DNA of 41,521 nucleotides from an uncultured Chryseobacterium sp. GTDB taxonomy: Bacteria; Bacteroidota; Bacteroidia; Flavobacteriales; Weeksellaceae. The notes under the pieces were generated by a model that was not told the DNA's origin, ran no database searches, and was given only the letters and a program-made list of their open reading frames with translations. Of this stretch, positions 1 to 41,521 are shown in pieces (position 1 is the first letter of the stretch; each line of letters begins with the position of its first letter). The translations under genes and the position numbers were made by a program. Location of the stretch: the NCBI GenBank assembly GCA_913778085.1, contig CAJYXJ010000066.1, positions 1 to 41,521 of the forward strand. Reading direction: 5' to 3'.

Positions 1-171
1 GTAAAATATTTTTTATACCTTGCCAACTATTGGCAGAAAGGTCTGAACTATATGTTTTTATTCGCATTTAAACAATATAAACCCTTTCTGCCTATTTTTA
101 AAAAAATAATTCAAACAGCTTCTAAAAATTTCGATCCTTTCAGAAAAGTATTAATTGGCTTTTATAAATAA
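1..171 (+). CDS. C-terminal end of an unrecognised protein (partial)
   Basis: Frame 1 is open from the first base of the window through 56 codons to a TAA at 169-171. The encoded tail is rich in aromatic and basic residues (for example the stretch QYKPFLPIFKK and the end RKVLIGFYK), as seen in the C-termini of some membrane-associated enzymes such as glycosyltransferases. No family can be assigned from so short a piece. An AT-rich chance opening of this length is possible, so this is a modest-confidence call. The 98 bases between this stop and the next gene hold only a weak TAnnTTTG-like box near 232-239. Confidence 0.4.
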   Translation, partial: VKYFLYLANYWQKGLNYMFLFAFKQYKPFLPIFKKIIQTASKNFDPFRKVLIGFYK

Positions 172-269
172 TATGACAACAGATCTTACCAACAATTATC
201 CTATTTCTGCGAAAATTAATTTTAGAGAAGATATTTGCAGCGAGTTTCATTATTAACAAACAAGAAAAC

Positions 270-806
270 ATGAGCCTACAGGATATTTACCAAACCACTA
301 TACAATTTGCGGCACAGAAGCATGCCAAGATCAATCAGACCATTCCGGGGACCAATCTTCCGTACGTTGTTCACCTCAGCAACGTAGCGATGGAAATTAT
401 GATTGCTGCCGGACAATCGGAATCTTTTAATAGCGGGTTTGCTGTTCAGCTGGCATTGCTTCATGATGTTCTGGAAGATACCGATGCTACTTTCGAAGAG
501 CTGAGCGAAAAATTCGGGAAAGCGGTTGCCGAAGGTGTTCTGGCACTGACTAAAAATGCGGAGCTTACGAAAGATGAAAGGATGGCCGACAGCCTGGAAA
601 GAATCAGGCAGCAGCCTCAGGAAGTCTGGGCCGTAAAGCTGGCAGACCGGATCACCAATCTGCAGAAACCTCCGCATTTCTGGACTGCGGAGAAGATTGA
701 AAAGTACAGACAGGAAGCGATGGTGATTCTTAAGGAACTCCTTGGCGGAAACACTTATCTGGAAAACCGGCTGCAAAGAAAAATTCAGGAATATAACGCA
801 GATTAA
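270..806 (+). CDS. HD-domain protein, single-domain (p)ppGpp hydrolase-like
   Basis: This 178-residue protein resembles the isolated hydrolase domain of RelA/SpoT enzymes (Mesh1/small alarmone hydrolase type), which removes the 3'-pyrophosphate of (p)ppGpp using Mn2+. Seen in the sequence: His35 in HLSNVA, the metal-binding HD pair H65-D66 in LLHDVLEDTDAT with the following E69-D70, and Asp126 in KLADRITNL. These match the order H...HDxxED...D of the family. The synthetase and TGS regions of full-length RelA/SpoT are absent, so no alarmone synthesis is expected. It is cytoplasmic and lies five bases ahead of the next gene, suggesting co-transcription. Substrate is inferred; nucleotide or NADPH phosphatase activity, reported for some Mesh1 relatives, is an alternative. 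Confidence 0.8.
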   Translation: MSLQDIYQTTIQFAAQKHAKINQTIPGTNLPYVVHLSNVAMEIMIAAGQSESFNSGFAVQLALLHDVLEDTDATFEELSEKFGKAVAEGVLALTKNAELTKDERMADSLERIRQQPQEVWAVKLADRITNLQKPPHFWTAEKIEKYRQEAMVILKELLGGNTYLENRLQRKIQEYNAD

Positions 807-811
807 TTGAA

Positions 812-1369
812 ATGAAACCAACCTTCTTCCCAACTCCTCAGGAATTCCGCCAATGGCTTGAGAAAAACCATCAGACCGAAAAGGAATTATTGGTCGGATT
901 TTATAAAGTCGGAACCGGAAAACCTTCGATGACCTGGCCGGAATCGGTGGAGCAGGCTTTATGTTTCGGATGGATCGACGGGGTGAGAAGATCGATTGAT
1001 GAGGAAAGCTACAGCATCCGGTTTACCCCCAGAAAACCGACCAGCATCTGGAGTGCCGTCAATATCCGGAAAATAGAGGAACTCACTAAAACCGGACTGA
1101 TGACTGAAGCCGGACTGAAAGCTTTTGAACTTAGAAAAGAAGAAAGATCGGCCATTTATTCCCACGAAAAAGAAGCGGCTTCCCTAAGTCCCGAATTTGA
1201 AGATCTATTTAAAGCTAACAAAAAAGCCTGGGAGTTTTTCATTACTCAGGCGCCATCTTACCAAAAAGTAATGCGGCACTGGATCATGAGCGCTAAACAG
1301 GAAAAAACCAGAGCGTCAAGACTGGAAAAGACGATCCGGGAAAGTGAAGCAGGGAAAAGAGTGATGTAA
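812..1369 (+). CDS. YdeI/OmpD-associated family protein
   Basis: The 185-residue product carries the hallmark of the YdeI/OmpD-associated family: an N-terminal domain with a PTPQEFRQWLEKNH start, the core ALCFGWIDGVRRSIDE and the FTPRKPTSIWSAVNIRKIE segment, then a helical C-terminus of the OmdA type (about residues 125-180: a KAWEFF segment and QAPSYQKVMRHWIMSAKQEKT). Family members are small cytoplasmic proteins of unclear biochemical role; some annotations link them to bacteriocin protection, but no enzymatic motif is visible here. It follows the HD gene by five bases and precedes a small membrane-protein gene by two, so the three probably form an operon. The family call is firm, the function open. 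Confidence 0.85.
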   Translation: MKPTFFPTPQEFRQWLEKNHQTEKELLVGFYKVGTGKPSMTWPESVEQALCFGWIDGVRRSIDEESYSIRFTPRKPTSIWSAVNIRKIEELTKTGLMTEAGLKAFELRKEERSAIYSHEKEAASLSPEFEDLFKANKKAWEFFITQAPSYQKVMRHWIMSAKQEKTRASRLEKTIRESEAGKRVM

Positions 1370-1371
1370 AG

Positions 1372-1764
1372 ATGATTGAGTTTTTAAGTGTACTTTCTGT
1401 TTTTTTAGGGCTGTCCAATCTCTATTACTTTCTATTTTTCAGACGAAAAAAGAAAAATCAGCGGGCCTCCGTTTTCTTTTCCGTCATCTTTGGACTCAGT
1501 ATTTTGCTGGGGATTATTGTAGCTGTAAAAAATTCAGACTTTTCAATCGACTCTATTTTTGAAAGCATTGTATTTGTGCTCCTCATCAGTATTCTGATTC
1601 CGGGATATTTTTTTATGCTTTTCGGAATCAATTCATTGCTGGAACATATTCCAATCGTGCGCGGCTACTTTTCTTATAACGTTATTTTCTCCGTATTGAC
1701 TATCAGCTTATCCGTATTCTATTACTTTATCAGCCTATTAATCCTGACATTGGACTACTTTTAA
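1372..1764 (+). CDS. Small hydrophobic membrane protein, unrecognised
   Basis: This 130-residue protein is almost entirely membrane: hydrophobic stretches at about residues 4-24, 34-52, 62-90 and 100-128 give about four predicted transmembrane helices, with a basic loop (RRKKKNQR) after the first. I do not recognise a family and see no catalytic motif. Its ATG lies two bases past the stop of the upstream YdeI-type gene, which supports a genuine co-translated gene rather than a chance ORF. The next gene starts 34 bases downstream. Confidence 0.6.
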   Translation: MIEFLSVLSVFLGLSNLYYFLFFRRKKKNQRASVFFSVIFGLSILLGIIVAVKNSDFSIDSIFESIVFVLLISILIPGYFFMLFGINSLLEHIPIVRGYFSYNVIFSVLTISLSVFYYFISLLILTLDYF

Positions 1765-1798
1765 TAACTTTAATAATTACTATCTAAATTAATAATTC

Positions 1799-2548
1799 AT
1801 GGACGATGACTTAAACAATAAACTAAATTTACATGCAGCCGGTGCAACGGTGAGGCATACTTCTGCTTTTCATCACCTGGAAACTTACCGTAACAATTTT
1901 GAGCTTAGCAAAGAATTTATAGATCAATGGGTACTTCCGCTGTATATGAACATCAGAAATATACATGACCAGTCATGGGTAAATTATCTGATTCAACATA
2001 AAGAAGACATCACCGAGGACATCACACTAGCACTTTTAGGGGATTTCAACTGGCGAACAAGAACGGTCGGTGCCTATCTCTCCGCTTTGAAAGGATACCG
2101 CCATCAGGTTGAGCTGATCGGAACCCACTTGCTGAAAAGTGAAGTCTGTTATGCCGGAGACTTATATGCAGTTGTCCTAGCATATTACAATGAGCCTGAA
2201 ACGGTCGCCTATCTGAACAGCTACCTGGACTATTACCTGCAGAAGCCCGAACTTTATTTTGACCAGGAAGCAGTGCTGGAAACTATTGCTTATCTGGATA
2301 CAGTTAATAACACAACCCATCTTTCCAGGCACTTAAACCAATGGAATGCCATGCTCGAAAGCAGAGGTGAACTTTCACGAATCAGGAATATCCAGATTGC
2401 AAGAATTATAGAAGAGCAGGAAGGCAAGGATCATGCTCAGAAATTTTTAAAAAGCCTGAACCACGTTATTGTAAATCCTGAACTCAATACTAAAGCTGTA
2501 GCAGAACAGGTTAAATTTTTAACAGAACTGAAAGCCTGTTTTGATTAA
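1799..2548 (+). CDS. DUF6000-like protein
   Basis: A 249-residue soluble, mostly helical protein. The centre (residues about 60-130) has the conserved-looking signature LLGDFNWRTRTVGAYLSALK, then IGTHLLKSEVCYAGDLYAVVLAYYNEPETVAYL, which I associate with the DUF6000 family (HEAT-like helical proteins of unknown role, often seen near polymorphic-toxin or immunity genes). No signal peptide and no catalytic motif are seen. It stands alone between a small membrane protein and an orphan Imm22-type gene and is followed by a perfect 16-bp inverted repeat (2601-2633) that could end its transcript. Family assignment is from memory of the signature, so moderately sure. Confidence 0.6.
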   Translation: MDDDLNNKLNLHAAGATVRHTSAFHHLETYRNNFELSKEFIDQWVLPLYMNIRNIHDQSWVNYLIQHKEDITEDITLALLGDFNWRTRTVGAYLSALKGYRHQVELIGTHLLKSEVCYAGDLYAVVLAYYNEPETVAYLNSYLDYYLQKPELYFDQEAVLETIAYLDTVNNTTHLSRHLNQWNAMLESRGELSRIRNIQIARIIEEQEGKDHAQKFLKSLNHVIVNPELNTKAVAEQVKFLTELKACFD

Positions 2549-2600
2549 TAGAATCATCACTTTAAAGCTATAAATAAGCAACTGACAGAGATAAATGAGT

Positions 2601-2633
2601 AAACCTCATAGGTTTTGAAAACCTATGAGGTTT
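2601..2633. repeat. Perfect 16-bp inverted repeat between genes
   Basis: The arms at 2601-2616 (AAACCTCATAGGTTTT) and 2618-2633 are exact reverse complements around a single G, giving a long hairpin on either strand. It lies 53 bases after the DUF6000-like gene. There is no long T run next to it, so it is a poor classical terminator. Similar AACCTCATAGGTTTT hairpins recur between genes in Chryseobacterium-type genomes, so it may be a dispersed element. Confidence 0.7.
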
Positions 2634-2661
2634 CTAGAACTCCAATCGATATTGTTGGTAA

Positions 2662-2696
2662 TTGTCTGGTTTTTCCCTTAGATTGTCATACCTTTG
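2662..2696 (+). promoter_or_regulatory. Candidate sigma-A promoter of the Imm22-like gene
   Basis: TACCTTTG at 2689-2696 fits the Bacteroidetes -7 consensus TAnnTTTG exactly, and a TTG at 2662-2664 sits 24 bases upstream, one base outside the usual 17-23 spacing. The box is 26 bases ahead of the ATG at 2723. Confidence 0.55.
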
Positions 2697-2722
2697 AAGC
2701 TTTAATTTAGCAATCGACAGAT

Positions 2723-3115
2723 ATGGAAACATTAGATTTTTGGGTAGGAAATTTTCAGAGTGAGGAAGATTTTTATGATTTTGTAGAGGAAGATGAAAAC
2801 TATTATCTCCTGGAAGAATCAGATGACATCCATATTTCGAAATTTGCGGCTTCGCAGGATACGGTCTGGCTGGACCATGACTTTGTAGAATACGGTTTTG
2901 AAGGCGGAAACCGTACCATTTATGAAAAGTTCTCCGATTATTCCTTTGCCGAGCAATGGCTCCCAATCCTGGTGAACAGGCTGAATGAAATCAACCTGAA
3001 ATTTGAAGTGAACTGCATTATCTTTCTAAACCGCGGGCAGGTTCCGAAACCGGTTTCCGTAGAGGACGATTTTTTCTCGCTGGCCTATGTGGGCGGGATT
3101 GAATTCAGTGTCTGA
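2723..3115 (+). CDS. Imm22-like immunity protein
   Basis: The 130-residue acidic protein begins METLDFWVGNFQSEEDFYDF, the WVGNF-S-E-FxxY/F start I associate with the Imm22 family of polymorphic-toxin immunity proteins, followed by an acidic stretch (VEEDENYY), an HDFVEYGFE segment and a beta-rich end (NCIIFLNRGQV). Such proteins neutralise a cognate secreted toxin by direct binding in the cytoplasm. No toxin gene lies beside it, so it would be an orphan immunity gene, perhaps protecting against rivals. A good TAnnTTTG promoter precedes it. Two bases separate its stop from the next ATG, so the pair is probably co-translated. Alternative: an unrelated small alpha/beta protein. Confidence 0.6.
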   Translation: METLDFWVGNFQSEEDFYDFVEEDENYYLLEESDDIHISKFAASQDTVWLDHDFVEYGFEGGNRTIYEKFSDYSFAEQWLPILVNRLNEINLKFEVNCIIFLNRGQVPKPVSVEDDFFSLAYVGGIEFSV

Positions 3116-3117
3116 GC

Positions 3118-3675
3118 ATGAAAGAAAATATTGCTAATCATCAAAATCTCCTGAGCGTTTTTGCCATACTCATAAAATATGGAATCATCACAAATAAAGA
3201 GATTACGGATTGGGCGGATAGTATTCTGGCTTCGGAAGCAGCTTCCGATTATGCATTCATTGAAATTTCCACCTCAACCAGTACCTATGACCTGATTAAA
3301 ATTCTTGAAAAAAATGCGATGAATAAAAATCCTGAAATGGTATGCCGGGCCATTTTAGGAATTGTCTATCATTTGCTTACAAAGCAACTCATCGCATTTA
3401 AAGACAGCCTGAAGGTGGTTTCTGAAATTTCATACGAAGAAAAACTTACGGAAGACGAACAGTTCCTGCTGTATGGTTATTCAGAATCTTCTTCCTATGA
3501 ACTTCAGGGGGTATATGAAAGTTTTCGCCTCTACAGGGAAAACTTTTTTGAATTTCTAAGTCTCTATAAAAATTTTACTTTAACAAACCACAGGGAATGG
3601 TCTTCCATCCATGAAACACTATTGACTGAACTTTCCGAAAAACTTGAAATGGTAAAAGGAAATTATCCTTACTAA
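3118..3675 (+). CDS. Unrecognised helical protein coupled to the Imm22-like gene
   Basis: A 185-residue soluble, predominantly helical and acidic protein with no signal peptide and no motif I recognise. It starts two bases after the stop of the Imm22-like gene (TGAGCATG), a spacing typical of translational coupling, so a related role (for instance a second immunity protein) is a reasonable inference but is not shown by its own sequence. The 218 bases downstream, up to the phosphatase gene, hold no other gene. Confidence 0.6.
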   Translation: MKENIANHQNLLSVFAILIKYGIITNKEITDWADSILASEAASDYAFIEISTSTSTYDLIKILEKNAMNKNPEMVCRAILGIVYHLLTKQLIAFKDSLKVVSEISYEEKLTEDEQFLLYGYSESSSYELQGVYESFRLYRENFFEFLSLYKNFTLTNHREWSSIHETLLTELSEKLEMVKGNYPY

Positions 3676-3878
3676 AAATGTTTCACCGTTTTATATGATC
3701 CGGAAATAGTCAGCTTTCAAAAGACAGCAAAATTACGGTATTGATGAAGCAGTAAAGCAGTTTACTCCCGATTATTAAAACGGTATTTTATCAGACGGCC
3801 TAACGGGTTGATTCTTTTATTTCTGGTTAAATTTTAATCCAATTATTTCAGATACGTTAACCGCAATAACAAAATCCT

Positions 3879-3886
3879 TATTTTTG
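3879..3886 (+). promoter_or_regulatory. Candidate TAnnTTTG promoter box of the PP2C-like gene
   Basis: TATTTTTG matches TAnnTTTG and ends seven bases before the ATG at 3894, so the mRNA would have almost no leader. A TTA at 3857-3859 is the nearest match to a -33 TTG, 19 bases away. Confidence 0.5.
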
Positions 3887-3893
3887 TGGTTCC

Positions 3894-4628
3894 ATGAATA
3901 TTTACTCTGCCTTACAGATTGGCGATTACCACCTCAACCACTGTGAAGATTTCCTGATCATCAAATCCATTGGAAGTCATAAAATACTCTGTGCGGTTAT
4001 GGATGGCTGTTCTACAGCTATGGAAAGCCAGTTTGCTTCTGCTCTTACCGGAAAAATCCTCCGGAAAATCGCTCTTGGGAAAAGTTATGAAGAAATGTAC
4101 CGTAAAGACCGCCGGGATACGCTTGAAGAAGAGTTACAAGAAATTATGAAACAGCTCTTTAATGAAATTATTGCCGTAAAAAACACATTGTTTTTAGATG
4201 AAAAAGAACTGCTGACGACGCTGCTCATTCTTTTATATGACCAAAAAGAAAATAAGGGAATTGTTTTTTGCATCGGCGACGGGCTGGTCTGCATTAACGG
4301 AAAAATCGCTGAATTTGAAAATGGCAACAAGCCTGATTATTTTGCCTATCATCTTAAAGAAGATTTTGAAAACTGGTATCAAAATCAGACCCAGATCATT
4401 ATTTTTGATGACCTTCAGGACATTTCTATTGCTACCGATGGCATCAGTACATTTTCTAAGATGAGAAAAGCAGATGCAGAGGAAAATATTCATCCGGTTG
4501 AGTATATTTGCATCGATAAGGAATATTACAATTCCGAAGAAATGCTTTTCCGGAAACTGAAAAAACTGGAACATCATTATGGAATGAAACCAACGGATGA
4601 TCTGGCTGTGATAAGAATTATAAAATAA
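3894..4628 (+). CDS. PP2C-like serine/threonine phosphatase
   Basis: The 244-residue protein has the metal-site landmarks of PP2C (PPM) phosphatases: HCEDF near residue 18 (usual NQD), AVMDGCSTAMESQFAS (usual VxDGhGG) near residue 36, ELLTTLLILLY in place of the GTT segment near residue 103, FCIGDGLVCI (GDS equivalent), SIATDGISTF (SDG equivalent) near residue 180 and TDDLAVIRI at the end (DN/DD metal ligands). It should dephosphorylate phosphoserine/phosphothreonine in a Mn2+/Mg2+-dependent way in the cytoplasm. It is shorter and more divergent than standard PP2C, so activity is inferred. Six bases separate it from the next gene. No partner kinase lies in the window. Confidence 0.75.
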   Translation: MNIYSALQIGDYHLNHCEDFLIIKSIGSHKILCAVMDGCSTAMESQFASALTGKILRKIALGKSYEEMYRKDRRDTLEEELQEIMKQLFNEIIAVKNTLFLDEKELLTTLLILLYDQKENKGIVFCIGDGLVCINGKIAEFENGNKPDYFAYHLKEDFENWYQNQTQIIIFDDLQDISIATDGISTFSKMRKADAEENIHPVEYICIDKEYYNSEEMLFRKLKKLEHHYGMKPTDDLAVIRIIK

Positions 4629-4634
4629 ACACCC

Positions 4635-5291
4635 ATGAAAACATTTACCCTTACAGGCGGCGCGAGGATCGGAAGAGCCAATGCCACCTATCCTTTTGCA
4701 AAACTGTATGCTGATGAAAATATGCTGAAAATAAATGCCTCCCTCGTAGGAAATCTTATTTTTCAGCCACAGGATATTATCTCAATAAAACCTTATGCTT
4801 CGGTTCCGATAATCGGAAAAGGAATCAAGATTCTACACAGGGTTGACAATTACAACAAACATGTGGTTTTCTGGACTATGACCGATCCTGAGACTGTTAT
4901 CGGTGAAATTGAAAAGACGGGATTTCTGGAAAAAACAAAATTTCCTTTATCTGAAAAAGATCTACATATCATTCAGCAGCAAAGACAGGGTGGATTTCCG
5001 TTGAAGCCGTGGGTGAAAGTTCTTTTTCCCATCGTCTGGAATTTCCTTTTCCTATATGATTTTATCCCTTTCTTTTTGGGCAAGGATGAAGGAAATCCTT
5101 TTGGTTTCGGAGTGTATTCAGCCTTAGGTTTGCTTTTCGCCGCCGCTTTGCTCACCTTAATTTCGGAAGGTTTCCGGAAACTGATTTTAAAGGAAGGCAA
5201 AACACTGGATGATGTAAAGAAATCTGCCGTCTTTATCTTAATAATCAGCGGAATCATGTTTGCCGCCTTTCTTACATTTGCTTTATCCTAA
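4635..5291 (+). CDS. Membrane protein with N-terminal PH-like region, unrecognised
   Basis: The 218-residue protein has a soluble, beta-rich N-terminal part of about 110 residues (repeated short strands such as KLYADENMLKINASLVG and DIISIKPYAS, reminiscent of bacterial PH-like folds) followed by about three transmembrane helices near residues 130-150, 158-178 and 195-217. I do not recognise a named family. Its start, six bases after the phosphatase stop, indicates one operon, so the phosphatase may act on or with it; that is inference only. Confidence 0.6.
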   Translation: MKTFTLTGGARIGRANATYPFAKLYADENMLKINASLVGNLIFQPQDIISIKPYASVPIIGKGIKILHRVDNYNKHVVFWTMTDPETVIGEIEKTGFLEKTKFPLSEKDLHIIQQQRQGGFPLKPWVKVLFPIVWNFLFLYDFIPFFLGKDEGNPFGFGVYSALGLLFAAALLTLISEGFRKLILKEGKTLDDVKKSAVFILIISGIMFAAFLTFALS

Positions 5292-5401
5292 ATCATCGGA
5301 ATAGAAAAAATACTTATGATCATGAGGATGAATATCTATGAAGATATATCAGATAAAATTTCCGAATACAGGCTGTCCGTCTTTACTTACGGACGTAAGC
5401 T

Positions 5402-6373
5402 CTATTTCACCGGTTCATAAAAATATGGAGGCCTTGCTCCCATAGGAGGAATCACGAAAGTGCCTTTATTTGAAAAATAAGTTGAGAACCCATCTTCTTT
5501 GTTTGCCTGGTCCGGGTAAAAAATGATTTCCACCGATTTTATTTTACCGGAGTTATTCTGGATTGTATCAATTTCGAAAGATTCAAATGTAAACGGTTCG
5601 TCCGGAAAATCGTAGTAGGTTATCTTTTTTTTACCAAAGTCAATATAGGCATTATTAGCTTTATCCCTGAATAGTTTCTGTTTTTGAAAATAATTTTCGA
5701 TATCCTCTTTATTATCAAACGGAATAAAAGCTGCTTTGGGATTCGCAAACATATCATCACTGACGGAGTCGGTACTTAATCCGAGAAGAGTAAGCTTATT
5801 TCCTTTAAATTGAAAATAAAAATGGTAGGTATTATACTGACCTTTTGATATCCCTACCGCAGAGAAATTGCAGGATGTTTCGAGCTGTCTGTTTTTTTTA
5901 AAGAACGATTCAGGATGCGAGGTATAGGTATTGTCAAAATCTTTTAAAGAAAAGCCCCCATTATTCTGCCTGATGAAAAATCCGGTTTTGGAAAATTCAA
6001 AATCCCCTAAATATTCGGGAGAATCGGTAATATTTATATTCTCAAAAATATCCTGGCCAAACCGATCGATTTCGTCTCTTATACTTGAACTGATCCTGAG
6101 GATTGGGTAGGGTCCGTCATGGAAAAAAAGCATCATTCCTAATTTCGGATCGATATATTGATCAATATTTTCAGCTTTATGAGAATTAAAATCTTTAATA
6201 AAATTTTTAAAAACAATTAGAGAATCTTCTTTCACATTTTCTTTCATTCCCTTCATAGATTTCCTTATCTGATTTTTTTCTGTATGATCTTTTTCACTTG
6301 AACTAAAAAAGAAAACTCCTAAGATTATAAGAGTAAAAAATGTAATAAGAATATATATTTTTGTTTTTTTCAT
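5402..6373 (-). CDS. Membrane-anchored or exported protein, unrecognised
   Basis: The 323-residue protein begins MKKTKIYILITFFTLIILGV, a clear N-terminal membrane anchor or signal sequence without a lipobox Cys, so it probably sits in the periplasm tethered to the inner membrane. The rest is a soluble region rich in Phe, Asp and Asn with short beta strands; no catalytic motif is evident. Codon use is AT-rich like its neighbours. It is transcribed alone, convergent with the upstream + strand genes; a short hairpin (5375-5394, GTCCGT/ACGGAC) lies between. Function unknown. Confidence 0.65.
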   Translation of the reverse strand: MKKTKIYILITFFTLIILGVFFFSSSEKDHTEKNQIRKSMKGMKENVKEDSLIVFKNFIKDFNSHKAENIDQYIDPKLGMMLFFHDGPYPILRISSSIRDEIDRFGQDIFENINITDSPEYLGDFEFSKTGFFIRQNNGGFSLKDFDNTYTSHPESFFKKNRQLETSCNFSAVGISKGQYNTYHFYFQFKGNKLTLLGLSTDSVSDDMFANPKAAFIPFDNKEDIENYFQKQKLFRDKANNAYIDFGKKKITYYDFPDEPFTFESFEIDTIQNNSGKIKSVEIIFYPDQANKEDGFSTYFSNKGTFVIPPMGARPPYFYEPVK

Positions 6374-6542
6374 GGTTAAAGTTTCTGCTTCTTTCTTATC
6401 CTAAAACTTAAATAATAATTGTAAAGCAATGATGCTTCAGCAAGTCTAGCATGACAATTTTATTACTAAATACAATATCTAAATAATAGATCTGTAATGA
6501 TGTAATGCTAAATCTACCGAAGCATCGTGATTTTTTATAAGT

Positions 6543-9371
6543 TTAATGCGCTTCCAGCCAATTCTCTCCGACTCCTACTTCTACCAGTAACGGAACCTGG
6601 GTTTCGATGGCATTTTCCATTTCCATTTTGATGATATTGACGGCCAGTTCCACTTCTTCTACCGGAGATTCAAAAACCAATTCGTCATGAACCTGCAGCA
6701 GCATTCGGGTCTGGAGTTTTTCTTTTTCAAATTCTTTCTGGATCTTGATCATGGCCATTTTCACGACATCGGCCGCACTTCCCTGGATTGGAGCGTTGAC
6801 AGCGTTTCGTTCGGCATGGGCACGAACCACGAAATTACCGGAACTGATGTCTTTCAGGTGGCGTTTTCTCCCCAGAATGGTTTCCACATATCCGATTTCA
6901 CGCGCCTTTTTCACTTGGTCTGCCATATAAGCTTTCAATTTGGAGTAGGTTTCGAAATAGGCTTCGATCATCTGTTTGGCCTCACTTCTGGACAATCCGG
7001 TCTGCTCTGCCAGAGCAAAAGCACCCTGGCCGTATAAAATCCCGAAGTTAACGGTCTTGGCCTGGCTTCTCTGGATTTTGGATACTTCTTCCAACGGAAT
7101 ATTGAAAAGTTTCGCCGCGGTAGAAGCGTGAATATCTTCCCCGTCCTGGAAGGCCTTGATCATGTTGTCCTCACCAGAAATTTCAGCGATCAGACGAAGC
7201 TCGATCTGGGAATAATCGGCAGAAATAATCTTCTTCCCTTCACCGGCTACAAAGGCTCCCCGGATCTGCTGGCCTCTCAGCGTCCGGATCGGGATATTCT
7301 GCAGGTTCGGGTTGACACTGGCCAGACGGCCCGTAGCAGCCGTAGTCTGGGAAAAGTTGGTATGTACGCGGTTGTCTGATTTTTCAATCTGGGACGGCAG
7401 GGCATCCACATAAGTCGATTTCAGTTTCTGATACGTCCTGTATTCTAAAATATGCTGGATGATCTCGTGCTTGCCTGCAAGCTTCTGCAGGATATCTTCC
7501 GAAGTCGCATATTGTCCGGTCTTGGTTTTCTTGGCTTTCGGATCCAGCTGAAGTTTTTCGAAAAGGACTTCACCGAGCTGTTTCGGAGAGTTGACGTTAA
7601 ATTCTTCTCCGGAAAGTTCAAATATTTTGGCTTCCAGCTGCCGCAGGTCGTTTTCCAGATCGATGCTTTCCTGTGCCAGCCACTTTTCGTCCAGTGAAAT
7701 ACCTGCGAGTTCCATTTTAGCCAGCACTTCCATCAGCGGCATTTCAATGTTAAAGAACAGGTCTTCCAGATTTTCCTTTTTCAGCTGCGGGGCAAAAAGC
7801 TCGTACAGCTGGAAGGTTACGTCGGCATCTTCCGCTGCATAATCGGTCTGGGTTCTGAGATCCGCATCCCGGAAAGTCCCCTGGTTTTTACCTTTTTTGC
7901 CGATGATGGTCTCGATGGAAACGGGCTTATAGCCTAAATAGATTTCGGAAAGATAATCCATACCGTGCCTTCCGTCGGGGTTCAGGAGGTAATGGGCGAT
8001 CATCGTATCGAACATCGCTCCTTTTACCGTAATATCGTATCTTCTTAAAATTTTATAATCGAATTTTAAATTATGGGCCACTTTCAGGAGGTCTTCCTTT
8101 TCAAAGAACGGCCTGAAAATTTCCAGGGTCTGCAATACTTCGCCCTGATCTTCGGAAAGCGGAACATAATAAGCCAATCCTTTTTTGTAGGAAAAGCTCA
8201 TTCCCACCAGCTCGGCTTCCAGTTCGTTCAGTGAAGTGGTTTCGGTATCGAAACATACCACCCTCTGCTGTAAAAGATTTCTCACCAGCATTTTCTGGGC
8301 TTTCGGATTGTCTACGAACTGATACAGGTGATCGTTGTGTTCGATGGTGGATTTCGTTCCTGCTACCTGGTCTATTTCTTCATAGGTAGCAAAAAGATCC
8401 AGCTGGCCCACCGCCTGTACTACTTTCTGCTGCGGGGTCGTTTCCGTTACTGTTTCCACTGATGTATTTCCGTTAACAGCCGGCGCAAAAGCGCGGAATA
8501 AGTTGTCGTACAGTCTCCTGAACTCAATTTCGTCAAAGACTTCCTTTACTTTTTCAAAATCCGGGGTTTCCAGGTCATACTGTTCCTGATGAAATTCCAC
8601 CGGTGCATCACAAATAATGGTCGCGAGTTTCTTGGAAAGGATACCGCGTTCAGCCGAAGCTTCCACTTTTTCCTTCAGTTTCCCTTTCAGTTCGTGGGTA
8701 TTGGCCAGCAGGTTTTCAATGCTTCCGTATTCTTTCAGGAATTTCATTGCGGTCTTTTCCCCAACCCCTTCGAGTCCGGGAATATTGTCGACGGAGTCGC
8801 CCATCATGGCCAGGAAATCAATGACCTGTTTAGGCCGTTCGATCTGATATTTGGCTTTTACTTCTTCCACCCCTAAAATTTCAACTTCACTTCCTTTCAG
8901 TCCGGGTTTGTAAATTTTTATCTTATCGGTAACGAGCTGGGCAAAATCCTTGTCCGGAGTTACCATAAACGTGGTATATCCTTCCTTTTCCGCTTTACAG
9001 GCAATGGTTCCGATTACGTCATCCGCTTCATAACCGGGTACGCCTAAAATCGGGATGTGCATGGCCTGAAGGATCCGGTGGATGTAAGGAATCGCCGCAG
9101 TAATAGCCTCAGGCGTTTCGCTTCGGTTGGCTTTGTATTCCAGGAAATCTGTGGTTCTGACACTGGCCTCTCCAACGTCGAATACAACGGCAAGATGCGT
9201 TGGCCTTTCCCTGCGGATCAGTTCGATCAGTGAATTGGTAAAACCGAAAATAGCCGAGGTATCCAATCCCGCACTTGTAATCCGCGGGCTTCTGATCAAT
9301 GCGTAATATCCCCTGAAAATCATTGCATAGGCATCAATGAGAAAGAGCCTTTTATCCTGTGTTGCGTCCAT
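6543..9371 (-). CDS. polA: DNA polymerase I
   Basis: Family A DNA polymerase for Okazaki-fragment processing and repair synthesis. From the chosen start the protein has about 942 residues. N-terminal 5'-3' exonuclease domain (about 1-300: LFLIDAYAMIFRGYYAL, GYEADDVIGT, TPDKDFAQL, MMGDSVDNIPGL); 3'-5' proofreading domain (about 360-550) with intact metal residues in CFDTETTSL, HNLKFDYKIL and YAAEDADVTF; polymerase domain with ISADYSQIELRLIAE (motif A), RSQAKTVNFGILYGQ (motif B) and LQVHDELVFE (motif C). The frame stays open to an ATG at 9518, but a full promoter (TTG-N21-TATCTTTG, 9387-9418) lies within that extension and the extra residues are low-complexity, so the start is MDATQDKRLF (9371) or MENMDATQ (9380). 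Monocistronic. Confidence 0.97.
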   Translation of the reverse strand: MDATQDKRLFLIDAYAMIFRGYYALIRSPRITSAGLDTSAIFGFTNSLIELIRRERPTHLAVVFDVGEASVRTTDFLEYKANRSETPEAITAAIPYIHRILQAMHIPILGVPGYEADDVIGTIACKAEKEGYTTFMVTPDKDFAQLVTDKIKIYKPGLKGSEVEILGVEEVKAKYQIERPKQVIDFLAMMGDSVDNIPGLEGVGEKTAMKFLKEYGSIENLLANTHELKGKLKEKVEASAERGILSKKLATIICDAPVEFHQEQYDLETPDFEKVKEVFDEIEFRRLYDNLFRAFAPAVNGNTSVETVTETTPQQKVVQAVGQLDLFATYEEIDQVAGTKSTIEHNDHLYQFVDNPKAQKMLVRNLLQQRVVCFDTETTSLNELEAELVGMSFSYKKGLAYYVPLSEDQGEVLQTLEIFRPFFEKEDLLKVAHNLKFDYKILRRYDITVKGAMFDTMIAHYLLNPDGRHGMDYLSEIYLGYKPVSIETIIGKKGKNQGTFRDADLRTQTDYAAEDADVTFQLYELFAPQLKKENLEDLFFNIEMPLMEVLAKMELAGISLDEKWLAQESIDLENDLRQLEAKIFELSGEEFNVNSPKQLGEVLFEKLQLDPKAKKTKTGQYATSEDILQKLAGKHEIIQHILEYRTYQKLKSTYVDALPSQIEKSDNRVHTNFSQTTAATGRLASVNPNLQNIPIRTLRGQQIRGAFVAGEGKKIISADYSQIELRLIAEISGEDNMIKAFQDGEDIHASTAAKLFNIPLEEVSKIQRSQAKTVNFGILYGQGAFALAEQTGLSRSEAKQMIEAYFETYSKLKAYMADQVKKAREIGYVETILGRKRHLKDISSGNFVVRAHAERNAVNAPIQGSAADVVKMAMIKIQKEFEKEKLQTRMLLQVHDELVFESPVEEVELAVNIIKMEMENAIETQVPLLVEVGVGENWLEAH

Positions 9372-9386
9372 ATTTTCCATAAAGAA

Positions 9387-9418
9387 CAAAGATAAGGAAT
9401 TAGTTTTCTTTTTTTCAA
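9387..9418 (-). promoter_or_regulatory. polA promoter
   Basis: Reading the minus strand, TTG (9418-9416), 21 bases, then TATCTTTG (9394-9387): an exact match to the Bacteroidetes sigma-A consensus TTG-N17-23-TAnnTTTG. Transcription would start only a few bases ahead of the ATGs at 9380 and 9371, which excludes the longer upstream start. Confidence 0.8.
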
Positions 9419-9573
9419 CCGAAACCGGAAATTCGGGGAATATTGAATCGGGGTTGGGTTCGGTTGATGATGTATGTGTTTTTGGGTCATCGGGCTGTTT
9501 GCATTCATCGGGCTGCACCCGATGCTAATGTAAATTGCCCTTGCAAAGCTTAATGAGGTGTTTGATTTTAAAC

Positions 9574-9610
9574 CACAGATTTACACGAATTTGCACAGAT
9601 GATTATGCAT
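9574..9610. repeat. Degenerate intergenic repeat, copy 1
   Basis: The segment containing CACAGATTTACACGAATTTG then CACAGATGATTATGC resembles the copy at about 9834-9866 (CACAAATACACGGATCTG then CACAGATGATGATC). Both carry the ACACGnATnTGCACAGATGAT core. They are non-coding, in direct orientation and belong to a type of decayed intergenic repeat common in Bacteroidetes. Confidence 0.5.
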
Positions 9611-9833
9611 AAATAATGGAGTTCAGATCCTTTCAGGATGATAAGTAAATAGAGTAATAACCACATGAAAATCTTCGATTTTGTCTCAGATCTTTTTATT
9701 ATTTAATCAATGAATCGGCGAACCTCTTCGAGGTTTCTTCTTATGTTCTAAAATATGCGCAACATAAGCAACTAAAATCTAATAGGTCTCATGTGTCAAA
9801 AAGCTTTTGTGACTTTTGTGATTGCATTTTTTC

Positions 9834-9866
9834 CCACAAATACACGGATCTGCACAGATGATGATC
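9834..9866. repeat. Degenerate intergenic repeat, copy 2
   Basis: Second, diverged direct copy of the ACACGnATnTGCACAGATGAT-type repeat found at 9574-9610, about 260 bases away in the same gene-free island. Confidence 0.5.
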
Positions 9867-9973
9867 TTTACATTTTCAGTAAAGGGTTTCGATTTTTGGG
9901 GATGATCATTTGATTTAAAAAACATTAATTTGAATATATTGCCCAAATGGTTGTAAAAAACCCGGATGTTTTA

Positions 9974-10064
9974 GCCCGGATTGAACGGCCTGTCTGAGCT
10001 CTTTTTACGGAAGGATCAGGCAAGGTGTAAAAAAGCGAGTAGTGAAAGCCGGAAAAAGCTCCGG
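9974..10064. repeat. Structured intergenic element (candidate ncRNA or dispersed hairpin)
   Basis: This segment runs from GCCCGGATTGAACGGC through a stem made of CTCTTTTTAC (9999-10008) and GTAAAAAAGCGAG (10027-10039) to AGTGAAAGCCGGAAAAAGC. The arrangement GCCCGGATTGAA - T-rich arm - A-rich arm - AGnGnAAAGCCGG is one I recognise as a recurrent intergenic element in flavobacterial genomes, usually placed between genes and never coding. Role unknown; a transcript processing or termination element is possible. The 9540-10198 gap holds this, two degenerate repeats, a small AACCTC/GAGGTT hairpin (9721-9735) and a heptamer array, and no gene I can support. Confidence 0.5.
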
Positions 10065-10085
10065 AAAATAGGTATTGGTGGATGA

Positions 10086-10124
10086 CCAATAGCCAATAGC
10101 CAATAGCCAATAGCCAATAGCCAA
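10086..10124. repeat. Heptanucleotide tandem repeat, (CCAATAG)x5.5
   Basis: Five perfect CCAATAG units followed by CCAA. Being a 7-mer it would shift frame if translated, and copy number is likely to vary by slippage. It lies 40 bases beyond the terminator of the hcp1 cargo operon and about 75 bases beyond the Imm51 stop, outside any credible gene. Confidence 0.9.
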
Positions 10125-10163
10125 AATTACTGTTTAAATATAAATTGCAGACGCTTTTTCATT

Positions 10164-10188
10164 AAAAAAGACCCCGGATGAGGTCTTT
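10164..10188 (-). terminator. Rho-independent terminator of the hcp1/vgrG1 cargo operon
   Basis: On the minus strand a perfect AAAGACC/GGTCTTT stem with an eight-base loop is followed by six T's, eleven bases past the Imm51 stop. Confidence 0.8.
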
Positions 10189-10198
10189 GTATGATTGA

Positions 10199-10549
10199 TT
10201 AATCGATTTCCGCTTTCAGGAAAAGGTCCTGGATCTGCACTTCGTCTTCGCAGGTTTTTTTGAACTCGGTGATGAATTCTTTTAAGTGATCCGGGTTGTC
10301 GGAGTAGGCACAGAACATATCAGCTTCGGGGTCGAACTTAATGTTTTCGGCGAGATCCGGCCTTTTTTCTTCGATGAACACTTTTGCGAGCGACGCCCAG
10401 TCGTATCCGTTTCCTTCAAAACCTTCTTCCTTCCGCCACTCAAAGATTTCGGGCTTATAGGTTCCGGCATTTAAACATACTGAAAAAGTCTTGTCTGAGG
10501 CTACCCAGAAAAAGGGCTTGATGGCCGTTTCAAAATTGTAGGCTTCCAT
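10199..10549 (-). CDS. Imm51 family immunity protein
   Basis: The 116-residue acidic protein matches the Imm51 pattern: an aromatic N-terminal strand (FFWVASDKTFSVCL), then GFEGNGYDWASLAKVF, FDPEADMFCAYSDN and a C-terminal helix FITEFKKTCEDEVQIQDL. Imm51 proteins neutralise nuclease-type toxin domains of polymorphic toxins in the cytoplasm. It is the last gene of the vgrG1 cargo operon, 95 bases after a separate putative immunity gene, and is followed directly by a terminator. Whether it counters the nuclease toxin upstream or is a spare immunity gene acquired from a displaced toxin cannot be told from sequence. A near-consensus TATCTTTA box upstream (about 10577-10584) might give it its own promoter. 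Confidence 0.8.
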   Translation of the reverse strand: MEAYNFETAIKPFFWVASDKTFSVCLNAGTYKPEIFEWRKEEGFEGNGYDWASLAKVFIEEKRPDLAENIKFDPEADMFCAYSDNPDHLKEFITEFKKTCEDEVQIQDLFLKAEID

Positions 10550-10644
10550 ACTTTTAAGTTTGATTTAGTTAAGTTTACTAAAGATACGGAATTTCTTTTT
10601 TGCCCGGAATTTTATAACACTTATTAACTTTTTTCACCCATTTT

Positions 10645-11088
10645 TTATTCTTTTACAGGAATGGCCATGTCCTGCATGTTGTTTTTGAGGATTGTGCTAA
10701 TATAGTTTCCCTCCTGCCTGTCGATACTGGCAGTCGCGTAAGTAACCGGTGATTTGTATTTTACCCCTTTAAATTCGGGACTTGTAAGAACCGGCATCAT
10801 ATAAAAAGCATTTTTCTTGTTTTCAGTATCCATAAACCATTTTCCACCAATGTGCTTCCTGAAAGTTTCTCCTATATAAATTGCCAAAAGATCCAGCGTT
10901 TCATGATCTTCAATGAGTTCATCTTCATCTTGGTAAGTTTTTAAAATCCATTGTTCAAGATCGTTTAGTGACTTTAAGCTGTAGTCTAATACCAGATTAT
11001 TTTCCTGTGCAAAATCTTTTGTGAAAGTATCCATTTTATCATCAATATAAAATATCCAATCCTGAAAATTTTCCTGTGTGTATGACAT
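10645..11088 (-). CDS. Putative immunity protein of the HINT-nuclease toxin
   Basis: The 147-residue soluble protein starts 17 bases past the toxin stop, exactly where the cognate immunity gene of a polymorphic toxin is expected. Its sequence has a helical N-terminal half and a middle segment LLAIYIGETFRKHIGGKWF followed by beta-strands, an arrangement (LA-YxGExxxxxxGGxW) seen in several small immunity or cytoplasmic families; I cannot name it more exactly. It is acidic and has no signal peptide, fitting a cytoplasmic inhibitor of a nuclease. The function rests on position, not on a family match. Confidence 0.6.
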   Translation of the reverse strand: MSYTQENFQDWIFYIDDKMDTFTKDFAQENNLVLDYSLKSLNDLEQWILKTYQDEDELIEDHETLDLLAIYIGETFRKHIGGKWFMDTENKKNAFYMMPVLTSPEFKGVKYKSPVTYATASIDRQEGNYISTILKNNMQDMAIPVKE

Positions 11089-11105
11089 ATCTTTATTATT
11101 TAATT

Positions 11106-12779
11106 CTACGGTTTAACATGAGAAACACTGATTCCTGCGGCTTTTAATTCATCTAATAAAGGCTGACTTGCATTTCCTTCAATTCTCCACTCAATTTTCC
11201 AGCCGTCTTTTACCAATTGTTCATCTCTTTTGATTTCGTACATGATTTCTTCGGTTCTGGAGAAATAATTTCCGGATTTCACTTCAATTCCTTTCTGTTT
11301 TTTCACATCTGCAATATCCAGTCTTCTGTTAACCGTTGCTCCGTCCAGCTCTACCTCGACAGTAACTTCTCTTTTACCCCAACCCACACTTTCATGATAA
11401 GCATCTGCGGCTGCATTTCCTTTATTTGCGTTTTGAATGGCAACGTCGTATCTTTTGCTCCAGTCATCATAATTCAATTCTCCGCCTCTTGCCTGATAAT
11501 CTTCCCATCTTTGAGCCTTATGCTCCGGAGTTCCTGCTTCCGGCTTATACCCATTATGAACCAAAATCCCGTCTTCGGTAACATAATAATTTTCATTGGC
11601 CTCGATATCAAAATTATAAACTTTTTCGTAATGCGGCAAAGTTTCGACGCTTATTACGGTGGTATAATCTCCTCCTTTTAAATGTAACAAATCTCCGGGT
11701 TGCAGATCTTTTGCCTCAATCCATTCATCATTACAGAAAAAACGGTGCTCCGGAGTTACTCTAACAAATTCGCCTGTAGGCAATTCGATGGTGAGCATCT
11801 GCAGCGTATACCTCTCGTGTTTTTTAAGAATAGGTTTAAACTCCCGGGATTTAGTCTGTTCATTATATGTAAGCACCAGATCTCCTTCAAAAAGATCTTC
11901 AATAGGGGCTACACCATTTTGAGTATGTACTTTTGTGCCAGCTGGAAAACACACCAGACTTGCCCCTTTTGCGGCAAAGACACTTAAAATTAATGCGACG
12001 CTGCTTTCTTTTAATTTATCTAAAGTATCCTGATCGCTGCTCCAAATACTGTACTGCTCATAATAAGCTCCTCCAATTCCCAATCCTCTCATAATCTTAC
12101 AGAAGGTTGGTGCTTTCATAAAGCCTTTGAAAGTAAATTGCTCAACAAGCTCCTTCCTTGCCGTATTGGCAAACTGTCTTCCGAATTCTCTCCCAAAAGT
12201 TGCTGCTCCCTGTCGTGTGGCCAGTGTAGATACTCCTCCTGCAGCAGAAGTGGCTCCCATCGTCATCGCTCCCAAACCTCTTCCTGCCAAAAACCCAAAA
12301 GCAAAATTGGCAACATGCCCGAGATTCGTTAAGGCTGCACTTCCCCACGCTTCCCAAACCGTTTCTTTCGGAGTAATGGTTCCGCCTTCTACCGGGCACA
12401 TCATAATTGAGGATAAAGTGAGCGCTTTTTTTCCGTGAATTTCTAATACAGGAGATTGTTTTGTCCAGATTCTTTGGGTAGCGGCAGATTTACATTTAAT
12501 ATATCCAACGGCAACGGCTGCTATAATGACGGCTGCAATAAGCACAGCAACGAGCCAGCCCGGCCCCGGAATACAGCAGCAGATTCCCGCAGCTGCACCC
12601 GCAATGAAAGCAACATTGCCAAGACACAAAAAATTATTATCTTTTAATGTATCTTTTTCAGTAGCAGCCAAATGGCCGCTCATGTAGGTGGTTTTCTGAC
12701 TCGTAACCTTCATTTGTTTAGGAGCCGTTCCCTTACTACAGACCAGATAATGTTTCTCGGTGAGATACTGTTCTTCCAT
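11106..12779 (-). CDS. T6SS effector: PAAR-like + HINT + C-terminal nuclease toxin
   Basis: A 557-residue polymorphic toxin. Residues 1-137 form a PAAR-like (DUF4280-type) cap that would sit on the VgrG1 tip (YLVCSKGT, MCPVEGGTI) and are interrupted by a hydrophobic insert at about 54-95 (two helices). Residues 140-272 are Gly/Ala-rich linker and membrane-active-looking sequence. A HINT (Hedgehog/intein) autoprocessing domain runs from Cys277 (CFPAGTKVHTQNG) to ILVHN at Asn409, so the toxin could cut itself free. The end (about 415-557) has R-R-L-D488 ... IEVKSG (E499, K501), a D-x(n)-ExK arrangement of PD-(D/E)XK nucleases, suggesting a DNase. It follows an adaptor-like gene by four bases and precedes the putative immunity gene. 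Nuclease fold is inferred from motifs. Confidence 0.8.
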   Translation of the reverse strand: MEEQYLTEKHYLVCSKGTAPKQMKVTSQKTTYMSGHLAATEKDTLKDNNFLCLGNVAFIAGAAAGICCCIPGPGWLVAVLIAAVIIAAVAVGYIKCKSAATQRIWTKQSPVLEIHGKKALTLSSIMMCPVEGGTITPKETVWEAWGSAALTNLGHVANFAFGFLAGRGLGAMTMGATSAAGGVSTLATRQGAATFGREFGRQFANTARKELVEQFTFKGFMKAPTFCKIMRGLGIGGAYYEQYSIWSSDQDTLDKLKESSVALILSVFAAKGASLVCFPAGTKVHTQNGVAPIEDLFEGDLVLTYNEQTKSREFKPILKKHERYTLQMLTIELPTGEFVRVTPEHRFFCNDEWIEAKDLQPGDLLHLKGGDYTTVISVETLPHYEKVYNFDIEANENYYVTEDGILVHNGYKPEAGTPEHKAQRWEDYQARGGELNYDDWSKRYDVAIQNANKGNAAADAYHESVGWGKREVTVEVELDGATVNRRLDIADVKKQKGIEVKSGNYFSRTEEIMYEIKRDEQLVKDGWKIEWRIEGNASQPLLDELKAAGISVSHVKP

Positions 12780-12783
12780 AATC

Positions 12784-13581
12784 TTATTCTTCCAGCGTTA
12801 ACCGAAGATAAGAATGGTTGTAATAAAACTCTCCCAACTCTTCGGTAATGGTAAAATCAGACTCTAATAATGTGATATTATCATAGACATACTTTCCTGT
12901 CATTTTGTACTCAGGATGCATGTAACTGTCTTTTGCAAATGTCCGCAGCCGTTCAATAACTTTATGGTCACGAACCATTTTTCCTTCATACTTGCGTTCG
13001 GTCGTTCCGTCTTCCAGATCCTTTTCCCTTAAATTTATATTGACCGGAATTACAACTCCTGCACCGAACCTGTCCATTTCATTTTTCTTAATATATTTTG
13101 TGCCTCCGTCTTCTACACTTTGTCTGAAAATGAAGAAATACTGATGCAGGAAATGAATAAACCTGATATTTTTAATCTCCATTTCTTCATTGCTCAATCC
13201 AAATTCTTTAGCCCGAATGACCTCATAAGATTCCAACGGATGGGCATTGGTAAGCCAGGTTTTTACTTTCTGCCATTTGTTCCTGATCTGATCTTTATTG
13301 AATACTTTTTCGATGACACCTTCTGTATTGATACCTATTTCAATTTCCTTATAAATACTGCAGATTCTATTGGTCATTTCTGCAATCTGCATCATGATCG
13401 GATCTTCATAATCATCCAGCTCATATAGTGATTCCACAATATTAAAACGGTACAGATCATCTTCGAGTCCTTTATAGGTAACTTCATTTTTTATCCTGAT
13501 CTTATAGTCGCTTTTTACACTGTGAACTTTTGCAGTGCCTACAATCTCTGTATTATATTTAAAGGTTTTATCCTTTTCCAT
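12784..13581 (-). CDS. Candidate T6SS-iii effector adaptor (unrecognised family)
   Basis: The 265-residue soluble protein has no signal peptide or known motif. It sits between vgrG1 (seven bases) and the PAAR-HINT toxin (four bases), the position that dedicated loading adaptors (DUF4123, Eag or DUF2169 types) occupy in proteobacterial T6SS loci. It aligns by eye over its whole length with the C-terminal 230 residues of the LysM protein at 25728-26687: both have MM.....E/N, then IE(I/V)...(T/K)G.....V, IRN...(Q/K).K..L, a YF.....R segment and a final (M/F)TGKY strand. Role as adaptor is inferred from position; it resembles none of the three classical adaptor families as far as I can see. Confidence 0.7.
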   Translation of the reverse strand: MEKDKTFKYNTEIVGTAKVHSVKSDYKIRIKNEVTYKGLEDDLYRFNIVESLYELDDYEDPIMMQIAEMTNRICSIYKEIEIGINTEGVIEKVFNKDQIRNKWQKVKTWLTNAHPLESYEVIRAKEFGLSNEEMEIKNIRFIHFLHQYFFIFRQSVEDGGTKYIKKNEMDRFGAGVVIPVNINLREKDLEDGTTERKYEGKMVRDHKVIERLRTFAKDSYMHPEYKMTGKYVYDNITLLESDFTITEELGEFYYNHSYLRLTLEE

Positions 13582-13588
13582 TTTTTAA

Positions 13589-15844
13589 TCAGGTATTAAT
13601 TTTTACTTTAGGCCCGCCAATATTCACTTCGGTTTTACCAGCAATATTGGTTTTCTTACTTCCGATATTAAATTCATTTGAACCGGATGCCGTTATTTTT
13701 TCTGTGGCATCCACAATGATCTCTTTACCGTTAATGGTAATTTTCCCATCTTTATTAATCACAATCGTACTTGCACCGACAACAATCTTAAATTCTGTAT
13801 TGGCCGTTAAAGAAACATTTCCGGCTTTATCCATCTGAAGCACGGAAGCATCGGCAACGTTGATCATGCTGGTATTTCCTGCTTTTACGGTATTGTTGTT
13901 TCCTACGGTTACGGTTTTGTCATTGTTAGCATTTGTAACTGCATTCCCCGCACCGTCAAACTTCATATTGGCACCGCCCTGGTCGGTAAGGAATACCGAG
14001 CCTTCACCGTCATTCAGCTCCAATTTATTGCCGCTCCGGGTGCTCAGGCTTTTGATGTTGTTTCCGGCACCTCCGCCTCCGCCAACCTGGCCGTGGAACA
14101 TTCCTCCCATCACAAACGGACGATCCGGGTGCTGATGTACGAAATTGACGATTACCTGGTCTCCTACTTCGGGAATTGCCATGAATCCCCTGTTTTTACT
14201 TACTTTATCGCTCGCTCCCGCATCGGGACTCATCACACGGATAAATTCTGTGGCGTCCTGGCCGTTCTGCCAGTCGAACCTTACCTGCACCCTTCCCTGA
14301 TTCATAGGATCGGTATTGGAAATCACTTTAGCAAACTGGGGTTCTGCCCTCGGAATCTCAAATTCGGGGCGTGGGATGTATTCACAATCTGCAGCTATCG
14401 CTTCAAAAATTCCGGTGTAATAGCCGCGGGCATCAACTTCATGGCGAACTTCCGTCATCAGGATTTTCGTAAAATAGGAAGTATCATTCGTTTCGGATTT
14501 CCTCATTTCAAGATCGACCGGACAGCCGGGGTATAGAAAAGGGACTGTGGTGGTACCGGATGTTACGAAAACCTCGGCAGCCTTGCTTCCCGCCGTTCCT
14601 TTCTGTGACGCATCAACATCCATAAATGATACGGCTTTTATGGGAGCAACCCGAAGTGAAGGGGTCGTAAATGTTCTTTCTGAAATTTCATATGCTCTTC
14701 GGGCGATATCCGAAGTATGGCTGATTTTTGAGTTACCGGCGGTCAGTCTTTCGTTTTTGCTGCTGTTGTAACCGTAAAAAGTAGGATTAACATGCTGTGC
14801 CCGCATCCTTACTTTAACATCATTTACGCTGCTGCCGTAGACCAGCTTTACCGGTTTTTCCTGCGGAGGAAGTTTTCCGAAATGCAGCACTTCACCGTCA
14901 TAATAAAACTGTTCGCCATACGCTTCTGCGATTCTGGCCAGATAATTATAATGGGTTTCTTCATACTGCGAACTGTAGGAAACGTTTCCATGGCGTGCAT
15001 CGACCCTGAAGTCGAATTTTCCCTTCCCGAGTCCTTCTTTAATTACCTGATCGGCGATACTGTTCAGGCTGATTTCCTGCGCACCGCCAAAACTCTGAAT
15101 ATGCGGGGCGGCATCCAGCAGAACGGTAGGACTGTGACCTGTAAGGACAATATTTCCGAGGCTGCCCTTTTCCTGGCTGAAGCCCACTTCCGTAATTACA
15201 CCTACAAAACTTCTTTCGGGGCCATCCTCTACATCTTTGTATTTGAAAATGACGGTGATTCTTTTGCCTAAAAGGTTCTGGGCTTCTTCCAGATTATGGT
15301 TTTCGGCATTTCCCAGAGAATCATAAGCCAGCGTAAGGCTGAATTCGTGATGCCGTATGGCACTTTGTATGAGGTGAAAATGTTTAAAATGCTTTATCTG
15401 TTTTCCTTCGATCACAATATCAAGTCTGATCACCCTATTGATGCCCTGGATCTGATTTTCGGGAATTGCTTTGGCGTTGTGTATCCCGGATACGGGCTGC
15501 CGGGACCAGAATTTATTTTCTGTCAGAGCCGGGGTATTAGGCTGCAGCTGCCGGTTCATAAGCATTCCGGACGTTTCCGTACCGGAGAGTGCATCAGCTT
15601 TTGGCAGTGAAAGCTGATGTTTCTTATCAGGAATGATTTCAGTCGTTTTTTCCTGAACTTTTTCCGCTGCTTTACCGAGTGCCTGATCGGCTGCTGTCTT
15701 TTCCATTTCTGAAAACGGACCGTTAGCGGAAAGTTTTCCTGAAGAAGACATTTTAGGAGTATGGCTATCCTTAAACATGATCTTATGGTTTAAATCGATA
15801 TGATGTGTTTTTATATAATGCTGGAATTTATCTGACGGAATCAA
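13589..15844 (-). CDS. tssI: T6SS spike protein VgrG1
   Basis: A 751-residue VgrG. Core begins near residue 134 (INRVIRLDIVIEGKQIKHFKHF) with gp27-like domains (VGVITEVGFSQEKGSLGNIVLTG, YEETHYNYLARIAEAYGEQFYYDG), then the gp5-like OB fold (NQGRVQVRFDW, GFMAIPEVGDQVIVNFVHQHPDRPFVMGGMFHG) and a C-terminal beta-helix of short repeats ending in VNIGGPKVKINT that forms the spike and takes the PAAR-like cap. Unlike VgrG2 it carries about 104 extra N-terminal residues, Ala/Lys/Glu-rich and probably partly coiled. An internal ATG at 15778 is a possible start that would keep most of that extension. It heads the adaptor-toxin-immunity set and follows hcp1 past a terminator. Confidence 0.95.
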   Translation of the reverse strand: MIPSDKFQHYIKTHHIDLNHKIMFKDSHTPKMSSSGKLSANGPFSEMEKTAADQALGKAAEKVQEKTTEIIPDKKHQLSLPKADALSGTETSGMLMNRQLQPNTPALTENKFWSRQPVSGIHNAKAIPENQIQGINRVIRLDIVIEGKQIKHFKHFHLIQSAIRHHEFSLTLAYDSLGNAENHNLEEAQNLLGKRITVIFKYKDVEDGPERSFVGVITEVGFSQEKGSLGNIVLTGHSPTVLLDAAPHIQSFGGAQEISLNSIADQVIKEGLGKGKFDFRVDARHGNVSYSSQYEETHYNYLARIAEAYGEQFYYDGEVLHFGKLPPQEKPVKLVYGSSVNDVKVRMRAQHVNPTFYGYNSSKNERLTAGNSKISHTSDIARRAYEISERTFTTPSLRVAPIKAVSFMDVDASQKGTAGSKAAEVFVTSGTTTVPFLYPGCPVDLEMRKSETNDTSYFTKILMTEVRHEVDARGYYTGIFEAIAADCEYIPRPEFEIPRAEPQFAKVISNTDPMNQGRVQVRFDWQNGQDATEFIRVMSPDAGASDKVSKNRGFMAIPEVGDQVIVNFVHQHPDRPFVMGGMFHGQVGGGGGAGNNIKSLSTRSGNKLELNDGEGSVFLTDQGGANMKFDGAGNAVTNANNDKTVTVGNNNTVKAGNTSMINVADASVLQMDKAGNVSLTANTEFKIVVGASTIVINKDGKITINGKEIIVDATEKITASGSNEFNIGSKKTNIAGKTEVNIGGPKVKINT

Positions 15845-15933
15845 ATAAATTCTAATTCATTAATTCAGTTTCAATGGATGAAAATGTAGAACGGATCATC
15901 CTGAAATGATGAAATAATTCAGTTTCAAAAAAA

Positions 15934-15971
15934 AACAGAATAGCTACTCCATTGAGCCATGCTATTCTGTT
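15934..15971 (-). terminator. Terminator after hcp1
   Basis: Arms AACAGAATAGC (15934-15944) and GCTATTCTGTT (15961-15971) are perfect reverse complements; on the minus strand the hairpin is followed by a run of T's (A run at 15927-15935). It lies 33 bases past the hcp1 stop and before vgrG1, so hcp1 should be made in excess of the downstream cargo genes. Confidence 0.85.
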
Positions 15972-16003
15972 ACCAATTTTATTTTACTAAGATGATTGTA
16001 AGG

Positions 16004-16417
16004 TTAGTTGCTACTTCCTCCAGGCCAAAGACCCTGGTAATTGGAATTTCCGTAGTCGATGCTCTCTGCACTTACTACAAAGCTGATCAGCATGCTGTTT
16101 TCGTCCACAGCATCAAAATCCACTTCGTGCTGGATCACATATCCGTTGTGCCACGTCAAAGTAATCAGGGTTCCTTCTTCGTGGGATTTATTGAATGTAA
16201 TTTCACCGGTCGTCGGCTTGTATTTTCCGTTCAGTAAGCTTTCCAGAATGTCGGATTTCTCCGTAGCTTCTACCGTAAGCTTAATCAATGCATTGGAAGG
16301 ATCTGAAGCGACCCTGCCGGAAACGTCCGTCGATCTTGATACGCTGTAATTCAGCTTTAATAATTTCTGACCTTCTCCACCGTTGAATTTTAAGATTCCT
16401 CTTGAATTTGCTGCCAT
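16004..16417 (-). CDS. tssD: T6SS tube protein Hcp/TssD, copy 1
   Basis: The 137-residue protein is a Bacteroidetes-type Hcp (TssD), the ring subunit of the expelled inner tube: beta-rich, starting MAANSRGILKFNGGEGQKLL and containing the Hcp-like segments KLNYSVSRSTDVSGR, LIKLTVEAT and GYVIQHEVDFDAVDENSMLISFVVSAE. Its first 72 residues are identical to Hcp2 (25133-25537); differences cluster in the C-terminal third (WHNGY versus WENGY, YQGLWPGGSSN versus YEGLWPSA). Transcribed from its own regulated promoter (16469-16561) with a leader of about 45 bases, and followed by a strong terminator. It is the head of the vgrG1 cargo block. Confidence 0.95.
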   Translation of the reverse strand: MAANSRGILKFNGGEGQKLLKLNYSVSRSTDVSGRVASDPSNALIKLTVEATEKSDILESLLNGKYKPTTGEITFNKSHEEGTLITLTWHNGYVIQHEVDFDAVDENSMLISFVVSAESIDYGNSNYQGLWPGGSSN

Positions 16418-16468
16418 AATGGTAAATTTTAATCGTTAATATTTTGTGATTTGGTTGATTTGTTGAGT

Positions 16469-16561
16469 CAAAGATAGACCACTTAATTTTAACCTGAAAG
16501 TATTTAAAGTATAAATTCATGTTTTGTAGTAGTTCTACGATTTCATGTCGTAATTCTACGA
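16469..16561 (-). promoter_or_regulatory. hcp1 promoter with upstream tandem inverted-repeat operator
   Basis: Minus strand: a perfect -7 box TATCTTTG at 16476-16469, 52 bases ahead of the hcp1 ATG, with no TTG at 17-23 bases upstream. Exactly 50 bases further upstream is an operator of two 14-bp units at a 21-bp period: 16548-16561 reads TCGTAATTCTACGA (inverted repeat TCGTA-N4-TACGA), and 16527-16540 TAGTAGTTCTACGA matches at 12 of 14 positions. The same operator stands at the same distance in front of hcp2. A missing -33 element plus a duplicated upstream operator suggests activator-dependent transcription. The rest of this gap (16562-16796) is AT-rich and otherwise holds only the terminator at 16721-16752. 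Confidence 0.75.
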
Positions 16562-16720
16562 TACTGGAAATAATGTTAACATTAAAAATTTAAAAATCAA
16601 CTATTTGACAGTATAATTCAACCTTATTGAATATCTACTTTTTACACATATAAGAGAAATATTAAGACTAATTTAAGAAATTTTTAAGCATTGTTAACGT
16701 ATGTAAAATTAAAATCGGAT

Positions 16721-16752
16721 AAAAAAATTCCGGAAAGATGAACTTTTCGGAA
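16721..16752 (-). terminator. Terminator of the clpV-vgrG2 operon
   Basis: On the minus strand, arms at 16752-16743 (TTCCGAAAAG) and 16737-16728 (CTTTCCGGAA) pair with one mismatch around a five-base loop and are followed by seven T's. It closes the operon after the decayed lipoprotein gene. Confidence 0.8.
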
Positions 16753-16796
16753 CCGTATTTATAATGATGTTAATTAATTGTTTTAATATTTAAAAT

Positions 16797-17154
16797 TTAT
16801 TTCATTTTCTTCAGAAAGATCGTATCAGGTTTTCTGTTGAGAAATCTGGATTTCATTTTTTCCCATGCTGTGTCCAGACCGTAACGGCTGTATCTATTTT
16901 GTAGCCACCCAAACTGAAGATCAGATCGGCAACGGATTCTTTTTTGTTTTCCATTTTAAAATAGCCTTTTTTATCCGTATATCCTGAAATAAAGCCTGAA
17001 CGGAGATTTTTTTTTACCATTACCCGGCTCAACGGTTTTTTTTATCCTGATCGAATACATAACCATGATAAAAATTCTGCTGCGAGCATTGTATGGAAAA
17101 TAAAATTAAAAATAGGTGTAATCGTTTCATCTGATTCTGATTTTCGTTAGCCAT
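16797..17154 (-). pseudogene. Frameshifted paralogue of the lipoprotein at 17573-17965
   Basis: Reading frames strung together give a lipoprotein start (MKRLHLFLILFSIQC at 17130, lipobox SIQC), GYVFDQDKK, then in a second frame PLSRVMVKKNLRSG, YTDKKGYFKMENKKE and GGYKIDTAVTV, and in a third RFLNRKPDTIFLKKMK before TAA. The second frame matches the intact paralogue (G.V....K.L..V.V, then NGYF and DGYKI). Both breaks fall in A-runs (A8 at about 17036-17043 and A6 at about 16856-16861) and one added A at each would restore a single frame. That means either recent decay or homopolymer length errors in the assembly. It directly follows the protease remnant, as the intact lipoprotein follows the intact protease. 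Confidence 0.75.
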
Positions 17155-17155
17155 A

Positions 17156-17494
17156 TTAAACTAAGGACATCCCGTTCCGCAGCAACCATCCTGTTTCTTG
17201 GTTATATGGCATCCAATCGGTATAATAAGGCATAATATCAATTTCTCCGCTTGCCGGATAGGGGGTTGCCTTATCGTTTTCATTCTGGGTATACGGATTT
17301 ACGCTTCCCTTATGGCCATAGGAATAGATTGTACCTTCACAAGCCTCTAAAATCGTATGTCCTATTTCATGGGCTGCCGTTTCCTTAAACTCGATATCCT
17401 CCTGGCTTTCGATTCTATACCCCCATTTTTGGCTTTTTATATAGCCCACATTGTAACAGACCGCTTCTCGTGATACTAAGTTTCCAATCCATGG
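17156..17494 (-). pseudogene. C-terminal remnant of a second metalloprotease effector
   Basis: The open frame (start only by a GTG at 17449, open back to a stop at 17495-17497) encodes ETAAHEIGHTILEACEGT, with the HExxH zinc motif, then YPASGEIDIMPYY. It parallels the end of the intact effector at 17962-19440 (SAHEIGHEILLTYGG ... IPTNGEIDLMKYY). The N-terminal T6SS region and most of the protein are missing. A shifted frame just upstream (ATG near 17551) reads TMDWKLSITRSG, possibly a further frameshifted piece corresponding to NWELSRILYF. An orphan C-terminal cassette like this, with its decayed lipoprotein partner behind it, is typical of effector turnover. Confidence 0.7.
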
Positions 17495-17572
17495 TTACTA
17501 GAGATCTGGTAAGAAATAGTATTGATGGTAATACTTTTTTTCTTTCCATGATTAATTTAATACATCCTCATG

Positions 17573-17965
17573 TTAAAATGCATCCAGTCGGATAATACCT
17601 AATTTAATAGTATCAGAATTATTAAATTTCGACAGATCATATTTTTTTATTTTATACCCATCCTTTCTGAAAAAAATAAACTGATTTAACTTATGGATTT
17701 TTCTTTTTGACTCCTGCGAATCTTCTATCTCAATTTTAGGAAAAATAAAGTATCCATTGCTTCTGCTGGTAATATTTCTTGGACTGAGAATATCTGAAGA
17801 ATCATAGTAAACCTGAACATTTGCCAATGTCTTATTCTCTGAATTTTTTACGATACCAACAACCGGTTTTCGATAAACTATATTTTTTGAACAAGAATAA
17901 TTTGTTATATTAAGAAATACAGTACCTATTATGAGCAAGAAATATGCTTTAAAACTTGTTATCAT
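17573..17965 (-). CDS. Lipoprotein coupled to the metalloprotease effector, candidate immunity protein
   Basis: From the ATG at 17965 the product is 130 residues: MITSFKAYFLLIIGTVFLNI then a Cys in the NYSC lipobox-like site, so it is probably lipidated and faces the periplasm. The mature part resembles a carboxypeptidase-regulatory-like beta-sandwich (VVGIVKNSENKTLANVQVYY ... SNGYFIFP ... KDGYKI), a fold common in Bacteroidetes surface and periplasmic proteins. The start is set by an ATGA overlap with the effector stop (TGA 17964-17962), a classical sign of translational coupling; a longer frame to 17989 exists but would bury the signal peptide. Immunity against the protease is inferred from coupling, location and the duplicated pair. 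Confidence 0.7.
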   Translation of the reverse strand: MITSFKAYFLLIIGTVFLNITNYSCSKNIVYRKPVVGIVKNSENKTLANVQVYYDSSDILSPRNITSRSNGYFIFPKIEIEDSQESKRKIHKLNQFIFFRKDGYKIKKYDLSKFNNSDTIKLGIIRLDAF

Positions 17966-19440
17966 TTTACCTTTATTTTCGTTAACCAAATCACTTTTAG
18001 TAAATCAAACTCAGAAATTATTGTTCTAGGAATATCATAATAATTCTGATAATATTTCATCAAATCTATTTCGCCATTCGTTGGTATGGCAGGAGAGGTA
18101 TCTAAGGTTTTTTGAGATAATATTGTTGATGAATTTTTATGACTTTTAGAGTATTCTTGACCACCGTAAGTTAATAATATTTCATGCCCTATTTCATGAG
18201 CTGATACCATTTTATAATCATCGATATCAGCATCTACATATTCCCAGCCTTTATTATTATAGAGAATGGAATTAGGATATTTCTTCCATGAGCTTCTGTA
18301 TAAATAGCCTTCATAAAAATATAAAATACGGGAAAGCTCCCAATTTCTTGATCTTCCTTCTTCACAATTTGTCTGATAAATAATCTTTGGTGCGGCCAAA
18401 CCATTTTCATCAGTTCTAGAATTTACAAATACTTCATAGAGTTCAGAAACAATATTAATTCCTTTCCCTATATTTTGTGAATTTCTTGACCAAAATTGAT
18501 TAATTCCCTGAAGTGTAATTTCTAATAACTGATGATATTCTTTTTGTCTTTTCCTGATAGGTGGTCTTTTGTAAAATACCAGTGCTTCCTTTGAAATCTT
18601 ATCCCAGGGGCAACTTTCCACCCACCGGGTTTCATCTCGTGCACCGGCAAGATGGGATGAACATTCCAATCCTTCCGCTCCCCCGTCTTTCAGGTTAACC
18701 CGAAGCGTGGTATCAATCCTTTTATTTGTTTTATCGATTTTTACATCTACCCAGTCGACTTTAGCATATTGGGTCGTAAATTCCACTTCTTTCGTTTTAC
18801 GGACGCCGTTTTTAGTAGCCGTGATCACGGCTTTCAGTTTTTTATTATTGAAAAGCGAACTGTCATAAATCCCATTGTTATCAAAACCATCCCAGAAAAT
18901 AACATACGAACCGATCTTCGTATAGTCTGAAGAGGAGATGTTGTAAGGGTCGAATACGCTTTTCCAATCCCATACTTTCACAGGATCTGCAGGCCGGTGT
19001 TCCGGCTTGTTCTTCATCAGGTCTTCACCCAGCAAAGGCAAGCGCCTGGCCGTGACCACAATTTCAGGAAGATTGGTGATGGCATACAGCGTACTCCCGT
19101 CTTCATTCAGCACCTTAAACTCCAGGGAATCGATATTGCTGAGCATCAACGAATAATTAAAGACAAAATTCGCATTTTCATAATTTCCTTCGAAATCCAG
19201 TATGCCGAACGGTACTACCGTTGAATAGCCTCTGTCTTTTTTTAAAGAAAAAGAAATTTCAAAATCTTCATTCACAGTGCTTCCCTTCCTCTGGAAATTT
19301 CCGTAATAGACACCGTCACCGGTTCCGTTTTCCCGGACCTGGTTCCCCGCTCCGGATATAATTTTACCTTCCGACGACATATTGTGATCGCCGCCGCTTA
19401 TTTTATAATAATTTCCCTGTACAATTCTGGTCCTGGACAT
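17962..19440 (-). CDS. T6SS zinc-metalloprotease effector
   Basis: About 492 residues from the ATG at 19440, two bases beyond the VgrG2 TAG stop (TAGCATG). The N-terminal region (about 1-110: MSRTRIVQGNYYKISGGDHN, SSEGKI, NGTGDGVYYGNF) is a Gly-rich beta domain that I have seen at the start of Chryseobacterium T6SS cargo proteins and probably docks on the spike; the middle (about 110-270) is beta-rich (EIVVTARRLP, then FWDGFDNNGIYD). The C-terminal part holds AHEIGHEIL (His415, Glu416, His419), the HExxH motif of zincin metallopeptidases. It should cleave proteins in target cells, probably in the periplasm since its coupled partner is a lipoprotein. No signal peptide, as expected for T6SS cargo. 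Substrate unknown. Confidence 0.75.
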   Translation of the reverse strand: MSRTRIVQGNYYKISGGDHNMSSEGKIISGAGNQVRENGTGDGVYYGNFQRKGSTVNEDFEISFSLKKDRGYSTVVPFGILDFEGNYENANFVFNYSLMLSNIDSLEFKVLNEDGSTLYAITNLPEIVVTARRLPLLGEDLMKNKPEHRPADPVKVWDWKSVFDPYNISSSDYTKIGSYVIFWDGFDNNGIYDSSLFNNKKLKAVITATKNGVRKTKEVEFTTQYAKVDWVDVKIDKTNKRIDTTLRVNLKDGGAEGLECSSHLAGARDETRWVESCPWDKISKEALVFYKRPPIRKRQKEYHQLLEITLQGINQFWSRNSQNIGKGINIVSELYEVFVNSRTDENGLAAPKIIYQTNCEEGRSRNWELSRILYFYEGYLYRSSWKKYPNSILYNNKGWEYVDADIDDYKMVSAHEIGHEILLTYGGQEYSKSHKNSSTILSQKTLDTSPAIPTNGEIDLMKYYQNYYDIPRTIISEFDLLKVIWLTKIKVK

Positions 19441-19441
19441 G

Positions 19442-21376
19442 CTAGTAGTTTTTACTTTTTTCACCGCTGTTGTTCTGAACCTGTTCCTGGGCGTTTTTAT
19501 TAATATATTTTCCGGAAGTCAGGTTCATATCTTCATGGGAAATTTCATTCCGTTCCTTCAGGGTTTCACTGTGTACATCACCCTCGATCATTTCGGTAAG
19601 CTTCCCTGTTATAAACATGCTTGCATCTCCCGCAACGGAAGTCATTTTCATGGCACCTACACTCTGGAGATGATTCATTACAACCGTATCCGCTTTATTC
19701 ATCCCTACATTGGTATTCATATTTTCCGCAACATTAATGTTCATGTTCTTACAATTAAGCGTCATGGTTTCCGGAGCGGTAATGGTAATATTTCTTCCGG
19801 TGGTATCCAGATGAATTTCGTTGCCCGATTTATCGGTAATAATAATGCTTTCGTCCTCTGTAAATACTACCCGGTGACCACTTCTGGTCTGGATGGATTT
19901 CACCCTGTTGTCCATACCGCCGCCAAGACCAATGCCTCCATGAAACATCCCTCCCATTACAAAAGGTCTGTCGGGATGGCTGTGTACAAAATTCACCATA
20001 ACTTGGTCCCCGACTTCCGGAATCGCTACATACCCTCTGTTCTGGGTAATCTGGTCGGTTCCTCCCGCATCCGGGCTCATCATCCGGATGAAATGCGTCG
20101 TATCGCTGGTCTGCCAATCGAACCGCACCTGTACCCTTCCCTGCCCTTCCGGATCGGCATTGGAAATGACCGTGGCAATCTGCGGTTCCGCTTTCGGTAC
20201 TTTAAATTCCGGTTTCGGCATAAATCCGGTATCCGAAGCAATTCCCTCGAAACTTCCGGTATAATGCCCGATGGTATCGATCTCATGGGAAGCTTCGGTA
20301 ATCATGATCCTTGTAAAATAATCCGACTCATTGCTGTCTACTTTCCGCATCTGGACATCCACGACGCAGCCGGGATGTAAGAACGGAACAGTGGTATTCC
20401 CGGATAAGGAAAATACATTTACGGCTTCGCTTCCTGCCGTACTTCTCTGAGAATATTCTATGTCAAGATGGGTGGACGCTTTAATCGGGGCCACCTGCAG
20501 GGCCGGAGTTCTGTATATTTTTTCATTGTGAGCATAGGCTGTTTTTGCAAGATCGCTCACATGCTTAATCGGTGTTTCACCTGAAGTCAGTTTTTCATGT
20601 TTACTACTGTTGTATCCGTAAAACTGAGGTTTCGTGTGAACCGCCTTTAATTCGACCCTGATGTCATTGGCACTGCTTCCGTAGGTTAATTTAATAGGTT
20701 TATTCTGAGGCGGCAGCTTCCCGAAATGGAGGACTTCGCCATCGTAATAAAACTGTTCGCCATACGCTTCAGCCATTCTCGCCAGGTAGTTGTAGTGCGT
20801 TTCGTCGTACTGGCTGCTGTAAATGATCTGGGAATAATCGTTGGTATCTACCCTGATGTCGAAGCGGCTGGAATCGATCCCCTGTTTGATTACTTCATTG
20901 GCAATAATTCCCATATTGACCGGAGAAGCGCCGCCGAAACTCTGGATATGAGGTGCCCCGTCAAGCAAAATGGTAGGGCTATAGCCTGTAAGCACAATAT
21001 TGCCGAGACTCATTTTTTCCTGGCTGAATCCTACGCCGGTAATGACGCCTACAAATGTTCTTTCAGGACTGTTATCGATGTCTTTATATGAAACAACAGC
21101 GGTAAGGCGTTTCCCCAAAAATTTATTGGCCTCTTCCAGGGTATGGGTCTGCCGTTCGCCCAATGCATCGTGGGCCAGCGTTACACTGAATTCATGATGG
21201 CGTCTTGCGCTTTGGGTGAGTTTAAAATGCTTATAATATTTGATAACTTTTCCTTCAATAACCAGAGAAAGTTTCACCAGTCTGTTGATTCCCGTATGAT
21301 AATTCTGGGAAATTCCATCGGCGTTCTGTGACGGACGGAAAGGGTTTTTCAATATATCTTGTGATTCTGTTTTCAT
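19442..21376 (-). CDS. tssI: T6SS spike protein VgrG2
   Basis: A 644-residue VgrG, paralogous to VgrG1. After only about 29 residues the gp27-like core begins (INRLVKLSLVIEGKVIKYYKHF); further landmarks are VGVITGVGFSQEKMSLGN, YDETHYNYLARMAEAYGEQF, the OB fold GQGRVQVRFDW and YVAIPEVGDQVMVNFVHSHP, and a C-terminal beta-helix (VVFTEDESIIITDKSGNEIH onward) that ends in a polar, Asn/Glu-rich tail instead of the VNIGG end of VgrG1. It lies 37 bases after the lytic transglycosylase gene and immediately ahead of the metalloprotease effector, its likely cargo. The differing C-terminal tail could explain selective effector loading. Confidence 0.95.
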   Translation of the reverse strand: MKTESQDILKNPFRPSQNADGISQNYHTGINRLVKLSLVIEGKVIKYYKHFKLTQSARRHHEFSVTLAHDALGERQTHTLEEANKFLGKRLTAVVSYKDIDNSPERTFVGVITGVGFSQEKMSLGNIVLTGYSPTILLDGAPHIQSFGGASPVNMGIIANEVIKQGIDSSRFDIRVDTNDYSQIIYSSQYDETHYNYLARMAEAYGEQFYYDGEVLHFGKLPPQNKPIKLTYGSSANDIRVELKAVHTKPQFYGYNSSKHEKLTSGETPIKHVSDLAKTAYAHNEKIYRTPALQVAPIKASTHLDIEYSQRSTAGSEAVNVFSLSGNTTVPFLHPGCVVDVQMRKVDSNESDYFTRIMITEASHEIDTIGHYTGSFEGIASDTGFMPKPEFKVPKAEPQIATVISNADPEGQGRVQVRFDWQTSDTTHFIRMMSPDAGGTDQITQNRGYVAIPEVGDQVMVNFVHSHPDRPFVMGGMFHGGIGLGGGMDNRVKSIQTRSGHRVVFTEDESIIITDKSGNEIHLDTTGRNITITAPETMTLNCKNMNINVAENMNTNVGMNKADTVVMNHLQSVGAMKMTSVAGDASMFITGKLTEMIEGDVHSETLKERNEISHEDMNLTSGKYINKNAQEQVQNNSGEKSKNY

Positions 21377-21413
21377 AATAACGGTGATTTGAATAGGTTA
21401 AACATGATTTTGG

Positions 21414-22301
21414 CTATTCCCTGAGGGCTGGTATATTTGATTCTTTAACGGATCGGGAAAGAATTTTAGTCTTTCGCAGTAAAAAATCGGGCATCAGATC
21501 GGTAGGAAGATATAAGGTTCCCTGCCCTTTCTGTTTGAGTTCGTCATTGATCCCGGGATTCCAGGACAGAAGTTTTTCCACATCTACGTCAAGCTCATCC
21601 GCAATCACATCCAGATTAAAACCTGCGTTGATATCGGTTTCTGCCAGCTGAGAACGGTCTTGTTTACTTCCGCCGTTCACAAAAAATACGGTATTCATTC
21701 TCGAAGAGTTGTAATTGCTCAGCACCGCCTGAAGTTCGCCGGTGGCGTAGCAGGCATTCAGGTATTTCTTAACGTGGTTGATGGTTTCTTCCGGCAGATA
21801 TTTATAAAAAACATGGTATTGCGAAGAATTGGCCGCAGCCATAGCCTTAGCGATGTTTCCTTCACCACAGTTGTAAGCAGCAACTACCGTTACCCAATTG
21901 TTGTATTTTTTATAAAGGTTGGATAAGGAAACGGCAGCTGTTTTAGTGCTTTTATAAAGGTCATTCCGGTTTTGTTCCGTAAGGCCATACTGGTTGGCGT
22001 GGGCGGTCATAAACTGCCAGACCCCAACTGCCCCGGCTCCGGAAGTAATATTCCTGTTAAAATGGGATTCGATGAGGGCCAGGTTCCTAAGATGTCTCGG
22101 CAGGCCCTTCTGTACCAGGGAATATTCAATAAAATCTACAATTTCCTTATTGGCGCTGATGATGCCTTTATACCTCCGTACACTGCCTTCCGAAGTATCG
22201 GAAGCGGTAAGGAACTGGGCGCTCACCATCTGTGAAGCCATCAGAAGCATTGCCATTAGTACGATATGTTTGAGATTCGGGTTCATTGTACGAGGTTGCA
22301 T
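21414..22301 (-). CDS. Lytic transglycosylase of the T6SS cluster
   Basis: The 295-residue protein has a signal peptide (MNPNLKHIVLMAMLLMASQM... with cleavage after VSA; the ATG at 22286 may be the true start). The SLT-type catalytic domain spans about residues 45-190: catalytic Glu78 in LALIESHFN, then GAVGVWQFM and AAYNCGEGNIAKA, the canonical lytic transglycosylase motifs. Residues about 220-275 form a LysM-like domain (FNLDVIADELDVDVEKLLSWNPGI). It cleaves peptidoglycan glycan strands to 1,6-anhydromuropeptides in the periplasm; placed between clpV and vgrG2, it probably opens the wall locally for assembly of the secretion channel rather than acting as an effector. Confidence 0.88.
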   Translation of the reverse strand: MQPRTMNPNLKHIVLMAMLLMASQMVSAQFLTASDTSEGSVRRYKGIISANKEIVDFIEYSLVQKGLPRHLRNLALIESHFNRNITSGAGAVGVWQFMTAHANQYGLTEQNRNDLYKSTKTAAVSLSNLYKKYNNWVTVVAAYNCGEGNIAKAMAAANSSQYHVFYKYLPEETINHVKKYLNACYATGELQAVLSNYNSSRMNTVFFVNGGSKQDRSQLAETDINAGFNLDVIADELDVDVEKLLSWNPGINDELKQKGQGTLYLPTDLMPDFLLRKTKILSRSVKESNIPALRE

Positions 22302-22371
22302 TAATTGTATTTAACCGGAAAAAGCGAAAAAATTCACGACATGTTCAGGTTATTTATATCGTAAAAAATCT

Positions 22372-24867
22372 TTATTCGACTTTCCAGCTCAGTTTTTCTT
22401 CTTCGGAATTCCAATCTGCGTGGATGGCCTGTCCAGGTTTCACTTCTTCCCGGACAATCATTTTTGAGATCGGTCTTGCCAGCTGCGACCGGATGACACC
22501 GGAAATCTGCCGTGCCCCGTATTTGCTGCTGAATCCGTCTAACGCAAGTTTATTAACCGCCTTATCACTGACTGTAAGGCTCATTCCAAGCCTGGTTAAA
22601 GATGCATACAATGATTTTAGCTGGATATTAAAAATCCTTTCTGCAATAGATTCGGTAATCGGCGCAAACGGAATGATCTCCGTGATCCTCGCCAGGAATT
22701 CCGGCCGGAAACGACCTGAATTCGACATGATCTGCATTAATGAATTTGATTCCGGGATTTTCCCTTCTTCAAACTGTTTGACGATCTCTTCGCTTCCGAT
22801 GTTTGAGGTAAACAGGATCAGCGCGTTACTGAAATCCCCTTCTTTTCCAAGCTTGTCATGAACTTTTCCTTCGTCCATGATCTGTAAAAAGACATCAAAT
22901 ACCGAGTGATGCGCTTTTTCAATTTCGTCAAACAGAACCACGGTATAAGGCTGCTGCCTGATTTTATTGACCAACATTCCTCCCTCTTCGTATCCTACGT
23001 ATCCGGGAGGCGCACCATATAAAAGTGCCGCGGAATGTTCTTCCTTAAATTCCGACATATCGAAACGGACCATTGCTTTTTCATCGTTGAAGAGAAGTTC
23101 CGCCATGGATTTGGCCAATTCGGTTTTCCCTGTCCCGGTAGGTCCCAGAAGAAAGAACGACCCTATTGGCTGTCCTGGTTTATTCAGTCCGCTGCGGTTT
23201 TCAACAATCGCATCAGAAAGGATTTTCAAAGCATGATCCTGTCCAACGACCCTGTTCATTAAAAGCGATTCCATGTTCAGGAGCTTTTCTTTTTCCTGTG
23301 CCTGGATTTTTCCTATCGGGATGTTGGTTTTGGCCGCCATTACAGCTGCCAGTTCCAGACGGTCCACCTTTTCCCTTTTTACGGAAGCGTGCTGTACAAG
23401 TTCTGCATAGGTATCTTCAATGGTTTTCTGAATCTGCTCAACCGGCATGGAATTGTCGATCTTCGGCTGTTCGCTTAAAGATCCCCACAAAATCGGACTG
23501 ATCTTGTCCCTCAGCAAATTATACATCCAGATCAGTTCATCGGCTTTATCTTTTTCATCGTGGAATTCCTCTTTCAGAATTTCATCATATTTCGTTTTCC
23601 AGCTTTCCAGTTCCTTTTCGGAAAGTTCGTCAAGCATTTTGATGGCGGCCATAGTCCGGTCCAGCAGGTCTATGGCAGCATCGGGAAGCTTTTTTCCTTT
23701 GGCATATCTTTTTGCCAGCCGCACACATTCCGGAAGAGCTGTTTTTTCCACTTCGATGCCATGATGCTTTTTATAGCCGTCCAGAAGAACATCAATCATT
23801 TTCACGCAGGTTTTTTCATCCGGCTCATGTACGGTGAGGACTTCAAAACGCCGGTTGAATGCCTGCTCCGGTTCGATGATTTTCCTGTATTCCTCCTGGG
23901 TGGTGGCTCCGATAACGGTAATTTCGCCACGTGCCAGCTCAGGTTTTAACAGATTCGCTACATTTCCGATACTTCCCTTCGGATCCAGCAGGGTGTGGAT
24001 TTCATCAATAAAGAGAATGGCTTTTTCGATTTTCTTGCATTCGTTGATTACTTTTTTCAGGCGGTCTTCAATTTCGCCTTTATAAGAAGTTCCGGCCAGC
24101 AAAGCTCCCGTATCCAGCTCCAGCAAGGTCCCGTTTTTAAGCATATCAGGAACATTCCCTTTTGTAATTTCTATGGCAAAGCCTTCTACCAGGGCAGTTT
24201 TTCCAACACCAGGCTCCCCGATGATAATCACATTCGGTTTGCTTCTTCTGCATAAGATTTCAACAAGCATTCTCAGCTCTTTATCCCTTCCGATCATGTT
24301 TTCGATCTCACCTTTTCTGGCTTGAGCTGTCCGATCTACGCAATAGCTTTTAATTGAAGGAAAAGAATTGTCAGAATATTCGGAGCCACTGGAGAAGACA
24401 GAAGAGAATCCTTCGTTTCCGGAATTTTCATAGGGGGCATCTTTTCTGTATAAATTAAAGATTTCATGTTCCCTGAGCGGCAAGGATTTCAGTTGTTGCA
24501 GCGTAAAGGCAACCTGCGGTTTTACAATAGCAGTCAGAATGCAGACCGGGGTAATTTCATCCAGTCCCAGTTTCAGCCGGATATCATCCGCCTCTTCTAC
24601 AATATGATCCACGGAATCGTCTTCTTTTACCTCATCAGGAAGATGGGTAGTCTTCGGCCAGTCTTCTATCCGCACGTCTGCCCATTCATAAAAATATCCG
24701 GGATCTTTGTCAATGCTTTTCAGGAATTCAGTAAGGCCTATATCTCTGTGCATTAATGCCTGAAGAAGGTGTGGTGCGCCGTAAGTTGCGTTATAATTCT
24801 CCTTCGCAATCGACTGTGCAATATGAAAAAGCTGTTTTACCGTCTCGTTGGTTACAAGTACTCCCAT
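22372..24867 (-). CDS. tssH: T6SS sheath-recycling ATPase ClpV/TssH
   Basis: An 831-residue Clp/Hsp100 AAA+ protein. It has an N-terminal double Clp repeat (about 1-145: AQSIAKENYNATYGAPHLLQALMH), a first AAA module with Walker A GEPGVGKTA (about 217-225) and Walker B ILFIDEIHTL (about 285-294), a middle coiled region (about 400-480), and a second AAA module with Walker A GPTGTGKTE (about 574) and Walker B VVLFDEIEKAH plus the C-terminal D2-small domain. In T6SS this hexamer disassembles the contracted TssB/C sheath. Absence of a general ClpB context, and position after hcp2 and before the transglycosylase and vgrG2, supports TssH rather than ClpB. No own TAnnTTTG box was seen in the 200 bases upstream; it may rely on read-through past the hcp2 terminator. 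Confidence 0.93.
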   Translation of the reverse strand: MGVLVTNETVKQLFHIAQSIAKENYNATYGAPHLLQALMHRDIGLTEFLKSIDKDPGYFYEWADVRIEDWPKTTHLPDEVKEDDSVDHIVEEADDIRLKLGLDEITPVCILTAIVKPQVAFTLQQLKSLPLREHEIFNLYRKDAPYENSGNEGFSSVFSSGSEYSDNSFPSIKSYCVDRTAQARKGEIENMIGRDKELRMLVEILCRRSKPNVIIIGEPGVGKTALVEGFAIEITKGNVPDMLKNGTLLELDTGALLAGTSYKGEIEDRLKKVINECKKIEKAILFIDEIHTLLDPKGSIGNVANLLKPELARGEITVIGATTQEEYRKIIEPEQAFNRRFEVLTVHEPDEKTCVKMIDVLLDGYKKHHGIEVEKTALPECVRLAKRYAKGKKLPDAAIDLLDRTMAAIKMLDELSEKELESWKTKYDEILKEEFHDEKDKADELIWMYNLLRDKISPILWGSLSEQPKIDNSMPVEQIQKTIEDTYAELVQHASVKREKVDRLELAAVMAAKTNIPIGKIQAQEKEKLLNMESLLMNRVVGQDHALKILSDAIVENRSGLNKPGQPIGSFFLLGPTGTGKTELAKSMAELLFNDEKAMVRFDMSEFKEEHSAALLYGAPPGYVGYEEGGMLVNKIRQQPYTVVLFDEIEKAHHSVFDVFLQIMDEGKVHDKLGKEGDFSNALILFTSNIGSEEIVKQFEEGKIPESNSLMQIMSNSGRFRPEFLARITEIIPFAPITESIAERIFNIQLKSLYASLTRLGMSLTVSDKAVNKLALDGFSSKYGARQISGVIRSQLARPISKMIVREEVKPGQAIHADWNSEEEKLSWKVE

Positions 24868-25066
24868 GGTGTTATTTTCTCAATTAATATTCTGTGTGTG
24901 GTGTGTTCATCGGCTGGTTTCCGCTGAAATATAGCAAAACCCAGCCCATAAACGACTGAATTTTACTGCTTACTAAGATATTGATTTTTTTTTAAAATAG
25001 ATATATATATCCCGTGAATATGACATACCGCAATTATCCGGCGCATCCTATTTTTATTCACAAGGT

Positions 25067-25099
25067 AAAAAAGACCGTCTAGTGAAGACAGTCTTTTTT
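25067..25099 (-). terminator. Terminator after hcp2
   Basis: Arms 25067-25080 (AAAAAAGACCGTCT) and 25086-25099 pair with one internal mismatch around AGTGA; the minus strand reads into a T run. It lies 34 bases past the hcp2 stop and ahead of clpV, mirroring the terminator behind hcp1. Confidence 0.8.
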
Positions 25100-25132
25100 A
25101 TGAATGTTATGTTGCCTTTTGTACCATCCGGT

Positions 25133-25537
25133 TTATGCTGATGGCCAAAGACCTTCATAAGCGGAGTTGCCATAATTAATGGTTTCTGCGCTTACTACAA
25201 AGCTGATCAGCATGCTGTTGTCATCCACCGCATCGAATTCCACCTCGTGCTGGATTACGTAGCCGTTTTCCCATGTAAGGGTAATCAGTGTTCCTTCTTC
25301 GTGGGATTTGTTAAACGTAACTTCGCCCTTGGTCGGCTTGTATTTTCCGTTGAGTAAGCTTTCCAGGATGTCTGACTTTTCAGTAGCTTCTACGGTAAGC
25401 TTGATGAGTGCGTTTGAAGGATCCGAGGCCACTCTACCGGAAACGTCGGTAGATCTTGATACGCTGTAGTTCAGCTTTAATAATTTTTGGCCTTCGCCAC
25501 CGTTGAATTTTAAGATTCCTCTTGAATTTGCTGCCAT
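25133..25537 (-). CDS. tssD: T6SS tube protein Hcp/TssD, copy 2
   Basis: The 134-residue Hcp is a near-identical paralogue of Hcp1: the first 72 residues are the same, and changes are concentrated near the C-terminus (KGEVTFNK, WENGYVIQHEVEFDAV, YEGLWPSA). It forms the hexameric rings of the inner tube. It heads the clpV-transglycosylase-vgrG2 block, has the same promoter architecture as hcp1 (25591-25683) and its own terminator. Two nearly identical tube genes with parallel control suggest a gene-dose arrangement or an ancestral duplication of an hcp-vgrG-cargo unit. Confidence 0.95.
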   Translation of the reverse strand: MAANSRGILKFNGGEGQKLLKLNYSVSRSTDVSGRVASDPSNALIKLTVEATEKSDILESLLNGKYKPTKGEVTFNKSHEEGTLITLTWENGYVIQHEVEFDAVDDNSMLISFVVSAETINYGNSAYEGLWPSA

Positions 25538-25590
25538 GATCTGTAAATTTTAAATCGTTAATAATATTTTGTGATTCGGTGATTGTGATA

Positions 25591-25683
25591 CAAAGATAAA
25601 ACGGCAATTATTTTTTTTAAAATTTTTAAATCCTAATTTTAATTTTTGTCGTAATTCTACGATTTGATGTCGTAATTCTACGA
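25591..25683 (-). promoter_or_regulatory. hcp2 promoter with tandem inverted-repeat operator
   Basis: Minus strand -7 box TATCTTTG at 25598-25591, 54 bases ahead of the hcp2 ATG; no TTG at the -33 distance. The operator has two identical 14-bp units TCGTAATTCTACGA at 25649-25662 and 25670-25683 (period 21 bp, two helical turns), beginning exactly 50 bases upstream of the -7 box as at hcp1. The spacer between operator and -7 box has diverged to unrelated AT-rich sequence in the two copies while operator, -7 box and leader are kept, which argues for function. Confidence 0.8.
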
Positions 25684-25727
25684 TATTAGATTTAACAATC
25701 CCTTAACACCTCCTGATATAAAAGCAG

Positions 25728-26687
25728 TTATGTGAGTTCAGTTATGGTTAGAAAGCTTTTGTTTTTAACACCGAAAAGGGAGATAATATAGCGGATTTCA
25801 AGAGTTTTCACCATTCCGGAATCTGTATATAAAGTATATTTCCCAGTAAAATTTTTATCCTCCTCTTGATCCAAAGCCTGAATAAGAACCATCTCCTGAT
25901 CGTAATCGGGACTTTCTACTTTCTGCTGAATATCGACAAGAATATTTTCTTCGCCAATCGATTGCATGAGAAAAGATTTACCATTCTTAAAACCGTTTCT
26001 GATAGTGGCAAAATAGCTTTTAATAAATACATCTTCTTTCATGCGGCTTCCAAAAAGGCTTCGGTCGAGAACAGCCATTTCAAATTCGTCGAGGTATATT
26101 TTTGCGTAAGGATCCGGAAAGAGATCGTTGAGCCTTTCTTTTATCTGCCTGAAATTCCTGATGGTTTCTTCAGGCAGCGATACATTTAAAACCCTGCCCT
26201 TAAGGTCTGTTTTCACTTCTATCGGATTGAGGGAGCGCATCGATTCTGCGGCAAGATCTGCCATCATGCTGCCATTACCTTCGGAGAAGTTGTTTTTAAA
26301 CATCTGAAAGAAATGATAGTCGCCTTCTTTCCGCAGCCATTTTAATGAGACGGTATACGTCAGTGTATTGCTTTTTTCTTCCAGTCCGTTGTCTTCGGTT
26401 TCTTTACTGACCACAGAAAATATCCTGCTGAAATTTTCAGGATGGAAAGGGATTTCCGGATTTAATTTAGGGTTTTTGAAAGGGGCATCATTCCGGCTGT
26501 TGTATTCGCGGATCTTGGTGAGATCGGGAATCATCAGCTTTTTTCCCGGGACAAGCTCTTCATGGATCATATCTTCCCTCGCACAATGGGCATTGTGAAA
26601 TTCTTTGAGGTATTTTGGGTTTTCAAGATGAATTTCTTCAGATATGCTTTCCAGCGTTTCCCCGGAAAGAATAAAATGAATGGTCAT
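25728..26687 (-). CDS. LysM protein with adaptor-like C-terminal domain
   Basis: The 319-residue protein begins with a LysM-type domain (about 1-55: MTIHFILSGETLESISEEIH ... PGKKLMIPDL), has a short linker, then a domain of about 230 residues homologous by eye to the whole candidate adaptor at 12784-13581 (shared IE(I/V)...G.....V, IRN...K..L, YF....R and a closing (M/F)TGKY strand). No signal peptide is seen, so the LysM may act in phage-tail-like assembly, as LysM proteins do in contractile injection systems, instead of wall binding. It is the last gene before the hcp2 promoter, whose operator starts 45 bases beyond its stop. Adaptor or baseplate-linked role is inference. Confidence 0.7.
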   Translation of the reverse strand: MTIHFILSGETLESISEEIHLENPKYLKEFHNAHCAREDMIHEELVPGKKLMIPDLTKIREYNSRNDAPFKNPKLNPEIPFHPENFSRIFSVVSKETEDNGLEEKSNTLTYTVSLKWLRKEGDYHFFQMFKNNFSEGNGSMMADLAAESMRSLNPIEVKTDLKGRVLNVSLPEETIRNFRQIKERLNDLFPDPYAKIYLDEFEMAVLDRSLFGSRMKEDVFIKSYFATIRNGFKNGKSFLMQSIGEENILVDIQQKVESPDYDQEMVLIQALDQEEDKNFTGKYTLYTDSGMVKTLEIRYIISLFGVKNKSFLTITELT

Positions 26688-26831
26688 ATTATTTTTGTTT
26701 TTGGCACTACCTAATTTAGCGCAAAAATTCTACTTTACAAAATTGTTTGGATGATAACGGGATGCGCATATTTTAAAATCAATTTATACAAAGTTCTTTT
26801 GAATAACCGTTTGATTTTTTTGTTCGCAAGC

Positions 26832-26858
26832 GCACTCTGCTCAGCAAGGGCAGAGTGC
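26832..26858. other. Strong intergenic hairpin
   Basis: Arms GCACTCTGC (26832-26840) and GCAGAGTGC (26850-26858) are perfect reverse complements with a nine-base loop. There is no T run on either side, so it is not a standard terminator. It sits in the 281-base gap between a lipoprotein gene and the LysM gene, which otherwise holds nothing I can support; an mRNA stabiliser or processing site is possible. Confidence 0.5.
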
Positions 26859-26968
26859 AAAATTCCCAAGCGATCTTATGTAATACACAAGGATGATATA
26901 AATATGCCAAAAGAACTTCCAGCTTCTAATCTCTCTGTTCCAGCCTTGAAACCGGTTTCTACTTCGGT

Positions 26969-27496
26969 TTATTTACTTTTTGTGAATTCCAGGTATTTGT
27001 CGCCACACTGGGTGAAGTGGTCGAATTCGTTCATAGCGTTTCCGTAATTCTGGATGATGATTTTGTCGCCTTCATACAAACCTCCGATATCCCCCATATC
27101 AATCTCTGTAATCTCACCTGTTTTCTCATCAGTTTCCATGGAAACATTTCCCGCAGCGATTACTTTTCCTTTATCGAAGATTTTGAAAACAGGCTTTCCG
27201 TCCGTATTTTTAAATTCTATGGAGAACCTTCCACCGTCACAGGCACTGGCTGTAAATTTACCTTCCACTGAATTTTTCGGAACCTCAGCTTTCGGAGTTT
27301 TCATGCCGGTATCTTCTTTATTTTCACCATATGTTTCAGATACCGGAATTTCTGCCGAATCCTGTATTTTCTTTACCGGTTGTGCAGATACACCGGAATC
27401 GGTTTTAAGCTGTCCGGATTTGGTTTCACTCTTATTGCACGAAACCACAAAGAGTAAGGATAAAAGACTCAGGCAGGTAATTTTTCTGATGATCAT
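26969..27496 (-). CDS. Lipoprotein, possible immunity or lysozyme-inhibitor-like protein
   Basis: From the ATG at 27496 the product has 175 residues: MIIRKITCLSLLSLLFVVSC, a clean lipobox ending at Cys20, then a Ser/Lys/Thr-rich linker and a compact C-terminal beta domain (about 80-175: FTASACDGGRFSIEFKN ... FTQCGDKYLEF) with two Cys that could form a disulfide. The layout (lipid anchor, small beta domain with CDG...C) recalls MliC-type lysozyme inhibitors, but I cannot confirm it. A TAnnTTTG box (27527-27534) supports this start over the longer frame to 27538. It belongs to the group of exported proteins downstream of the cell-wall hydrolase effector. Confidence 0.65.
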   Translation of the reverse strand: MIIRKITCLSLLSLLFVVSCNKSETKSGQLKTDSGVSAQPVKKIQDSAEIPVSETYGENKEDTGMKTPKAEVPKNSVEGKFTASACDGGRFSIEFKNTDGKPVFKIFDKGKVIAAGNVSMETDEKTGEITEIDMGDIGGLYEGDKIIIQNYGNAMNEFDHFTQCGDKYLEFTKSK

Positions 27497-27526
27497 ACAG
27501 TTTATTTTTGAATTTGATTGTCTGAT

Positions 27527-27534
27527 CAAAAATA
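27527..27534 (-). promoter_or_regulatory. Candidate promoter box of the lipoprotein gene at 26969-27496
   Basis: TATTTTTG on the minus strand matches TAnnTTTG and lies 30 bases ahead of the ATG at 27496. No convincing -33 TTG. Confidence 0.45.
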
Positions 27535-27600
27535 CCATAAATTTTTATTGGAAAAAGTTTTTTGTTTTAAATTGTACAATTCCCTGCTCTCGGATTGTCG

Positions 27601-28413
27601 TTAATCAGCATTATACATGACCGTTCGCTTTACATTATTTCCCTGTTTTTCAAAGGTAATATCAGTCATTCCTCCAGCATACAGCATTTCGATGCTTACT
27701 TTGTTACCTGTTACTTTAAAATCAATATTCATTAACCCGTTTTGGTTGATTTCCATTGATGTATTTTTTGCCGGTAATTCTTTCGGAAGATATTTTGAAT
27801 CCTTTACCGCTCCTTTGTCAATAAGATCTTTGTATGCTTTTTCCAAAGTGGCTGAAGATATGATACATTCCTGTCCGGAGGTCATTTCACCGGCAATTTC
27901 TTTGCAGGAAATATCTGTTTTGCGCTGGGGAGATCCAGCTGCTTTCAGACCGCAAAGTTCAGAAAGCGAATGCCGGGTAAAGATGGTTTTATCATAGTTC
28001 AGTTCAACAGGCGATTCAGGATCTGCTGTAATATCGTAAAGCTTTTTGCTTTCCGGAATAAAGTCCAGCCAGGCTACCGTATTTTCAACGGTACGGAGTT
28101 CTCCGGTCCTGTCTGAAGTTTCCTTTGCATAAACTTCGATGGTCATTTTCTCCGCTGAGATATTTTCACTTCTTACAGCGATATCCCTGAATTTTTTTAA
28201 GACCTCAAGATTGCTTGAGAAAACAAGTTCCTTCAGCAAATCCTCACAGGAGTATTTTTCATCCGTTTTGATTGCGGCATTCTGTTGTACCGCGGTATCA
28301 ATTTTGGCCAGTATCTGTTGCTGAGGTTCCTGCCGGATTTTTTTACAGCCGACCAAAAGGATTACACATAAATACCGTCCTAAGTTTTCCGGTAGCTTCA
28401 AAGTCTTTCTCAT
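27601..28413 (-). CDS. Lipoprotein, unrecognised, possible immunity protein
   Basis: The 270-residue product has a signal peptide with lipobox (GRYLCVILLVGC, Cys at residue 23), a Gln/Lys-rich linker and a soluble domain with several Cys (SCEDLLKELVF, LSELCGL, ISCKEIAGEM, GQECIISS) likely oxidised in the periplasm, then a beta-rich end (MSIEM... type strands, VSIEMLYAGGMTDITFE). I do not recognise a family. It starts 27 bases after the small exported protein upstream, so they are likely co-transcribed. Its position downstream of a peptidoglycan-degrading T6SS effector makes a periplasmic protective role plausible but unproven. Confidence 0.65.
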   Translation of the reverse strand: MRKTLKLPENLGRYLCVILLVGCKKIRQEPQQQILAKIDTAVQQNAAIKTDEKYSCEDLLKELVFSSNLEVLKKFRDIAVRSENISAEKMTIEVYAKETSDRTGELRTVENTVAWLDFIPESKKLYDITADPESPVELNYDKTIFTRHSLSELCGLKAAGSPQRKTDISCKEIAGEMTSGQECIISSATLEKAYKDLIDKGAVKDSKYLPKELPAKNTSMEINQNGLMNIDFKVTGNKVSIEMLYAGGMTDITFEKQGNNVKRTVMYNAD

Positions 28414-28440
28414 GGCTAAAAAAGGATTTTCATTGTAAAA

Positions 28441-28881
28441 TCATATACGAGCTCCGATATTCTTTTTATTTTTCTTCATCAATTCACCGGCAAAATCCCT
28501 GAATGATCTTTGGGTACCTGGTAACCCTGCTTTCAATACATCTTCATTTTTTCCTTTGAGACGAACGTCCCTAATGCGGCCGGACGGTTCATATGTAAAT
28601 ATATAGGTTTCATCATAAGTATCCGACAACTGCTCATCCAAATACATTTCCACCTTAAAGATAACCGTTATCCGGGAAAGATTGCGTTGAACTTTTTCGG
28701 CCGTATATCTCATGGCACAGCCGGACCCACAACTTAGAACAAAAGATTCATAGGCTCCTGCAACACGGTCTTTACCGATACTCATTCGCCATTCATTATT
28801 CTGATGCATGGATTTCAGTGGCGTATTGAAAAAGCCGATAAACATTAACAGGTATACGGTAATGTATTTTTTCATTTTCAT
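28441..28881 (-). CDS. Small exported protein, unrecognised
   Basis: 146 residues beginning MKMKKYITVYLLMFIGFFNT, a signal peptide with likely cleavage near residue 24-26. The mature part contains two close Cys (SCGSGCAMRYTAEKV) and a beta-rich region (RITVIFKVEMYLDEQLSDTY, YIFTYEPSGRIRDVRLKG). No family recognised. It is followed 27 bases later by a lipoprotein gene. The 301 bases upstream of it (28882-29182) carry no gene; I see only two TGATCA palindromes (29032-29047 region) and AT-rich sequence there. Confidence 0.6.
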   Translation of the reverse strand: MKMKKYITVYLLMFIGFFNTPLKSMHQNNEWRMSIGKDRVAGAYESFVLSCGSGCAMRYTAEKVQRNLSRITVIFKVEMYLDEQLSDTYDETYIFTYEPSGRIRDVRLKGKNEDVLKAGLPGTQRSFRDFAGELMKKNKKNIGARI

Positions 28882-29182
28882 GTGTGTTTATCTAAATTTA
28901 TGCAATCTAAAGAAAGCTTTGTTGTTTATATAGGTATTAAATATTTTTTTTATTTTGTACGGAACCAGCTTTTGATGATGATGAAGATTTGTCACCAATC
29001 TTACGATCAGTCTAATGCTGTCTATTATGACTGATCATTTTCTGATCAACCGTTTGGGAACAACTGTTAAGCAGTAATAAATACAAAACAAATCTTTTCA
29101 TCTTTGTGCACGAGTGTTTTTAATGTAATTGATCAACTTACAGATTTTTTATACTAAATCAATTCTCAAATTTTGATTAACA

Positions 29183-30079
29183 TTAATTCTTTTTAAATTC
29201 CCCTTTGTCAAAAATATATTTTTCCGATAATTTCCGGTGACCATTCGTTTCGGCAAAAATTGAGATCTCATTCTTATCATTGATGGAAAAAGTTTTTACC
29301 GTATTGCTGTCACCGTTGCTGTCTGCAACATTGATCCCACCCATGACAGATTTCCCTTTCACGGAAATCAGATAAACCAGTTCACTGTCTCCTCCAAGAT
29401 TTTCAATAAGATATAGATTATAACCCTCTTTTGAAAAGATTTCAGCACTTCGGTCAGCCGTAAGATCAAATTTTTTTAGAAATGATTTCTGCAACCACTC
29501 TTCGGGTTGATTCACAAACTTTACTTTACTTTCCAGATCTTTATAATCAACCGGCAGAAGGTTTACTGTTTTATTTTCAGAATTCTGAGCCTGAACACTT
29601 CCGGTTTCTCTTACTAACGTACAGCGATCCGGAGCATAAAAGGTTCCTTGTGGAGGACTGATAACTTTCCATTGGATCTTATTGTTGTTTACAGAAGCGA
29701 TTTCAAATTTTCCTTTTTTTCCTGAGGAATCAAAAAAACTAAAAAAATCACCCATGATCATTCCATTGCGGATTTCACCTGATATGTTATATTTTTCTAC
29801 GCTTTCGCAATCGATCTTTCCCCCACTGTTGGCTATCGCACAGTATTGTGCTTTAATCCGGTTTCCTTCCTGAACGATAGTCAGAGTAAACTGCTCTTCA
29901 GGAACATCTGCACCGGCTACCTTTTTCTCAAATATCCATTTGCCAGACCAATCGGTTTGCGGTATAGCTTTATTTTTATTTTCTACAGGTTTACTTATGT
30001 TTATATCTTTATCCGTTGCTTTGGCATTATTATCTTTACAACTTATGATAAATAAAAAACTTAATATTAGAAATCTCAT
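29183..30079 (-). CDS. Lipoprotein next to the wall-hydrolase effector, candidate immunity protein
   Basis: 298 residues: MRFLILSFLFIISC gives a lipobox with Cys14, followed by a polar linker, a lipocalin- or calycin-like beta domain (about 45-150: WSGKWIFEKK ... FTLTIVQEGNRIKAQYC ... YNISGEIRNGMIMGDFFSFF) and a second beta domain (about 180-298: FDLTADRSAEIFSKEGYNLY ... LVYLISVKGKS). It begins 10 bases after the stop of the M15/GH108 effector, the usual place of a cognate immunity gene, and a lipid-anchored periplasmic protein is the right compartment to counter a peptidoglycan hydrolase. Immunity role is inferred from this; the family is unknown to me. Confidence 0.7.
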   Translation of the reverse strand: MRFLILSFLFIISCKDNNAKATDKDINISKPVENKNKAIPQTDWSGKWIFEKKVAGADVPEEQFTLTIVQEGNRIKAQYCAIANSGGKIDCESVEKYNISGEIRNGMIMGDFFSFFDSSGKKGKFEIASVNNNKIQWKVISPPQGTFYAPDRCTLVRETGSVQAQNSENKTVNLLPVDYKDLESKVKFVNQPEEWLQKSFLKKFDLTADRSAEIFSKEGYNLYLIENLGGDSELVYLISVKGKSVMGGINVADSNGDSNTVKTFSINDKNEISIFAETNGHRKLSEKYIFDKGEFKKN

Positions 30080-30089
30080 AAAAAATTAT

Positions 30090-32552
30090 TTACGGTTTAA
30101 AATTAAGGCAATCATCCACTCTGTTTAACCAGCCTTTCAAAAATACATCCTGGCTATTCTTTTTACCATTTGTGAAGGTTAGGTCAGTATAATATTGTTT
30201 TCTGATTTCAGCTATTCTTGTTAACAATTTATCTTGATCATGAACATTATTTAAAGCTTCAATTGTTTTAGAACCGATAGTTCCATCAGCTTTAATATCC
30301 TGCTCAAATTCGTCTTTTAAAAGTTGTTGTACTTGTTTTCCTGCTCCTCCAGAAGTAATTGTCCAATCATATACCATTAATCCCACTCTTTCATCTTCTA
30401 CTTTGCAAAAACCCTTAGGTTCCCAATATCTTTTCCGGTAAATAGTAGTTGCCTGTTCATCAGTAATAGCTTTTAAATTATCCAAGGTAGGTTCTATATT
30501 AACGTCTTCTTTCGCATATTTCTTCCATGTCGCAAATGTAATGCCTTTATTAGTGGCACCTCCCTTGTCTGAAGGATGATCTACAAATCCACCTTCGTGC
30601 TTAAGAATAATTGGAGCTACTTTTTTAAATTTACTGTCACAGTCTGTAGATGCTGTAGATGGAGTCGGTTTTTGCTGAGATTCAAATTTCTTCATACAAT
30701 TACATGTATTTACAAAACCAGATTCCAAGGCAATTAGTAATAAATTCTTGCCGTTCAGTGAAGTAGAATCTTTACAAAAAAATTTATCATCCATATATTT
30801 TTTATCAAACTCTCTTACATCCAAATGTATCCAGCTATAAGTATGATTGCCATCAATAATTTTATTATCAGGATGCAAACCAATTGGCTCTAAACTAAAA
30901 CTATTTTTTTCAGTCCAACTTGTTTTTGCACTTAAATATTTATAGAAAATATCTTCTCTAATTTTCGTAAGTTCTGCTATATTTTTATATGACTGACCTC
31001 TTATTTGCCATTCACCTTTATCAAACTGAATATCAATAGCTTTTCCTTGGTGATTTGTAGTTTTAAAATTTTTAAATCTGCATCTATACCCAGAACTAAT
31101 TTTTCCAAAACTATATGTTTTTTGCTTACTTAAATAAAATAAAACGGCTTTCAATCCAAACAAAAGTGATCTGTGAACACCTGGAAATTCGTATTTGTTT
31201 GACTTTTCTGGCTCGGTATTATCTCCAGTTTTGTCACCGAATCCATCACATTTATTCACTTCCATTACTCCTCTTAATTTACTTATTGCTTGTTTACCCT
31301 TTGCTGAGCATGAACATGATATTTGATTCCATACTGTTTTAGATATATCAAAATTAAGTGAAAACTCATCAATCGCACGTATCACATTACCGCACACCTT
31401 TCCAGTCTCTGGAACTTTCATATAGTCCCTTTGAAACTGCTTCACCATCTTTTCTGTTCTGTCTGTAAATTCATCGGTAGGAACATTTCCTCCAAATCCG
31501 GCAAGTCTGATATTTATTTCCCTAACCAGTTCATTCTTATCGCCTTTCTTAATACAGTATTTTTCTTCACAATTTAAACTTTTGACTTCCTCACCGCTTA
31601 CCACACTGGTCGTTTTTCCTCCCGGGTTTTGTGGGGTCGGCTTTTTATCCTGTTTTACGGTGCCTTTGGATTCGGCCCAGTCCCAGAGCTCGTTCCATTT
31701 GTTTCTTACGCTTTCGGTGATGGCATCGAGGATGCCGCTTTCCTCTTTTTGGGAAGCGGGTTTGGAGGCAGCGGGTGAGCCGGCGGCCTTGGGCGTGGAT
31801 TTCGGAGCAGGAGCAGGCGTATTGCCTTTTGGAGCTGCCGCAGGTGCAGGCAACTGTACGGGAGGTCTGTAACCTGGATTTTTTACATTAATGTTATCGG
31901 TAGCGTGTTTTTTGTTTTTATAGTACTCTACCGTTACGTAAAATTCCAGTTCTTTAGGATCGGTTTCTCCCTGTGCTGCTTTCTGCATCAAAGCTTTGGT
32001 TAGGATAAATTCAGCGGTTGCTGTTCCCGTTCTGCCAACGACTGCTTCTTTGCTATCTACAAATTTATTTTTTGAATGATGGCCTTCGCCGGCGGCATCG
32101 TCTTCCCAAAGGGTAAAAACCAGCTTTTCTCCGGTAAGGTTTACACAGTGCGCATTGGCGACCATCTTTTCGGTGTAGCTGAAAACCGTTCCCGGGGAAT
32201 CGTCTACATACCGGAGTTCCACTTTATTGATTTTCGGAATGCCTGCCGGCTGAGGGGTGATGTCTATAGTCGTGGAACCGCTGCCTTCCGGCTCATGCAG
32301 ATAGGCTTCCAGGCGATAGGTATTTTTGGCGGCAACTTCCCCGAAGGTAAAGCTTCCGTCGCCTGTTTTTTTAATATTGGTTGTGGTAAAGCTTCCATCA
32401 GATCTTTTTTTAAAAAGCTCCCAGGTTACCGCAGCGGGATTTCTTTCGCCGGCCGGTGTTGCGGGATACCAGTCGGTTACCATATACGTTGTTTTCTCCC
32501 CTACTTTTGGAGCAGGGTTTCCTGAAATTTTTGAAACTCCTTTTTTTGACAT
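30090..32552 (-). CDS. T6SS peptidoglycan-hydrolase effector (M15-like peptidase + GH108 muramidase)
   Basis: 820 residues, several domains. About 1-110 and 110-225 are beta domains of the kind found in T6SS/PAAR cargo (WELFKKRSDGSFTTTNIKKT; VELRYVDDSPGTVFSYTEKM); 228-268 is a Pro/Ala linker; 330-395 a peptidoglycan-binding repeat (CIKKGDKNELVREINIRLAG ... MVKQFQRDYM); 455-590 a D-Ala-D-Ala-peptidase (M15)-like domain with zinc ligands HQGKAID (H501, D507) and WIHLDV (H576); 640-730 a GH108 muramidase with catalytic Glu653 in KHEGGFVDHPSDKGGATNKG; 730-820 a PG_binding_3-type end. It should cut both stem peptides and glycan of target-cell wall. No signal peptide. It follows a PAAR-like gene by 18 bases and precedes a lipoprotein gene by 10. 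Confidence 0.85.
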   Translation of the reverse strand: MSKKGVSKISGNPAPKVGEKTTYMVTDWYPATPAGERNPAAVTWELFKKRSDGSFTTTNIKKTGDGSFTFGEVAAKNTYRLEAYLHEPEGSGSTTIDITPQPAGIPKINKVELRYVDDSPGTVFSYTEKMVANAHCVNLTGEKLVFTLWEDDAAGEGHHSKNKFVDSKEAVVGRTGTATAEFILTKALMQKAAQGETDPKELEFYVTVEYYKNKKHATDNINVKNPGYRPPVQLPAPAAAPKGNTPAPAPKSTPKAAGSPAASKPASQKEESGILDAITESVRNKWNELWDWAESKGTVKQDKKPTPQNPGGKTTSVVSGEEVKSLNCEEKYCIKKGDKNELVREINIRLAGFGGNVPTDEFTDRTEKMVKQFQRDYMKVPETGKVCGNVIRAIDEFSLNFDISKTVWNQISCSCSAKGKQAISKLRGVMEVNKCDGFGDKTGDNTEPEKSNKYEFPGVHRSLLFGLKAVLFYLSKQKTYSFGKISSGYRCRFKNFKTTNHQGKAIDIQFDKGEWQIRGQSYKNIAELTKIREDIFYKYLSAKTSWTEKNSFSLEPIGLHPDNKIIDGNHTYSWIHLDVREFDKKYMDDKFFCKDSTSLNGKNLLLIALESGFVNTCNCMKKFESQQKPTPSTASTDCDSKFKKVAPIILKHEGGFVDHPSDKGGATNKGITFATWKKYAKEDVNIEPTLDNLKAITDEQATTIYRKRYWEPKGFCKVEDERVGLMVYDWTITSGGAGKQVQQLLKDEFEQDIKADGTIGSKTIEALNNVHDQDKLLTRIAEIRKQYYTDLTFTNGKKNSQDVFLKGWLNRVDDCLNFKP

Positions 32553-32570
32553 AGAAAGTGTTTTTTTGAT

Positions 32571-33074
32571 TTAATAAGCGTCAATTTCACTTTCCAAAAC
32601 CGTTTCCTTGTAATCCTGCATTTTTACCAGAGGATTAATGTGCTGAACCGTTTTGTTATCTGCGTTTTTCACATTTTTCTTGCTCATTTGGCCACGCTGG
32701 CCATGGTCTTTAATGGTAATTTTTCCACCGGTTGTGCATTGCAGCTCGGAAAGCTCGGTCACGATCTTCTTCCCCATGATCATTACTTTGTCATAGGTTT
32801 TCTGCCATTTTCCGGCAGGCGCATAGGCACAAGGGAGATAGCCGCTGCTACTGGGCTTCAGCTTACATTTCCCAAAGCTGGGGCCCGGAGGATTGAATTG
32901 CAGATCATCTTCCGTTACGCCGAGAAAATCGGCATTACCGTCGGAATCATTCCAGAAATGTTTCTGATGGGAACTCACTTTATACTGAGGGAACTGGTCA
33001 CCCTGGTTACACTGGGCTTTTCCTTTCTGTACGACAAAGTATTTGCCGTCATGAGGGGATGATTGCTGAGACAT
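32571..33074 (-). CDS. PAAR-like (DUF4280) spike-tip protein
   Basis: The 167-residue protein fits the DUF4280 PAAR-like family: an N-terminal YFVVQKGKAQCNQGD strand, a central segment with FGKCKLKPSSSGYLPCAYAP, and LQCTTGGKITIKDHGQ near residue 115-130, with conserved Cys that would bind a metal at the tip. Such proteins cap the VgrG spike and carry cargo. Here it is a stand-alone cap followed 18 bases later by the M15/GH108 effector, whose loading it presumably supports; in the vgrG1 cargo set the same kind of domain is fused to the toxin instead. A -7 box at 33098-33105 begins this transcript just after the tssR terminator. Confidence 0.85.
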   Translation of the reverse strand: MSQQSSPHDGKYFVVQKGKAQCNQGDQFPQYKVSSHQKHFWNDSDGNADFLGVTEDDLQFNPPGPSFGKCKLKPSSSGYLPCAYAPAGKWQKTYDKVMIMGKKIVTELSELQCTTGGKITIKDHGQRGQMSKKNVKNADNKTVQHINPLVKMQDYKETVLESEIDAY

Positions 33075-33097
33075 ATCTATGTGATTTTGGGTAATGT

Positions 33098-33105
33098 CAA
33101 AGATA
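33098..33105 (-). promoter_or_regulatory. Candidate promoter box of the PAAR-effector operon
   Basis: TATCTTTG on the minus strand, 24 bases ahead of the PAAR ATG and directly beyond the tssR terminator. No -33 TTG and no copy of the hcp operator nearby. Confidence 0.6.
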
Positions 33106-33120
33106 AAAAATTTAGATTAA

Positions 33121-33151
33121 AAAATAAAAAAGCAGAAAATAAATTTCTGCT
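33121..33151 (-). terminator. Terminator of the tssO-tssP-tssR operon
   Basis: Arms AGCAGAAA (33131-33138) and TTTCTGCT (33144-33151) pair perfectly around five bases; the minus strand continues into a long T-rich run (A-rich 33121-33130). It is 17 bases past the tssR stop. Confidence 0.85.
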
Positions 33152-33168
33152 TTTTCGGTAATAAGTTC

Positions 33169-35568
33169 TTAATGCCCTGTATATTCCGGTTCTTCCACCT
33201 GCATCATGGTCGGCATAAAGTATTCGTTCAGCCAATAGAAGGTTTGTCCGTTCTGTTGGATCTTCACTGCCGGATCGTTCCGGTGAGACAGCATACGATC
33301 TGCCAGGATTTTATAATGTCGGAAATAGTTCCTTACGGTCTCATTCGTTACGATTTTGGATTTTTTCCATCCTTTCAGCATGTACTTAGACATGAGCTCT
33401 TCTTCGGAATTGTCGAAGCCTGTGCTTACACCCACTGCGTAAGACATCGGCTGCTTGTACAATTCTCCTTTATCCAGGAACTGAACGGTAGGATTGTATT
33501 TCTTCAAAAGTTTTATATATTCATTGATCGCTCTGGATTGCTTAAAGTCTGATCTTTCCGCACCGGTGTTCTGGTAAACTTCGGTATAGAACTGCTTCAG
33601 ATTATCAAATTCCTTTTCGGAGATCAGCACGCCTTTTTCGAGACCGGGTTTGAAATCCTTCAGCTCTTTCGGAATATAGCCTTTCACGAGAAACGGATTC
33701 CCGTAATTGATCAGCTGTGCAGCGATTCCTGCCGGCACCGGATTCGTAAGCCCGGGATACAGGTATTTATATTTCACATCTACATCCGTTCTTCCTGCTC
33801 CTACCGACGAATGGAAATAATCGTTCAGAGATTGATCGAGAGTCGTATTGTCCAGCGTAACCTGCGCAATCAGGCTGTCCACGGATTTCTTAAGGTAACC
33901 CGGCGTGGTGATATCGCCTTTTTTAGGGAAGATCACGAATCCCTGGGCCATGCTTTGTTTAGGGTAATCCAATGAAAAGAAACCTTCGTCGCCTTCCACC
34001 AGGCTGAAATTATTTTTCGTTAAAACATCGTTCTGGTTAATGATCTTCTGCTTTTTAAGTTCAGCAATATTTTTAGCGGTGTTCGTTACCACATTTTCAG
34101 ACATCAGCACGAAATCATTATACGTATCGGAGGATCTCGCACTCGTCTGAAACATGATCAGCCTAGCCTGGGCCTGAGTCAGGGAATTGATCACCCCATA
34201 CATATTCCCGCTCTGGTTGGCGGATGTCCCCACGGTGATGACGATATTGGTTTCGTCCGGCACAGCGGACAGGAGATTCCCCGCTGCCATCAGTCCTTCA
34301 CCGACCGGCTGATAGCCACTGTTGCTTACACAGTTCATTTCATTGCTTTTCTGATCGATGAACGTGGTGATTTTACTATAATCGGCATTCAATCCAGAAA
34401 CGGCTACATTATCTCCGCAGGAGTTGTTTTTATACAGTACTACGCCATATTTTACCTGATTGAAATAGGAAGGCTTTTCAAACCTTAGCTGCAGATCCTG
34501 TAACAATGATTTTACAATCGGTGCGTACGGAGCATTCGGAGCACTGATGTCCAGGGTAAAAACGATGTTGATTTTTTTATTTTTCTCCGTAATCTCACGG
34601 TACCGGTCGAAATAGATTGGTTCTCCCAGTACATTGAACACATAATTTTTGCTGTAATCCAGGATATTCGTAAAATATTTGGTCTTTGAATCCGGTGTCG
34701 GCGGTTCATGCAGCGGTAAGGTTACAGGGAAGATATTTTCCAGCGGCGTTCTTTTGTTTACATCGGTAAGCAGGACGGCCGCTTTGTCATCCGCCCCGTT
34801 CTTGCCAGGTGCTCCCTCATGAATTCCCAAACTCGTTTCGGTAATACCGGTGGTATTTTTCATCTTCACGGCAGAACGTTCTCCCCAGGCCGAAATAACA
34901 TTGGAGCTTACCCAGCCGTAAAGACCGGTGCTGATGCTATCCATATCCACGGAAGGCTTCTTGCCCACCAGGAATCTTTTGTTGTTTTCCGCCTGCTTGT
35001 AGACGTAGACGATCTGTCCGTTGGGGATTTTCACATTGGCCTGTTCAATCAGGCTCGGCGAATTAAACACCATGATCGAATCGTTTTTATAATATCTTTC
35101 GGAATTGCGGATCACTTCACTGTTACTCGGCACTACGGCTACTCTTACCGGAAAGCCTGTTTTTTCGCTTTTCAAGGAGTTACTCCATAGCAGCAGATCG
35201 GATTCCGGAATCCAGCCATAGGTTTTGATTTGTTTGGGAGAAACTTTCTTCATCAGGGCGTCCGGGATATATTCGGCAACCTTTACCATACCGTCCCTGC
35301 TTTTCAGGACCATCAGCGGTTCCAGGAATTTTACTTCCTTGTACGATTTTTCGTCATTTTTATCCAGGTAAGCCGTATTCCTGGAACGGTCTGAAATAGC
35401 GATCCACGGCACTGATTTTTTTGGAAAGCCATTGATGACAGGAGCGTTGTCTACCTGACCGTAATGTGACGGCTCAGGTGTTTTTTTCGACGGCAGCTTT
35501 ACCTGGCAACTTACCAATAAAACCGAAATCCCTACATAATATGCTGCTAGAGGAAATTTATTTTTCAT
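33169..35568 (-). CDS. tssR: T6SS-iii lipoprotein TssR
   Basis: TssR is a component specific to the Bacteroidetes T6SS-iii, thought to belong to its envelope-spanning complex. The 799-residue product starts with a lipoprotein signal (AAYYVGISVLLVSC, Cys21). About 45-260 contains SH3-like beta segments (VPWIAISDRSRNTAYL ... KTYGWIPESDLLLW and GLYGWVSSNVISAW). About 325-520 looks like a von Willebrand A-type domain (INIVFTLDISAPNAPYAPIV, VKYGVVLY, TNIVITVGTSANQSGNMYG); the MIDAS-like DxS is kept as DIS. A long helical end follows to PTMMQVEEPEYTGH. It is the last gene of the tssO-tssO-tssP-tssR operon, 49 bases after tssP, and is followed by a strong terminator. Confidence 0.85.
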   Translation of the reverse strand: MKNKFPLAAYYVGISVLLVSCQVKLPSKKTPEPSHYGQVDNAPVINGFPKKSVPWIAISDRSRNTAYLDKNDEKSYKEVKFLEPLMVLKSRDGMVKVAEYIPDALMKKVSPKQIKTYGWIPESDLLLWSNSLKSEKTGFPVRVAVVPSNSEVIRNSERYYKNDSIMVFNSPSLIEQANVKIPNGQIVYVYKQAENNKRFLVGKKPSVDMDSISTGLYGWVSSNVISAWGERSAVKMKNTTGITETSLGIHEGAPGKNGADDKAAVLLTDVNKRTPLENIFPVTLPLHEPPTPDSKTKYFTNILDYSKNYVFNVLGEPIYFDRYREITEKNKKINIVFTLDISAPNAPYAPIVKSLLQDLQLRFEKPSYFNQVKYGVVLYKNNSCGDNVAVSGLNADYSKITTFIDQKSNEMNCVSNSGYQPVGEGLMAAGNLLSAVPDETNIVITVGTSANQSGNMYGVINSLTQAQARLIMFQTSARSSDTYNDFVLMSENVVTNTAKNIAELKKQKIINQNDVLTKNNFSLVEGDEGFFSLDYPKQSMAQGFVIFPKKGDITTPGYLKKSVDSLIAQVTLDNTTLDQSLNDYFHSSVGAGRTDVDVKYKYLYPGLTNPVPAGIAAQLINYGNPFLVKGYIPKELKDFKPGLEKGVLISEKEFDNLKQFYTEVYQNTGAERSDFKQSRAINEYIKLLKKYNPTVQFLDKGELYKQPMSYAVGVSTGFDNSEEELMSKYMLKGWKKSKIVTNETVRNYFRHYKILADRMLSHRNDPAVKIQQNGQTFYWLNEYFMPTMMQVEEPEYTGH

Positions 35569-35617
35569 CTTGATTTATTTAAATGATTGGTGTGCCCCGA
35601 AAAGCCCGGGACGGAAA

Positions 35618-36526
35618 TTATTTACTTTGGTTAATATCGACTTTCGTTACGCAGTTTTGTGCATCATCGAAGTTCACTTTTACAGTCTGGATCACATTGT
35701 TTTTATCAAACTGCAAGCCTGCACAATACATGTAGAAGTTGTTTACCTTGCTGTCGTTTACCTTTACTACAGTATTTTCATTGTTGCACAGATAGGTTCT
35801 CAACAGATAGTTGTAATGCATGTTGAAACTGTTTCCATTGGCAATCTGCTGAAGGTGATATTTAAAATCATTATCGATTTTCGCATAGGCATCTTCCACA
35901 CTTACTTCTTCCTGTAAGGCATCGTATGCCGGAAGGATTTTGATCTGGTGTAAAATAGGCTCGGCACTTTCGTCGGTGTAAAGCGTCACCACATAATCTC
36001 CCGGCTTTTTGTAGGAATAGATAGCCATTTTGTCTTTGGAATCAATGTTTCCGGTTTCTCCGAATTTCCAGGTAAACTGTTTGGCATCCGAAATGGCCCT
36101 GAACTGTACGTTCTCAAATTGCATGGCCTGAGTCTGCGCATCGATTACCGTTCGTATTTTGGTGGAATCTGCCGGCTTTGGAATGGTTCTCGCGGAAACC
36201 ATAACCGGGAAAGATTTGGAATATTTGTTATCGATGATCAGAGTAACCTGGTAGTATCCCGGCCTGTTGTAGAAATGGATCCCGCTGCTTTTATCGGTTG
36301 ATGTGCCGTCCCCGAAGTTCCACCGCTTGGTTTTCGCAAACTGGGTTTTATCCTCGAAAAGCAGGGTATCGCCCACTTTGAGGGTAGACGGATACACGAC
36401 TCCTACAATATCATCCGCCGAGTGTATCACTTTCTTCTGCAGCCAGAGGGCTACGAGTGCTGCGATGAGCAGCGTCGCAATAACACCGATAATAATGTTC
36501 TTCTTGTTTTTCTGAAAGTAATTCAT
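35618..36526 (-). CDS. tssP: T6SS-iii membrane protein TssP (PKD domains)
   Basis: The 302-residue protein has one N-terminal transmembrane helix (IIIGVIATLLIAALVALWL) and a periplasmic part with two PKD-type beta-sandwiches: the first about 45-105 (TLLFEDKTQF ... RWNFGDGTSTDKSSGIHFYNRPGYYQVTL), the second about 130-195 (VQFRAISDAKQFTWKFGETG ... SYKKPGDYVVTLYT). PKD-containing single-pass proteins are characteristic of TssP in T6SS-iii, where it is thought to help make up the trans-envelope complex in place of the TssJLM complex of other T6SS. The C-terminal 100 residues are unassigned, with two Cys (AQNCVTKVDI, YMYCAGLQF). It lies between a TssO-type gene and tssR. Confidence 0.8.
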   Translation of the reverse strand: MNYFQKNKKNIIIGVIATLLIAALVALWLQKKVIHSADDIVGVVYPSTLKVGDTLLFEDKTQFAKTKRWNFGDGTSTDKSSGIHFYNRPGYYQVTLIIDNKYSKSFPVMVSARTIPKPADSTKIRTVIDAQTQAMQFENVQFRAISDAKQFTWKFGETGNIDSKDKMAIYSYKKPGDYVVTLYTDESAEPILHQIKILPAYDALQEEVSVEDAYAKIDNDFKYHLQQIANGNSFNMHYNYLLRTYLCNNENTVVKVNDSKVNNFYMYCAGLQFDKNNVIQTVKVNFDDAQNCVTKVDINQSK

Positions 36527-36592
36527 AGTTCGTGATTGTGTGATGGGTGTTTTATTTTGTATGTGCAGTTTTCTCAGCAGTATGTTTCAGAT

Positions 36593-37120
36593 TTACTGGG
36601 TCCTTGCCTTGAGTGCGGTTTGACGCTGAAAAAGCTGGCTGGTCTTTTCCCTGAAGCCTATGGAACATTCTTCAAACTGTTTTTCAAAGTTTTTGATGTT
36701 TTCCGTTTTGCTGGAAATTACCTTTTTATCATTAAAATACATTTTATAGAATTTGGCAATCTGCGGATAAGCATCTTTCCGGATGTCCGTAATGTTCTCC
36801 CCGGTCTGGAAATAATTGGCTACATCATTGATCCCGTACATGATATTGCTTTCCTCAAAAGGCTGAGGTGCCTCATCCGTAAGGCGATTGATCATCGCAA
36901 AGGTGCTGTCCATGGTTTTGTAGGAAAACTTCTGCCTTTGGTCGAATCTGGCTTTTTCCTCGAGATTCCGTACGGAAACGATATCTTCATCCGAAAAAGG
37001 TGATTCAAACCCTTTCAGGAATATAATTCCCAAAAATAAGATGGCTGCGAAAAGCATGAGAATTAAATATAAAAACTGATAATGCCTTTCCTTTTTTGAT
37101 AGTGTGATTTGTCCCTGCAT
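36593..37120 (-). CDS. T6SS-iii single-pass protein, TssO/TssQ type
   Basis: The 175-residue product has a short basic cytoplasmic N-terminus, one transmembrane helix (FLYLILMLFAAILFLGIIFL, about 15-34) and a helical, charged periplasmic part (VRNLEEKARFDQRQKFSYKT ... KIAKFYKMYF-like segments ... SKTENIKNFEKQF). The combination fits the small membrane proteins TssO or TssQ of T6SS-iii, encoded beside tssP and tssR. I cannot decide which of the two names is right. It starts 11 bases after the neighbouring TssO-type gene and ends 66 bases before tssP, within one operon. Confidence 0.65.
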   Translation of the reverse strand: MQGQITLSKKERHYQFLYLILMLFAAILFLGIIFLKGFESPFSDEDIVSVRNLEEKARFDQRQKFSYKTMDSTFAMINRLTDEAPQPFEESNIMYGINDVANYFQTGENITDIRKDAYPQIAKFYKMYFNDKKVISSKTENIKNFEKQFEECSIGFREKTSQLFQRQTALKARTQ

Positions 37121-37131
37121 AATATTTAGCT

Positions 37132-37668
37132 TTATCTTCTGCGTCTGCTTCCTGAAAATTTTCTGGTGGGGTCTACCCTCAGCTCATGGTTGACGATGCC
37201 TACCTTACCCCTGCATTCGCTGAGGTCTCGTAAAGCATTCTGCTCTTTATATGATACCTTAACGATCTGGTTTTTAAGCGAGAGCATCGGGGCAATCTGC
37301 TTCATTAGAATGGAATAATGCCTGAAATTATCGGCACTGTCTTTCCCCATGATGTTTTTGGCATCCCGCACGTTATCGATGATGTAATTTCTGAGGAAGA
37401 TATCGTTGTCCACCTTATTGATGTCCAGCTGGTCCATCCGGTACAGGATGCTGTCGACATGGATTCTGAGGAGATCGCTCCTGGTAAGGAGCTCGCGGTA
37501 GTCGTCCGCCTGTTTTTTGATCCCTTCCCGCTGGATGTCATAGCTTTTGAAAAAGAAAAATACGCAGATGAAGGAAACACCTGACAGGACAATGAATGAC
37601 AGAACAAACTTCCAAATGCCTATCCTGACGTCCGACTTGTTTAATTTTTTCTCCCTATTCGAAGACAT
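37132..37668 (-). CDS. tssO: T6SS-iii single-pass protein TssO
   Basis: 178 residues with one transmembrane helix near the N-terminus (FVLSFIVLSGVSFICVFFFF, about 21-40) after a basic leader, followed by a long coiled-coil-prone periplasmic part (IQREGIKKQADDYRELLTRS, VDSILYRMDQLDINKVDNDI) and a very basic tail SGSRRRR. This is the layout of TssO, an inner-membrane component of T6SS-iii. It is first in the operon tssO, TssO/Q-type, tssP, tssR. A TAnnTTTG-type box TAATTTTG lies at 37726-37719, 51 bases upstream. The similarity to the next gene (same size, same topology) suggests an ancient duplication. Confidence 0.7.
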   Translation of the reverse strand: MSSNREKKLNKSDVRIGIWKFVLSFIVLSGVSFICVFFFFKSYDIQREGIKKQADDYRELLTRSDLLRIHVDSILYRMDQLDINKVDNDIFLRNYIIDNVRDAKNIMGKDSADNFRHYSILMKQIAPMLSLKNQIVKVSYKEQNALRDLSECRGKVGIVNHELRVDPTRKFSGSRRRR

Positions 37669-37718
37669 ATATTCGTGATTTGTTTGGAATGTGAAATTAT
37701 AAAAAAATAATGTATATA

Positions 37719-37726
37719 CAAAATTA
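37719..37726 (-). promoter_or_regulatory. Candidate promoter box of the tssO operon
   Basis: TAATTTTG on the minus strand matches TAnnTTTG, 51 bases ahead of the tssO ATG, without a clear -33 TTG. The 384-base gap 37669-38052 separates this operon from the divergently transcribed regulator gene; apart from this box I see nothing else I can support in it. Confidence 0.45.
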
Positions 37727-38052
37727 AGTATTCTGTTTATTCGCTGCTGTTTCCGAATTGCATGACAAAAGAAATGTGGTAGTGGGTTTTGGAGAAAATA
37801 TCTGCAGATTTTTCCAAGGCAATATTTGCTGTTGGAAAGCGCGAAGCTGACATGTCTGCCAATTTAATTTGCATCTTTGCATATTCCAATACGGCTACCT
37901 TTATTTTACACCTGTTTTTATCAAACTTTTTCATGATCAGTTTCAACAAATATAATCTCTGAATCAGATGAATATTAATTTTCACTTTCGGCTTATTTTC
38001 CTAATTTAGTAGTCTGAATTTTAATTATCATTCACCAAATCGATATTAAAAA

Positions 38053-38724
38053 GTGAGCAAAATATTAAGTAATACTGTGCGATTTTCCATAGCAGACAGT
38101 GACTTTTATTTTAAGAAAATACTGGTCAAGACCCTTACCGAAAATCCGTTTTACATCCTGCTAAACGACTGCAACAACGGCCACGAGCTGATCAGCAGGA
38201 ATTACAGAAGGCAGGAGGATGTGTTTATCATCGAGCTTTTCATGCCGGTGCTCAGCGGGCTGGAAGCTATCAAATACCTCCGTAAAAGCAATACCGAGAC
38301 ACCCATCATCACCTATTCCGGCACCTACCAGGAAGATATGGCAGAGATTCTTTCCAAAATACCCAATATTTATTACTGCCAGAAAAAGAGCAACATCATC
38401 AAGGAGATCATCAAAGGGAAAATCGCTTCGGACAGTTTTGATTATGCAGCCTATACCCAATCCTGGGAGCAACAGCCGCTGGCCGTGATGGAATATATGG
38501 ACCGCCAGAAGAAGAGCCAGGAAGAACTTTCCCCGACGGAGATCCAGCTGATGAAATTCTGCTACGAAGGCTTCAGCAATAAGGAGATCGGCGAAAAACT
38601 GAACCTCAGCACAAGAACCATTGATACGTACATTAACCGGCTCACGGAAAAGCTCGGGCTGAAGACAAAACTACACCTCATTCGCTTCTGCGTGGAGAAC
38701 GGATACTACAACTCCAGCATGTAA
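38053..38724 (+). CDS. LuxR/NarL-type response regulator with atypical receiver
   Basis: 223 residues, GTG start. The N-terminal receiver-like domain (about 8-120) keeps acidic residues at the start (FSIADSDFYF) and the MPVLSGLEAI segment, but the phosphoacceptor position is Glu61 (VFIIELFMP where VLLDxxMP is expected) and the conserved Lys region reads YYCQKKSN. The C-terminal part (about 155-220) is a LuxR-type helix-turn-helix: LSPTEIQLMKFCYEGFSNKE, then IGEKLNLSTRTIDTYINRL. It should bind DNA as a dimer independent of classical phosphorylation. It is divergent from the T6SS block and no histidine kinase lies beside it, making it the obvious candidate regulator for the hcp operators; that link is inference. 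Confidence 0.85.
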   Translation: MSKILSNTVRFSIADSDFYFKKILVKTLTENPFYILLNDCNNGHELISRNYRRQEDVFIIELFMPVLSGLEAIKYLRKSNTETPIITYSGTYQEDMAEILSKIPNIYYCQKKSNIIKEIIKGKIASDSFDYAAYTQSWEQQPLAVMEYMDRQKKSQEELSPTEIQLMKFCYEGFSNKEIGEKLNLSTRTIDTYINRLTEKLGLKTKLHLIRFCVENGYYNSSM

Positions 38725-38801
38725 AGGAGAGTTAATTTTATTTTAACCCCAAGTAAATATTAAGTTTTCAACCTCTTAAAGAAAAATATTTTACCAGTAA
38801 T

Positions 38802-38833
38802 TTGTTAATATTCAATTTTTTTAACTAAATTTG
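38802..38833 (+). promoter_or_regulatory. Promoter of the HU gene
   Basis: TTG (38802-38804), 21 bases, TAAATTTG (38826-38833): an exact match to the Bacteroidetes consensus TTG-N17-23-TAnnTTTG, 31 bases ahead of the ATG at 38865. Confidence 0.85.
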
Positions 38834-38864
38834 CACACCTAAAATTTAAAATTAAAATAAGGAA

Positions 38865-39155
38865 ATGACAAAGGCAGAATTGGTAAACACCATCTCAAAT
38901 AAGTTGGGAACCGAAAAGAATGAAACACAGAAAGTTGTAGAGGCTTTTATGCAGGAAATCAGGACTTCTATGTATAATGGGGATAATGTTTATCTAAGAG
39001 GTTTCGGATCTTTTATCATTAAGACAAGAGCAGCAAAAACGGGAAGAAACATTTCTAAGAACACTGCTATTGAAATCCCTGCTCATAACATTCCTGCCTT
39101 CAAACCATCAAAATCTTTTGTGGAGAAGGTAAAAACGAAAGTTACCGTAAAATAG
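38865..39155 (+). CDS. HU-family nucleoid DNA-binding protein
   Basis: 96 residues covering the whole HU/IHF fold: a helical N-terminal dimerisation part (MTKAELVNTISNKLGTEKNE), beta strands with the family signature VYLRGFGSFIIKTRAAKTGRN and the DNA-bending arm (around residues 55-75, with IPAHNIPAFKPSK, the Pro of which normally intercalates), and a basic C-terminus. It compacts and bends chromosomal DNA without strong sequence preference. A consensus promoter precedes it, and the next gene, a tiny basic protein, follows after 42 bases with no promoter box of its own, so the two are probably co-transcribed. Confidence 0.95.
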   Translation: MTKAELVNTISNKLGTEKNETQKVVEAFMQEIRTSMYNGDNVYLRGFGSFIIKTRAAKTGRNISKNTAIEIPAHNIPAFKPSKSFVEKVKTKVTVK

Positions 39156-39197
39156 AACATTAACTGAATATTAACTAGTTACTAAAAAATTATAATT

Positions 39198-39287
39198 ATG
39201 CCAAGCGGAAAGAAAAGAAAAAGACACAAGGTTGCAACCCACAAGAGAAAGAAAAGAAGAAGAGCGAACAGACATAAGAAGAAATAA
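39198..39287 (+). CDS. Very small basic protein, probable ribosomal protein bL38
   Basis: A 29-residue protein that is about two-thirds Lys, Arg or His (MPSGKKRKRHKVATHKRKK then RRRANRHKKK). Its length and composition match a small protein conserved between the HU gene and rng in Bacteroidetes, and it resembles bL38, described from the Flavobacterium johnsoniae ribosome structure; I recall this identification and have not been able to compare sequences. As for other mini-proteins of the ribosome, it would fold only when bound to rRNA. ATG at 39198 and TAA at 39285-39287. Too short for ordinary gene callers. A terminator hairpin follows at 39316-39362. Confidence 0.8.
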   Translation: MPSGKKRKRHKVATHKRKKRRRANRHKKK

Positions 39288-39315
39288 TCTCTTTTTCTCG
39301 ATATCTACGATATAA

Positions 39316-39362
39316 AAATATAGTTGGTGATTTTAAATTTTAAAGCCTCACCGACTATATTT
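39316..39362 (+). terminator. Terminator of the HU / bL38-like transcript
   Basis: Arms AAATATAGTTGGTGA (39316-39330) and TCACCGACTATATTT (39348-39362) pair fully with one G-U wobble across a 17-base loop, followed by a T-rich run (TTTGTTTTG). Confidence 0.75.
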
Positions 39363-39521
39363 TGTTTTGCAACGATAAGATGCTACGGAAAAGATGTTTT
39401 TAATAGTTTACCAAAAAAATTATATTTCATTAAACAGTAATGCTTACCTTAAGCTTAAAATTTATATGATAGAAAAAACTCCCTTTTCCTGCCGTCTTAA
39501 CAATTTTTATCTTACAATAAA

Positions 39522-41081
39522 ATGAAGAAAGAACTAATAGTTTCGCATGAGGATGATCTTACAAAGATTGCCCTGCTGGAAGACGGAAGACTATGTGAAC
39601 TTCATGAGCAAGAGGACAAAAGCGATTTTATAGTTGGAGATCTGTTCATCGGGAAAGTTAAAAAGCTGGCCCCCAACCTTAATGCGGCGTTCGTGAACAT
39701 CGGATACGAAAAGGATGCCTTTCTGCATTACCAGGATCTGGGCCCACAGTACCTTACGTACAGAAAGTTCGTAAAGGATACGATTTCCAGAAAACAGAAC
39801 ACTTCAAGCTTAAAAAATTTCGAAATACAGCCCGAAATAGATAAAAACGGAACGGTAGACAAAGTTATTGCCAAAGATGACATTGTGCTGCTTCAGATCA
39901 CCAAAGAGCCTATCTCTACAAAGGGTCCGAGAATTTCCACACAGGTTTCCCTTACAGGGCGCTTTCTGGTCCTGATCCCTTTCGACAACAAAGTTTCAAT
40001 TTCCAAAAAGGTAAAAAGCAATGAGGAAAAAGAAAGGCTCAGAACACTGATCGAGAGTATAAAGCCTGAAGGTTTCGGTGTCATCATCCGTACCGTAGCC
40101 GAGGGCAAAAGGGTTGCCGATCTCCACAACGACATGAATCAGCTGATTCAGAAGTGGGAAACAACTTTTAAGAATATACAGAAAAATAAAGTTCCGTCCA
40201 GGGTTTTAAGCGAAGATGATAAAGCTTCAGCTATTTTAAGGGATAATTTCAACCAGGATTTCGTAAGCATCACCTGCGATGACGAGCAGATGGTTGAGGA
40301 AATGAAAAATTACCTGGAGGTAATTGCCCCGGAAAGAAAGAATATCGTCCATTTTCACAATTCCCATATTCCGCTCCTGGAATATTACAATGTTGAAAAA
40401 CAGCTCAAACAGAGCTTCGGGAAGCACGTCAATATCCCAAGCTCAAAAGGTGCCTATCTGGTGATTGAACACACCGAAGCACTGCACGTAGTCGACGTAA
40501 ACTCCGGTAACAATATCACCACCGGAGCTGCCGTAAACAAAGAACACGCTCTGAGAGTCAACAAAATGGCAGCTACCGAGATCGCACGACAACTGCGTCT
40601 CCGTGATATGGGCGGCATCATCGTAATCGATTTCATCGACATGACGAACCCCGAACACAGAAGAGATCTGTTTGAACATCTGAAGGAAGAGATGAAGCGC
40701 GATAAAGCCCGCCACAAGATCCTTCCGCCAAGTAAATTCGGACTCATCCAGATTACCAGACAGAGAAACCGTCCGGAAAAACAGATCGAAACCAAAGAAG
40801 AAAACCCGAATAAAGATGGAGAAATTGTAGCTCCGATCGTTATCGTGGAAAGAATGGGCGAGGCCCTGAGAACAATTATGCAGAAGGAAAAAGGAAAGCT
40901 TTACCTGCATGTACACCCGTTTGTGGAAGCCTATCTTACCAAAGGACTTAACAGCATCCAGACGAGATGGTTTATCAAATACAAAAAATGGGTTACCGTA
41001 ATCCCGAGAGACTCCTTTAAATACCTGGAGTACCGAATCTACAATTCAAAAAAAGAAGAACTGACAGGATATTCCAACTGA
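39522..41081 (+). CDS. rng: Ribonuclease G (Rne/Rng family)
   Basis: 519 residues of the RNase E/G catalytic core, an endoribonuclease for rRNA and mRNA maturation that cuts AU-rich single strands. Visible: the N-terminal first-strand region with the S1-like domain (IVGDLFIGKVKKLAPNLNAAFVNIGYEKDAFLHY, about 38-70), 5'-sensor/RNase H-like parts, and the DNase I-like catalytic region with the two metal-binding Asp sites in HVVDVNSGNN (about 325) and GGIIVIDFIDM (about 366), then the C-terminal dimer part. The CPxC zinc-link motif of E. coli RNase E is absent: the equivalent stretch reads QRNRPEKQIETKEENP. No RNase E scaffold tail. The gene ends about 20 bases before an inserted IS. Confidence 0.93.
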   Translation: MKKELIVSHEDDLTKIALLEDGRLCELHEQEDKSDFIVGDLFIGKVKKLAPNLNAAFVNIGYEKDAFLHYQDLGPQYLTYRKFVKDTISRKQNTSSLKNFEIQPEIDKNGTVDKVIAKDDIVLLQITKEPISTKGPRISTQVSLTGRFLVLIPFDNKVSISKKVKSNEEKERLRTLIESIKPEGFGVIIRTVAEGKRVADLHNDMNQLIQKWETTFKNIQKNKVPSRVLSEDDKASAILRDNFNQDFVSITCDDEQMVEEMKNYLEVIAPERKNIVHFHNSHIPLLEYYNVEKQLKQSFGKHVNIPSSKGAYLVIEHTEALHVVDVNSGNNITTGAAVNKEHALRVNKMAATEIARQLRLRDMGGIIVIDFIDMTNPEHRRDLFEHLKEEMKRDKARHKILPPSKFGLIQITRQRNRPEKQIETKEENPNKDGEIVAPIVIVERMGEALRTIMQKEKGKLYLHVHPFVEAYLTKGLNSIQTRWFIKYKKWVTVIPRDSFKYLEYRIYNSKKEELTGYSN

Positions 41082-41100
41082 TAGAAAATTTAAAAGAATC

Positions 41101-41521
41101 GACACTATCCCACAAAGTGTGTAAGTTAAAAAGTTAGGGCTTAGATTTTATAATCTGAGCCTTTCTTCAAAAATAAGCACAAATTGGTTAAGAACAATGC
41201 CCCAATTCTGGATAGGCATCGACCATTTTTTTGTGGCTTCTTTTAAAGCCAGGTATACAGATTTCAAGACCGCATCATCCGTAGGAAAAGACATTTTGTT
41301 TTTGGTGTATTTTCTGATTTTCCCGTTGAGATTTTCAATCAAATTAGTGGTATAAATGATTTTTCGGGTCTCTAAAGGAAATTCAAAAAACACAGTCAGC
41401 TCATCCCAATTATTCCGCCAGGATGCAATAGCATAAGAATATTTGCTTTCCCATTTTACTGCAAAATCACCCAGAGCTGCTTCAGCCGCCTGTTTTGTTG
41501 GAGCGGTGTAAATGTGCTTCA
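41101..41521 (-). mobile_element. IS256-family insertion sequence, right end (runs off window)
   Basis: An IS256-type transposase end begins 48 bases inside this boundary. GACACTATCCCACAAAGTGT at 41101-41120 looks like the terminal inverted repeat of a flavobacterial IS256 element; the other end, target-site duplication and full transposase lie outside the window. Insertion is about 20 bases past the rng stop, between genes, and the transposase is convergent with rng. Confidence 0.7.
41148..41521 (-). CDS. IS256-family (mutator-type) transposase, C-terminal part (partial)
   Basis: About 124 residues are visible, open through the end of the window; a GTG at 41391-41393 is an internal codon, not the start. 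The fragment carries the family's C-terminal signature: [20 protein letters not shown], then [20 protein letters not shown], then [20 protein letters not shown], and the end [19 protein letters not shown]. The DDE catalytic Glu lies near this region, but the first two Asp are outside the window. It cuts and rejoins DNA to move the element. Whether the copy is intact cannot be told here. Confidence 0.9.

Follow-up and report, generated by a model that had tools for sequence, protein, structure and literature searches.

The two hcp (tssD) genes in the window, the 41,521-nucleotide stretch of Chryseobacterium DNA analysed here, share a tandem palindromic box at a fixed distance upstream of the -7 box, and the palindrome recurs before hcp genes across the genus and in eight more genera. 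We propose, at a probability of about 0.7, that a dedicated activator of class-1 hcp genes uses the box as its operator, this activator most likely being the LuxR/NarL-type response regulator encoded at 38053-38724, with binding and activation predicted from sequence comparisons. The features concerned are listed here.

25670..25683, minus strand: hcp2 distal box TCGTAGAATTACGA (hcp strand), computed centre about -90.5
25649..25662, minus strand: hcp2 proximal box TCGTAGAATTACGA, computed centre about -69.5
25591..25598, minus strand: hcp2 -7 box TATCTTTG, 50 bases from the proximal box (25599-25648)
25133..25537, minus strand: hcp2 (tssD, class 1), PF17642, 107.3 bits
16548..16561, minus strand: hcp1 distal box TCGTAGAATTACGA, direct sequence reading
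16527..16540, minus strand: hcp1 proximal box TCGTAGAACTACTA, direct sequence reading
16469..16476, minus strand: hcp1 -7 box TATCTTTG, 50 bases from the proximal box (16477-16526)
16004..16417, minus strand: hcp1 (tssD, class 1), PF17642, 107.2 bits
38053..38724, plus strand: candidate regulator, LuxR/NarL-type response regulator with Glu61 (PF00196 and PF00072, co-occurrence, alignment, synteny)
33169..37668, minus strand: tssO, tssO, a PKD-domain gene and tssR, the T6SSiii genes adjoining the regulator (Pfam, synteny)

Paired boxes at the two hcp promoters

Direct reading of the window bore out the core of the original prediction, that two TCGTA-N4-TACGA units, each itself palindromic, stand at a 21-bp period in both hcp promoters. 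Upstream of hcp2, TCGTAATTCTACGA occurs exactly at 25649-25662 and 25670-25683; upstream of hcp1, TAGTAGTTCTACGA (12/14) occupies 16527-16540 and an exact copy 16548-16561. The claimed distance of exactly 50 bases between operator and TATCTTTG also held at both loci, and a whole-window search returned no exact copy of TCGTAATTCTACGA beyond these three, again as predicted. A LytTR-type direct-repeat reading, prompted by the 21-bp period, was set aside: each unit is palindromic, and it stands singly in other genera. The T6SSiii cluster genes present in the window encode TssR (PF20782), TssO (PF17561) and TssD (PF17642), and the genome holds exactly two TssD matches, both of them the genes behind the paired boxes. 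Elsewhere in the window, 11106-12779 encodes a PAAR-like DUF4280 protein that also has a pretoxin HINT domain; after it, on the minus strand, come an open reading frame without a Pfam match (10645-11088) and an Imm51 immunity gene (10199-10549).

The signal resides in the pair and its position, not in single boxes. Allowing up to three mismatches, the paired box occurs in the 4.63-Mb genome only at the two hcp genes, with none for the reversed control. Single sites with up to two mismatches are at chance level in the window (11 found versus 12.15 expected), and the exact single core occurs at four places in the genome (the three in the window and a fourth on a different contig) versus seven for the reversed control pattern. 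The refined single box, at up to one mismatch, gave five genomic matches (four window sites and one other) versus 9 and 12 for the controls. Within the window, the box at this last threshold is found only at hcp; none precedes the regulator or the tssO-tssR genes, and a role as a T6SS-wide operator is not supported. Twenty fetched stretches contain 24 exact cores, placed by eye: 21 lie upstream of an hcp match, one is at an hcp relic (L357:9076) and two lie elsewhere (L357:8354 and L347:2750). Those two are not at a recognised hcp and count against the reading as an hcp operator. The box at L347:2750 (G219) is a second exact copy, some 150 bases farther upstream than the hcp box, and has no recognised hcp behind it.

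Conservation of box and spacing

An oriented-pair scan of a GTDB contig collection returned at least 118 stretches, and all taxa among the 80 matches listed are Chryseobacterium or a Weeksellaceae MAG. These loci, at least 118, hold at least 134 pair matches (a triple box counting as two pairs), of which 127 are followed by an hcp start at no more than 300 bases, six are cut by the locus end and one (L156) retains box, -7 box and leader upstream of no open hcp frame. At L156 (near 3046, minus strand) and at L357:9076-9220, box, 50-base gap and -7 box precede apparently decayed hcp remnants; these look like promoters that have outlasted their genes.

Among 195 distinct class-1 hcp upstream regions of the genus, most of them from loci fetched with the box itself, two boxes at a gap of 50 were found in 164, one box in 13, three in 12 and other calls in six. 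For loci fetched independently of the box, through TssD, the regulator or TssR, the box was present in 37/37 class-1 upstream regions, each at a gap of 49-50, and in 0/18 of class 2, the classes being 89-100% and 29-35% identical to the query hcp. The pair also stands at a gap of 50 in all four further hcp upstream stretches of G040 and G048. Across genomes, the paired box occurs in 143/145 members of the genus with the regulator and in 0/5 without it, counts of species rather than of independent events. A 3-mismatch pair returned chance hits too in 99 relatives (reversed control 0 to 3 per genome); for the stricter oriented pair, the reversed control was 0 in all but three of 297 genomes. One pair match with two mismatches in a genome of another genus (G138) looks like chance.

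Two further observations concern hcp promoters of other kinds. A different 14-bp palindrome, CTAAC-N4-GTTAG, abuts the single box at orphan hcp genes in 5 of 15 single-box promoters (L052, L054, L056, L057 and L068), possibly marking a second regulator. Class-2 hcp genes, which start ATGTCATTTAAA and often form tandem groups (L039-L050 except L045), have no box, and several of their upstream regions have in common a motif near ATATTCC, then TTTGG or TTGG.

The distance from box to -7 box is nearly constant. Among at least 127 hcp-linked pairs the gap is 50 in 116 (111 to the -7 box and five to a near-match of it), 71 in seven, which equals 50 plus one 21-bp step, and 48, 49 or 51 in four. Mean information over the 111 promoters is 1.75 bits in the box, 0.71 in the mid-spacer and 1.84 in the -7 box, in agreement with the prediction that the spacer had diverged while operator and -7 box were kept; the 12 bases adjoining the box are also fairly conserved (1.36 bits). 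Promoters of Bacteroidota carry a -33/-7 pair instead of -35/-10. The original prediction had further remarked that both hcp promoters lack a -33 TTG, which is true and not special: a TTG at N17-23 occurs in 12/122 hcp promoters versus 14.6 expected from shuffled spacers, and in only 4/53 crude control promoters of the genus. We therefore rejected the missing -33 element as proof of activator dependence, since most control promoters likewise lack it.

Comparison with hcp upstream regions of relatives, beyond as well as within the genus, showed the same palindrome. We recovered 67 TssD matches in 25 genomes: two from the same genus (G281 and G029) and 23 from eight other genera. Five matches (one in G241, two in G235, two in G120) were unused owing to a short upstream region, a contig end or a fragmentary hcp, and 62 upstream regions were entered, with L394 and L399 duplicating regions already in the set; leaving out L397 and L305 for a missing start codon gave 60 usable regions from 22 other-genus and two same-genus genomes. 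TMGTA-N4-TACKA is exact in 57/60 versus 0.1 expected from mononucleotide shuffles; one of the others has a single mismatch and two, both from G222, have no box. In other genera many copies are longer and form the 18-bp palindrome TGTMGTA-N4-TACKACA. Tandem pairing is typical of one genus, and the palindrome is single in the other genera read.

Two spacings recur in this wider set. Promoters of g35, g56, g31 and g33, of G281 and of some g52 members leave 23 bases between box and -7-like sequence; those of g49, g53, g47 (with TAATTTAG as the -7-like sequence), the remaining g52 members and G029 leave 49 or 50. A second, looser -7-like match stands at a distance of 9 in one promoter (L390) and of 31 in another (G029). 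According to the text consulted on Flavobacterium psychrophilum, the TAnnTTTG -7 box occupies -12 to -5 (PMC9723704). Computed from this placement, with starts predicted rather than mapped, the box centre falls at -42.5 (gap 23) or -69.5 (gap about 50), and the second Chryseobacterium box at -90.5. The operator thus holds a fixed position upstream of the core promoter, at a gap of 23 or about 50, as in class II and class I promoters for these predicted starts. The two forms differ by about 27 bp, which is not a whole number of helical turns and counts against our preferred explanation.

A LuxR/NarL-type regulator beside tssO

Pfam scanning of 40 open reading frames in the window gave transcription-regulator or chromatin-protein hits only for a LuxR-type response regulator and an HU protein, and no histidine kinase. 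The response regulator carries a receiver at its N terminus (PF00072, E 1.6e-8, residues 13-112) and a GerE/LuxR helix-turn-helix at its C terminus (PF00196, E 4.8e-15, residues 158-212), the same architecture as NarL/FixJ proteins. Its nearest PDB sequence is EvgA (5f64, E 3e-11, aligned over residues 28-216); NarL (1a04) follows at E 2.8e-9. Alignment with EvgA places Glu61 at the phospho-acceptor Asp. Across 37 homologues this position is Asn in 20, Glu in 13, Ser in two and Asp in two, so that, unlike in NarL/FixJ proteins, the acceptor Asp is replaced in 35/37; Asp17, Ser89 and Lys111 are invariant. Because the acceptor is usually Glu or Asn, the regulator probably does not act through ordinary phosphorylation, and on this sequence evidence we regard its receiver as atypical and do not file the protein as a classical phospho-activated member. 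Mean conservation over the 37 homologues is 0.85 in the helix-turn-helix, 0.80 in the receiver and 0.68 in the linker, with R188, T189, D191, T192, Y193, R196 and L197 of the helix-turn-helix invariant.

The regulator differs from NarL/FixJ proteins also in being tied to T6SSiii, with no histidine kinase among the scanned reading frames. A homologue at E<=1e-40 occurs in 168 of 297 family genomes (145/150 of the same genus and 23/147 others), and TssR at E<=1e-70 occurs in the identical 168, with none discordant when the lists were compared by eye. Eight further genomes have only weak TssR (E 1.9e-8 to 2.1e-7) and no regulator, and four of the same genus (G177, G223, G274 and G302) have no regulator, no TssR and no TssD match. 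A close homologue (82-97% identity) is found in 58 of 60 same-genus genomes, our own included. G053 has neither a close regulator homologue nor a box, and all three of its TssD matches belong to the high-scoring class 2. Some genomes count against the regulator as reader of the box: G021 (90% complete, in about 360 contigs) combines box and hcp with no close regulator homologue, G222 has regulator and hcp and the box in 0/2 hcp upstream regions, and G029 and G281 have the regulator and a single box each in place of the pair.

The neighbourhood of the gene is also conserved. In all 16 fetched stretches holding both, the regulator adjoins tssO with no other window gene between; it is the first gene and co-directional with tssO in other genera and in G281. 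In the window, G029 and G271 it is divergent from tssO, and genes for HU and an RNase E/G come after it. The regulator tree, in which several deeper branches are weak, places G281 inside g35 (100/98) and splits g52. The promoter gap follows this tree with 3-4 changes versus 11-12 when shuffled, with the gap labels of 12 same-genus rows (besides G029 and G281) taken from the genus pattern in seven and from sequence in five. This agreement would also follow from linked inheritance of the entire cluster, and the regulator could co-occur with the T6SS for another reason, as anything specific to this system tracks hcp too. G281 (L353) belongs to the same genus by classification, yet has a regulator and an hcp promoter of the g35 type, suggesting whole-cluster transfer or a misplaced genome.

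Proposed mechanism, alternatives and significance

Taken with the co-occurrence, neighbourhood and protein type of the T6SS-linked regulator, which make it the most likely binder, these data are consistent with the following scheme. One dimer of a LuxR/NarL-type protein would occupy the operator core TMGTA-N4-TACKA. Most hcp promoters of Chryseobacterium have a second operator, and sometimes a third, each a further 21 bp, or two helical turns, upstream, and additional dimers would line up there along one face of the DNA. An activator bound at about -42.5 would act next to the sigma factor (class II), and one at about -69.5 through the alpha C-terminal domain of RNA polymerase (class I), with transcription predicted to start from the TAnnTTTG -7 box. 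The binder would be the orphan response regulator 38053-38724 beside tssO, found exactly where this type of T6SS is found, and it may be controlled by its abundance, its oligomeric state or some ligand or partner. The original prediction of an activator turning on T6SS tube genes thereby gains support, the pair being confined to hcp in the source genome and conserved before hcp in related species, with activation itself still a deduction; the activator, left unnamed there, now has a strong candidate whose binding is likewise predicted.

It is unlikely, though worth weighing, that the box is read as an hcp activator operator by some other protein encoded elsewhere and that the tssO-side regulator controls something else. 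The link between regulator and box consists of co-occurrence and neighbourhood, the box at up to one mismatch is absent before the regulator and tssO-tssR in the window, and the two are mismatched in G021 and G222; against this, the only other transcription-regulator or chromatin-protein hit among the 40 scanned reading frames is the HU protein, the regulator is present exactly with strong TssR across 297 genomes, its tree follows promoter type, and LuxR/NarL-type response regulators bind inverted repeats. We consider it improbable that the box is instead a repressor operator holding hcp off. Any palindrome can bind a repressor and tandem sites permit cooperative binding, but in the promoters read the box does not overlap the -7 box, from which about 50 or 23 bases separate it on the upstream side, and the gap keeps to 1-2 bases in a diverging spacer, the pattern expected of a protein that touches RNA polymerase. 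Given this fixed gap (23 or 49-50), an activator fits better than a repressor. That the likeness reflects only a recent, functionless duplication of the hcp promoter seems barely credible: hcp copies inside one genome are indeed paralogues with similar leaders, but the box is retained across nine genera despite spacer divergence, the gap falls into two narrow ranges, and class-2 hcp genes lack the box (0/18).

Our preferred reading, a dedicated class-1 hcp activator, resembles known systems in part. The GacA/UvrY box, TGTAAG-N6-CTTACA in the excerpt available (PMC3171408), and the extended hcp box are both 18-bp palindromes with outer TGT...ACA; the inner bases of the hcp box differ from those of that form, and we do not count it as a member. 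The GacA/UvrY box is read by a LuxR-type regulator. In Pseudomonas, GacS/GacA is described as controlling T6SSs positively, GacA promoting RsmY/Z, small RNAs whose targets are T6SS mRNAs (PMC10482370); in contrast to this route through RsmY/Z, the hcp box stands at the hcp promoters themselves. TssO and TssR, both encoded in the window, are reported as members of the membrane complex of the Bacteroidota T6SSiii, and this system as ubiquitous and multi-locus in Chryseobacterium (PMC10781749). The main text of that article is without the terms LuxR and response regulator, and the main text of a 2023 review of T6SS regulation (PMC10482370) is without Bacteroid, Flavobacter and T6SSiii. A literature search for the letters TCGTAGAATTAC returned no match, and one at the level of listings, outside the subscription literature, returned neither an hcp box nor a LuxR-type regulator for a Bacteroidota T6SS; the text consulted in PMC10781749 and PMC10482370 mentions neither. 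Transcriptional control of the Bacteroidota T6SS thus seems little described, and the candidate regulator for the hcp box is new here.

The box, its distance rules and one candidate gene together make a directly testable hcp circuit in nine genera, and the two natural operator distances offer a ready experiment on contact between activator and RNA polymerase at Bacteroidota promoters. More tentatively, a T6SS-encoded, phosphorylation-independent regulator might serve as a family-wide, dedicated controller of tube supply, activating only hcp, via a box functional at just two distances, and possibly responding to the apparatus state and not to a kinase signal from outside. If apparatus state is sensed, tube protein would be made upon building or firing of the machine.
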